DNA of 42,500 bases, taken from a virus. The stretch lies in the IMG/VR virus record IMGVR_UViG_3300046514_000400, positions 1 to 42,500 of that record. One strand, written 5' to 3'. Of the stretch, positions 1 to 42,500 are shown piece after piece (positions within the stretch are counted from its first letter, which is position 1; each line of letters opens with the position of its first letter). The position numbers and the translations under genes are program-made. The notes under the pieces were generated by a model, which did no database searches, was not told where the DNA came from, and saw nothing but the letters and a program-made list of their open reading frames with translations.

Positions 1-272
1 TGCGGATCGCGCGGCCAGGTTACGCCTTTAGAGCTACGATGGATCGGAGTCTCCTTGGGCCAGATGATTTGCACTCTAGTTCGGGAGACCGCGAAGTAGT
101 GCGGATGGCCGCTTAAGCGCATGGCGTTGCGGAGCGAGTAGATTCGTTGGCGGAACTTGACGGCCGAGTTATAGGGCAGGGGCACTTCGAAGCGCGCCTT
201 GGCGCCTTCGGTTAGTGCCGCGATGAGTTCGGGGCCAAAGCTTTCGATTGGTGGGGTTTTAGGTCTGGTCAC
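1..272 (-). CDS. Partial small phage protein, C-terminus cut by window edge
   Basis: An open frame runs from a GTG at 270-272 to the left edge without a stop, giving 90 codons. The start overlaps the end of the DUF7768-like gene by 14 bp, as is usual in this operon. The product is basic and includes an NSAVKFRQRIYSLRNAMR segment followed by HPHYFAVSRTRVQIIW, which looks like a short helix plus strands and resembles small uncharacterised phage proteins that may bind nucleic acid. No catalytic motif is seen. The GTG start is inferred from the overlap; no strong Shine-Dalgarno is visible. Confidence 0.55.
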   Translation of the reverse strand, partial: MTRPKTPPIESFGPELIAALTEGAKARFEVPLPYNSAVKFRQRIYSLRNAMRLSGHPHYFAVSRTRVQIIWPKETPIHRSSKGVTWPRDP

Positions 273-660
273 TAGGTTTCTCCACATGCTGAGCGAAAAG
301 CTGGGCGAGCTTGTCGTCGGGGTTTGAATGGGGAAGTTTCACCGGGCCGTCGAGAGCGCGGAAGACGAAATCGAGGTTGCTTTCGAATAGCATGGCTTGG
401 AGCGCGGAGAGCATTCCAGGGCTCCAGCCGAGGTCGGTATAAAATATGGTTAGCTCCGCCACGTCGCGCCATTCGAGGCCGGCGGTGAGCCCGAGTGCCC
501 TTTCAACTGGCTTCGTGTCGTCTAAAACGGGCGGATAGAGAAGGTGGAAGGCTAGGGGGGCTTCGTCACGGGATAGAGAGTCGCGCAGGGCGCGGCGAGC
601 GTAGGCGCTGTTAAAATGCGGCGCGCTGGCGTAAGGAGATTCGATGATTACGCGCTTCAT
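259..660 (-). CDS. DUF7768-like protein (nucleoside deoxyribosyltransferase-like fold)
   Basis: This 133-residue protein opens with MKRVIIESPYASA and continues with the pattern AYARRALRDSLSRDEAPLAFHLLY, then ERALGLTAGLEWRDVAELTIFYTDLGWSPGM. That order is characteristic of the DUF7768 family, a Rossmann-like fold related to nucleoside 2-deoxyribosyltransferases and widespread in phages. The family is usually a little over 100 residues; here about 30 extra residues follow. The substrate is unknown. The ATG at 658-660 overlaps the upstream stop (ATGA), so translation is probably coupled. The family call comes from recognising the motif pattern; enzymatic activity is not shown. Confidence 0.75.
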   Translation of the reverse strand: MKRVIIESPYASAPHFNSAYARRALRDSLSRDEAPLAFHLLYPPVLDDTKPVERALGLTAGLEWRDVAELTIFYTDLGWSPGMLSALQAMLFESNLDFVFRALDGPVKLPHSNPDDKLAQLFAQHVEKPSDQT

Positions 661-908
661 GATCGACTCCTTGGGGTTTTGTGGATTACGGTGTGTTCGG
701 GATCTATATATCCTGCTTTGCGCAAGTCGGAAGCGATTGTGTTTTCGTCTTTGCCGTAGAATATAGTCACATCGAATGGGAGGTTCATTTCCTCTGCCAT
801 GATGAAGATTGGATTGCCTTTCTTCAAGTTTTCGACGTTCTTCTCTGTTATTCCAAAGCCAACGAGTTCTCGCCCGCGGCGACCGGAAGCGGCTTTAAAC
901 TTTATCAT
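657..908 (-). CDS. Conserved phage protein of unknown function
   Basis: The 83-residue product contains ELVGFGITEKNVENLKKGNPIFI and later DVTIFYGKDENTIASDLRKAGYID, a layout seen in many small phage and prophage proteins without a named function. The ATG at 906-908 is preferred over the TTG two codons earlier because GGAG lies eight bases upstream of it. Its stop overlaps the next ATG. It follows a candidate terminator at 924-951 and may depend on read-through or on its own promoter. No catalytic residues, signal peptide or membrane segment are visible. Confidence 0.65.
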   Translation of the reverse strand: MIKFKAASGRRGRELVGFGITEKNVENLKKGNPIFIMAEEMNLPFDVTIFYGKDENTIASDLRKAGYIDPEHTVIHKTPRSRS

Positions 909-923
909 GTTCAAGTCTCCGAG

Positions 924-951
924 TAAAGAGACGCAGCATTTGCGCTGCGTC
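924..951 (-). terminator. Probable intrinsic terminator, leftward
   Basis: A perfect 8-bp inverted repeat (GACGCAGC at 930-937, GCTGCGTC at 944-951) with a 6-base loop is followed on the minus strand by TCTTTA. It lies in the only sizeable gap among the neighbouring genes. The same TCTTTA tail follows the hairpin at 15572-15598. The weak T-tract suggests partial termination. Confidence 0.5.
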
Positions 952-962
952 CCGGTTACAGC

Positions 963-1238
963 TTAGGGTTCCACGGTTTGGGCGTTGCCGATGGTGATCT
1001 GGAAATCGTTGCCGTCGATTTCCTGAAGATCGACTAACGTATCAATGTCGTCGTCGATGAGATCACGGACCACGTCGTGGAGAGTTGCGGGATCGGCTTC
1101 GTCTAGCGACTCGATCGGCGCGGCATCGCCGATCCAGCCTTCGTTGTAGTGTTTGAGAATCGTCTCGCCGAGATCCGTATGATCCGCCTTCATCGTGTCG
1201 ATGACGAAGGTCTTTTCGAGTCTGATAATTATCTTCAC
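963..1238 (-). CDS. Acidic hypothetical protein, 91 aa
   Basis: The protein is rich in Asp and Glu, with DLIDDDIDTLVDLQEID near residues 60-76, and is predicted to be mostly helical followed by a short strand. No family is recognised. It overlaps the preceding coiled-coil gene by 4 bp (ATGA type), placing it in the same leftward operon. The acidity could suit DNA mimicry or an adaptor role, but nothing in the sequence demonstrates this. Confidence 0.6.
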   Translation of the reverse strand: MKIIIRLEKTFVIDTMKADHTDLGETILKHYNEGWIGDAAPIESLDEADPATLHDVVRDLIDDDIDTLVDLQEIDGNDFQITIGNAQTVEP

Positions 1239-1612
1239 CGTGTAGTCTCCTCTTCTGCCCCGACTGTGAGTTTGGCAGCGATGGCCTCGAGGCTTGCCTG
1301 GTCGCTGGTAGAGAGCGGGCTGGATTCGACTTTGTGACCCTTTTCCCTCGCCTCGGCGATGGCGCTTGTGATAATGTGGCCAACGTCGTATAGCTTGGTA
1401 ACGAGGGCGATGGAGAAGTGTTCGTAATAGCGGGAGCGGGCGCGGAGGTTAGCGAGTTCGGCGTTTTGCATCTCGACCTGCGCGGTGAGCCGGGCGACTT
1501 CCTGACGTAGGTCACCGATTTCGGCCACGGCCCTATCGTGGTCGTCTTGGAGTTGTTGCACCGAATCGAGGTGCGTTTGGGCGAGCTTTGAGATGGTTGC
1601 GGGAGGTGTCAT
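1235..1612 (-). CDS. Coiled-coil hypothetical protein
   Basis: Residues of roughly 12-62 form a continuous heptad-like helix (HLDSVQQLQDDHDRAVAEIG and on through DLRQEVARLTAQVEMQNAEL), so the protein probably oligomerises. The C-terminal half contains VTKLYDVGHIITSAIAEARE and a charged tail. No known family is recognised. The start at 1612 follows the TAA of the upstream HTH gene at once, and its end overlaps the 91-aa gene, which supports co-translation. Confidence 0.65.
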   Translation of the reverse strand: MTPPATISKLAQTHLDSVQQLQDDHDRAVAEIGDLRQEVARLTAQVEMQNAELANLRARSRYYEHFSIALVTKLYDVGHIITSAIAEAREKGHKVESSPLSTSDQASLEAIAAKLTVGAEEETTR

Positions 1613-1906
1613 TTAGGCCGCCTTTTTGCGTTTGAAGGGAATAATTTTAGTTGCGCCGCGGTATTTCTCCAACCGCGAGTGCTGGATAATCGAGGCATGG
1701 TCGAGAGCCTTAAGAATTTTCCAGCATGTATACATCTGTGGGTTCTGCGTAGTGTGGTTAGCCAGGTTTCGCAGCGTCGGGACGGAGACGTTGCAGAGCT
1801 TGGCCATAGTATCCCACTTTAACGACTTAACGCCTTTCATCGTCCAGATGAAGCCGCCTAGGTCGTCGACGAAGTGATTATAGTCGTTGGTGAATTGCAG
1901 AGTCAT
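1613..1906 (-). CDS. Small helix-turn-helix DNA-binding protein
   Basis: Residues of roughly 25-52 (SLKWDTMAKLCNVSVPTLRN LANHTT region) fit a helix-turn-helix: a helix, a turn after LCNVS, and a recognition helix PTLRNLAN. The C-terminus is basic (KYRGATKIIPFKRKKAA), which suits DNA contact. The 97-residue length matches small XRE-like phage regulators, though the HTH lies downstream of an unusual aromatic N-terminus (NDYNHFVDDLGGFIWTM). The minus strand shows GGGAG eight bases before the ATG. It probably regulates transcription in the early block; its target site is unknown. Confidence 0.6.
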   Translation of the reverse strand: MTLQFTNDYNHFVDDLGGFIWTMKGVKSLKWDTMAKLCNVSVPTLRNLANHTTQNPQMYTCWKILKALDHASIIQHSRLEKYRGATKIIPFKRKKAA

Positions 1907-1907
1907 G

Positions 1908-2120
1908 TTAGTCTCCCAGTTCGAGATAGATTGTATTATAGGCTTCGAATAGGTCGATCAGGGTTTCGCAGCGTTGAAGCTGGATGGCGAGTTCTCCTCC
2001 TGCTGGTGATCCTGGTGGCGAAAGGGTGTGGGCTACGCGGAGCGCGGTGCGCATAGACTTGAGCGACGCGACGATGAGCGCGTTTTGATGGAGGCTAAGT
2101 TCGTGCCGGGTGGTGGTCAT
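1908..2120 (-). CDS. Hypothetical protein, 70 aa
   Basis: A short, mostly helical protein (HQNALIVASLKSMRTALRVA, then ELAIQLQRCETLIDLFEAYN). No family is recognised. The ATG overlaps the stop of the 31-codon gene by one base (TAATG), which is good evidence for coupled translation. A proline-glycine break near the middle suggests a helical hairpin. Confidence 0.55.
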   Translation of the reverse strand: MTTTRHELSLHQNALIVASLKSMRTALRVAHTLSPPGSPAGGELAIQLQRCETLIDLFEAYNTIYLELGD

Positions 2121-2215
2121 TAGTAGTCGTCTCCTAGTAGAGTGTTGCCGATGATGGCGATGATGGTAAAGATTACTATCATCTTGCCGATGATGTAGGG
2201 ATCAGGAAGGTTCAT
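2120..2215 (-). CDS. Tiny single-span membrane protein, 31 aa
   Basis: ATG at 2213-2215 to TAA at 2120-2122. The product starts MNLPDPYIIGKMIVIF and has one hydrophobic span of about 17 residues rich in Ile, then NTLLGDDY. It is joined to both neighbours by overlaps: its ATG overlaps the TGA of the upstream gene (ATGA) and its TAA overlaps the ATG of the downstream gene. That packing argues for a real gene despite the size. It presumably sits in the inner membrane; its role is unknown. Confidence 0.55.
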   Translation of the reverse strand: MNLPDPYIIGKMIVIFTIIAIIGNTLLGDDY

Positions 2216-2349
2216 GGTTTTGGCTCCCTTTGGGCGCGACGGATTAGCTCCTCTAACAGCAATAGGTCGCGGTTATTGAACCAGATCGAGCCGGCTCGCC
2301 GGAGCGCCTCGATCAGTTCGGGGAGCGGGAGGTCTTTAGCTGTTGTCAT
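2212..2349 (-). CDS. Small hypothetical protein, 45 aa
   Basis: ATG at 2347-2349 to TGA at 2212-2214. The product, starting MTTAKDLPLPELIEALRRAG and then LLLLEELIRRAQREPKP, looks like two amphipathic helices. It overlaps the end of the ParB-fold gene by 14 bp and the start of the tiny membrane gene by 4 bp. No family is recognised; the call rests on the frame and the overlap pattern. Confidence 0.5.
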   Translation of the reverse strand: MTTAKDLPLPELIEALRRAGSIWFNNRDLLLLEELIRRAQREPKP

Positions 2350-2827
2350 TTTTTCTCCAGTGAGGCTTAGGGATAATCGGCTCGGCTTTGAGCCCTGTGG
2401 CGGTGTAGTCGGGAATGCCGGTAACCGTAAAGGGTTGCCATTGATGGAGGTCTAGGAGCCAGGCTAGGATTTCGTGCCGCTTATTCATAGCAGCGGCAAC
2501 GTAGCGATGATGGCCTTCGACGAGTAGGACTTGGGGAATTTCGGGCTCTAATGGCTGGCTATAGGCTTCGGTTTTGCACAAGATTATTGGTTCTTTGAGA
2601 AGCTTAGGGTTCTCAAGGATTTGCCCTACGCGCAGCGGGTGGACTATGTTGTCGGTTATAAAGCTCTTGGCAAGATGAACGTCGATAGGAGCTAATATGG
2701 GTTTATAACGCATACGGAGGCAGTGTTCCCGTAGGCGCGGCGCGTGGATGTGGATATTGCGACCTGTGTTAGAGACAAAGGTGTAGATTTGTTCCCAGGG
2801 ACCTAGAGTCTTGCCGTCGATGGTCAT
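2336..2827 (-). CDS. ParB/sulfiredoxin-fold phage protein
   Basis: Residues of about 100-125 (PQVLLVEGHHRYVAAAMNKR) match the hallmark of ParB-N/sulfiredoxin-like domains, where a strand is followed by [DE]GxHR and a helix. Upstream, DNIVHPLRVGQILENPKLLKEPIILC fits the preceding part of the same fold. No partition helix-turn-helix is present, so this is probably not a segregation protein. In phages such stand-alone domains have been linked to nucleotide binding or nuclease functions, but none is shown here. A second ParB-like domain occurs at 39069-40400. Confidence 0.6.
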   Translation of the reverse strand: MTIDGKTLGPWEQIYTFVSNTGRNIHIHAPRLREHCLRMRYKPILAPIDVHLAKSFITDNIVHPLRVGQILENPKLLKEPIILCKTEAYSQPLEPEIPQVLLVEGHHRYVAAAMNKRHEILAWLLDLHQWQPFTVTGIPDYTATGLKAEPIIPKPHWRKNDNS

Positions 2828-2841
2828 TTGTGTTGGTTTCC

Positions 2842-3120
2842 TTAGAATGAAAGATCGTCTATGGTAGGCTTTCGCGCCGCGGGCGCCGTGTAGTTGCGGC
2901 GCCAGAGCGTGCGGATCGCTTCCATGATTCTAAAACAGTCGCCGCTGATCTCGTTGGCCTTGCCGCGAAGCTCAGCTAGCCGCATCATGAGTTCCTCGGA
3001 TTCTAAACCGGCCGGGGGCGTGGGCTCGTTGCCAAGTTCGTGGATCTTAAAATCTAGCACCAGGAGTGAAGTTTCTAAGAGCTTTTGCTGCTCAGGCGTT
3101 AGGTAGGGAACTATTGACAT
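2842..3120 (-). CDS. Hypothetical helical protein with TIDDLSF C-terminal tail
   Basis: The 92-residue product is largely helical (LTPEQQKLLETSLLVLDFKI and EELMMRLAELRGKANEISGD) and ends in RKPTIDDLSF. The final seven residues are identical to those of the zinc-ribbon protein at 4530-4970, yet the codons differ at several positions. This points to selection on the peptide and not a DNA repeat. The tail resembles the acidic C-terminus of bacterial SSB. No family is recognised for the body. Confidence 0.6.
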   Translation of the reverse strand: MSIVPYLTPEQQKLLETSLLVLDFKIHELGNEPTPPAGLESEELMMRLAELRGKANEISGDCFRIMEAIRTLWRRNYTAPAARKPTIDDLSF

Positions 3121-3132
3121 TGCTTTGTCTCC

Positions 3133-3723
3133 TTAGAACGAAAGGTCGTTAACTGAGGCGAGGTTGGTCTTGCCTTCGATGTTGTAGTACCAGAACTGAT
3201 TCTTTTGCTCTATCAGCGTACCGACGCGCACCTTATCGGTCTTGCCGTCGCGGCGCGTTACGCTTACGAGATCGTGGCGCGAGAGGGATTCGTTGGAACT
3301 GAGAATCCACTGGCTGCTGCGCTTGGAGAAGTTTACGATAGCCGTTTGCACCTTCGGAGGTTGCGGCGGAGGATTAGGATTCGGCGGCGGGTTGTAGGTC
3401 GGGCGCGGTGGAGGATTGGGTGGAGGATTGTAGGTGCGCTGAGTCTGGTATTGCGGTGGCGCGGCCGGGCGCGGCGGCGGCCTCCAGCCGTTTCCGTTGC
3501 CCACGATGGGGTCGGGTATCGGCGAAGCCGGTCCCCCGGCAAAGGGGTCGGCAATGATTGTAACTTTACCACGGAGCAAAGTTTCCCAATCGCCGCCAAC
3601 TTTTTCAACTTGCTGATTCGCCTTACGCATCGCGACTATGGCTTCGCCGTCGTTAGACGAGCTAGTTAGCTTGAGCAGTTTTATTAGCAGCTCAAGGTTT
3701 AGTGCCGTTGGAGTGTTGGACAT
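3133..3723 (-). CDS. DUF2786-like protein with proline-rich linker and NDLSF tail
   Basis: Residues 1-55 include LIKLLKLTSSSNDGEAIVAM followed by RKANQQVEKVGGDWETLLRG, a pattern like the DUF2786 helical domain (NDGEA, then A-N, then W-LL). Residues of about 75-125 are a proline-rich linker with YNPPPNP repeats. The C-terminal part (SRHDLVSVTRRDGKTDKVRV, then FWYYNIEG) is a small beta domain, and the protein ends ASVNDLSF, related to the tails of the proteins at 2842 and 4530. The ATG at 3721-3723 is chosen over upstream codons because those would translate through the hairpin cluster. Confidence 0.6.
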   Translation of the reverse strand: MSNTPTALNLELLIKLLKLTSSSNDGEAIVAMRKANQQVEKVGGDWETLLRGKVTIIADPFAGGPASPIPDPIVGNGNGWRPPPRPAAPPQYQTQRTYNPPPNPPPRPTYNPPPNPNPPPQPPKVQTAIVNFSKRSSQWILSSNESLSRHDLVSVTRRDGKTDKVRVGTLIEQKNQFWYYNIEGKTNLASVNDLSF

Positions 3724-3745
3724 GGAAGGGTTTCCGTTGTGTCCT

Positions 3746-3856
3746 AAGGCCGGGCACTTGCCCGGCCTTGCGCGCTGCCGCCTTGGCGGCCGTTCTAAGT
3801 GCCGTGGCACTTACCAACGCGGCGCCAAGAGCGCCGCGCGGCGTAAGTGTCACTTA
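3746..3856. repeat. Cluster of five perfect inverted repeats
   Basis: Within 111 bp, mostly intergenic, lie five perfect inverted repeats: arms 3746-3755/3760-3769 (AAGGCCGGGC, loop ACTT), 3777-3782/3785-3790 (GCCGCC, loop TT), 3796-3803/3806-3813 (TAAGTGCC, loop GT), 3818-3825/3831-3838 (CGCGGCGC, loop CAAGA) and 3844-3849/3851-3856 (TAAGTG, loop T). The third and fifth share the TAAGTG arm, so they could also pair with each other. No T-tract follows, so this is not a canonical terminator. It lies in the gap between the vWA gene and the DUF2786-like gene. Confidence 0.7.
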
Positions 3857-4506
3857 GCGTCGGGCGCAGCCAGGTAGCCGCCGAATTGCTTCTGTTCGTC
3901 CTCGCTCCAGTTCATTGGCGTTCCGTATAGGCCGTAGTTCTGACGCTTTTTGGCGAGGCTCTTAGCTGCGTCGGTGAGCAGTTTCTTCTGCACGCCAATC
4001 GCGGCGCTCGCGCTGGCTCCCAACAGCTTAGCCATGCGGCTAGTGCTGAAGTCGCATCCGATAAAAGTGATCTGCCAGCCCTTAGCTCTGATCCAATCGA
4101 GAATCATTCGCGCTTGGTCGGCAGTGGTAGTTGAACTGCTGTCGTCGCCGTCCGTTACGATAACAATACTGGCACGCGGCGGGTCTAAGGCGCGCAAGCG
4201 GCGGCCCATGAGATTCACGGCGTCGTAGAGCGGCGTTGTACCTTGGGGGCCGGGCGCGGATTCGATCATTGGAACCCATTGGTCGATCGAGGTGTGGCTG
4301 TGGATGTAGTCTGGGTTAGTGGTGTAAAACATATGCAGGATCACGTCGCTGTTGACGTTCGCGGCGCGCAGCGCCGCGATATAGGCGTCGATTGATCCAA
4401 TGGACTCAAACCACTTGTCGGCCATTGAGCTGGAGCAATCTACCAGAATATAGTCCTGCTGCTTGTCAGACTTAGTAAGCGCGTTGCGTTGGGCTAGCTG
4501 GTTCAT
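3850..4506 (-). CDS. von Willebrand factor A (vWA) domain protein
   Basis: The 218-residue protein has a full MIDAS metal site: D23-x-S25-x-S27 in ILVDCSSSM, Thr90/Thr91 in GTTPLYDAV, and D119 in IVTDGDD. The rest fits the alternating strand-helix order of the vWA fold, with WQITFIGCDFSTSRMAKLLG near residues 145-165. vWA proteins bind a partner through a Mg2+ ion and often work with AAA+ ATPases. No such ATPase is adjacent; the RecA-like ATPase at 41210 belongs to the same strand but is distant here. The SD region is tandemly duplicated. Function in the phage is unknown. Confidence 0.8.
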   Translation of the reverse strand: MNQLAQRNALTKSDKQQDYILVDCSSSMADKWFESIGSIDAYIAALRAANVNSDVILHMFYTTNPDYIHSHTSIDQWVPMIESAPGPQGTTPLYDAVNLMGRRLRALDPPRASIVIVTDGDDSSSTTTADQARMILDWIRAKGWQITFIGCDFSTSRMAKLLGASASAAIGVQKKLLTDAAKSLAKKRQNYGLYGTPMNWSEDEQKQFGGYLAAPDAK

Positions 4507-4510
4507 GGCT

Positions 4511-4532
4511 GTGGTTCCTCAGTGGTTCCTCA
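4511..4532 (-). promoter_or_regulatory. Tandemly duplicated Shine-Dalgarno segment
   Basis: An 11-bp unit (plus strand GTGGTTCCTCA) is repeated perfectly at 4511-4521 and 4522-4532. On the minus strand each copy carries TGAGGAACCAC, so two GAGGAA ribosome-binding sequences precede the vWA ATG at 4506. The distal copy also supplies the TGA stop of the zinc-ribbon gene. Confidence 0.55.
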
Positions 4533-4970
4533 AAAGCTAAGGTCGTCGATTGTGGGAGTCTTTTTTGGCTTTGCGTCGCGGGCGTCCTTGCGCGCCCCGC
4601 CCTTGGCGGCTTTTGTGTCGTCAGTGTGGCTGTTGAGTATGGTGGCGGACTGAACCACCGGGGGCGAGGGCAGATGGTTGAGTTCTACGCGGTCGAAGCA
4701 GTCTTCGCAGAACGGGATAATCACGTCCGGCACTATCGCGGGCTCGATCGGGACGTTCCACTGTATATCCTTTGGCCCACGCACTGGACGCAAGTTGGTG
4801 ACAAACTTGCCACCCATCCGAGACTTGAGATGGGTTTTCGAGTAAACATGACAGTGCGTCTTGCGCTTGTTGCAGTTCGTGCAGCGCGTGGCCTCGAGCT
4901 GGATCACGTAGCTGTGAGGAGCTACGTCGCCCTGTGGAGCTAAACAGATCGGAGTGACGGGGTTATTCAT
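4530..4970 (-). CDS. Zinc-ribbon-like protein with TIDDLSF C-terminal tail
   Basis: The 146-residue product has CTNCNKRKTHCHVYSKTH near residues 31-48 and FCEDCF near residue 93, which gives two CxxC pairs and suggests one bound zinc. Between them is a proline-rich segment (VRGPKDIQWNVPIEPAIVPD). The last third is a charged, disordered-looking linker (KAAKGGARKDARDAKPKK) that ends in PTIDDLSF. The architecture, a folded N-terminus plus flexible linker plus acidic-hydrophobic tip, is like that of SSB. No named family is recognised. Confidence 0.65.
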   Translation of the reverse strand: MNNPVTPICLAPQGDVAPHSYVIQLEATRCTNCNKRKTHCHVYSKTHLKSRMGGKFVTNLRPVRGPKDIQWNVPIEPAIVPDVIIPFCEDCFDRVELNHLPSPPVVQSATILNSHTDDTKAAKGGARKDARDAKPKKTPTIDDLSF

Positions 4971-5172
4971 CTTTTTTCTTGCTCCTAGAGGTTATTGAGT
5001 TGGACTGGGCTTGGCGCAAGCGGGCGCGCCACTTGTGTTGCGGATAGTAGGAGCCGTGGCCGGCTTTGCGTCCGCGGTGCGGCGGCTCGAGCGAATTGGG
5101 ATGAACATCATTGGCGTCGCTGATCTCGCCGAGGATGTCCATTGGACCTTGTCCTGGGATGAGCCTTATCAT
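4963..5172 (-). CDS. Basic hypothetical protein, 69 aa
   Basis: The product is basic and low in hydrophobic residues (PPHRGRKAGHGSYYPQHKWR, ending SRSKKKDE), so it is probably disordered or nucleic-acid binding. It overlaps the zinc-ribbon gene by 8 bp. The ATG at 5170-5172 has AAGGA about twelve bases upstream, a rather long spacing. No family is recognised. Confidence 0.5.
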   Translation of the reverse strand: MIRLIPGQGPMDILGEISDANDVHPNSLEPPHRGRKAGHGSYYPQHKWRARLRQAQSNSITSRSKKKDE

Positions 5173-5234
5173 GGGATAGCTAAGTCCTTATATTGGGCAG
5201 GGAACCGAAGGTTGTCTGGCCCGTTTACCGACTC

Positions 5235-5408
5235 CTAGTCATTCATAGTATTGGGCACGATCCAGACGCATTCGCTCGGATACACGGGTTCGTGAGCCTC
5301 GTGCGCCAGGTAGAAGCAGCGCAGAACCTCGCCAATGCAGCCATGCCTGCCGGCTAACTCACTGTCCTTGCTGACTGTGATCGCTTCGTCAGTCCACCAT
5401 ACGAACAT
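5235..5408 (-). CDS. Small hypothetical protein, first gene of the leftward block
   Basis: ATG at 5406-5408 to TAG at 5235-5237, 57 residues, with GAGGA seven bases upstream of the ATG. The sequence begins MFVWWTDEAITVSKDSELAG and includes GCIGEVLRCFYLAHEAHEPV. It has three cysteines but no clear metal motif. Good SD placement and its position directly downstream of the regulatory hub support it as the leading gene of the left-arm operon. Function unknown. Confidence 0.6.
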   Translation of the reverse strand: MFVWWTDEAITVSKDSELAGRHGCIGEVLRCFYLAHEAHEPVYPSECVWIVPNTMND

Positions 5409-5511
5409 GGTTGTTCCTCGATCCTAGGTCGTGGCGCACGACGAGGCGGCGACCCGTGAGTCGGGGCGCGCCCTAGGGTTGCATGACGTTACCAGGGATG
5501 CAAATCACTTA

Positions 5512-5538
5512 ATGTTACATCTTTGTAACAATTATCAA
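5512..5538 (-). promoter_or_regulatory. Candidate leftward promoter with embedded palindrome
   Basis: On the minus strand TTGATA (5533-5538, five of six matches to the -35 consensus) is followed after 15 bp by TAACAT (5512-5517, four of six matches to -10). The palindrome GTTACA-TCTT-TGTAAC (5514-5529) lies between and overlaps the -10, as an operator would. It stands about 100 bp upstream of the first left-arm gene. The short spacing keeps confidence low. Confidence 0.3.
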
Positions 5539-5685
5539 ATGGTCTAGCCATGTAGAATGTGCGCGAAGCGCACCTGCAGGTTGGGAGGCTCGACCTACAA
5601 CTTAGGCCAATGCGTTTTGTGGTATAAATTAGTTCCCCGATACCTATCGCCAACCTGCTACCGACCCTCGCCCCGACCCTACCAA

Positions 5686-5914
5686 TTACCTCATTATCCC
5701 TGGAAATTGGCTTCTTGGCGACTGACCCCCATCCGCCCCGGCGCGTACCCATCCCGAGGTATGGCCTTGGGGGGACCTCTCTGAGAGAGAGACTTCAGAG
5801 GAGAGCCCCTTCTACGGGGCCAGAGGTCTGGGGGGCTACGGGCCAACATGGGGCAATGTACGGCCGCACGGGTAGCTCCAAGCCAAAAGGCCGAATTGAG
5901 GGATAATGAGGTAA
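5686..5914. repeat. 16-bp perfect inverted repeat pair, about 200 bp apart
   Basis: TTACCTCATTATCCCT at 5686-5701 is the exact reverse complement of AGGGATAATGAGGTAA at 5899-5914. Weaker similarity continues inward (AATT and GG on both sides). Such length is not expected by chance at this spacing, and no transposase or gene lies between the arms. Confidence 0.75.
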
Positions 5915-6033
5915 CCAATAGGGGCCGTATGAAGGTCACCTCGAAGTAAGCGATAGCTATAGCTGAAGGATAATTCTTCGACGTATGTATGATAGCAGAC
6001 GTATGTGTGAGTCTTGCCCTCGCCCCCGGACGC

Positions 6034-6060
6034 AAAAAGCGGGCGCCCGTAGGCGCCCGC
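6034..6060 (-). terminator. Intrinsic terminator of the 216-aa gene
   Basis: On the minus strand GCGGGCGCC (6052-6060), loop TACG, and GGCGCCCGC (6039-6047) form a perfect 9-bp GC-rich stem directly followed by TTTTT (6034-6038). It lies 21 bp after the stop of the gene at 6082-6732, separating that gene from the hub and the left-arm operon. Confidence 0.9.
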
Positions 6061-6081
6061 CGTAGTCGTAACGCCCTGGGA

Positions 6082-6732
6082 TCAGAGCGCCAAGTCGTCA
6101 ACCGTGGCCACGCTGCGGCCGACAAGCGCCGCATAAGCCGTAGTCACCGCAGGCATATTCCGCGCCGTCCGCAGGAAGGCCGGATCATCTTCCAGCTTCT
6201 GCCGAACTTTCGCCTTATAGCCGGCGGCGACGAATTCGTCAGTAATCAACTCGCCAGCCTTAGTCTTGCCGCCCTGCGCCACTTGGACTTGGCAAATGGC
6301 CTCCGCCAGAGCATCCTTGTCGACTTTCGCGCCGCCCTCCCGCGTGCGATCGACCCATGTCCCGGTTGCCAGAGTCGCAAACCGCTCACGTACCGACTGG
6401 ATCTGCTCATCCGGGCTCGCCGCACCCTTGGCCGAATTGCGAGCCTGCGAAGTCTCGTTAGTCGCCAAAGTCTTGGCCCCGAACACGGCCAACATGCGAT
6501 CCGCATCCGCGTTCTGGCCAAACAGGTAGTCGAAAGTCTGTTGATTCGCCAACAGCGTATAGCGCATCCCGTGGGCGTCTTCCTCCTTCTCAACAATATC
6601 GCCGTTGGTGCCGATCAACTCATGATTCGCGACGGCTTTCACCTTCTTCGCGGCGGGAGTCGTGGTAACATCGGAACTAAGCGGCGCGAGAGCGGGCTCG
6701 CTTGCGGGAGTAGTAGTCGGGCGCTTTGCCAT
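6082..6732 (-). CDS. Conserved-looking phage protein, monocistronic, VDDLAL tail
   Basis: This 216-residue protein has a disordered Thr/Pro/Ala-rich N-terminus (residues 1-35), then HGMRYTLLANQQTFDYLFGQ, then a helical C-terminal domain with TGTWVDRTREGGAKVDKDAL and LEDDPAFLRTARNMPAVTTA. It ends ATVDDLAL, related to the IDDLSF tails of the left-arm proteins. The ATG at 6730-6732 has GAGGAA at good spacing. The gene has its own strong terminator and lies alone in the divergent control region, which would suit a regulator or an abundant early protein. The family cannot be named. Confidence 0.65.
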   Translation of the reverse strand: MAKRPTTTPASEPALAPLSSDVTTTPAAKKVKAVANHELIGTNGDIVEKEEDAHGMRYTLLANQQTFDYLFGQNADADRMLAVFGAKTLATNETSQARNSAKGAASPDEQIQSVRERFATLATGTWVDRTREGGAKVDKDALAEAICQVQVAQGGKTKAGELITDEFVAAGYKAKVRQKLEDDPAFLRTARNMPAVTTAYAALVGRSVATVDDLAL

Positions 6733-6779
6733 GGTAGGGTTCCTCTAGAAGCCGGGGCGGGATGCCAGCGGCAAAACCA

Positions 6780-6808
6780 AGTATGCCGCGCGCCGTGGTG
6801 CAATGCAA
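6780..6808 (-). promoter_or_regulatory. Candidate promoter of the 216-aa gene
   Basis: On the minus strand TTGCAT (6803-6808) and CATACT (6780-6785) are separated by exactly 17 bp. The match to the sigma70 consensus is only moderate (three and four of six). It lies about 50 bp upstream of the ATG. Confidence 0.3.
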
Positions 6809-6944
6809 GTCCTAAGTGGCACGGGGCGAAAAAAGTTATGGCGCGCCGCGGGGCAGGTATGCAACTCCAGGGGCGCGCCACAACCATCCCGCGCGCAACC
6901 GCGCAATAAGTCTACAACCCACAGGCGTATGTAAGACCGGCGGC

Positions 6945-7009
6945 TTCCGTGCTTGCTAGCGTAGCGGTCGCATACGCCCCCCTTGGGCGGATGCGAAGCG
7001 AGCACGGAA
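6945..7009. repeat. Nested inverted repeats (two-stage stem-loop)
   Basis: Outer arms TTCCGTGCT (6945-6953) and AGCACGGAA (7001-7009) pair perfectly over 9 bp. Inside them CGCATACGCCC (6969-6979) and GGGCGGATGCG (6985-6995) pair in 10 of 11 positions. The whole 65-bp element could form a two-stage hairpin or cruciform. It sits in the non-coding stretch 6733-7125 between the divergent genes. Confidence 0.65.
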
Positions 7010-7053
7010 ACCCATTCGGGCCGCGCGAATGTGTCAGAAGTTAACTGCCCTTA

Positions 7054-7087
7054 GTTGCGCTACGCCCGTTGCGCTACGCGCAACGGG
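7054..7087. repeat. Direct repeat overlapping a perfect 10-bp hairpin
   Basis: GTTGCGCTACGC occurs at 7054-7065 and again at 7068-7079. The second copy forms part of a perfect inverted repeat, CCCGTTGCGC (7065-7074) and GCGCAACGGG (7078-7087), with a TAC loop. TATTCT follows at 7089-7094 and the first late gene starts at 7126, so this may be part of the late promoter or its leader. Confidence 0.6.
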
Positions 7088-7125
7088 ATATTCTAGTGTG
7101 GCCAAAACACTTAGGGAGAATTCCT

Positions 7126-7455
7126 ATGGCCTTTCCGCCGCGGCCCACGCCAGGTAATCCGTTTATTCCCGCCGCTCCGCTCGGGCCTAGTGTTGATTCC
7201 ACTATGCCGCCGCCCCCGATGGCTCCGGGAATGGGCGCCAGCGCCAACACTTCCAGCGGCACGCTCGGGGACCATCCTGAAGTTCAAGCCCTTATGGCGC
7301 ATATGAACCAGATGGCTTCTTCGCCAATGCACCACGCGCCGCCCGCGGCTCCGCCGAAGTCCAAAAGCTCAAAGCCTAAGTCCAAGGCTAAGTCGAAAGC
7401 TAAGTCCAAGGGCTCAAGTGCTGCGCCCTCTAACGGTTATATGTTTGGTAAGTAG
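7126..7455 (+). CDS. Pro/Lys-rich small protein, first late gene
   Basis: 109 residues. The first half is proline-rich (PPPPMAPGMGAS), the middle has HPEVQALMAHMNQMASSPMH, and the C-terminal third is a lysine-serine repeat of KSKAK type ending NGYMFGK. It is probably disordered and strongly basic. The ATG at 7126 is chosen for the AGGGAG seven bases upstream; an in-frame codon at 7069 would run through the hairpin. It precedes the terminase genes. Function unknown; DNA binding or packaging are possibilities. Confidence 0.6.
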   Translation: MAFPPRPTPGNPFIPAAPLGPSVDSTMPPPPMAPGMGASANTSSGTLGDHPEVQALMAHMNQMASSPMHHAPPAAPPKSKSSKPKSKAKSKAKSKGSSAAPSNGYMFGK

Positions 7456-7518
7456 CAGAAGGCCGCTCTTGGGCGGCGGCGCGAACAGTGCTCGGGGCGC
7501 AAACAAAGGGCTCTTCTC

Positions 7519-8175
7519 ATGGCTCTGGAACCTAGACTCAAATCCGGCAGCTCGCCGTCGAATCCCTATGCGAATCGGTGGCGCTGGTGGTACGCCGCGA
7601 TTAGCGACGCCATGATCGCTAATCCCGGAGCAACTACCAACGATATTGCGGCGAGCCTGGGCAAAGCTCCAACTACGATCTCTATGATCTCCAATACGGA
7701 TCTGTTTCGCGACTATCACGCCCAACGCCGGCAGGAGTTTCAGAAGTCCCACGATTTTATCCTCAGCTCTAAGCTGGGTCGCGTAGCTGAGAAGGGCCTG
7801 GACCTCTTGCTCGAAGTCATGGAAACCAAGCGCACAAGCGTGCCGTTGGCTCAGCTTGTAGCGATAACTAATTCCAGTCTCGAGAACTTGGGCTACGGAC
7901 CCAAGGCCCAACCACAGGCGCCGGTGCAAGTCAACGTTCACCAACAAGTGGCAGTTCCCGTGAGCGCCGGCGCGTTGGAAGAAGCCCGCGATGCGCTGCG
8001 CAGGTCAGAGGCGAAACAGCTTCAAGAGCCGCCGACGTTCGAGATGCTTCCCGAGGCCGCTCTTAGCGGCGGCGCGGAGACTGCACTCGGCGGTGAGGGC
8101 TCCGCCCTCGCGAACGAAGCTCCGGACGGAGAAGCAGCCTCGCCGTCCGTAACTGGGGCCGAGGACACCGACTAG
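7519..8175 (+). CDS. terS: Probable terminase small subunit
   Basis: Residues of about 24-60 (YAAISDAMIANPGATTNDIA, then SLGKAPTTISMISNTDLF) form a helix-turn-helix of the kind found in small terminases, followed by a long helix (QRRQEFQKSHDFILSSKLGR) that could oligomerise. It is 218 residues and lies 29 bp before the large subunit, the normal order. The last 80 residues are Ala/Glu/Pro-rich and probably disordered. It would recognise the genome for packaging. The assignment relies on HTH plus position. Confidence 0.7.
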   Translation: MALEPRLKSGSSPSNPYANRWRWWYAAISDAMIANPGATTNDIAASLGKAPTTISMISNTDLFRDYHAQRRQEFQKSHDFILSSKLGRVAEKGLDLLLEVMETKRTSVPLAQLVAITNSSLENLGYGPKAQPQAPVQVNVHQQVAVPVSAGALEEARDALRRSEAKQLQEPPTFEMLPEAALSGGAETALGGEGSALANEAPDGEAASPSVTGAEDTD

Positions 8176-8204
8176 AGCCCCTTTTCTACTGGAAGCCTGG
8201 CGTA

Positions 8205-9731
8205 ATGGCAGACACTATAACCGTCGATCGGGATGAGCTGATAAAGCTCTGCGCTATAGATTCTGAGCTCTACGCTCGCACGTTTTTCACCAAGACCTTT
8301 CGCCAGGTTTCCCCTAGTTTTGCTAAGCTGATCTGGGCGCCACTAGAAGATCCCAAGGCCCGACTAGTTAATCTGATCTGCTTCCGCGGCAGTAGCAAAA
8401 CCACGCGCCTGCGGACGTTTGCATCTAAGAGAATCGCCTACGGCATATCACGGACTATTCTCTACGTCGGCGCGAGCGAAGCGAGCGCGATCGCTAGTGT
8501 TCAGTGGTTGAGAACCCAGGTAGAACGGAACGCGCTCTGGGCACAGACCTTTGGTCTCGAGCGCGGACGAAAGTGGGAAGAAACGCTCTGCGAAATCCAG
8601 CACAAGACTTTTAACCATAGCATCTGGATCACCGCCGCCGGGATCAACGGAAGCCTGCGCGGAATTAACTTCGACGATTATAGACCAGACTTAATCATAG
8701 TCGACGATCCGCAGACAGACGAGACGGCGTCTACGCAGATCCAGCGGGAGAAGGTTGGCGATCTACTACTGAGCGCCGTGCGCAATTCGCTAGCTAGTAT
8801 AGTGGAGGAGCCGAATGCAAAAATGGCGATGGCCATTACTCCGCAGCACAAAGAAGACGTTAGCCAAAAAGCCCTCGTGGATAGCGAGTGGACCTCGGTC
8901 GTTGTTCCGTGCTGGACCAGAGCTACCCTCGATCTCCCCGTGGACCACCAGCTTAGCTCCTGGCCCGAGATGTTTCCCACGGATCAGCTTCGGAGCGAGA
9001 AGCGCGCCGCTTTGCAAAGGAATAAACTTTCCCTATTTACTCGCGAGCGAGAATGCAGACTCACGTCTCTCGAAAGCGCACAATTTAAACCGCAGTGGCT
9101 CAATATCCGGGAAGCCGGCATACCGGCCCCCAAAGGTCTCTTTAGCGTCCTCGCCATCGACCCCGTGCCGCCGCCGTCTCCGGCTCAAATGGCCAGGGGT
9201 CTCCAGGGCAAAGACTTCGAAGCCCATTACGTATGGGGGCGCCAACACTCTGGTCCTGGTGACGTTGCTTACCATCTTCTGGATTTCGCTCGCAATCGCG
9301 GCCATGAACCGAGTTGGACCGTAGCTACGGCGTTTAGCCTAGCTCGAATCCATCGCGTGGCGAGAATCATAGTCGACGCCGTGGCCTACCAGCGCACGTT
9401 GAAGTGGATTTTGGAACAGGAGATGAAGAAGCGGGGAATATATTACCAAGTTATACCTATAGCCGATGGGATGAAGAAGTTCGCCCGAATCTCTAACGTG
9501 ATGAGCGGATTAGCGTCTAATGGCCAGCTTTGGATCGGCAGCGAGCATAGTATTTTTGCCCAACAGTTTGAAGAATTTGGCCCAACGTACACGGGCCACG
9601 ACGACGATCTCGACGCTAGCGCACTTGCGCTGCAAGACATATCTAATCCCTATCTCGAACGGCTTAGCGAAAGTGGCGACGATCTGCTAGACGATGTGGC
9701 CGAGCTTTCTATGATAAGGGCTTGTCCATAA
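8205..9731 (+). CDS. terL: Terminase large subunit
   Basis: The 508-residue protein is the packaging motor ATPase and nuclease. The Walker A-like loop is FRGSSKTT (residues 60-67), Walker B is LIIVDDP (163-169) with two aspartates, and the nuclease domain begins at VLAIDPV with D319. A later HDDDLDAS segment supplies further acidic residues for the metal site. Length and order match phage large terminases. The P-loop has Ser-Ser-Lys in place of the more common Gly-Lys, as in other terminases with deviant Walker A. It would dock on the portal at 10198. Confidence 0.92.
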   Translation: MADTITVDRDELIKLCAIDSELYARTFFTKTFRQVSPSFAKLIWAPLEDPKARLVNLICFRGSSKTTRLRTFASKRIAYGISRTILYVGASEASAIASVQWLRTQVERNALWAQTFGLERGRKWEETLCEIQHKTFNHSIWITAAGINGSLRGINFDDYRPDLIIVDDPQTDETASTQIQREKVGDLLLSAVRNSLASIVEEPNAKMAMAITPQHKEDVSQKALVDSEWTSVVVPCWTRATLDLPVDHQLSSWPEMFPTDQLRSEKRAALQRNKLSLFTRERECRLTSLESAQFKPQWLNIREAGIPAPKGLFSVLAIDPVPPPSPAQMARGLQGKDFEAHYVWGRQHSGPGDVAYHLLDFARNRGHEPSWTVATAFSLARIHRVARIIVDAVAYQRTLKWILEQEMKKRGIYYQVIPIADGMKKFARISNVMSGLASNGQLWIGSEHSIFAQQFEEFGPTYTGHDDDLDASALALQDISNPYLERLSESGDDLLDDVAELSMIRACP

Positions 9732-10196
9732 ATGGCTGATCTTGTACCAGTCAGAAAGAGGTTCGACACTCAGCTCTCGCCCGAGGATCATCTTCGCTAC
9801 GTCGATTGGGCTAATGCGAGTGGGCAAGTAGTCCACGATCCCGCCGCGTTGCAGTGGTGGAAGGATCACGTACAAAAGCTGTACTCGCCCCTGACTCCCG
9901 AACAAGCTGACTATGCACACTCTATGGACGCGCTGATAAAGATCGGTCAAATGGCTGATCCGAAGAAGTTCGACGAAGCAGTCCAAAATATGCCGATGAG
10001 TACCAATATCGAAGATCAGCGCCAGCCCGAGGCGGCGGGCAAAGGACCTAATGATCCGATAGCGGCGTATTTGAACTACCAAGCTCCGGCAACCCTCGAA
10101 GATTTTATATCGCAGCAATCGCAGCAACCTAAGCATAAGATAGATCTAAACGCGCCGCCTAACTATTATATGTTTAACCCGCCAGAGGGACAATAG
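9732..10196 (+). CDS. Hypothetical protein between terminase and portal
   Basis: 154 residues. The middle has WWKDHVQKLYSPLTPEQADY and later helices, and the C-terminal part is polar (DFISQQSQQPKHKIDLNAPP) ending in YMFNPPEGQ. The ATG follows the terL stop directly and the stop is one base before the portal ATG, so all three are one translational unit. No family is recognised. Its place suggests a head assembly or packaging accessory protein. Confidence 0.6.
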   Translation: MADLVPVRKRFDTQLSPEDHLRYVDWANASGQVVHDPAALQWWKDHVQKLYSPLTPEQADYAHSMDALIKIGQMADPKKFDEAVQNMPMSTNIEDQRQPEAAGKGPNDPIAAYLNYQAPATLEDFISQQSQQPKHKIDLNAPPNYYMFNPPEGQ

Positions 10197-10197
10197 A

Positions 10198-12180
10198 ATG
10201 CCCACGTTACAGGTTCCCAAAGACGGGCCGCTGCACGCCAAGCTCTGCAAGCGCATTGAAAGCCGAATGCGAATGGCGGAGCAAGAGCACGCGAAGCGTC
10301 ATGATAAGTGGCTTGAAGCAGAGGAGAGGTGTCTTGCGTATTTACCAGCAACGGAAGAAGACGCAGCACGCAAGAACAAGAGACGCGCTGGCGAGCCGCG
10401 CTATACGACAATCCAAGTCCCATATAGCTACGGCGTTCTCATGTCTGCGCATACCTACTGGACTAGTGTATTTTTTGCTCGCAACCCCATACACCAATTC
10501 CAAGGTCGCCACGGCGAAGGTGAAATGCAAGTCCAGGCGATGGAAGCCTTGATTGGTTATCAGGTTGACGTGGGAATGTTTACGGCACCTTACTATCTCT
10601 GGCTCTACGACGCAGGCAAATATGGCATTGGAGTCGTGGGACAGTATTGGGATAAGCAGAAGCTCCATGTCGGCCAGCTTGTGGAAATGCCGGATCCAGT
10701 AGATCCGAGTAAGCCTCCAACGCTATACCAAACAACGCAGGAGATTACTGGCTACGTGGGGAATCGGGTTTATAACGTAAGTCCTTGGGACTTTTATCCT
10801 GACCCAAGGCGGCCGGTGAAGGACTTCCAACGCGGCGAGTTCGCCGGCGTGCGCGTTAGGAGTAGCTGGAATGAAATTATTCGGCGGCAAGACGGCGGCT
10901 TTTATAACGATAATACTAAGCTGTTGAAGGAACATATTTCGACGGATAAAACCATTAATCTGGCGTCGCAGCAGCTAGTCCGGCCGTGGTTCTCGCGAAG
11001 TCTCTATGAAGACACGACGGAGGAGTCAAAGCATCCCGCCGGGGCGGTGTTGTTTGAGTTCTACGTTGAGCTTATTCCAAGCGAATGGGGCGTGGGCACT
11101 ACGACGTTCCCGCAGAAGTGGGTTTTTACTATAACCGAAGACTATGGCTTAATTATCGGCGCGCAGCCGCTGGGCATGGTCCATTGTCAGTTTCCCTTTG
11201 ACGTTTTGGAATGCGACATCGAGGGCTACGGGATCTATACGCGCGGGATTCCGGAAATCATGGAACCTATTCAGAATACCGTCGATTGGCTGGTCAATAC
11301 GCACTTCTTCAACGTCCGCGCGGCGCTGAACAACCAGTTTATCGTAGACCCATCCAAGCTCGTGGTCAAGGACGTACAGAACTCGGGCCCAGGCTTCATC
11401 TGGCGCCTCCGCCCCGAAGCCTATGGCACAGACATCACTAAGATCTTCTACCAAGTGCCGGTGGGCGATGTGACGCGGAATCATATGAGTGATTTCCAGC
11501 AGATGTTCGGGATCGGCGAGCGGATTAGCGGTATCAACGATCAGATCATGGGCGCGATCAACACGGGCGCGGCGCGGAAGACGGCTACGGAGATTAGAAC
11601 TACAACTGGCTTTGGCGTTAATAGACAAAAGACTATAACCGAATACATGAGCGCGGCGGGGTTTAGCTCACATGCCCAAAAGCTCGTGCAGTCGAGCCAA
11701 CAGATGTACGATGCGAAGCAAAAGATGCGGCGCGTGGGAAGCTTCGCTCTCGATGCTGGTCAAGCGTTTATCCAAGTCAATCCTGAAGATATTGCTGGTC
11801 AGTTTGATTTTGTTCCTGTTGATGGTACTTTACCTATAGACCGAATGGCCCAGGCTAATTTGTGGAAGGAACTGTTGGGCGGCGTCCGAATGATGCCGCC
11901 CCAGATTGCCCAAGGCTTCGATTGGATGCGGATCTTCGCTTGGGCTGCACAGTTGGCCGGGCTTAAGAATATTAATCAGTTCAAGGTTCAAATGGTTCCG
12001 GACGGACAGCTTGGTGCCCAAGCTCAAGCTGGGAACGTGATTCCCATGCGGCCGCCGGGAATGGGTGCGCCTCCCGGCCTTCCTCCTCCCGGCGGTTCTC
12101 CTGTGGAGCCCGGTAATAGTGCGTCAACGGCGGCGGGTCTTAATGCGCTTGGAGGTGAGGGTGGCGGAATATCAGGATAG
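10198..12180 (+). CDS. Portal protein
   Basis: 660 residues. The N-terminal helical region (KLCKRIESRMRMAEQEHAKR) is followed by RYTTIQVPYSYGVLMSAHTY and FFARNPIHQFQGRHGEGE, a pattern typical of portal proteins of short-tailed phages. The middle has EPIQNTVDWLVNTHFFNVRA and the helical region at about 440-530 (FQQMFGIGERISGINDQIMG, then ARKTATEIRTTTGFG) matches stem and crown helices. The C-terminus is Pro/Gly-rich. It forms the dodecameric ring at the head vertex. GAGGG precedes the ATG. Confidence 0.85.
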   Translation: MPTLQVPKDGPLHAKLCKRIESRMRMAEQEHAKRHDKWLEAEERCLAYLPATEEDAARKNKRRAGEPRYTTIQVPYSYGVLMSAHTYWTSVFFARNPIHQFQGRHGEGEMQVQAMEALIGYQVDVGMFTAPYYLWLYDAGKYGIGVVGQYWDKQKLHVGQLVEMPDPVDPSKPPTLYQTTQEITGYVGNRVYNVSPWDFYPDPRRPVKDFQRGEFAGVRVRSSWNEIIRRQDGGFYNDNTKLLKEHISTDKTINLASQQLVRPWFSRSLYEDTTEESKHPAGAVLFEFYVELIPSEWGVGTTTFPQKWVFTITEDYGLIIGAQPLGMVHCQFPFDVLECDIEGYGIYTRGIPEIMEPIQNTVDWLVNTHFFNVRAALNNQFIVDPSKLVVKDVQNSGPGFIWRLRPEAYGTDITKIFYQVPVGDVTRNHMSDFQQMFGIGERISGINDQIMGAINTGAARKTATEIRTTTGFGVNRQKTITEYMSAAGFSSHAQKLVQSSQQMYDAKQKMRRVGSFALDAGQAFIQVNPEDIAGQFDFVPVDGTLPIDRMAQANLWKELLGGVRMMPPQIAQGFDWMRIFAWAAQLAGLKNINQFKVQMVPDGQLGAQAQAGNVIPMRPPGMGAPPGLPPPGGSPVEPGNSASTAAGLNALGGEGGGISG

Positions 12181-12511
12181 CGACCGTGATCCGCGGAGCG
12201 AACATGAGAAGTTGGTCACGGAGCTTCTCAAAAATGCACGCGCCGCGGATAAGATAGACCGGGAGCGCGGAGAGCTTATGCAGGCGCTGGTTCAAACGCC
12301 GGCGTGGAGGGCGTATAATGAGCTTCTGGGATTTCGCATACAGAATTTTGCCGATAGCGTGCTGGCCCCGAGCGGAAGCATTAATGGGATGGTGGCTCAG
12401 GAATATCTAAAGGGCGCTATGAGCGGGCTAATAATCGCCCGTGATCTTCCTACGATTATAATCGCGGCTATGAGAGAGATTCCTCGGGCGGCTAATGAAG
12501 GCGAGGATTGA
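12161..12511 (+). CDS. Hypothetical helical protein after the portal
   Basis: The frame encodes an acidic helical N-terminus (EYQDSDRDPRSEHEKLVTEL) and RAYNELLGFRIQNFADSVLA. I place the start at GTG 12161 because GGAGGTGA lies directly upstream at normal spacing; an in-frame ATG at 12143 would lie before that SD and further inside the portal gene. With the GTG start the product is 116 residues and overlaps the portal end by 20 bp. Probably a head-assembly accessory protein; no family is recognised. Confidence 0.55.
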   Translation: MAEYQDSDRDPRSEHEKLVTELLKNARAADKIDRERGELMQALVQTPAWRAYNELLGFRIQNFADSVLAPSGSINGMVAQEYLKGAMSGLIIARDLPTIIIAAMREIPRAANEGED

Positions 12512-12513
12512 GT

Positions 12514-13512
12514 ATGCGAGTTCGGTGGAACCAAGATTGGGATTTGCGCGAAGCGCAATGCAAAGTTGACCCCGGCGGCGAAGGGGGCGGTTCTGGCCCT
12601 AGCGGGAGTCCCGGATCGTCGCCGAGTGGCGCGCCTAGCGCGCCTGCGTCGTCGGGGTCAACGTCTGGTGCTGGAGCCGCGGGAGCCTCACCGTCTCCAG
12701 CTCCGGCGACCCCGCCAGCGTCCGACGCACCCGCGTCACCTGTGGACGCCGGCGGGGGCGATTCCTTTGATTTCGAGTCTATATTCGGCGACGGCCCTGA
12801 GCCGGCGCCAGAACCCAAACCGGCAGTTGCGCCGGCTCAGCCTCCGGCCGCGGCTCCACCGCCGCAGCCTGCGCAGGCTCAGCCCCCACAGCCTCCGGCG
12901 ACTGCCCAGCCGACGCCGCAACCCTCAACAGGCGGGCAGGAGCCCGCCTCGGTCCTCGACGCGTCGGACCCGGCGAGTATTGCGCATCACTTAGCTTTGC
13001 ATAAGGATGCCGCAATAGCTCATATCGCGGAGCAAGTGTTTAAGCTTTCGCCAGAGGATGTTGAGGCTCTAGAAACCGACACAGTTGGTACGATTCCTAA
13101 GCTGCTTGCGAAGACGTTTGTGGAAATGCAAGGAGTAATGTTGGGTCAAATGGCACGGCTCGTGCCGCAAATTGTCCAACGTCACTCAGTCGCTACGGCC
13201 GCCAATGCCGAAGCGGAAAAAGCGTTCTTTTCCATGTGGCCGAGCTTGGATCAGTCTAAGCATAGCGACTTGGTAAGGCGGTACGCAGTGACGTATCGGC
13301 AAATGCATCCACAGGCGACGCGGGAGCAGATGTTTAGCGATCTGGGTCCAATCGTGATGATGGCGGCGCGAGTTGCGCCTACGCCAGCAGCTTCGGTTCC
13401 AAGGAATTCACCCAAGCCTAGTCCCTTTGTGCCTGCGGGCGGGGGAGTGGCTGAGCCCAACAACGCGCCGGGACTTACGCCCATAGAGGCGATGTTCCTG
13501 CACAACGAATAA
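12514..13512 (+). CDS. Probable scaffolding or capsid assembly protein
   Basis: 332 residues. Residues 20-150 are a long low-complexity Gly/Ser/Pro/Ala stretch with alternating PAP and AQPPQPP runs, interrupted by a short acidic patch (GGDSFDFESIFGDGPE). Residues 150-290 are helical (HHLALHKDAAIAHIAEQVFK, later FVEMQGVMLGQMARLVPQIV). The place between portal and major capsid and the disordered-plus-helical build fit a scaffold. The ATG at 12514 is used, with GAGG seven bases upstream. No protease gene was recognised nearby. Confidence 0.55.
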   Translation: MRVRWNQDWDLREAQCKVDPGGEGGGSGPSGSPGSSPSGAPSAPASSGSTSGAGAAGASPSPAPATPPASDAPASPVDAGGGDSFDFESIFGDGPEPAPEPKPAVAPAQPPAAAPPPQPAQAQPPQPPATAQPTPQPSTGGQEPASVLDASDPASIAHHLALHKDAAIAHIAEQVFKLSPEDVEALETDTVGTIPKLLAKTFVEMQGVMLGQMARLVPQIVQRHSVATAANAEAEKAFFSMWPSLDQSKHSDLVRRYAVTYRQMHPQATREQMFSDLGPIVMMAARVAPTPAASVPRNSPKPSPFVPAGGGVAEPNNAPGLTPIEAMFLHNE

Positions 13513-13524
13513 TGGAGCCCAACA

Positions 13525-14757
13525 ATGTCTGGTATTGCTGGACTTCGCGGAACTGGAGATTGGGGCACCGACGAGCGTCCCAAGAACTTTCGCGAAGGAA
13601 TCCTGCGGTTCAACCCTAACGGCACGGCGCCGATTTTTGCCCTTAGCTCTAAGGCGGGCAAACGCAGTGTCGACGATCCGGAGTTTAGCTGGTGGGCAGA
13701 AGGAAACGTGTTGATTCGTTTGCATACCAGCGGCGCGCTGGCGGCGACGGATACACTGGTCACCGTAGACAGTGCTGATCCAACGGCAACTACGCTCGGT
13801 GCTAACTTGGGCACCGCGACGAACCTTAAGGCGGGCGATATTCTACTCGTTGAGCCCGTTGCGGATACTGTGGCGTTTACTCAGGAACTCATCGAAGTCG
13901 ATGACGTGCTGAGTGATACGCAGTTCACGGCTCGGAGGGGTGCCGGCGGCACTACGGCGGCGCCGATTGCAAATGGCACATGGCTGACTGTTATTGGCTC
14001 GGCCTATGCCGAAGGCACGGGCGTGCCGCGAGCTGTGAGTCGGAATCCGATTAAGTATACGAATAAGATCCAAATCTTCAAGGACACTTACGAACTCACC
14101 GGCACGGCCGATGTGACTACTACGCGCACCAATAATAATTATAGCGAAGACAAAAAGCGCAAAATGTTTAAACATAGCGCCGACATCGAGTGGTCGATGA
14201 TGTTCGGTCGGCAGGCCGAGACGACGGGAGATAACGGGAAGCCTAAGCGGATGATGGATGGAATTCGTTCTGTGATTCCGGCCGCGAATACTACTATCTT
14301 CTCGAGCCCGGTTACGCCGCAGAGCTTCCTCGACTCCGTGTCGCCGGTTTTCGACTTTGACACCGGCGCGGGCGATACGAGAATGATGTTCGCCGGCAAT
14401 AAGGCGATCATTGAGCTGTCTAAGATCTTCGCCAATGAGGTGCTGTTCGAAGTTACCGACGTGGTGAAGGTTTATGGGATGGACTTCCAGCAGTTTAGGA
14501 TTCCTATGGGAACTATTCTGCTGAAGTCGCATCCTTTGCTCTCGCGCCACGGCCTTTACAACAAGGCGGCGTTCGTGCTTGATTTCGACGCGATCAAGTA
14601 TGTGACGCAGAAGGGCCGGCCCGACGGCAAGGCGTTGGACGATGTCCAGACGAAGGACGAGGACGTCCGGCGCGGGTTCTGGCACAGCGATTGTTCGATG
14701 GAAGTTGACTATGGTGGGCTGACTTGCGCCTACCTGGGCAACATTTCGTCGACGTAA
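13525..14757 (+). CDS. Major capsid protein (SU10/DUF5309-like)
   Basis: 410 residues, preceded by GGAG at ideal spacing. The segment NPIKYTNKIQIFKDTYELTG followed by helices with YSEDKKRKMFKHSADIEWSM and MMFGRQAE matches the HK97-fold capsid proteins of the SU10/DUF5309 group. An inserted beta-rich region (residues about 70-150, LVTVDSADPTATTLGANLGT and QFTARRGAGGTTAAPIANGT) precedes it. The C-terminal part has GRPDGKALDDVQTKDEDVRR. It would form the icosahedral shell together with the portal and the decoration proteins downstream. Confidence 0.85.
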   Translation: MSGIAGLRGTGDWGTDERPKNFREGILRFNPNGTAPIFALSSKAGKRSVDDPEFSWWAEGNVLIRLHTSGALAATDTLVTVDSADPTATTLGANLGTATNLKAGDILLVEPVADTVAFTQELIEVDDVLSDTQFTARRGAGGTTAAPIANGTWLTVIGSAYAEGTGVPRAVSRNPIKYTNKIQIFKDTYELTGTADVTTTRTNNNYSEDKKRKMFKHSADIEWSMMFGRQAETTGDNGKPKRMMDGIRSVIPAANTTIFSSPVTPQSFLDSVSPVFDFDTGAGDTRMMFAGNKAIIELSKIFANEVLFEVTDVVKVYGMDFQQFRIPMGTILLKSHPLLSRHGLYNKAAFVLDFDAIKYVTQKGRPDGKALDDVQTKDEDVRRGFWHSDCSMEVDYGGLTCAYLGNISST

Positions 14758-14786
14758 GCGCCCCGCGGCGAGAAAGGACGACTTCC

Positions 14787-15116
14787 ATGCGATCCACACT
14801 TGAAGACAACAAGACCCATGGCCTTTGGCTTAAGGACGCCATTAAGGGCGACCTTCTCCAAGCTGCCATCAGCGGCCCGTTCGTGATTCCGGCTAGACCG
14901 CCGTTTATCGTGAACCTGGACGCAACCGGGGCGCAGAACGTGACTTGCCCAACCAAGGGAAGTCGCTTTATCTTCTTGCTGGTGAGCAAGGGGACCAACG
15001 CGGTAGCTCTAACTGTTAAAGACAGTTTGGGCGTGACCATCGGAACGGTGGCGCAAGGGAAAATGGCCCTGATCGTAGACGACGGTGTGTCGACGACCTG
15101 TGGTTCACTGGCATAG
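14787..15116 (+). CDS. Probable head decoration or stabilising protein
   Basis: 109 residues starting at ATG 14787, with AAGGA about ten bases upstream. Most of it is beta-rich (PPFIVNLDATGAQNVTCPTK, then FIFLLVSKGTNAVALTVKDS), which suits a small beta-sandwich. It lies 29 bp after the major capsid gene. The role in the virion is inferred from position and composition only. Confidence 0.55.
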   Translation: MRSTLEDNKTHGLWLKDAIKGDLLQAAISGPFVIPARPPFIVNLDATGAQNVTCPTKGSRFIFLLVSKGTNAVALTVKDSLGVTIGTVAQGKMALIVDDGVSTTCGSLA

Positions 15117-15125
15117 GAGGCCGCA

Positions 15126-15560
15126 ATGCGGCTAACTACGTGGTTCTCCGGGGCGTTCGTGCCCGGAGTGTTCCGAAGGCGCAAAGCTTTTGTGTCGTTG
15201 GGCCTCACGCCCGTTAGCGACGCGACGGCTGGGCCGAGAACCTATACGGCCGCTGAACTGGTGAGCGGCCTTATCGTTCGCAACTGTGCCGGTGGGGCGA
15301 GGACGGATGTTCTGCCCACGGCGGCTGCTCTGGTCGCCGCGCTGCCCGGAGTTACTATTGGCGACGTGTTGAGTTGCGAAATCGTCAACGGGAGCGCGAC
15401 GGCGCCTGAGAATATTCTGCTCACCCCAGGGGCGGGCGGGACGCTTGATCCGAATCAGCTTGCGGCGTCGCTTGTGGTGCCGGGGCTCACGTCTGGTACG
15501 CTGTTAATTCGGTTTACCAACGTGAAGTCCGGCACCGAGGCTTACGTGGTTTACTTGTAG
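15126..15560 (+). CDS. Probable capsid decoration or head-fibre-like protein
   Basis: 144 residues with a strong AGGAGG SD. The pattern RTYTAAELVSGLIVRNCAGG followed by RTDVLPTAAALVAALPGV and then ENILLTPGAGG is seen in beta-rich head proteins encoded next to phage capsid genes. A basic, aromatic N-terminus (TTWFSGAFVPGVFRRRK) precedes the beta region. It is followed by a terminator, so it closes the capsid transcription segment. Function inferred. Confidence 0.6.
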   Translation: MRLTTWFSGAFVPGVFRRRKAFVSLGLTPVSDATAGPRTYTAAELVSGLIVRNCAGGARTDVLPTAAALVAALPGVTIGDVLSCEIVNGSATAPENILLTPGAGGTLDPNQLAASLVVPGLTSGTLLIRFTNVKSGTEAYVVYL

Positions 15561-15571
15561 GTGGGAACAGG

Positions 15572-15604
15572 GGGCAGGGAACGAGTGGTTCCCTGCCCTC
15601 TTTA
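15572..15604 (+). terminator. Intrinsic terminator after the capsid genes
   Basis: GGGCAGGGAAC (15572-15582) and GTTCCCTGCCC (15588-15598) form a perfect 11-bp stem with a 5-base loop, followed by TCTTTA. It occupies the 61-bp gap between the decoration gene and the adaptor gene. A short T-tract implies partial termination, which would raise capsid transcript levels over tail genes. Confidence 0.75.
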
Positions 15605-15621
15605 CCCGAAGCGGGCGGGCC

Positions 15622-16314
15622 ATGGATCGAGACACCGCAGTTCAACGGATTAATCAGGATTTGGGCTTCCGCCAGAGTGGGTGGGCGCGGGAGCAGAATA
15701 TTATCACCATGCTCCAGGAAAGTCAGCGGAATCTGGAACATGGGAAAACGCTGCCTAAGTTTCTACTGGCTCAAGACGCGACGCTCGCGCTCGCCGCGGG
15801 CAGTCATACAGTCGCGTATCCGCCGGGCTTTTTGCGACTGAGCGACGACACCAGGCTGCGCTACTACGGCACGGCGGCGAGTGTCAACCAGAGCCCGACG
15901 TTTCTAACGGAGAAGAAATACATCGACGCCGTGCAGGCTTACGGAGTCACGGTGCCGGATATGAATACGACTTCTATCCAAACCGTGCCGCCGGGCGCGC
16001 CGAAGATTTATGTCTTTAGACCGAATAATATAGATTTTATAACTATCGCAGATATTGGCTATACTATTTATTTGGATTACTATAAGTCTGGCGACTTGCT
16101 GAATAGCAATATCGAAAACCAGTGGCTAAAAGATCCCGCCGGCGCCGAGTGGCTTATTGGTGACGCGGGATTTCGCATAGCTTCCTCGCTGCGTGATAAA
16201 GACGGAATGGCTGTTTTCGACGCGATGCGCACGAGCGGGCGAGCCGCGTGCTTTGGCGAAATTCTCGCCAGCGAGGAACAGTCAGGGCCGTATCAAATGG
16301 GGAGGAACCTGTAA
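15622..16314 (+). CDS. Head-tail adaptor protein
   Basis: 230 residues. The N-terminus (DRDTAVQRINQDLGFRQSGW, then IITMLQESQRNLEHGKTLPK) and the middle strands (HTVAYPPGFLRLSDDTRLRY) resemble adaptor proteins of short-tailed phages that sit under the portal. The C-terminal segment has LKDPAGAEWLIGDAGFRIAS. The place after capsid and before tail genes agrees. The SD is weak, and the terminator upstream suggests lower expression than capsid. Confidence 0.65.
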   Translation: MDRDTAVQRINQDLGFRQSGWAREQNIITMLQESQRNLEHGKTLPKFLLAQDATLALAAGSHTVAYPPGFLRLSDDTRLRYYGTAASVNQSPTFLTEKKYIDAVQAYGVTVPDMNTTSIQTVPPGAPKIYVFRPNNIDFITIADIGYTIYLDYYKSGDLLNSNIENQWLKDPAGAEWLIGDAGFRIASSLRDKDGMAVFDAMRTSGRAACFGEILASEEQSGPYQMGRNL

Positions 16315-17285
16315 TGGGCCTCGAAGCGGCAACGTATATCGCGGACTTGGTTACTACGAATCCGCCGGGCACGGATAAGAAGAATCAGGGCGACGACCAT
16401 ATTCGCCTGATTAAAACGGTTTTGAAAAACACGTTCCCGAACGCGAATAAGGCGTTTACAGCCTCTAAGGGCGTGACTAAGACCACTACTTATGCGGTGG
16501 TTGCAGCAGACGATAAAACTGTTATCAGCGTAGACACGACTACCGCTGCGTTTAATCTAACGCTTCCCGTGCTGGCTTTGGCCGACGCGGGATGGTCTAT
16601 CGACGTGATTAAGATTAATACTGGACCTAATCCGGTGTTCCTGGCGCCCGCCGCGGGAACCGTCAACGGCTTGGCCTATGTGCGGCGGACGCTAGAATAT
16701 ATGCTAACCCGCGTCGTGTGGACGGGGAGCAGTTTCTACGCTTCGCGACCGAACGGCGGAAATGTAGGCCAGTTGCGGCAGTTTGCGGGGCCAAATTTGC
16801 CTAACGATTGTCTGTGGCCCGATGGGCAGACGTTTGTGGCTAGTAATTATCCAGAGCTTCAAGCTGCGCTCGGCGGGACGACGAAGCCTGATATTCGTGG
16901 TCGAACTATGCTGGGTCGGGATAATATGGGCGTCGGCGCGGCGGGGTTGCTTGGAGCGTTTATCAATGGCGCCGCGCTGTGGAGCGCGGGAGGTTCTGAA
17001 TGGATAAATATTGCGCAGAACCAACTGCCGCAAGTCGCGATCAACACGACAGACGAATTCGCTAACATCACGGCGGCCGTCAACAATCATTTAGGCCAAT
17101 GGGTCGCTAATTTCGGTGGTGGTCTGTGGAACGGCGGCGGGGGCGGTGGTATAGATACGCCGGGGATCACGATCACCGACAATAAGCACCATCATCAGTT
17201 TGTGCTCAACGGGAACGTTGCGCAGCAACCCACATCACAATTGCCGCCGAGCATAATCGTCAACGTGGGGCTTGTAGCGGAATGA
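16314..17285 (+). CDS. Tail collar-domain fibre protein
   Basis: 323 residues from ATG 16314, whose A overlaps the preceding TAA. Residues of about 165-210 (CLWPDGQTFVASNYPELQAA, then GTTKPDIRGRTMLGRDNMG) are a clear phage tail collar domain, found at the ends of fibres and baseplate-linked proteins. The N-terminal part (YIADLVTTNPPGTDKKNQGD) with GDDHIRLIKTVLKNTFPN is a common N-terminal attachment segment of such proteins. A Gly-rich patch and an HHH motif near the end (DNKHHHQFVL) resemble other collar fibres in which His residues bind metal. Confidence 0.75.
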   Translation: MGLEAATYIADLVTTNPPGTDKKNQGDDHIRLIKTVLKNTFPNANKAFTASKGVTKTTTYAVVAADDKTVISVDTTTAAFNLTLPVLALADAGWSIDVIKINTGPNPVFLAPAAGTVNGLAYVRRTLEYMLTRVVWTGSSFYASRPNGGNVGQLRQFAGPNLPNDCLWPDGQTFVASNYPELQAALGGTTKPDIRGRTMLGRDNMGVGAAGLLGAFINGAALWSAGGSEWINIAQNQLPQVAINTTDEFANITAAVNNHLGQWVANFGGGLWNGGGGGGIDTPGITITDNKHHHQFVLNGNVAQQPTSQLPPSIIVNVGLVAE

Positions 17286-17944
17286 GCCATATCAATCTAG
17301 AAAACAATAGAATCCGGAAGAGCCATCAAACGGCGGGCAGTTATGCCAATATCGACATAGTGCTGACGCGCGATTTGGTGTTAACGGATGAAACTCCGAC
17401 GATATTGTTTTTTGATCCGGGCGCGGCGGATCGGGTGATAACTTTGCCTCAGATCCGCCGTAGCGGGGGACAGTTCTTTTGGATTAGAAATTTTGGATCT
17501 AGCAATAACTTAAAAGTTGTCGACGATCTTGGCGCGCTGGTTGTTATTGTGGGTCCGGGACTAACGTCGGCTGTGTTTTCGTCTATGAACCATTGGGCGG
17601 CGCAAGCGCCGCAGGGGACGACTTCTGGAAGCTTTACCTTTAACACCGTAGCGGTTCCGAGCGGGGCGAGTTATAGTGCGGGCGTTAACGACGATCTTAT
17701 TATCGTGAACAAGAGTGTTGGAAGTGCAACGCAGGTGGTAATGGTTCCGTCTGCGTCTCGAACTCGTGGGTCGGTTCAGATTAAAGACGGCAAAGGGGAT
17801 GCCAATGTTAACAATATTACCATCGTGTTTAGTGGAGGAGAATTGGCCGACGGGCTAGCCGCCGTGCCGATTAGAACTTCATTCGGCTCGGTCTCGCTCG
17901 CGCCGAATACAAGTGGCGGCTGGGTTATTCTTAACTTTGGATAG
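17282..17944 (+). CDS. Beta-rich tail-region protein, unknown
   Basis: 220 residues, overlapping the collar-fibre gene by 4 bp (ATGA). The sequence is rich in short strands and in Asn/Gly turns (FFWIRNFGSSNNLKVVDDLG, then IIVNKSVGSATQVVMVPSAS). No catalytic motif is seen. Its place between two fibre genes suggests a fibre subunit or fibre assembly protein. No family is recognised. Confidence 0.6.
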   Translation: MSHINLENNRIRKSHQTAGSYANIDIVLTRDLVLTDETPTILFFDPGAADRVITLPQIRRSGGQFFWIRNFGSSNNLKVVDDLGALVVIVGPGLTSAVFSSMNHWAAQAPQGTTSGSFTFNTVAVPSGASYSAGVNDDLIIVNKSVGSATQVVMVPSASRTRGSVQIKDGKGDANVNNITIVFSGGELADGLAAVPIRTSFGSVSLAPNTSGGWVILNFG

Positions 17945-17955
17945 AGAAGAGAGAT

Positions 17956-20900
17956 ATGAGAAAGTTCCTGGTTTCGACTGCAATTGCACTGGCGTTGGTC
18001 GCTTCAGCCAACGCCCAGAGTCAGTTTCCGGCGAATACACTGTGGGGGAATTCCTCATCCAGCACTGGATTGCCCAATACGTTGGGAGTGCCGACATGCA
18101 CTGCCGGACAAGCGTTGAGCTATACCGGAGGCACTGGGTTCAGTTGCGTAGCGGTTGCTGGCGGCGGAAGTGGTACTCCGGGCGGAGCGAATACGCAGGT
18201 GCAATATAACAGTTCCGGTGCGTTCGCCGGCGCTAGCGCAATAACGACTAACGGCACCAGCCTCACAATCGGTGGTCCTTTTGCGTCTGATGCCCAGCTT
18301 ACGATTAATGCGAATACGTTAGCATTACCCGCAGTGTCGGCGATAGGACAGACCTTACTCCATCTTGGCGGCGCAGATGGGGTTATTCCGAATATCGTAA
18401 TAGATACGTTTAGCAACGTAGCGGTTAACTTCGCCGTGCGCCATGCGGCGGGGTCGTTGGCCGCTAGGACGCCTACCGTCAGCACGACGTTAATGAGCAT
18501 AATTGCTGCGTATGGGTATATTGGCGCTAACCAATATGCCAGCGGCGCGCCACAAGTACAGTTTTGGACCGCTGAAAACTATGGAAGTGCTACACAGGGT
18601 AATTACATCCAGTTTAACACCGTTGCGGTGGGAACTAATACGAATAAAGAGTCGGCGCGGGTTCAGCCGAGCGGAGGGTTCTCGGTTGGAGCTAATAATG
18701 GTACGCCTGATCCGGGTGCTGGGAATATTCGCGCTACTGGTCTGACGCTGTCAGGCATCACCGGCTCGGTTCAGTGCTTGCACGCCAGCACGGCCGGTCT
18801 CGTGGGCGGAACTGGCGCCGACTGTGGAACTGGCACCGGCACGCCCTTGTCGGTTGTCGCTCGGCGTGTTCAAAATAACCAGACATACACTCCAACTCCG
18901 GGAATGGTCACGGTCCGCTTCGACTGCACCGGCGGCGGTGGTGCAGGCGGTGGAGTTGTCGGTGCTGTTGGTAGCGCACGAGCTGGTGGTGGCGGTGGCG
19001 CGGGAAGCCAATCTTCTGTCTTCCTGACGGCGGCGCAGGTTACGGCTGATGGCGGGAGCGAGGTTATAACCATTGGCGGCGGTGGTTCTGGAGTCTCTGG
19101 CGCGGCGGGTAGCGCGGGCGGCGACACTTCCGTTGGAACTCGCTGCGTTGGAAAGGGTGGATTTGGGGGAAATTTTAACAATCAAGTAGGTGCGTTTGGC
19201 GAATATGGTGGTGGCGGTGTTCCAGGCACCGGTGATTTTGTAGCAACGGGCAACAATGGCGGTACCGGGGGTGCCTTCTCTGTCACAACTCAGGTCGTGC
19301 TGAGTGGTTATGGAGGCAACAGCCCTAGTTGTGGATCTGGCGCGGCGCCTACGCCAGCCCTTGCTGGCTCCAATAATAATGGCGGGAATGCTGCAGCTGG
19401 CTCAGGGGGTGGCGGAGGCGGCGCCTCTGGCAACAATGTTGCGGCTAATCTCTTTGGCGGCTCCGGCGGATCGGGCTGCGTTTTCATCACCGAATATCTC
19501 GGAACCGGAGGTGGTGGCGGGGGCGGTGCCGTCGCTAGCGTTTCCAATGCAGATGGCACGCTGACGATCTCGCCGACGACCGGCGCGGTGGTGGCGTCAC
19601 TGAACCTCGCGCATAGCAACACCTGGACTGCTCCGCAGCAGATTAATGTTGCTAGCGCTTCTGCGATTAACATAACTGGATCTGCTCCTGGTGCAAATGA
19701 AGGAACTACCATTACGAATACCAGCTCAACTGGTAATGCGGCCATTCTACTCAACAATGACCTTGGTCTTGCTGGTAGCTTATATGCGACTGGCTCAACA
19801 GCCGCGAGCGCAAATTCGCTCAATCTCACCAACTTTACTGCTGGCGGTCTTCTCGTTCTCGGTGCGAATAACGGAAGAGTATTTCTATATCCAAGCGGTG
19901 GCCTTGCCATTGGTGGCGGGGCCGATCCAGGGGCTAATAACCTCCGCATCAGCGGCATCAATGGCGGCACCCGCTGTCTGCACGTCGACACGACCGGCCT
20001 CGTATCGGGCACGGCGTCTGATTGCGGCACCAGCGGCGGTGGCATCACCGGCATCAGCAGCCCGAATGGCACGATAACAACCGGCGGCACCACGGCGGCT
20101 ACCGTCGACCTCAACCTTGCGCATGCGAATGTTTGGACTGCGGCTCAGGATCTCACAATCAGCCAAAATGGAGGTACGTTCACAACAGTAACAAACGCGA
20201 ATAGTGGCACGAGTGCTGCCGCCGGGTTTATAGCAACCAATGGAACAAATGCTTTCTCTTTTGCGCAATCGGGAGCGGGCTATACTGCCGTTCCTATTCT
20301 TGGTCCAGCTAGGGGATATCTTTATGTTGGGTCAACACCATTGGCTATAGTTACTGGTGGCGCCCAGCCGATCATCTTTGGTGTTGCTCAAACCGAGGTC
20401 GCCCGCTTTACCGGCACTGGCCTCGGCATCCAGCCTACTGGCCAGGGAGTGGCGCCCGACGCCCCGCTCACCATCAACGCAAACACCGCTGTATCATCAA
20501 TACAAGGAGCTGGGATCAATCTTCACATTATTGGTGCGAACGGAACGGTTACTTACATTCAGCATGACGCCTTTGGAAGCACGCCGTATTATATAACCCA
20601 TCGGGCAAACGGAACGCTTGCTGCAAAGACAGCGGCTGTTGCGGGAGACAACTTAGCTGGGTGGCAAATAAATGGATGGGACGGCTCGGCATACTATCCT
20701 CCCGCGCAAATATCTGCGACTGCGCTTGAAACGTTTAGTCCCACAACCCACGGCACAGCCATAGATGTAGTCACAACTGCCATTGGAGCAACAACGGCGG
20801 TACAGAACTTCCGTTTTCAGGGTAGCGGCGGCCTCTCTGTCGGCAACGCCAACGTCACGGCGGACGCAGGCAACGGTATCATCGCGGCAGCAGGATTACT

Positions 20901-21429
20901 TCTAAAACCAGCCCTTACTGGTACCGGCTCCCAATATAACGATGTTCCGATCCAGCTGCTAAAGTCTGACGTTTCGGTAAGCCGTTGGTTCTACTTGCAG
21001 TTCAAAGAAGGAGCACAGAATTATGGCGCCTTTGGAATGGACGCCGCGAGCACGGACGCCAATCCGGTATTCTTCATTGGTCGGTATCCCAGCAATGTGT
21101 TTACCTATTCATTGACGATAGCTAATAACATCATCACCGCTGCTGGGCATCTCGTGTTCACCGGCTCGTTGCCCTCTATCATCTCGTGCGGAGCGGCGGG
21201 CAGTGTGGTGGCTGGCTCCGTTGACGCCGCAGGAAGTGGCATCATGGGCGCTGGTGGTCCAACGTCGTGTCAGATCAACTTCGCCACGTCATACGCCCGT
21301 CCCCCCAACTGCACCGCAACCAATAACACGCGTGTTGCAGCCACATCCATCGCCGCAAGTGCGTCTGGCTTTGTTGTCGCTGGACTTGTATCAGGGGATG
21401 CATTTACCTGGAATTGCTTCGGGTCATGA
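17956..21429 (+). CDS. Large glycine-rich tail fibre/adhesin with signal peptide
   Basis: 1157 residues. The N-terminus MRKFLVSTAIALALVASANA followed by Q is a typical Sec signal peptide with an AxA cleavage site, unusual for a virion protein. About residues 315-520 are a polyglycine domain with many GGGG runs, comparable in style to glycine-rich receptor-binding tips. A module with CLH, GLV and DCGT elements occurs near residues 240-295 and again at 650-700, and NLAH-N-WTA occurs near 551 and 720, so the protein grew by internal duplication. The C-terminus (CQINFATSYARPPNCTATNN) resembles fibre tips. Likely host binding. Confidence 0.7.
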   Translation: MRKFLVSTAIALALVASANAQSQFPANTLWGNSSSSTGLPNTLGVPTCTAGQALSYTGGTGFSCVAVAGGGSGTPGGANTQVQYNSSGAFAGASAITTNGTSLTIGGPFASDAQLTINANTLALPAVSAIGQTLLHLGGADGVIPNIVIDTFSNVAVNFAVRHAAGSLAARTPTVSTTLMSIIAAYGYIGANQYASGAPQVQFWTAENYGSATQGNYIQFNTVAVGTNTNKESARVQPSGGFSVGANNGTPDPGAGNIRATGLTLSGITGSVQCLHASTAGLVGGTGADCGTGTGTPLSVVARRVQNNQTYTPTPGMVTVRFDCTGGGGAGGGVVGAVGSARAGGGGGAGSQSSVFLTAAQVTADGGSEVITIGGGGSGVSGAAGSAGGDTSVGTRCVGKGGFGGNFNNQVGAFGEYGGGGVPGTGDFVATGNNGGTGGAFSVTTQVVLSGYGGNSPSCGSGAAPTPALAGSNNNGGNAAAGSGGGGGGASGNNVAANLFGGSGGSGCVFITEYLGTGGGGGGGAVASVSNADGTLTISPTTGAVVASLNLAHSNTWTAPQQINVASASAINITGSAPGANEGTTITNTSSTGNAAILLNNDLGLAGSLYATGSTAASANSLNLTNFTAGGLLVLGANNGRVFLYPSGGLAIGGGADPGANNLRISGINGGTRCLHVDTTGLVSGTASDCGTSGGGITGISSPNGTITTGGTTAATVDLNLAHANVWTAAQDLTISQNGGTFTTVTNANSGTSAAAGFIATNGTNAFSFAQSGAGYTAVPILGPARGYLYVGSTPLAIVTGGAQPIIFGVAQTEVARFTGTGLGIQPTGQGVAPDAPLTINANTAVSSIQGAGINLHIIGANGTVTYIQHDAFGSTPYYITHRANGTLAAKTAAVAGDNLAGWQINGWDGSAYYPPAQISATALETFSPTTHGTAIDVVTTAIGATTAVQNFRFQGSGGLSVGNANVTADAGNGIIAAAGLLLKPALTGTGSQYNDVPIQLLKSDVSVSRWFYLQFKEGAQNYGAFGMDAASTDANPVFFIGRYPSNVFTYSLTIANNIITAAGHLVFTGSLPSIISCGAAGSVVAGSVDAAGSGIMGAGGPTSCQINFATSYARPPNCTATNNTRVAATSIAASASGFVVAGLVSGDAFTWNCFGS

Positions 21430-21440
21430 AAGGAACAACC

Positions 21441-21833
21441 ATGAAACTCGCTTTCGTCTTGCTGATCGCGTTAGGTGCAGCGGCCTCGGCCGCTGACTTC
21501 TCGGCGAGGATACTGGATCTTAATAATAAGCCAGTTATCGACGACGCAGTTTGTCCAGCAGATACTAGTGGCAAGCGACCTTGCGCCACCGAAGTAACGC
21601 TCGGTGATGTGTCGGTTAGAGCCTTAATGGCTGTGGCGCCGGATGAGCAGAATTTGGCGGGAGAGGAGAAGTTTAAGCGATTTGTCTTGGCGATGAAGAT
21701 TAAAGACGGCGGGGAGGTTGCGCTGTCGGCTGAAGATATAGCTCTGCTCAAGAAGCTGATTGGCAAAATTTATGCGCCGTTGGTTGTGGGTCGGGCGTTT
21801 CCGCTACTTGATCCGGGGGAGAAGAAGCCGTGA
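21441..21833 (+). CDS. Hypothetical protein with signal peptide
   Basis: 130 residues starting at ATG 21441, with AGGA seven bases upstream. MKLAFVLLIALGAAASA is a typical Sec signal peptide. The mature part (ADFSARILDLNNKPVIDDAV, then ALMAVAPDEQNLAGEEKFKR) is soluble, with two cysteines, and ends LLKKLIGKIYAPLVVGRAFP. It directly follows the fibre that also has a signal peptide. No family is recognised. It could act in the periplasm during infection, or the leader could serve assembly. Confidence 0.6.
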   Translation: MKLAFVLLIALGAAASAADFSARILDLNNKPVIDDAVCPADTSGKRPCATEVTLGDVSVRALMAVAPDEQNLAGEEKFKRFVLAMKIKDGGEVALSAEDIALLKKLIGKIYAPLVVGRAFPLLDPGEKKP

Positions 21834-22120
21834 TAAAGATTGAGATTAAGGTTTCCAAGCTCCATGATAACGACCGCGGCAAGGCCGAGATGGTTATCGA
21901 GCGGCGAAAGGGAGACAGTTGGCTTCGAGAGAAGGCTGTGACTTTTGAGCCGGGAACTATAGACGCAAATCGTGTGTTGTTGCTGGAAGACGATCGGCGC
22001 GTGATTGTGAGTGGTGTAGTAAAGTCGGCCTTTATCTACGACGCGAAACAGAATGCCTATTTATCGAATGAGCCTAGCCCCGAGGCTCAATTCGAGTTAC
22101 TTCCCAGGGAGCTTAAGTAG
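21830..22120 (+). CDS. Hypothetical protein, 96 aa
   Basis: Starts with GTG at 21830, overlapping the preceding TGA (GTGA). It is a small alpha/beta protein (IKIEIKVSKLHDNDRGKAEM, then EPGTIDANRVLLLEDDRRVI). Together with the next gene, whose product opens MRKLEIKRTTLAADEPAV and has a similar strand pattern, it may be a paralogous pair of virion-associated proteins. No family is recognised. Confidence 0.55.
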   Translation: MIKIEIKVSKLHDNDRGKAEMVIERRKGDSWLREKAVTFEPGTIDANRVLLLEDDRRVIVSGVVKSAFIYDAKQNAYLSNEPSPEAQFELLPRELK

Positions 22121-22130
22121 GAGAACGAAG

Positions 22131-22592
22131 ATGAGAAAGCTGGAAATTAAGCGAACTACGCTGGCGGCGGACGAGCCCGCGGTTAATCCGCTTCACGAAA
22201 CCACGGTGTTTGAACTGGATGCGAGTAATGAAGAACGGTCGATTGTGGTCACTATGGACGACAATGAGACTGCGGTGGTGACTATCCAGCTTAAGGGAGA
22301 TAACGTGGTTTACGACGTCGAACAGCGCGCCGCGATGCTGGTTGTGGGATCGGGGGAGTTGAAGGACAAACTAACACCGCCGCCGGCAACGATGTCTACG
22401 GCTTCGTCAAAAGAGACCCTAGCTACGTCCGACGAAGATTCTCCGTATAAGGTGCATGGGGCTAAAGCTCCTGAGCATAAGCCCGTGGAGCATAAGTCGG
22501 CTGAAAATAAGCCTACTGTGTCTCCGGGCGGCGCAGTTGGGAGCGACCAGCTTCCAGGTCGAAACCCAAGCACTACGCCGGCGAAGAAGTGA
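22131..22592 (+). CDS. Hypothetical protein, 153 aa
   Basis: The ATG at 22131 has TAGGAG about eight bases upstream. Residues 1-90 are beta-rich (ERSIVVTMDDNETAVVTIQL), followed by a disordered Pro/Ser/Lys tail with HKPVEHKSAENKP. The N-terminal part resembles that of the preceding protein in size and strand pattern. It lies in the tail gene region, before the nozzle-like gene. No family is recognised. Confidence 0.55.
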   Translation: MRKLEIKRTTLAADEPAVNPLHETTVFELDASNEERSIVVTMDDNETAVVTIQLKGDNVVYDVEQRAAMLVVGSGELKDKLTPPPATMSTASSKETLATSDEDSPYKVHGAKAPEHKPVEHKSAENKPTVSPGGAVGSDQLPGRNPSTTPAKK

Positions 22593-22600
22593 GGTAGCCC

Positions 22601-24181
22601 GTGGATATCGAGATCGACGACATTGCGAAAATCGGCTCTGTCGTCGATACCCCTAGTTATATGCTTCCACCGGAAGCCTGGACCCAGGCGCTTAATATGC
22701 GCGTGGTCGATGGCGGTATGGAATCGCTATTGGGCTGGAGCCAGGTCTTCGGCACGCCTCTCGCTGCGCCGCACTTTTCTATGCCAATCTCTACTTCGGC
22801 AGCATTTTTCTGGATGTATGCTAGTTTGAATAAGATTATGGTTTTCGACGGGACTACGCATAGCGATATTACAAGAGCCGGCGGGCCGTATACTGCTAAC
22901 GATACGCCAGATTGGAATGGGACGCTGTTGGGCGGGGTTCCGATATTCAACAACAATAACGACGTGCCGCAATATTGGAACAAAATCGACCCTAGCGTCA
23001 AGATGGCGGACTTGTTGAATTGGCCGACCGCGCTGCGGGCGAAGATTATGCGGGCGTTTGGTCCGTATTTAATGGCGTTTAATCTGACCGATGGTGGAAC
23101 CAATTTGCCGCATACGGTGCAGTGGAGTCATCCGGCTGATCCGGGAAGTTTACCGATCTCGTGGAACTATGCCGATCCAACTGTGGACGCCGGGCGCAAT
23201 GATTTTAGCGATGTGAATTCGGGTACGATTGAAGAGGCTCAAGCCCTGGGCTCGGTTATGTTGGTGTATAAGGAGAGTTCTACGTGGAAGGTTAGATTTA
23301 TTGGCGGACGGTTTGTTTTTGACTTTGGCCAAACCGCGTGGATTACGACGAGCGGTATTCTCGCCCCGCGCTGTGTTGGCGTCACGGGCGACGGCACGCG
23401 GCATATTGTTGCGACGCAGGATGACATAATTTGGCACGATGGGAATAATTACAAATCTGCCCTCGATAAGCGCCAACGGCGGCGACTGTTTAACGAAATT
23501 GATACGGATAACTATGGAACTAGCTTTATGTTCGACAATCCGTATCGGGGAGAAATGTGGTTTTGCTATCCGTCTTCGGGAAACCAATATCCGAATAAGG
23601 CGCTAATTCTATACTACCGTGACGCCGATCCGTTTGCGATAACGGAGGCGGATGGGATCACGTTCCGCAACGCGGCGAGCGGCGGAATTGAAAAGGCGAG
23701 CGACGAGCAATGGGATGCTGGAACTGATACTTGGGACACTGATACGGGTCCGTGGTCGCAGCTTCAGCGCCGGCGCGTAATACTTAGCGCCCCCGCGCTT
23801 TCCAAGCACTATCTACTAGACGACACGATAACACGCGATGGAGTTAATTTTCCAACTACACTAACACGCGAAGGGCTTAGCCTCCTGGGTCGAAAGCGGA
23901 ATGGGGATTGGATAGTCGATCACGAAATTCATAAGCTTGTCGATGGTCTATGGCCTAAGGTCCAGGGCGGCCCGGTTAGCATCCGAATGGGCGCGCAGCA
24001 GATCGTTAACGGGCCTACGTTGTGGGGATCGCCGGTGATCTTCGATCCTACTGCAACGTCCGTGGGCTATCCCGACGTAGTTAGCGGCCGTGCCGTAGGT
24101 CTTGAGTTCTCAACCGCCGGCGGAGTGACTTGGCGCTTGGACGGCTATAAATACAACGTGATACCGATGGGAAAGTTCTAA
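22601..24181 (+). CDS. Nozzle/tail-tube-like beta-propeller protein
   Basis: 526 residues from GTG 22601 with GAGG at good spacing. The sequence is a run of short strands with WSQ, WNG and DGTTHSD turns (VFDGTTHSDITRAGGPYTAN, later GTFHIVATQDD-like GDGTRHIVATQDDIIWHDGN), as in beta-propeller tail proteins of short-tailed phages such as T7 gp12 and the SU10 nozzle. The N-terminus (DTPSYMLPPEAWTQALNMRV) is also typical. It would form the end of the tail tube below the adaptor. Assigned from fold-like pattern and order. Confidence 0.65.
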   Translation: MDIEIDDIAKIGSVVDTPSYMLPPEAWTQALNMRVVDGGMESLLGWSQVFGTPLAAPHFSMPISTSAAFFWMYASLNKIMVFDGTTHSDITRAGGPYTANDTPDWNGTLLGGVPIFNNNNDVPQYWNKIDPSVKMADLLNWPTALRAKIMRAFGPYLMAFNLTDGGTNLPHTVQWSHPADPGSLPISWNYADPTVDAGRNDFSDVNSGTIEEAQALGSVMLVYKESSTWKVRFIGGRFVFDFGQTAWITTSGILAPRCVGVTGDGTRHIVATQDDIIWHDGNNYKSALDKRQRRRLFNEIDTDNYGTSFMFDNPYRGEMWFCYPSSGNQYPNKALILYYRDADPFAITEADGITFRNAASGGIEKASDEQWDAGTDTWDTDTGPWSQLQRRRVILSAPALSKHYLLDDTITRDGVNFPTTLTREGLSLLGRKRNGDWIVDHEIHKLVDGLWPKVQGGPVSIRMGAQQIVNGPTLWGSPVIFDPTATSVGYPDVVSGRAVGLEFSTAGGVTWRLDGYKYNVIPMGKF

Positions 24182-24432
24182 TGACCTATACGCCAAGGCC
24201 GATGCCGAATTTGGGAACTGTAGAAGAACTGCGCCGCTTTGTCGAGGAAGAGTTTAAACAGATCGCGCTTCAAACTAATGAGACGACGGAAACCTATTAC
24301 CGCCCCGTGGGTCACCCGCCGTTTAAACTGCGCGATGGTATAGTAGCATTTGCTGATGGCATAGCATGGAATCCCGGTCTCGGTGCCGGGCTCTACGAAT
24401 TCCGAGGCGGCGCATGGCACAAGTTGTCGTAG
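24181..24432 (+). CDS. Small virion-region protein, 83 aa
   Basis: The ATG overlaps the preceding TAA. The N-terminus (LGTVEELRRFVEEEFKQIAL) is an amphipathic helix, and the C-terminal part (FKLRDGIVAFADGIAWNPGL) is a short beta unit ending GGAWHKLS. This helix-plus-beta build is common in small tail-tip proteins that follow tail genes in short-tailed phages. No named family. Confidence 0.6.
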   Translation: MTYTPRPMPNLGTVEELRRFVEEEFKQIALQTNETTETYYRPVGHPPFKLRDGIVAFADGIAWNPGLGAGLYEFRGGAWHKLS

Positions 24433-24863
24433 GGGAGAGGGAAGTTAAAATTAACGTACTGAGCCACGAAGCGTATGCGCATTATTGGCCAGAAATTAGT
24501 CTTGAGTTAGATAATATTAAATTCATGTGGGAGCCTTGGTTTACGAAAGAATTTTTACGGGCGTGTCAGTTCCATGGCGTAACGGTGTGGGCTTTTGGCG
24601 ACGGAACGAAGCTAGAGATTATAATGTATACGCAAGTGTTTAACTATGTTTCGACTTCGGTGTTCCAGCTAATGCTGGTCTTTGGCCAGGGTATTGATCG
24701 AATGTTGCCGACGATCGAAGCGTTTTTCACCAAGATTGCTCACGACCAGGGCTGCACGCAATTCGAAGTTATTGGCCGCCGCGGGTGGAAGCGAAAGTTT
24801 AAAGGTGTGAAGGAAATAGCTACTGTGCTGAGGAAAGACATACCTAAATTCGGAGTGCATTAA
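24414..24863 (+). CDS. Conserved phage protein, GNAT-like C-terminal motif
   Basis: 149 residues from ATG 24414 with GAGGCGG upstream, overlapping the 83-aa gene by 19 bp. The pattern at the end, HDQGCTQFEVIGRRGWKRKF, recalls small phage proteins related to the GNAT acetyltransferase fold in which a GR-GW pair follows a helix. The usual acetyl-CoA loop (R/Q-x-x-G-x-G/A) is not evident, so activity is doubtful. It precedes the ejection protein genes, as similar genes do in short-tailed phages. Confidence 0.55.
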   Translation: MAQVVVGEREVKINVLSHEAYAHYWPEISLELDNIKFMWEPWFTKEFLRACQFHGVTVWAFGDGTKLEIIMYTQVFNYVSTSVFQLMLVFGQGIDRMLPTIEAFFTKIAHDQGCTQFEVIGRRGWKRKFKGVKEIATVLRKDIPKFGVH

Positions 24864-24864
24864 C

Positions 24865-25731
24865 ATGTCTGGTGGACAACCGCAGCAACCGACTCAGACG
24901 ACGCAACAGGTTTTGAGTCCGGAGCAGAAGCAGATTCTCGATCTGGCGATGCCGAATATTACCAAGTTCGCGGCGTCTACGCCGCAGCGGTATCAGGGCG
25001 AGACGGTTCCGGGATTTAATCAGAACGAAATTCAGGGCCAGCAAATGGTCTTGGGTAAAGGCGGGGCGATACAGAATCTTGCCGACCAAGCGACGAAGGC
25101 GAATAATTTCTATACGAGCGGAAATATTTGGGACCCGAGCGCGAATCCAAACCTTCAAGGCGCGATTGACGCGACGACGAGGCCGTTGTATCAGAACTTA
25201 ACTAATACCGTGCTGCCGGCTATACGAAGCGATGCGACACAGAGCGGGAATTTCGGAAGCTCGCGGCAGGGAATTGCGGAAGGCTTGGCTACACAGTCAA
25301 CGCAGCAAGCGGCGGCGGATGCCGCCGCGAAGGTTGCGCAGAATGAATATGAAACCAATGTCGCCGCGCAGCAGCGGGCGGAGGCTTTGACGCCAACGTT
25401 GCAGAGTGCGGAGACTACGGCGGGTACAGTTACGAGCGGCGTGGGCGATGTGCAACGGGCTCTGGACCAGGCGCGAACGAATGAGGCGGTGCAGAACTTT
25501 AACTACGACCAGTATGCGCCGTTTTTACAGTCGCAGGATTTAGTGAGTTTGATGCAAGGGCTTCCTGGTGGCGGGACTGTTTCAACTGGAAACACGCCGC
25601 AGGCGAATCCGTATACCCAAGCGCTCGGGGGCGCCGCGGCGGGAGCTTCGTTGGGAAGTGCAATATTCCCCGGTATCGGAACCGGAGTCGGAGCCCTAGG
25701 CGGCGCGCTGCTTCCGTTCTTGTTCAAATAG
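24865..25731 (+). CDS. Probable internal virion (ejection) protein
   Basis: 288 residues. The Gln/Thr-rich N-terminus is followed by LSPEQKQILDLAMPNITKFA, then long Ala/Gln helices (ATQSTQQAAADAAAKVAQNE) and a C-terminal glycine-zipper hydrophobic segment (GAAAGASLGSAIFPGIGTGV) that could enter a membrane. The segment SGNFGSSRQGIAEGLA is typical of such proteins in short-tailed phages. It begins a set of four low-complexity proteins before the lysis-like genes, matching the position of T7 gp14-16. Role inferred. Confidence 0.6.
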   Translation: MSGGQPQQPTQTTQQVLSPEQKQILDLAMPNITKFAASTPQRYQGETVPGFNQNEIQGQQMVLGKGGAIQNLADQATKANNFYTSGNIWDPSANPNLQGAIDATTRPLYQNLTNTVLPAIRSDATQSGNFGSSRQGIAEGLATQSTQQAAADAAAKVAQNEYETNVAAQQRAEALTPTLQSAETTAGTVTSGVGDVQRALDQARTNEAVQNFNYDQYAPFLQSQDLVSLMQGLPGGGTVSTGNTPQANPYTQALGGAAAGASLGSAIFPGIGTGVGALGGALLPFLFK

Positions 25732-25740
25732 GAGAGAGCT

Positions 25741-26325
25741 ATGGACCCCGCACTTTTGGCTGCACTAGGTTTGGGTGGCGACATAGTTCCTCAGTTTCCG
25801 CCGGATTTCCAAGGCGGTGCTGTGGGGTTTAATCAACCGCCTCCCGATGTTATAGGGGTGAAGGGCGATCGGCTTCCACTGTTTGATCCTAACGCGCCGC
25901 GGCCGGTGCCGGATCAGCAGACGTCGGATCAACAGGCGCCTGCGGCGCCTACGGTGCCTCCGGTAGAAACGCCGCCAGTTCCGCCACTCTACACGCCGCA
26001 GCCGCCGCCCGTGTCGCCAACCGTACCACAGGCTACGGTTGCGCCGACTCCGGGCGTTACGCCGGATGCTGGCGCTAGGGCGCAGGCCGATCCGAATAAG
26101 GATAAAGCGGTGTCGAATCTCTTGGCGGCGCTTAAGGGTGTTCCGGCGATCGCTGCGCCACAGGCGCAGAAGGTCTCAACTCCCGGCCTGCCCAAGATCG
26201 AACAGATTAAGGGTGGGAATCTCCAAGCTCTGCTCGCGAGCCTGGGAGTTCCGGGGCAGATGCAGGCGAAAAACTATACGCTGCCGCCGACTTTGGGCCT
26301 TCCTACATTGGGTAGTAGGTTCTAG
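25741..26325 (+). CDS. Proline-rich virion protein
   Basis: 194 residues with AGGAGA before the ATG. Residues 50-125 are proline-rich with PPV, PQPPP and PTPGVTP repeats; the C-terminal part has VSNLLAALKGVPAIAAPQAQ and a short helix LQALLASLGVPGQMQ. It looks disordered. The neighbours suggest an internal virion or ejection component. No family is recognised. Confidence 0.55.
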   Translation: MDPALLAALGLGGDIVPQFPPDFQGGAVGFNQPPPDVIGVKGDRLPLFDPNAPRPVPDQQTSDQQAPAAPTVPPVETPPVPPLYTPQPPPVSPTVPQATVAPTPGVTPDAGARAQADPNKDKAVSNLLAALKGVPAIAAPQAQKVSTPGLPKIEQIKGGNLQALLASLGVPGQMQAKNYTLPPTLGLPTLGSRF

Positions 26326-26337
26326 TGGGAGATTCCA

Positions 26338-27078
26338 GTGGCTGACCAGAGTCCTTACGATCCACAGCAGAGTCCTGATCCGAACCTGCCGCCGCCTGAT
26401 CCGGGAATAGTGAGCCAGATTCAAAGCGCGCTGGGAGATCCGCGCTCGCAGGCGGCGCTGTTGACGTTCGGGCTCAACTTAATGCAACCGCCGAGTTTTG
26501 GCGATAACGCTACGTCACAGATTGGCCGAGCTATTGGCTCTGCGGGCGAGTCGGGGCGGAGTCTAGATACCCAGGAGCAAAAGCAACTGGAGTCGGAGAG
26601 TAAAGCTGATCTGCGGAGCACGCAGTCGGATTTGGCGGCGGCGAAAGCCGCCACGGCGGGAGTGCAAAGCAGCGCCGCGGCGGATAGGTTGCAATATTTG
26701 CGCGATAAGATGTCCCAAGACGCGGCGGCGAAGGAGCTTCAGCAGAGGGTTGTCGCGTCGGGCCAATATCAGGCTTATCTAACGGCGCTCAATAATCAGA
26801 ACTTAAAAGCGCAAAACGAGCACGCTAAGCGAAAGTTCTTAGAGCCTGATTTGCCGGACTTTACTCCGCAACAGCCGATTGATTTTCAGACCTATGTAGC
26901 CACACACGGGTTAACGGGAGGTAGTTTGCTCGGAGGAAATACTGCGGCTCCAGCAGTTAAGCCGGTTACTCCGCCGCCAAACCTTCCACCGCCTGCGGAT
27001 AGGCCGGACGGGCTCGCGGCGCCCAATAATCAGCCATTCCACTGGAGTAAGTCTGCGAACGGGTGGGTGCATAACTAA
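26338..27078 (+). CDS. Helical virion protein, probable ejection component
   Basis: 246 residues from GTG 26338 with GGGAGA upstream. After a Pro/Gln-rich start, residues 75-160 form a long polar helix (DTQEQKQLESESKADLRSTQ, SDLAAAKAATAGVQSSAAAD, KELQQRVVASGQYQAYLTAL) likely to be coiled-coil. The C-terminus is proline-rich, ending WSKSANGWVHN. The stop TAA overlaps the ATG of the giant gene, so the two are translationally coupled and may be partners. Confidence 0.6.
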   Translation: MADQSPYDPQQSPDPNLPPPDPGIVSQIQSALGDPRSQAALLTFGLNLMQPPSFGDNATSQIGRAIGSAGESGRSLDTQEQKQLESESKADLRSTQSDLAAAKAATAGVQSSAAADRLQYLRDKMSQDAAAKELQQRVVASGQYQAYLTALNNQNLKAQNEHAKRKFLEPDLPDFTPQQPIDFQTYVATHGLTGGSLLGGNTAAPAVKPVTPPPNLPPPADRPDGLAAPNNQPFHWSKSANGWVHN

Positions 27079-30000
27079 TGCCAGGATCAGTATTGACTGA
27101 CGAGGAGTTATTCAATCAGCCGGCTGGCGGCGGGTATAGCGGCGTGACTACGCCAGCGCCACAGGCTCAAGGTATTTCAGACGAGCAACTGTTTAGCTTA
27201 CCACCGTCGGGACCAGAGCCACAGTTACCTACGGCGGATCAAGCGCCGCCGGCGGCGCAGGCTCCAGTAGCGAAAGCAGCGCCGTCTGGTTTAGAAACGG
27301 CTTTTAGGTATCCATGGGAGGGCGGGAAGAACGTAGTTCAGGGCGGGTCTACGTTGATGACTTCTGCTGCTCAGGGTATGAGCACGCTGGGTCGGTTATT
27401 TGATAAGAAGCAACTGGACTTTATGGACAAAGTGGATAGGGGAGATATTCAGGCTCCTTATAAGCTGACCCTGGACCAGCTTCGGCATGGAGAGAATATG
27501 CTCTCCATTGATCCTTATAATTATTTAGAAATGAGTCCGGACGAGCGAAAAGCATTCCGGGCGACGAGTCAGGCGGAAATGGAGCTTCCGGCTCCTATGC
27601 GACCGCTGTATAGGGCTGGGACTCTGGGTCAGAAGTGGATTGATGACAAATTCCAGAACGCGCCCGGTTGGGAGAAAGGCTTTTACCACGACCTAACAGC
27701 GGGTGCTGGGTCTATGGCCGCCGGGCTGGGTCTGGGAATGATTCCCGGCGTGGGTCCTGCGCTCGCCGGCACGACGTTCGTGGCGAGTGACGTTGGGCAA
27801 CAGTACGAAGATGCAATTAAGCATGGAGCTACAGAGGACCAAGCTCTGCGAGCGGCGAGCTTGGGAACTGTTCCCGGCGCGACGAATATGGCGGATTTGC
27901 TGTTGCCCAAATTGGGCACGCCGGGTAAGGTTTTAAGTCTAATCAAGCGCGTCGGGTTGCGGGCGGTAGAAGGGGCGTTTGTAGAGGGCGGGCAAGAAGG
28001 TCTGGAGCAGTTTTTACAGAACGTAATTGCGAAAAAGATTTATGATCCGAATCGTGCGGCAACAGAGGACGTTGGCTATAACGCGCTGCTTGGCTTTTTG
28101 CTGGGTGGGGGAACGAGCGCAGCTCTGGGCGGCCACGGCGAGGGTCATGCGCCTACGCAAGCGGATGTGGGAGTCCAGCCGGTTAATCCGGCTACGGTCC
28201 CTCAAGTCTCGCCGATTGCTAATGAGAATATTCAACCGTGGCTGCGTGGGGCGCCGGGCGAGCAGGGACCGCCATTGCTGCCGCCGGAAGGTCCTGGGCC
28301 TTCAGGCCCGTTAGGTCCCGAGCCGCCGCCGGCGATGCCGCCTCCCGCTGCGGAGTTACCGCCGGGATTCCAGCAACCGGCGAACACGAATGAGCCGATG
28401 CCGCTTCCGAATAATCCGGCGGCGCCGCAGGAGTTGCCTGCGGACGTTAGTCAACAGATGGAACATGACGAGTTATTTAGCGACGTTCCGGCGACACCGG
28501 CGGGGCCTCCCGGCGCTCCGCAGGAGGGACAGGGGCTTCCGCCGACCGATATTAGCGCGGCGATGCGGACACATATTCCGTCGCATCTGTCTACAACTAC
28601 CGAGGCGGCGCCTGTTGAGCGTCCGGTTAATCCACAAACGGGCGCGCCGGATGCGGTCCAGCCGACAGCGCCGCTGGTGGTGCCTCCGTATCCAAACGCG
28701 CCGCCGAGTGATATAGCTCTAGCGTCTGTGCCGGATTCGGCGTTTAGAGCCGATCAAGCTACTGAGTTGCACAATGCTTTTACCGCGCAGCCGTATATAG
28801 ATAGTGTGCCTTTGGCAAATATGGGCTTTGGTCCGATCCAGATCGACGCGCTGCAAACTGCGGGATTGGCAACTAATGGAGTTATGAGCAGCAACCAATA
28901 TAGTACGTGGGTGAATGAGAGAGCGGATAGATTCGCGCGGGCGCGGGCGCAAGGAACTACCGTTAGCGACGACATATTGGGCCTTGGGCCGTCGCCGAAT
29001 ATTATAATCAAGCCGCGAACAGTTCCTGTGGTTCCTGGGCCGAATGTTCCTATGGGCATTCCGGCGGAAGCTAACGTAGTCGATCCGCGCATTGGGGCCT
29101 TCTTGGCCCAGAATACCAAAGCTATCGACGCACAGACTATTGAGCAGATGCAAGAGCTTGATAGAGCCCAATCTGCGGCAGTTAAGAACGAAACTAATCC
29201 AACACCTACGTCGATTAAAGAGGAATTCGACGCGATCGCTACTAATCCTGATATGAATAAGCAAGATATTGCACAGCAATTGGGAGCGAAGCTCTACGGG
29301 GGCTCGATTGATAAGGTTTCGGTTAAGGAGATGTTTCAAAACGCATTCGACACGGTTAAAGCTGTGTTGGAGGATAAGAAAGTTGGGCTGGGCACTATCG
29401 ACGTGGTGATGGACCCGAAGTCGCGAACTATTAGTGTGAAGGATAACGGCGAAGGGATGCCGCCGAGTGTTATGGGAAACCAGTTCTTGTCCATCGGCGG
29501 CACGATGAAGCGTGGGACGCGCCCGAGCGGTGGATTGGGAATTGCAAAGCTAGCTGTGCTTTATTCGGCCACCAATGTCCACGCCACAAGTATGCGCGAT
29601 GGGATGATTTATGAGCTGAATACTACGGGGCCGCAACTCTACGAGGCGCAGGAGAATAAGAAAGTTGCGCCAAAGATTCTACCCCGCCGGCCGACGCCAA
29701 AAGACTTAGCCATGTTCCCCGACGGGCACGGTACGCTCGTTCAGGTCACGCTGCCGGAAGTCTATCAAGATCCTGAGACTTTTGAGAACAAAGAAGTGGC
29801 CTTCGATCACTTTCAGCATAGTCATCCAGTGTTGAATAATAGTCCGCTGTTCGACAATATTCGTGTAACCTTTAACGGAACGCCAATTATCGGAATGGGC
29901 CAATCGTTCCCGGCGGCGCAGTTTGGCCGGATGCCAACGGTTAAATTCGCCCATAGCGATGCGAAGCTTTATGTTAGCAAAGCGGAGCTTCCGTATGCGC

Positions 30001-33000
30001 CGGATAAGAATCTCCATGTGCTAAGTAATGGGCTTTGGCAGTTTAGTCTAAAGGTCTCGGCTGACCCTACTAAGTATTGGGCCGATAGCGTACCGCGGAC
30101 ATTCTATGTCGATATAGCGAGCAACGTAAGTCCGAAGCACGCGGGGTATCCGTTTGAGTTGAATAGACAGGGATTCTCGAATGCGGTCAGGCCGGGGTTT
30201 TCTAGCCTGATCCAGTATTTGGGTCTGCAATATCAGCAGATGGAATTGGAGAAGGATGCGCAAACCTTTGGCACTCTGCAATATTACGAAATGGGACCGG
30301 ACGGCAAGGCTGTAGTGTTGCCGAAGCAGGAAATTAAGCCCACGGCGCCGCCGCCGAAGACGGCACTTAGCGTTATTAAGCCGGGAGACCAGGTTACGGT
30401 TAAAGAAGACGGCACGATTGTGGTGAATGGTAAAGTTCTGCCGCCGATGACGCCGGAGCAGATGAAAGCGTTTAAGATCAATCCTGCTGTGTTGAGGGTT
30501 CCGCAGAGCGAAATTCGAACCGACGCTACTTTGGTCCACGATAACCATACTATTTCGGATTCTAAGTTGCGGACGCTGAGCTTTTCGGATTGGTCGCGAG
30601 AGAAGTTTGGGGCGCGTTACGATCAGTTTATTGGGGAATTAGGCGAAGCCTTTCGAGAGCTTCGCGATACGGTGGCGAGCGTAGTCGAGGCCGGCGATAA
30701 GAGCGGTGCGTTTACGGACACGGGGCCAAAGCGATGGGATTATAACACTATCCGCGGAATCGGTGTGGGCGTTAGCTTTGATCCGGCGTATCGTGGAGTC
30801 TCGATAACCGTGCCGTTTGAAGCGGCGTTCGTCAATCCGTTTGTTACGGAGTACACTGATCCGGGCCGCGCTGCTGTAGGTCTCATTGGCACCATGGTCC
30901 ACGAGCTAGCGCACCATAAAGAGCGGAATCACGATGCCGAGTTCCCAGCCGAAATGCAACGGCTGTTAGCAAATCTGGATGTCAATGCGAAAGGATTCAA
31001 CTTCAATGAGTTCAAACACAAAGTTGCCCGCATCTACGTTGCGCACCACGATGTCTTCACGGGGCTCCGGGCAGACTTCCTCGGAGGCACCTTCGATATT
31101 AAGTCTGTTGGGAACCGCTTCAAAGACACTGGCCTCGGACAAGACCTCAATGGACGCTCTTTTATCGGCGTGGACGCGTTTGGGTCAGGAACATCAAGAG
31201 ATGCCGGCCTACGTGAATGGGTTAGTAAGGGCGAGGCGATACCTGCGAGAGTCCCGGGACTTACCCAGTCTAATGCAGAAGTTAGCGAAAGACCCGCTTA
31301 CGTCGACTCCGTTAGATCGACTAACGAGTCCGCAAGCGCCTTTGCAGCCGCTGGGAGCCCTGGAGTCCTCGCCGTCCCCCAGCAGCCCGAGACTAGCGGA
31401 ATTAGGAAAGTCCTTCCCAGGGTCCTTGGGCCAGGGGGCTATAGCGCCGGCGTTGGGGTCGCAGCCGCTGGAGGAGGGGGAGCCAACGTCGGTGGGCCAA
31501 CAGTCGGCGGACCTGGCGGGGGAGGGCCAGGGCCAGTAGGTCCGCAGTTGAGGGCTATGGCTGGTCACGCTGATAGGATGAATAGGTGGTATAAGTACAT
31601 GGCCGGCATTAGTCAGCTGGTTAAGTCGAATATGGGTTTTGCGCCGCTATTGAGGTATTACTACAACGTCCGGGAGTCGCACGGCGAGGAAGCTAAGATC
31701 CACGACGCGGCGGTTCGGCTGTTAAAGGATTGGAGGCGTTTGGGATATAAACCGGGAACTCCAGGAGACAAACTTACGCAGTATATCGACGATATAGCCA
31801 ATATGCGTTATCGGAGTCAGCAGGAAGTTAGTCGGGGAATCCAGCGGCAGCCGACGGCGCAGGAGGAAGCTCAACTGAAAGCTAAGTATGGGCTTAGTCC
31901 GGAAGCGGACGCTATGTATACCCGGATTAAAAATATGTTCGATCGCTTTCTCGCCGTGGTGCATAGGAATGCTCTTGAGCAAGCGCAGCGGAATATTAAA
32001 GATCCACAGCAGTTGGTCAATCGGCTGAATGCGATTAATACACAGTTTGCGGAATATAAGAATACTCCGTATTTTCCATTCGTGAACTTTGGCCACCACT
32101 TTGTGCGGGTTACGGATTCTAAGGGCGCGGTTGTGCATTTTGAAACGTTCGAGAACCGAGGAATATTGGGCCGGCTTGGGTCTAAAAGCGCGGTTAGTCA
32201 ACAGAGTAGAAGGTTTAAAGAGCTGTCGCAACAGTATCCGCCGGGGAGTGGGTATAGTGTAAGGTATTCTACGCTCCCCGAGGCGGCGAGACCTATGGTA
32301 GGAATGCCGAATGTGTTGTTGGCGGATATTAAGGCCGATCCGAATGTTGCACTAACTCCACAGCAGCAGCAGGCTTTGGACGAGTTGCTCTATAACCGCC
32401 AAGCGCAGGGCAGTTTCGGGGCGCGGTTCCGAACGAAGCAGTATACGCCCGGATATTCGATGGATTTCCAGCGGGCCTTTGCGAAGTATTTTTTCCATGG
32501 AGCTAAGTTCTATACGCGACAGAAGTATGGCTGGCGTATGGCCGAGGCGATTGCGGAGGCGCGAACCTATCAGGGCAACAAGGCGGCGGCGATTGCGGAC
32601 TATATGCAAGACCATATGAGTAATACGGTTCTGGATTACACTGGGGACTTTGGTTGGGCTAAGGGCGCGATATTTATGTATGCGCTGGGCTATGTTCCCG
32701 CCGCGGCGGCACAGAATCTGACGCAGACTCCGATGATTACGTTCCCGTTTCTGGGCGCCAAGTTCGGAGATTTCTCCGCTAGTAAGGCGCTTAGCAAAGC
32801 TATGACTAATGTGAAGAATTATTACAAAAAAGGAACCTATGACAATCTAACAGATTTCGAAGCGCGAGCTATGAGCTATGGAATTAAGAATGGCTATATT
32901 TCGGAGACTCAGGCTCCGGCGATTGCGGGATTGAGTCAGGGTAATAACTTGATCGATGGGATTGGCGGTAATCAGCTTCAGCGCGGTTGGACGCATTTTA

Positions 33001-34391
33001 TGGAGAAAGGAAGTTGGATGTTCGAGCAGGCGGAACAGTTAAACCGTCGGATAGCTTGGCGCGCCGCGTTGGATTTGGCGATGCAGAAGCCTAATTCGAA
33101 ATTTGTTAAAGACAGTATTAACATTGCGGCGGAGGAGTATCATGGTCTGATCAATGGAACCACGGTTCAGGGCCAAACCTTTACTCCACAGCAGGCGGCG
33201 GCGATAGTCACGGCAGCTAACGCTGTGAACCAGACGCAGTTTATCTATGCCCGCTATGATCGGCCGCGATTTATGCGAGGCAAGCTGGGTGTGTTTACGG
33301 TTTTTAAGAAATACATGCAGAGCGTTTTGTTTCTATTAGGTCAGAACAAGCGCGATGTATTGCCGCGCTACATGGTCGTTGCAATGGCGCTGGGAGGTTT
33401 AGGTGGCTTACCGCTCTACGATGATTTCAAATCTATGCTCCAGACTTTGGCTTATTGGCTCTTCGGAAAACACTTTAATCTGGATCAAGAGGTTCGGAAA
33501 TATGTTAATCAGTTTGCCAATGGTTCTATTGAGCCTGATCTGGTTTTGCATGGTCTGGCGCGCCGTGGGTTTGGTCTTCCTGCGCTGATTGATATGATGG
33601 GGAATAATCCGGGGCGCGGACTAACTGCTACACGGGCGCAGAATGTGCCGTTTCCGGTTCTTGATCGTAGTAGAGCCTTAAGCATGGGCAGCGCGTTGCC
33701 ATTCGATGTGTTCAAAGCTATGCGACCGACGGCGGATGTGGAGAAGGAAATCTCTGCCGATGCTCAGCAGGCAAGCGGCGCGATTCTGAGCGTGGGCTTT
33801 AACCTCTACAAGGCGCTTCAGGATCAGCAAAATGCATGGACGGATAGAAAGCGATGGGAAAACGTCATGCCGCGGGCGCTGGCGAATATTAGCAAGAGTT
33901 ACCGAGCTTTCGACGAGGGGCGCGAGCGCGCTAAGGGAGGTGTTACTTCTGCTTCCACTCTAGTAACCTATGACACGCGGGATACTGAGCAAATGATGGA
34001 AGCCTTTGCGCTCGCGGCGGGGTATAATAACTTGCGCCAACAGAGCAAGTGGGATACGATTCTGGCGGAGCAGGAAGTGTATAAATACTATGATTTGGAG
34101 AAGAATGGGCTTCTGAGCCAGATGTTTGAGGCTGGATATTCGCGGGATAAGGACCAGATTAATGCGGTGAGAATGGCAATTCAGAAGTTTAACGCCGACT
34201 TACCGAAGGAATTTAAGAGTCGCAGCATAACGAGCGATATGATTGAAAGGTCGATGCAAACGCATATGAGAGATAAGGCGATGAAAGATCGCGGGTTGCC
34301 GACACAGCTAACCAATATCCCGATTATGCGTTATATGGAGAAACTGTTTCCGGAGGCTAAGACGATGGAAATCAAGAAGGTCACGCAATGA
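27078..34391 (+). CDS. Giant virion protein with GHKL ATPase and metallopeptidase motifs
   Basis: 2437 codons. Residues 5-12, 33-39 and 462-467 carry DEELF-type motifs. Two Gly-rich hydrophobic stretches (about 208-235, 335-350) may be membrane-active. An Hsp90/histidine-kinase-type ATPase follows: E751-x3-N755, D789-x-G-x-G793 and GGLGIAK (818-824). H1275-E-x-x-H1279-x5-H1285 is an SprT/YgjP-like zinc site. Residues about 1494-2437 are a helical phage domain with KLGVFTVFKKYMQ and a hydrophobic MVVAMALGGLGGLPL. Such mixtures are known in large polyvalent phage proteins ejected with DNA. Codon bias at 31160-31539 suggests a frame switch and two ancestral genes. Confidence 0.7.
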   Translation: MPGSVLTDEELFNQPAGGGYSGVTTPAPQAQGISDEQLFSLPPSGPEPQLPTADQAPPAAQAPVAKAAPSGLETAFRYPWEGGKNVVQGGSTLMTSAAQGMSTLGRLFDKKQLDFMDKVDRGDIQAPYKLTLDQLRHGENMLSIDPYNYLEMSPDERKAFRATSQAEMELPAPMRPLYRAGTLGQKWIDDKFQNAPGWEKGFYHDLTAGAGSMAAGLGLGMIPGVGPALAGTTFVASDVGQQYEDAIKHGATEDQALRAASLGTVPGATNMADLLLPKLGTPGKVLSLIKRVGLRAVEGAFVEGGQEGLEQFLQNVIAKKIYDPNRAATEDVGYNALLGFLLGGGTSAALGGHGEGHAPTQADVGVQPVNPATVPQVSPIANENIQPWLRGAPGEQGPPLLPPEGPGPSGPLGPEPPPAMPPPAAELPPGFQQPANTNEPMPLPNNPAAPQELPADVSQQMEHDELFSDVPATPAGPPGAPQEGQGLPPTDISAAMRTHIPSHLSTTTEAAPVERPVNPQTGAPDAVQPTAPLVVPPYPNAPPSDIALASVPDSAFRADQATELHNAFTAQPYIDSVPLANMGFGPIQIDALQTAGLATNGVMSSNQYSTWVNERADRFARARAQGTTVSDDILGLGPSPNIIIKPRTVPVVPGPNVPMGIPAEANVVDPRIGAFLAQNTKAIDAQTIEQMQELDRAQSAAVKNETNPTPTSIKEEFDAIATNPDMNKQDIAQQLGAKLYGGSIDKVSVKEMFQNAFDTVKAVLEDKKVGLGTIDVVMDPKSRTISVKDNGEGMPPSVMGNQFLSIGGTMKRGTRPSGGLGIAKLAVLYSATNVHATSMRDGMIYELNTTGPQLYEAQENKKVAPKILPRRPTPKDLAMFPDGHGTLVQVTLPEVYQDPETFENKEVAFDHFQHSHPVLNNSPLFDNIRVTFNGTPIIGMGQSFPAAQFGRMPTVKFAHSDAKLYVSKAELPYAPDKNLHVLSNGLWQFSLKVSADPTKYWADSVPRTFYVDIASNVSPKHAGYPFELNRQGFSNAVRPGFSSLIQYLGLQYQQMELEKDAQTFGTLQYYEMGPDGKAVVLPKQEIKPTAPPPKTALSVIKPGDQVTVKEDGTIVVNGKVLPPMTPEQMKAFKINPAVLRVPQSEIRTDATLVHDNHTISDSKLRTLSFSDWSREKFGARYDQFIGELGEAFRELRDTVASVVEAGDKSGAFTDTGPKRWDYNTIRGIGVGVSFDPAYRGVSITVPFEAAFVNPFVTEYTDPGRAAVGLIGTMVHELAHHKERNHDAEFPAEMQRLLANLDVNAKGFNFNEFKHKVARIYVAHHDVFTGLRADFLGGTFDIKSVGNRFKDTGLGQDLNGRSFIGVDAFGSGTSRDAGLREWVSKGEAIPARVPGLTQSNAEVSERPAYVDSVRSTNESASAFAAAGSPGVLAVPQQPETSGIRKVLPRVLGPGGYSAGVGVAAAGGGGANVGGPTVGGPGGGGPGPVGPQLRAMAGHADRMNRWYKYMAGISQLVKSNMGFAPLLRYYYNVRESHGEEAKIHDAAVRLLKDWRRLGYKPGTPGDKLTQYIDDIANMRYRSQQEVSRGIQRQPTAQEEAQLKAKYGLSPEADAMYTRIKNMFDRFLAVVHRNALEQAQRNIKDPQQLVNRLNAINTQFAEYKNTPYFPFVNFGHHFVRVTDSKGAVVHFETFENRGILGRLGSKSAVSQQSRRFKELSQQYPPGSGYSVRYSTLPEAARPMVGMPNVLLADIKADPNVALTPQQQQALDELLYNRQAQGSFGARFRTKQYTPGYSMDFQRAFAKYFFHGAKFYTRQKYGWRMAEAIAEARTYQGNKAAAIADYMQDHMSNTVLDYTGDFGWAKGAIFMYALGYVPAAAAQNLTQTPMITFPFLGAKFGDFSASKALSKAMTNVKNYYKKGTYDNLTDFEARAMSYGIKNGYISETQAPAIAGLSQGNNLIDGIGGNQLQRGWTHFMEKGSWMFEQAEQLNRRIAWRAALDLAMQKPNSKFVKDSINIAAEEYHGLINGTTVQGQTFTPQQAAAIVTAANAVNQTQFIYARYDRPRFMRGKLGVFTVFKKYMQSVLFLLGQNKRDVLPRYMVVAMALGGLGGLPLYDDFKSMLQTLAYWLFGKHFNLDQEVRKYVNQFANGSIEPDLVLHGLARRGFGLPALIDMMGNNPGRGLTATRAQNVPFPVLDRSRALSMGSALPFDVFKAMRPTADVEKEISADAQQASGAILSVGFNLYKALQDQQNAWTDRKRWENVMPRALANISKSYRAFDEGRERAKGGVTSASTLVTYDTRDTEQMMEAFALAAGYNNLRQQSKWDTILAEQEVYKYYDLEKNGLLSQMFEAGYSRDKDQINAVRMAIQKFNADLPKEFKSRSITSDMIERSMQTHMRDKAMKDRGLPTQLTNIPIMRYMEKLFPEAKTMEIKKVTQ
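31150..31539 (+). other. Alternate-frame coding segment inside the giant gene
   Basis: In the +1 frame the DNA reads as an ordinary protein (LGQEHQEMPAYVNGLVRARR, then RESRDLPSLMQKLAKDP) to a TAG at 31537-31539. Of the last 31 codons before this stop, 25 end in G, the bias of surrounding genes. The giant gene's own frame there is Gly-rich with no such bias. An extra T in the TTTT at 31160-31163 would explain the switch; removing one base gives a first gene of 1486 codons, and a second could start at ATG 31557. Overprinting is the alternative. Confidence 0.5.
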
Positions 34392-34392
34392 T

Positions 34393-34566
34393 ATGAATAA
34401 GTTGGCTAATGCGGTGATTCAGGAATTAAAGACGGAGCCATTGCTTCTGGCGTTGGTAGTCACGAATTTGGTGTGGGTAGGCTTGACGACGTTTATGGCT
34501 TATAACCAAATGAATCGGATAGGTACGCTGGTGAAGTTTATAGCAGAACACTGTGCGGTGAAATAG
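34393..34566 (+). CDS. Small membrane protein, holin candidate
   Basis: 57 residues, ATG at 34393 with AAGG upstream, TAG at 34564. A short polar helix (MNKLANAVIQELKTEPL) is followed by one hydrophobic span (LLLALVVTNLVWVGLTTFMA) and a polar tail (NQMNRIGTLVKFIAEHCAVK). Place at the end of the late block and one-span build suit a class III-like holin or another lysis protein, but no endolysin is recognised next to it. Confidence 0.5.
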   Translation: MNKLANAVIQELKTEPLLLALVVTNLVWVGLTTFMAYNQMNRIGTLVKFIAEHCAVK

Positions 34567-34576
34567 GAGAGCAGCT

Positions 34577-34741
34577 ATGTCGATAGGGTTGGTTCTGGTT
34601 ATTATCCTTATTATTCTGCTGTTGGGCGGGTTCAGCGGCTTTGGGGGCGGGCCGTTCTACGGCACCGGCTACTATGGTGGCGGCGCGCTCGGGCTTGTGT
34701 TGGTGATAGTTTTGATTCTCGTCCTACTTGGTCGTTTTTGA
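34577..34741 (+). CDS. DUF3309-like small membrane protein
   Basis: 54 residues with TAGGAG before the ATG. Two hydrophobic segments (IGLVLVIILIILLLGG and GLVLVIVLILVLLGRF) flank a Gly/Phe/Tyr-rich loop with FYGTGYYGGG. That exact plan, including the LLLG and LVLLGR endings, is typical of DUF3309 proteins, which are frequent in Alphaproteobacteria. Role in the phage is unknown; a link to lysis or membrane change is plausible from position. It is the best host clue in the window. Confidence 0.7.
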   Translation: MSIGLVLVIILIILLLGGFSGFGGGPFYGTGYYGGGALGLVLVIVLILVLLGRF

Positions 34742-34836
34742 TGTTTGACACAACGTTACAGGAGGTGGTTGGGTATTTACTACTCGGGTTTGTGCTCGGG
34801 TATTTCGCGAAGCGTATCCATCAAATCTTCTGGTAA
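34741..34836 (+). CDS. Tiny membrane protein, last late gene
   Basis: 31 residues. Its ATG overlaps the preceding TGA by one base (TGATG). One hydrophobic span (VVGYLLLGFVLGYFA) is followed by a basic tail (KRIHQIFW), so the C-terminus probably stays cytoplasmic. With the two genes before it, it forms a trio of small membrane proteins ending the late block, 5 bp from the stop of the converging early gene. Confidence 0.45.
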   Translation: MFDTTLQEVVGYLLLGFVLGYFAKRIHQIFW

Positions 34837-34841
34837 CGCGC

Positions 34842-36182
34842 TTAGTGCGTGACCTTGGGCTTCACGCTGACGCCGTTCTCGTTATTGCGCTGGATGACCG
34901 TGAGCAGGTCGCCGTCGATGGCGTGTTTGAGGGCTAGTTTGAAGTCTTTTTCCGTCATAATGTTATAGCAGAGACGGTAGAGGTTTTTAGCCGTGATCCA
35001 ACTATGAGCGCGCACGAACGCAGTTAGCTCCGCGACGTGCTTGGCTTCGTCTACTACGCCGACGGATTCAAAGACTTTAATCATGGAGCTTTCGGTTGAA
35101 TTGAGAATAGTTTCGGCCTCGATCAGATCGGATTCGTGGATTAGTAAGTCGTCGCGCTGCGCCGCGGCGAGAACGATAGCTAACTTGTGCAAGTGCGTCT
35201 GCTTGCGCGCTAAGTAGCCACCGTAGCGTCCCGAGGCCATGGCTTTGGAGCTAGTGCTATTGTGCTTAGCATACCACTTTTCGCCCCAGAGATAAGCTCC
35301 GTCGGTTAACTCATAAGGGCCGACTAGTTTGGCCATATAGGCTAGGTCTTCGATGAGTTTGGATTCCATGGCGCTGTAATCGGCAGCCTTGATCTGCCGG
35401 CTCGGGTAGGCGGTAAAGTGGCGCTTCGCTTCGCCGTAGACGAAAACGATGCGCGAACCGATGCCTTCGCTTAGAAGGCTTACGGGGAAGTTCTGCTGCA
35501 ACCAACTTGGAGTAGTGGCGCTAATGATGTTGAGCCAGGCGTTTTCGATTTTGATCTCGCCGCTGGACTTGGTAGTGTGTAGAAATGGTCTCTCTTTGCC
35601 GTCCCACACGTCCGTGAGGAAGCTAATAAGGCTCTTGTCGTCGGGGCGGAGGAACGTGCCTAGCTCGCTAACGGAGCAAGTTAGCGCACTCATCATTATC
35701 GGCTTCATTGTGCCGTCGGGGAGCCTGTAGTCGGCGTATTCGACGGCGGCCTCGAATTGCTTTCCCAGGCCGTGCCAGGTCATAGAATCGGGACCAAAGT
35801 GAATACCGTCGACTTTGCGGAGGAGAGAGTGGCCAAGACCGAGCGACGTCGATTTCGTGACAATTCCTGCTGGACCGACGAAAACGATATAGAAATTTGG
35901 CGTCCACTTGAACAGTAGCTCGTCCTTCCACACTCGTCTACGCAGGACAGATGCAATAGTACTGACGCCGGTCCAAAAGTGAAAGTCAAGGGGAGCTTCG
36001 CTTTGAGCTGTGAAGTTGCAGTAGGCTTTTAGCCAGTGCGCAAAGTTGCGCTTTGGATTGGGCGAATTGGCCACAGCGGGAATTCCAAGTTTGGGGCGGA
36101 GTACGTGGAGTTCCTTGCCCCATGTTCCTAACTGGCTTTTTCCATCTCGCCCCAGGACTTGAGGCTCGACTTTAGGTCCCAC
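34842..36182 (-). CDS. DUF3987-like replication ATPase (helicase-like)
   Basis: Up to 446 residues. The N-terminal half (WLKAYCNFTAQSEAPLDFHF, then WTPNFYIVFVGPAGIVTKST) matches phage DUF3987-type ATPases, whose P-loops are often abnormal; here the loop is GPAGIVTKST, with Thr where Gly usually precedes Lys. The middle has SEGIGSRIVFVYGE and the C-terminus a winged-helix-like region (AKNLYRLCYNIMTEKDFKLA). It probably acts as a replicative helicase or loader. The GTG at 36182 overlaps the polymerase end by 55 bp; an in-frame GTG at 36074 is a possible alternative start. Confidence 0.65.
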   Translation of the reverse strand: MGPKVEPQVLGRDGKSQLGTWGKELHVLRPKLGIPAVANSPNPKRNFAHWLKAYCNFTAQSEAPLDFHFWTGVSTIASVLRRRVWKDELLFKWTPNFYIVFVGPAGIVTKSTSLGLGHSLLRKVDGIHFGPDSMTWHGLGKQFEAAVEYADYRLPDGTMKPIMMSALTCSVSELGTFLRPDDKSLISFLTDVWDGKERPFLHTTKSSGEIKIENAWLNIISATTPSWLQQNFPVSLLSEGIGSRIVFVYGEAKRHFTAYPSRQIKAADYSAMESKLIEDLAYMAKLVGPYELTDGAYLWGEKWYAKHNSTSSKAMASGRYGGYLARKQTHLHKLAIVLAAAQRDDLLIHESDLIEAETILNSTESSMIKVFESVGVVDEAKHVAELTAFVRAHSWITAKNLYRLCYNIMTEKDFKLALKHAIDGDLLTVIQRNNENGVSVKPKVTH

Positions 36183-36919
36183 GGAATTATCAGCGGATCG
36201 GGATAGGGAATTACAACTTCCAATGCTTTCCTGATTTCTGACACCATAGGGTTAGATTCCAGGTGGAATTGGAAATTGAGCGAGTCGTGGGTTTGGAGTA
36301 AGATTCCACTGTAGTCTCCTGTCGGAGGTACGTAACCCCGCCGGGCTTGGTGGGGCCAGTATTTGGCCTCAAGTTGAAGTGCTCCTCTATAGGTATTAAG
36401 GGCGACGGTAGATTGAGGGGTCCAAGCAAGCGCTTCAGTAAAGCAACTGTCGATGCGTCCAAAGAAAACGCGGCGGAAGCCAAAGGCGTTGACAATGGTT
36501 CTGTTGGAAGCGAGTTGAGACTTATAACGATTGTGCCATTGGCGAATACCTGGATGTAGAGCGAACCAACGGGTTTGAAATCGCTCGGATTCGTGAACAG
36601 TCCATCCGAGAGCTTGTGCCATGCCGCGAGCGGAGCCTCCGTAGTTCGTAAGATGCACGCCCCGTTTACAATCTTGGCGTCGCTTATTTCTAGCATAGGT
36701 GCCAGCGCCCAGGCGAGTGAATTCGGGTCCCCACATGGCTTCGGCGTTGACACTGTGGACGTCCAGTCCAAGTCGAAAAGCGGCTTTAAGGTCGTCATCG
36801 TTCGCCTCCCATGCCACGACTTGGGCATCGGCGCCCTTTAAGTCGGCTTCGTATTGGATATAATTTGGATCAGTTATGAAGAGCTTGCGGACGTTTGGTA
36901 GCACTATCTTGGTTACCAT
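36128..36919 (-). CDS. DNA polymerase A, C-terminal half (palm and fingers)
   Basis: 263 residues with motif A (YEADLKGADAQVVAWEAND), the O-helix motif B (RQDCKRGVHLTNYGG, i.e. R-x3-K-x7-YG) and motif C (QTHDSLNFQF). Motif C has Ser after the Asp where most family members have Glu. It lacks everything before motif A, which lies in the gene at 37277-39082. Its ATG at 36917-36919 has GGAAG at good spacing and overlaps the dUTPase-like gene by 50 bp, so it is translated as a separate subunit that should assemble with the other half. Confidence 0.85.
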   Translation of the reverse strand: MVTKIVLPNVRKLFITDPNYIQYEADLKGADAQVVAWEANDDDLKAAFRLGLDVHSVNAEAMWGPEFTRLGAGTYARNKRRQDCKRGVHLTNYGGSARGMAQALGWTVHESERFQTRWFALHPGIRQWHNRYKSQLASNRTIVNAFGFRRVFFGRIDSCFTEALAWTPQSTVALNTYRGALQLEAKYWPHQARRGYVPPTGDYSGILLQTHDSLNFQFHLESNPMVSEIRKALEVVIPYPDPLIIPWDLKSSLKSWGEMEKAS

Positions 36920-37277
36920 TGAGTTCTTCCACGGTCATCTGGGTTAGCGGGAGGAGAGCTATATAGGCAATGAGTTCTTCGTGGCGAACGTAATAAGTCT
37001 CGTGACTGCCGTTGTAGAGGGGAATTATGATTTCTCCAGGCAGGATAAAAGGTTCGGGAATAAAGAGACTGTGTTTTAGAATGTCTGTGTGAGTGATGGC
37101 GTAAAGAGTGTGGTTTGTGGGCAACTGGACGTTGAGCCCCGTGGCGAGCAAGCGGGTGGTTCGCGGGGGAATTAGGCATGTGTTACTTCGCCCTGTATTG
37201 CTAATGAGATAGGCGTGAAGTAGAAAGTTAGTTGGAACGATGGCGTCGGTGTGGAGTTTGCTAAAGGTTACCTTCAT
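36870..37277 (-). CDS. dUTPase-like protein between polymerase halves
   Basis: 135 residues. The order KLHTDAIVPTNFLLHAYLIS, IPPRTTRLLATGLNVQLPTN, LKHSLFIPEPFILPGEIIIP and ELIAYIALLPL follows the trimeric dUTPase fold. The catalytic loop (usually G-x-I-D-x-x-Y-x-G) is replaced by a segment without Asp or Tyr, and the C-terminal P-loop-like motif is missing, so it may bind but not cleave dUTP. The ATG at 37275-37277 overlaps the preceding TGA and has GAGG six bases upstream; a GTG one codon earlier is less likely. Confidence 0.65.
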   Translation of the reverse strand: MKVTFSKLHTDAIVPTNFLLHAYLISNTGRSNTCLIPPRTTRLLATGLNVQLPTNHTLYAITHTDILKHSLFIPEPFILPGEIIIPLYNGSHETYYVRHEELIAYIALLPLTQMTVEELNGNQDSATKRPQALHN

Positions 37278-39082
37278 CACTCATCCTCTTCGCCCTTTGT
37301 GAGGTTTTGTAGATTAGTACCTCGGCTAAATACGTTTTGGCTGGAGCTAAGGCGGTGAGTCTCCGTGCCGCCGGGATTATAGCTACAGCGCATCCGGCCG
37401 TCGCTTTCGATTGGGCTTTGAATAACTCCCACGGTATTGTCGGCGGAGCCGTATAGGTCTAAACGTTTAAAGAGGCCGGTGAATTCGGGATACCATTTGG
37501 TGAGTTGCATTAGAGCTTCTTTGCCCACTGTCCGATTCCCGGTTTTGCGATTTGAAACGGGGCGGAAGCCGAGGACGTCGTAAAAAAGCATAGCAGTTTG
37601 CTGCGCGCTGCGATACCAGGGTGGGTCGGTTTTCTTCTTGAGTTCTTTGACCATGGATTGGGGAATTATAGTTAACAATTCCCGTTCTAACCCGGTTAGT
37701 GCGCTCTGGAGTTCGAACAGCATCGAGCCGCGCCGGTCTACGTCAATACGGACCCCGCGGTTCATCATTCTCAAACACAATGCGTTGGTTTGCATTTTGA
37801 ATTCCATTTGATCTTCTTGCTTGGTCGCGGAAATGTATTTGCGTTGGGATTCGCAGATTTCCCACGTTCTCAAGTTATCCATACAATTATAATCCATGAG
37901 CGTCTGAAGATCGCGGAGCGCGTTCCAGTCTTTAACATCGTCTTTCCAATACCAATGGTATTTGCAATAGAGGCTGGACAAATAGCCCAGGTCCTTTGGC
38001 GTGCCGGGGAATAAAACGTTTTGAGCTAGCATAGTGTCGTGGGTGAGCGGAGGGCTTAGGCCCATTTCGTGCTGGATATATTGGGTGTCGTAGATATAGT
38101 TCTGCCCCACTACCTTTATTTTGGGGTGGGATAGGGTCTTCCGAATCCAAAGCAGGATTTCCGCTTCCTGTTCCGGAGTCCAATAGCTTTCAAATGATCC
38201 GTCAGATAGACCACGACGGATGAAGGGTACACACATGGCAAAGCGGGTGGAGTCTGCGAAACCCATGACGGAGATGAAGCGGCGTCGGACGGTTTCAATA
38301 TCGTTGGCGAGCCAGATGGTAGTCCCTTGGTTGGCCAGAGTGAGCCAATGACGAAACCTATTAACAGCTTCGCTAAAAGTCGGCGGACTGAGAAGCGTAG
38401 GAGCGGGCGAGGGGCGCCAGTCGTTGGCGAGGGCAAGGGGAACTCTGGCCTTAAGGTCGTGGACTGTGGGCGTGCGGTATTCCCATTGACGCATAATCGA
38501 CGCGGGGTGGACGATTGGTAACAGTCGGGTTGATCGCAGAGTTTGAATAGCATTGGCATCGGAGGTGAATTCCTTATGCGGTTCGCAATACCACATTGAG
38601 CCGCGCCAGTTCATTATTCCGTTAGGCGCCCAGGTTTGGAGTTCGGTGGGAACCAGGCGGTTTGAGGATTGTCGCAAGACTTCGCTCCCGGTGCATTGGC
38701 TGAGCGACCAGAGCGCATAGTTGCCTGCGCAAAGTACCAGCTTACGAGGTGACGCGGCAATTTGACGATAGAGGCGGGCAACTTCTCCGCGGACATAATC
38801 GCTTGGAGCAAGACCTCCGACGCGGGCTCCAACGTGACTGTGTTTAGGGTTAAAGAATCGCCAAGTTTCGTTATTCTGAGGTTTAGCGGCGACCACGTTA
38901 GTGCATAGTATTCGTGCTCGCTCGATTCGGGCTTCGGCGAGGATTCGGTTGAGTTCGTGCCCGGAACTACCGACAAACGGTTTTTGCGCATTGAGTTCCT
39001 CTATACCCCATGACTCGCCGACAAGGACTATGTCAGCGTCTTTGGGTCCACTTGTGCCGTACCAGAGATCAGAGTTTTCCAT
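37277..39082 (-). CDS. DNA polymerase A, N-terminal half with UDG-like and 3'-5' exonuclease domains
   Basis: 601 residues from ATG 39082. About residues 10-220 resemble family-4 uracil-DNA glycosylases (GESWGIEELNAQKPFVGSSG, CTNVVAAKP, HPASIMR) without the iron-sulphur cysteines, as in SPO1-type polymerases. The exonuclease has all three motifs: NDIETV, GQNYIYDTQYI and YNCMDNLRTWE. The final part is the thumb and start of the palm, ending HRLSSSQNVFSRGTNLQNL and then EEDE and a stop, just before where motif A should be. A TTG at 39127 is a possible earlier start. Confidence 0.85.
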   Translation of the reverse strand: MENSDLWYGTSGPKDADIVLVGESWGIEELNAQKPFVGSSGHELNRILAEARIERARILCTNVVAAKPQNNETWRFFNPKHSHVGARVGGLAPSDYVRGEVARLYRQIAASPRKLVLCAGNYALWSLSQCTGSEVLRQSSNRLVPTELQTWAPNGIMNWRGSMWYCEPHKEFTSDANAIQTLRSTRLLPIVHPASIMRQWEYRTPTVHDLKARVPLALANDWRPSPAPTLLSPPTFSEAVNRFRHWLTLANQGTTIWLANDIETVRRRFISVMGFADSTRFAMCVPFIRRGLSDGSFESYWTPEQEAEILLWIRKTLSHPKIKVVGQNYIYDTQYIQHEMGLSPPLTHDTMLAQNVLFPGTPKDLGYLSSLYCKYHWYWKDDVKDWNALRDLQTLMDYNCMDNLRTWEICESQRKYISATKQEDQMEFKMQTNALCLRMMNRGVRIDVDRRGSMLFELQSALTGLERELLTIIPQSMVKELKKKTDPPWYRSAQQTAMLFYDVLGFRPVSNRKTGNRTVGKEALMQLTKWYPEFTGLFKRLDLYGSADNTVGVIQSPIESDGRMRCSYNPGGTETHRLSSSQNVFSRGTNLQNLTKGEEDE

Positions 39083-40400
39083 GCAGATTTGCCAGCGCCG
39101 TGTTGTAGTAATCGGGGTCCTTTTCAATGCCTACGCCGGTGCGGTTAAGAGATTTAGCAGCAACCAGAGTAGAACCACTACCGCAGCAAGGATCGAGAAT
39201 GCGCTCGCCAGGCAGGCTAGCGCACTGGATGAGCGCGGACAGAAGTTCCACGGGTTTCTCCGCGGCGTGAATGCGTTCATGACGTGGGACTCGCTTGATG
39301 TTGAAGACGTCGGTCGGCGAGGCGTTCATGCCCCTTTGGCCCTTGGTTGCGTAGAAGATAAATTCAGTGGTAATTCTAGGTCCACTCCCGCCCCACGGCG
39401 CCAGACCTTCGCTTTCGCTTTTTTGCCAGATAAGAGGTCTTTTAAATGGCACCCATCCCATATTACTTGATAATGCTTTGAGCCAGTCGAAAAGCTCGAT
39501 GTCACAGAAAACGAAGATATTGGCTCTGGGCTTGGTGACGCGGAAGCCCTCCGTAATAATGCACCGAGCAATAGACTTAGCGGTGTCCACGTCGTCGGTG
39601 TAGTTGTGGTGGACCACGGATCGGGCGCGAAAGCCGGCTCCGCTTGCGCCGATACCATAAGGGGGGTCAGCGCAGATGAGGTCGAAAGTGCCTGGGTCAA
39701 GGGTAGGTAGGACATCGAGTAGGTCTCCTTGGCGAATCTCTAACGCAGCCGGAGTCGTAGCCACTGCGAGACCGCGGCGAGCCAGAGCCGCGAGTGCTTT
39801 TTCTTCTTGCATCCGGTAGATGGTTTGGAGGGCTTCCGCCGGGTTGCGCGCATTGGCGACTTTTTCGTTGTCGAGATGTTCGGCAATGATGACGGCTTGA
39901 CTAATGGTTCGAGCCGCGCTGCCAGCCGTTCCGTCGCTTGGCGTCTTAAATACGCCTCGATTAATAAGTTCATGGCCCGTATCTTCCTTGGTTTGCTTCG
40001 GGTTTTGCAGCTGACGCAGCGCGTGGAGATCGGCAAACGCTTTCATGCGGTCGGGCCAGTCCAGGTCTACGCGGAATACGTTCTCGGCTAACTCGGCTTC
40101 GAAACGGCCCACGGAATCTAGATAGTCGCCGAGTTGGGTAACGGGGACGCATTGGAAGAAGATTTCGCCACTATAGCGGAAGGATTTTTTCTCCTCGAAG
40201 ATTTTCCTGATCGCCGTCATTCGCCTTTCGCCCGCAGTTAAGACCCAGGTCTGCGTTGTGGAGTCAAACCAGCAGACAGGGGGATGGAGAAGTCCGGTAG
40301 TCAGGATTGATTCCTTGAGTTCGTTTAATTGCGGCGTAGAGATTTCCTTACGCTGGCGCTTACGGATTTCGATTTTATCAACTTCAACAGTTACGGTCAT
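39069..40400 (-). CDS. ParB-like domain fused to DNA methyltransferase
   Basis: 443 residues from ATG 40400, with AGGAAC upstream. The N-terminus has the ParB elements AGERR (56-60) and ELAENVFRVDLDW. The C-terminal half is a DNA methyltransferase: motif IV DPPYGIG (D245) comes before motif I LDPCCGSG (D403), the order of beta-class N6-adenine or N4-cytosine enzymes. The DPPY tetrad favours adenine. ParB-methylase fusions are widespread in phages; they may protect DNA from host restriction or mark it for replication. The recognition sequence is unknown. It overlaps the polymerase start by 14 bp. Confidence 0.85.
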   Translation of the reverse strand: MTVTVEVDKIEIRKRQRKEISTPQLNELKESILTTGLLHPPVCWFDSTTQTWVLTAGERRMTAIRKIFEEKKSFRYSGEIFFQCVPVTQLGDYLDSVGRFEAELAENVFRVDLDWPDRMKAFADLHALRQLQNPKQTKEDTGHELINRGVFKTPSDGTAGSAARTISQAVIIAEHLDNEKVANARNPAEALQTIYRMQEEKALAALARRGLAVATTPAALEIRQGDLLDVLPTLDPGTFDLICADPPYGIGASGAGFRARSVVHHNYTDDVDTAKSIARCIITEGFRVTKPRANIFVFCDIELFDWLKALSSNMGWVPFKRPLIWQKSESEGLAPWGGSGPRITTEFIFYATKGQRGMNASPTDVFNIKRVPRHERIHAAEKPVELLSALIQCASLPGERILDPCCGSGSTLVAAKSLNRTGVGIEKDPDYYNTALANLHGKL

Positions 40401-40422
40401 TGGTAGTGTTCCTGTGATGTGG

Positions 40423-40468
40423 GGGGTGAACGGCCCCAAGGCCGGGGACCCGAGCAGCCGTCCACCCC
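40423..40468. repeat. Long hairpin in the methyltransferase leader
   Basis: GGGGTGAACGGC (40423-40434) and GCCGTCCACCCC (40457-40468) pair in 11 of 12 positions, with a GC-rich loop that can fold further (CGGCC/GGCCG). It fills most of the 73-bp gap upstream of the methyltransferase ATG. No T-tract follows, so a translational or attenuation role is more likely than termination. Confidence 0.6.
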
Positions 40469-40473
40469 TACAA

Positions 40474-40704
40474 TCAGAACTTGTTTGCGATCCTACTGAG
40501 ATTGCGCTCAAGTTCCAATAGCAACCGGCCGATGCGGTCGGAACGCTCTAGGTAGCCTGTAACTCTAGGCGCTTCCCCTTCGTCGGATATGGTGACGAAG
40601 GAGTTTTGGCTAACGGAAGATTCAAGCTTGCCCAAGCGTTGGCCTAACTCGGCAATGCCTTTTGCCAGTTCGACGTCGGGATAGACAGGTTCGCGCTTGC
40701 TCAT
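40474..40704 (-). CDS. Hypothetical helical protein, 76 aa
   Basis: The ATG at 40702-40704 overlaps the stop of the upstream gene (ATGA), which fixes the start; in-frame codons further upstream lie within that gene. The product is helical (VELAKGIAELGQRLGKLESS, then SDRIGRLLLELERNLSRIAN) and may form a short coiled coil. It ends ANKF. No family is recognised. Its place beside the possible ssDNA-binding protein suggests a replication accessory role. Confidence 0.6.
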   Translation of the reverse strand: MSKREPVYPDVELAKGIAELGQRLGKLESSVSQNSFVTISDEGEAPRVTGYLERSDRIGRLLLELERNLSRIANKF

Positions 40705-41198
40705 GACAGCCGCACCACGCGGGTCACCTCGGCGCGCTTGCCCTTGGTGCCGTCTTTGCGGTCGAAGTTGATATGTTCGACCTTGACCATAACGGGTCCG
40801 GCGCCCTTGAGGTTGCCGATTGACCATGGACCAGGGTTATTCTGACCCACGGCGCTGCGGACTTGGCCCAAGGCGATGTTTTTATTGGTGCCAAAGTCCA
40901 GGCGCCCCACCGCGTCTACGTCGAGGATAAGCTGTTTAGTGACCACGACTTTTTCCCGGTTGAGTTCAGCTTTCGCCTTCTCGTCCTGGATAACGAAGGG
41001 GATTGTCAGCTTCTTCATCGAGCCCTGCTCGCCGGCCTTTGGCCCGCGCTTGTATTCGAACTCGAAGTTCTCCACAGCGTCGCTGCCGAAGTCGTCGATC
41101 ATCGCCGGGTACTCGCCGGCGGGACAGAGCTTGAATTCTGTCTCCAGCGGCTGGTCAACGGTCTCGTTTAAGAAGTCGTCGGCATTGAAGTCAGACAT
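40701..41198 (-). CDS. Possible ssDNA-binding (DUF669-like) replication protein
   Basis: 165 residues. The N-terminus MSDFNADDFLNETVDQPLET and KLCPAGEYPAMIDDFGSD, then strands with LTIPFVIQDEKAKAELNREK and GQVRSAVGQNNPGPWSIG, resemble DUF669-type phage proteins thought to bind single-stranded DNA. It directly follows the RecA-like ATPase, a pairing common for recombination modules. The end (GKRAEVTRVVRLS) is a strand, with no acidic SSB tail. Assigned from pattern and context; binding is not proven. Confidence 0.5.
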   Translation of the reverse strand: MSDFNADDFLNETVDQPLETEFKLCPAGEYPAMIDDFGSDAVENFEFEYKRGPKAGEQGSMKKLTIPFVIQDEKAKAELNREKVVVTKQLILDVDAVGRLDFGTNKNIALGQVRSAVGQNNPGPWSIGNLKGAGPVMVKVEHINFDRKDGTKGKRAEVTRVVRLS

Positions 41199-41209
41199 CT
41201 TTAAGTCTC

Positions 41210-42145
41210 CTATCGTGCTGCGGCGGGTTTCATTGGCGCGCTGGGCATCACCTTAGCGGGAACAGGCGAAGCCAACGTTGGAGGCGGCGCAGCGGGAATG
41301 CCTCCGGCCAATGTCTTGCGTCGACGATACGCGTCGACGATTGGTTTTAGGTCTGGAATAAGATCGTCGGATACGGGTAGAGACCTGTTCTTGAGATCAG
41401 CGTTGCGGTCGATGGTGGCCCATTTAAACTTGGGCTTATTATTAGCGTCCATTACGCGCTGGGCGTAGATTACTTCGCTAAAGAAGCGTGGGATTTTCGG
41501 AGCCAGTTTGCGGCCTAGAGTTGAGGCCATGATTTGGTTGACCCCGGTTAGCTCGTTTATCTCCTTTTCTACGTGGCCCGTTAGGACGAAGAAGCAACTG
41601 CGGTCGGCAGTTAGCTTGAGAAGCAATTGCTCGACAAAGTTCATCGCAACGCCCCATTCGCCTTGGTGCGCCGCCGGCTTGAAGCCGATAGTCAGGGCCA
41701 TTGAGATCAGACTTAGGCCGCTTAGTGAGTCGAGGGCTAATAGTCGCCCATCGTCCCACTTGGTAAAGCTGCCAAAGTGTTCGCCGGTGCGCTCGCATTG
41801 GAAGTCTTCGAGCGAAGCTAAGAGCTTCATTGCGGGCTTTCTGGTCTCGGTCTTGCCCACGCCGCTTTTGATCTTAGTTATGTCCTCGTAGCTGTAGCCG
41901 GCGATAGTCTGCACCATGTCGTTTAGTGCGCTAATGCCGACCATGGCGGGGAGAACCGTGGTCCAATGGAGCTTGTCGAGGGGGAGCTTGCGGCGCTGAC
42001 AACTGTCTATCAGCGACGCGACGCCGTCGGGTTCGGTTATGATGGCGAAGACTTCGAGCCCGGCGGCGAGACCGGTGGCTAAGACGTCTGTCTTGCCTGC
42101 GCCGGGTGTGCCCAGGATGAGCACGGCGGGAGGTTGGAGTATCAT
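41210..42145 (-). CDS. RecA-like AAA ATPase (Sak4/AAA_24-like)
   Basis: 311 residues with Walker A GTPGAGKT at residues 12-19 and Walker B-like LLALDSLSGL near 133-142. A sensor-like FFVLTGHVE and later TLGRKLAPKIPRFFSEVIYA follow. This matches phage AAA_24/Sak4-type ATPases, which assist recombination or replication on ssDNA. The last 45 residues are a Pro/Ala-rich tail. The partner gene at 40701 may supply ssDNA binding. The ATG overlaps an upstream alternate-frame stop (ATGA). Confidence 0.75.
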   Translation of the reverse strand: MILQPPAVLILGTPGAGKTDVLATGLAAGLEVFAIITEPDGVASLIDSCQRRKLPLDKLHWTTVLPAMVGISALNDMVQTIAGYSYEDITKIKSGVGKTETRKPAMKLLASLEDFQCERTGEHFGSFTKWDDGRLLALDSLSGLSLISMALTIGFKPAAHQGEWGVAMNFVEQLLLKLTADRSCFFVLTGHVEKEINELTGVNQIMASTLGRKLAPKIPRFFSEVIYAQRVMDANNKPKFKWATIDRNADLKNRSLPVSDDLIPDLKPIVDAYRRRKTLAGGIPAAPPPTLASPVPAKVMPSAPMKPAAAR

Positions 42146-42160
42146 TTCGTCTCCTTTGGA

Positions 42161-42190
42161 TTAGCCGGAACGGGCTTAGCCGGAACGGGC
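42161..42190. repeat. Perfect 15-bp tandem repeat
   Basis: TTAGCCGGAACGGGC occurs at 42161-42175 and 42176-42190. In the alternate minus-strand frame it encodes PVPAK then PVPAN, an in-frame duplication; in the 66-codon frame it creates the stop. Confidence 0.85.
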
Positions 42191-42376
42191 GCGAGCTTTT
42201 CGTCTCGCAAGCCTGGTTCGGCCCCTTGAGACGACCGCATTAGCTTCACGTATCGCTCTCGCTTCATCCCCATGGGCGGCGAGCGAGGAATTCGCAACCG
42301 CAGCCCACTGATCTTGTAGCTTAGACGTCGAGGCTTTATGGGTGTGCTTTTTGGCATCAGACGGGGTCCAAGGCAT
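42176..42376 (-). CDS. MPWT-type small conserved phage protein, possibly frameshifted
   Basis: 66 residues as read. MPWTPSDAKKHTHKASTSKL followed by QWAAVANSSLAAHGDEARAI and REANAVV is a well-known pattern of small phage and prophage proteins of unknown function (W-x2-VANS-L, G-E-AIR-ANA). After ANAVV the frame turns into an unlikely Arg-rich end. Dropping one base from the C-run at 42222-42225 would join it to the alternate frame ending PVPAKPVPANPKETK at 42142, with an ATGA overlap to the ATPase. Either reading gives a real gene. Confidence 0.7.
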   Translation of the reverse strand: MPWTPSDAKKHTHKASTSKLQDQWAAVANSSLAAHGDEARAIREANAVVSRGRTRLARRKARARSG

Positions 42377-42500
42377 TGGCTTTTTCCTTTATGGGGTTCT
42401 TGTCGAGCGGATTCCAGTGCCGCACGACGAAGTCGTTGGCCCAAGTGTCTATGTTGGGCGACTGGCAGACGTTTAGGAATAAGCAATTGCCATAAGCGGT
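42357..42500 (-). CDS. Partial protein, N-terminus cut by window edge
   Basis: An open frame enters from the right edge and stops with TGA at 42357-42359, giving 47 residues (YGNCLFLNVCQSPNIDTWAN, then FVVRHWNPLDKNP). It overlaps the MPWT gene by 20 bp, in keeping with operon packing. It does not continue in frame into the fragment at the left edge, so the two edges are not one gene by direct joining. No family is recognised. Confidence 0.5.
   Translation of the reverse strand, partial: TAYGNCLFLNVCQSPNIDTWANDFVVRHWNPLDKNPIKEKANALDPV

Follow-up and report, generated by a model that had tools for sequence, protein, structure and literature searches.

Phage-specific C-terminal tails shared by unrelated small phage proteins, and a VWA-domain protein as candidate docking hub

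Hub-binding tails in described systems

In phage T4, the C-termini of gp43, gp55, gp33 and DNA ligase bind the sliding clamp; the tails of gp43, gp55 and gp33 are interchangeable and address one phage hub, gp45, and their likeness is lost in some relatives (PMC2988020, PMC7892883). In bacteria, the C-terminal tip of SSB reads MDFDDDIPF (PMC7913777), and the beta-clamp-binding motif QLxLF is a short linear motif, often C-terminal, carried by many partners (PMC11139829).

The closest precedent for the locus described here is the set of interchangeable clamp-binding tails of T4 gp43, gp55 and gp33. As in T4, unrelated proteins of one phage carry similar C-terminal tails. Unlike in T4, the polymerase is untailed, its two pieces in the window (36128-36919 and 37277-39127; the window is the whole stretch analysed, positions 1 to 42,500 of IMG/VR record IMGVR_UViG_3300046514_000400) ending in GEMEKAS and TKGEEDE. 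In addition, no phage sliding clamp (PF02768 or PF09116) was found in nine tagged records, in a search that a very divergent clamp could escape. The carriers here are also small proteins without a known function, the tag is spread over more families, and the tails change in concert over 17 genomes. The SSB tip is likewise an acidic-hydrophobic C-terminal peptide, the window version ending in DDLSF; in SSB, however, one carrier meets many binders, whereas here there are many carriers, no terminal Pro-Phe and a varying distance to the C-terminus.

Four leftward genes of the window with similar ends

The features considered are the following, all on the minus strand:

1..287, minus: start of an FGPEL family protein, cut by the record edge; any tail end falls beyond the record
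2336..2827, minus: untagged operon neighbour with a weak ParB-like match, which adjoins the VWA module in three relatives too
2842..3120, minus: tagged protein 1 (family A), helical, 92 aa; tail PTIDDLSF at 2845-2868
3133..3723, minus: tagged protein 2, DUF2786-like N-terminal domain and proline-rich linker; tail ASVNDLSF at 3136-3159
3850..4506, minus: untagged VWA-domain protein, candidate hub; MIDAS D23-x-S25-x-S27 at 4426-4440, T91 at 4234-4236, D119 at 4150-4152
4530..4970, minus: tagged protein 3, a zinc ribbon whose four Cys are invariant; tail PTIDDLSF at 4533-4556
6082..6732, minus: tagged protein 4; tail ATVDDLAL at 6085-6108
40701..41198, minus: small untagged protein adjoining Sak4, possibly SSB-like (unproven), a rival receptor candidate present in 29 records

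Among all window ORFs of at least 30 aa, only four, all leftward, have such C-terminal ends, namely PTIDDLSF (2842), VNDLSF (3133), PTIDDLSF (4530) and VDDLAL (6082), exactly as an earlier note on this DNA had described. The shared ends are not due to chance: three non-homologous pairs of C-terminal 6-mers in the window reach a BLOSUM62 score of at least 22, against 0.1 for internal 6-mers. The same note took the differing codons for the shared residues as a sign of selection on the peptide, and this is borne out, the codons being mostly not copied; PTIDDLSF is written CCT ACC ATA GAC GAT CTT TCA TTC in one gene and CCC ACA ATC GAC GAC CTT AGC TTT in the other. The exact terminal PTIDDLSF pattern is absent elsewhere in IMG/VR, apart from one antisense chance match, because relatives carry other versions of the tail. 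Taken alone, TVDDLAL of the 6082 gene is the weakest of the four window tails; judged from its orthologues, the 6082 family is a genuine tail bearer.

The tagged bodies are not named by Pfam, PHROGs, NCBIfam or PADLOC, with the exception of a dNMP kinase in one relative (G015) and of the DUF2786 match in the 3133-3723 protein, which lies below the Pfam gathering cut-off (E 0.011; 16.1 bits vs 23.9). The start of the latter gene is most likely the ATG at 3723 (196 aa) rather than an upstream GTG. Its orthologues occur in 12 further records and keep a tail in 11 of them; in L247 the VWA protein is present and the DUF2786 protein is without a tail. Family A has members in G004 (L096:9577-9885, ending ATIDDLEGMF) and G047 (L232:8534-8896, ending AKIEDL), which are only weakly linked to the window protein (E 0.009), and the close-relative search with the zinc protein as query gave no match. 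The most widespread body is that of tagged protein 4, detected in 29 of the 49 records searched; its fold gave no match, and in the AlphaFold2 model the tail forms a separate short helix (211-215) outside the body. In named phages, no relatives were found of those tagged proteins tried, and none of the VWA protein.

Tail versions private to each phage

In related uncultured phages, one common tail is found on three to seven unrelated small proteins per phage. Specifically, in 17 related phages the orthologues of the bodies retain a tail with the pattern [ST]-[LIV]-[DE]-x-L followed by 0-5 residues (longer in one), in which the position of the Asp is loose (VNDLSF, IGDLA, VSDLA). Each phage has its own version, or dialect, common to its tagged proteins, such as PTLDxL, DDLxxMF, DDLLA or LEDLI. 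Tags are also found on members of otherwise untagged families: the FGPEL protein is tagged in G015 and perhaps in G049 and untagged in most relatives, and the dNMP kinase is tagged in G015 and L252 and untagged in L246.

For four families picked by their bodies in 15 genomes, the identity of the last six residues within a genome was 2.94/6, compared to 1.14 after permutation (z=12.6, p=5e-5), while orthologous tails shared only 0.86-1.42/6 between genomes. The within-genome matching was repeated in held-out genomes (p=0.0015), and in the VWA-positive genomes 20 pairs of C-terminal 6-mers scored at least 22, where 1.0 was expected. The earlier note would have been contradicted by homologues that keep the bodies and do not conserve the last seven residues; in the relatives, the bodies still end in this kind of tail, matched within each phage, while its sequence is not conserved between phages.

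This concerted, genome-specific variation strongly supports the idea, already put forward in that note, of a common receptor for which several proteins carry the tag, and the tags of a phage very probably do have a single receptor. In each tagged protein, a flexible linker would join an individual body to the C-terminal [ST]-[LIV]-[DE]-x-L (+0-5), the motif probably being an N-capped mini-helix, and all tags of one phage would occupy the same site on the shared receptor. In this way dissimilar small proteins (DUF2786-like, zinc ribbon, helical and, in some phages, dNMP kinase) could be gathered into a single complex. We propose that the tags of one phage change together because the receptor site drifts between phages, each shift giving rise to a private dialect.

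The VWA protein and other candidate receptors

Of the receptors suggested earlier (the SSB interactome, a polymerase clamp or a phage hub protein), the last is the best fit. On balance, we favour the reading that the tails are one docking tag for a co-evolving and probably phage-encoded hub, for which the VWA protein is the best candidate. That the receptor is encoded by the phage appears likely; that the VWA protein itself plays this part is a more tentative proposal, well within the possible. The VWA gene sits between tagged genes, and the earlier note had made no connection between it and the tails.

The AlphaFold2 model of the VWA protein (pLDDT 84.9) matches VWA and integrin I domains in Foldseek with a probability of 1.00. 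The MIDAS residues DxSxS...T...D are invariant in 16/16 VWAs, and a C-terminal FGGxL is found in the 14 tag-associated VWAs and is missing from two remote ones in untagged contexts. All tagged phages of this clade have the VWA gene next to tagged genes, and in 4/4 records newly found via the DUF2786 protein it adjoins the DUF2786 gene. VWA is the only untagged family present in 7/7 long VWA-positive records, 7/7 partial ones and 0/13 long VWA-negative relatives, a co-occurrence inflated by shared descent, being largely that of one clade, and by the definition of the positive set by VWA itself. A pattern scan of GTDB genomes revealed no VWA relatives. The MIDAS metal could hold the Asp or Glu of the tag, and a neighbouring pocket the Leu. 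Ku80, whose structure 6tyx is among the Foldseek matches, can serve as an analogy, and no more, for the way in which a VWA hub might act, since its vWA-like domain is a hub for Ku-binding motifs on several unrelated partners (PMC4831024). Unlike the candidate, Ku80 is eukaryotic, its motif combines a basic patch with an aromatic residue, and the binding site is a hydrophobic pocket, not a MIDAS.

A few relatives that lack VWA have weaker tails, which counts against the VWA protein as receptor: G022 (DDDLNSLLG, GLDGLLG), G024 and G030 (KLEDLF, KLEELF) and G033 (DLDDLLG, DLDDLM). Together with the acidic-hydrophobic ends of the 6082 family, which persist in VWA-less relatives, these tails would suit the same tag logic with an older phage protein as receptor, for instance the 40701 protein, Sak4 or the split polymerase, the VWA protein being one member of the complex. 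The tagging of a nucleotide kinase in two phages suits a replication hub as well. In Mantel comparisons of dialect and gene distances over nine common genomes, r was highest for the 40701 protein, not significantly so (0.37, against 0.28 for VWA and 0.14-0.20 for the others), and the candidates are not discriminated. We nevertheless hold such an older receptor to be unlikely, since the three proteins lie outside the tagged operon and their distribution is unlike that of the tags. The 40701 protein, which has no family match and no tail at its end, occurs in VWA-negative records as well; the remote phage G050 keeps the VWA protein and its dialect while the 40701 protein is undetected there, in a record that may be partial.

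A host hub (the beta sliding clamp, the SSB-binding pocket or RNA polymerase), with dialects mirroring different hosts, is less likely still. The tags share with the beta-clamp motif its short linear form and its many partners, and zinc-ribbon proteins of VWA-less relatives do end in canonical or near-canonical clamp motifs (QLELF, QLKLFN, QLSLEV, QRSLFS, QYELPL); these proteins, however, are just remote matches to the window zinc family. The host clamp motif (Q-aliphatic-x-[LM]-[FL] or the hexapeptide form) was found in 0/61 tails, none having the Gln or the L-F pair in the required register, which, with no clamp gene found, speaks against the polymerase clamp in its canonical form. As for the SSB interactome, the window DDLSF is superficially like DDIPF, but mimicry of the SSB tip was rejected: a terminal F occurs in 10/61 tails and PF in 0/61, at least three acidic residues among the last six in 1/61, and the core Leu lies at a variable distance from the C-terminus. 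No SSB was found by Pfam in the nine tagged records. In addition, host pockets are highly conserved and would fix the tails rather than allow a concerted drift.

Cargo-loading peptides and degrons are short, portable C-terminal signals, and the tags might likewise serve virion packaging or protease turnover; this is highly unlikely, as the tagged genes lie on the leftward early/replication side, never amid capsid genes, and host proteases do not differ from phage to phage. A cause at the DNA level, in which 3' gene ends were copied or the genes share a DNA element and the peptide is not under selection, can practically be dismissed: codon identity at shared residues is only slightly over expectation (172/382 vs 127, or 45% vs 33%, most in G012 with 9/9), so that DNA copying is not the main cause, most shared residues have different codons, the dialects outlast the divergence of bodies and linkers, and the tails remain C-terminal.

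To our knowledge, function is known for few small early phage genes. With a hub as receptor, a private tag spelling would mark the phage proteins that work together and thereby predict partners, the peptide could be used to fish the hub, and the 17 dialects provide a test set for synthetic peptides. A short motif that drifts in concert across several non-homologous genes would be a clean natural case of hub-ligand co-evolution. In its fullest form, which we regard as conceivable but doubtful, the early protein network would be wired by a private tag that serves as an address and is recognised by a VWA/MIDAS hub of the phage; further proteins, among them enzymes, would enter the network by gaining the tag, and hub and tags would co-evolve into phage-specific dialects. 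If true, these dialects could separate the networks of co-infecting phages.

The four tails and their place in the window

The window takes in the whole of a linear virus contig of 42.5 kb. The small leftward genes of interest here are located between 2.3 and 6.7 kb, and the other leftward genes include a split UDG-exonuclease-polymerase A, a primase/helicase, a ParB-methyltransferase and a Sak4-like ATPase.

1..287, (-), FGPEL family protein, cut by the window's left edge
2842..3120, (-), tagged protein, linked weakly to tag-carrier family A
3133..3723, (-), tagged DUF2786-like protein
3850..4506, (-), untagged VWA protein
4530..4970, (-), tagged zinc-ribbon protein
6082..6732, (-), tagged protein
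8205-9731, rightward, terminase (structural genes)
10198-12180, rightward, portal (structural genes)
27078-34391, 2437-aa ORF ending the structural module, kept in nearly all relatives
36128-39127, leftward, family A polymerase split into two ORFs, with a uracil-DNA glycosylase domain fused to the first
36870-37280, 136-aa ORF between the polymerase halves, common in tagged phages and missing in 13 long relatives without the VWA gene
39069-40511, leftward, ParB-like N-terminal domain fused to an N6/N4 DNA methyltransferase, kept in most relatives

The earlier note had described similar C-terminal tails, encoded by differing codons, on four leftward proteins. Both the tails and the codon differences are real, no further window ORF of at least 30 aa has such an end, and the observation extends further than could be seen from this DNA alone.

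Each phage spells the tail in its own way

A portal profile search of IMG/VR led to 80 related contigs, about 45 of which were read whole or almost whole, and profiles of the VWA and DUF2786-like proteins added nine more independent records. The same tagged-protein bodies are found again among these relatives, and nearly all members keep a tail. This is clearest in the DUF2786-like protein, where the N-terminal domain and the tail stay, while the linker and an optional zinc ribbon are present in some members and absent from others. The tagged proteins of any one phage share a spelling, or dialect, particular to that phage.

Tail dialects in the window and in its relatives; G012, G019 and L246 also have one.
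Window: PTIDDLSF, PTIDDLSF, VNDLSF, VDDLAL
G004: LDDLNSIF, LDDLCNMF, IDDLEGMF, VDDLADMF, VDDLAAMLG
G007: SIDDLLF, TIDDLLF, SIDDLLL, SIDDLLG, TIDDLI
G011: IGDLA, VSDLA, VTDLA
G015: PTLDQL (twice), PTLDTL, PTLDVL, PGLDKL, PSLNDL
G018: LEDLI (twice), LEELI, LEALI
G021: PTPDEL, PTPDQL, PTAEDL
G046: PSLNDI, PSLDEI, PKLEDI, PTLDSI
G047: ATIDDL, ATVDDL, AKIEDL
G048: IDDLA, IDSLA, LDALA
G049: TIDDLLA (twice), TTDDLLA
G050: TLEDLGLG (twice), TLADLGLD, SLEDLGLE
L252: IEDL, LEDL, TEDL, ASDL, LGEL, ISDL
L256: TADLMKDIDF, TDDLMKGLDL, TDDLMAAIT

For the dialect test, families were picked by their bodies only (DUF2786-like, zinc ribbon, 6082 and R). Over 66 within-genome pairs, the mean identity was 2.94 of 6 positions versus 1.14 after permutation (s.d. 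0.14; p=5e-5), and orthologous tails of different genomes were identical at just 0.86-1.42 positions. An earlier run on three families agreed with this, as did held-out genomes found via the DUF2786 protein (2.67 versus 1.54 permuted, p=0.0015). These data strongly support the proposal of the earlier note that several tagged proteins share a common receptor. A separate, unbiased test took its expected counts from internal 6-mers: in VWA-positive genomes, 20 non-homologous protein pairs had C-terminal 6-mers scoring at least 22, versus 1.0 expected. The VWA-negative records gave 7 pairs versus 1.5 expected, three of the seven falling in G016, a contig of the G015 phage that ends before the VWA gene. 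Lastly, 172 of 382 identical tail residues have the same codon, compared to 127 expected from codon usage, so selection acts on the peptide and DNA copying contributes little at most. A search of open-licence papers found no description of a phage-specific C-terminal tag drifting in concert.

Carriers of the tag

Besides the window families, family R (73-89 aa) is tagged in 11 VWA-positive genomes, and a carrier family of about 90 aa is present in G021 and G046. The tag also occurs on individual proteins of the FGPEL and ribbon-helix-helix-like (RHH) families and on several orphans. Tagged dNMP kinases occur in G015, whose kinase matches PHROG 139 (E 2.5e-27), and in L252; the two, at L105:690-1337 (PTLDTL) and L252:13633-14232 (PATEDL), have their phage's own tag, which may link the tagged complex to nucleotide supply. 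Since orthologues without it exist (most FGPEL proteins, the RHH proteins, the L246 kinase), the tag is portable. Family R was not found in the window. The FGPEL gene is cut by the left edge, and in G007 the family R gene lies directly past FGPEL, so that a fifth carrier may lie beyond the edge of the record.

Shape of the tag and its candidate receptors

Among 60 tails with the core, T/S precedes it in 48, followed by L/I/V (52), D/E (50) and Leu (56), then by 0-5 residues. T/S ahead of acidic residues makes a typical helix N-cap, and in the predicted model of the 6082 protein the tail is a separate short helix beyond a loop. Because the distance from the core Leu to the C-terminus varies, the free carboxylate would not be the common anchor.

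The suggestion that the tails address the host SSB interactome finds no support, since Phe is the last residue of only 10 of 61 and Pro-Phe closes none of them; the canonical host beta-clamp reading is likewise removed, its motif being missing from all 61. True SSB-like tips, unlike the dialect tags, are seen on two proteins of relatives: NDDDEIPF on an 87-aa ORF of G044 (L187-L189) and LNDEIPF at L207:15641-16891. Zinc-ribbon proteins of VWA-less relatives, remotely homologous to that of the window, have canonical or near-canonical beta-clamp motifs in place of the dialect tag:

L187:17359-18045, QLELF
L168:3508-3996, QLKLFN
L002:2327-2962, QLSLEV
L151:18311-18775, QYELPL
L183:12356-12841, QRSLFS

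The nearest known case is phage T4, in which the C-termini of gp43, gp55 and gp33 bind the clamp gp45; these ends are hydrophobic and acidic, very much alike, and can replace one another (PMC2988020). The ligase binds gp45 as well (PMC7892883). The present system would work similarly, but is not a member of the T4 type, because its polymerase lacks the tag and no clamp was detected; neither a sliding clamp nor a Pfam SSB is encoded in the nine tagged records searched.

The VWA protein is the one untagged family matching the tag distribution: it is present in 7/7 long and 7/7 partial tagged records and in 0/13 long relatives, a co-occurrence that comes from one clade with a circularly chosen positive set. 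Its gene directly adjoins those with the tag, and is also present in each of the four new records that the DUF2786 protein brought in. The predicted VWA model is good and its metal site (MIDAS) is invariant; in other VWA proteins this site takes an acidic ligand residue. A VWA fold is able to act as a short-motif hub, as in Ku80, whose vWA-like domain recognises short motifs in a number of partner proteins (PMC4831024). Given the single clade, the circular set and the tail-like ends in VWA-less G022, G024, G030 and G033, a phage receptor still more general than VWA is possible. Shared acidic ends on unrelated small proteins of L142 and L157 (G024, G030; KLEDLF/KLEELF/IKDLF) and of L161 (G033; DLDDLLG/DLDDLM) may represent an earlier version of this tag system.

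In conclusion, the phage VWA protein is the leading candidate receptor.
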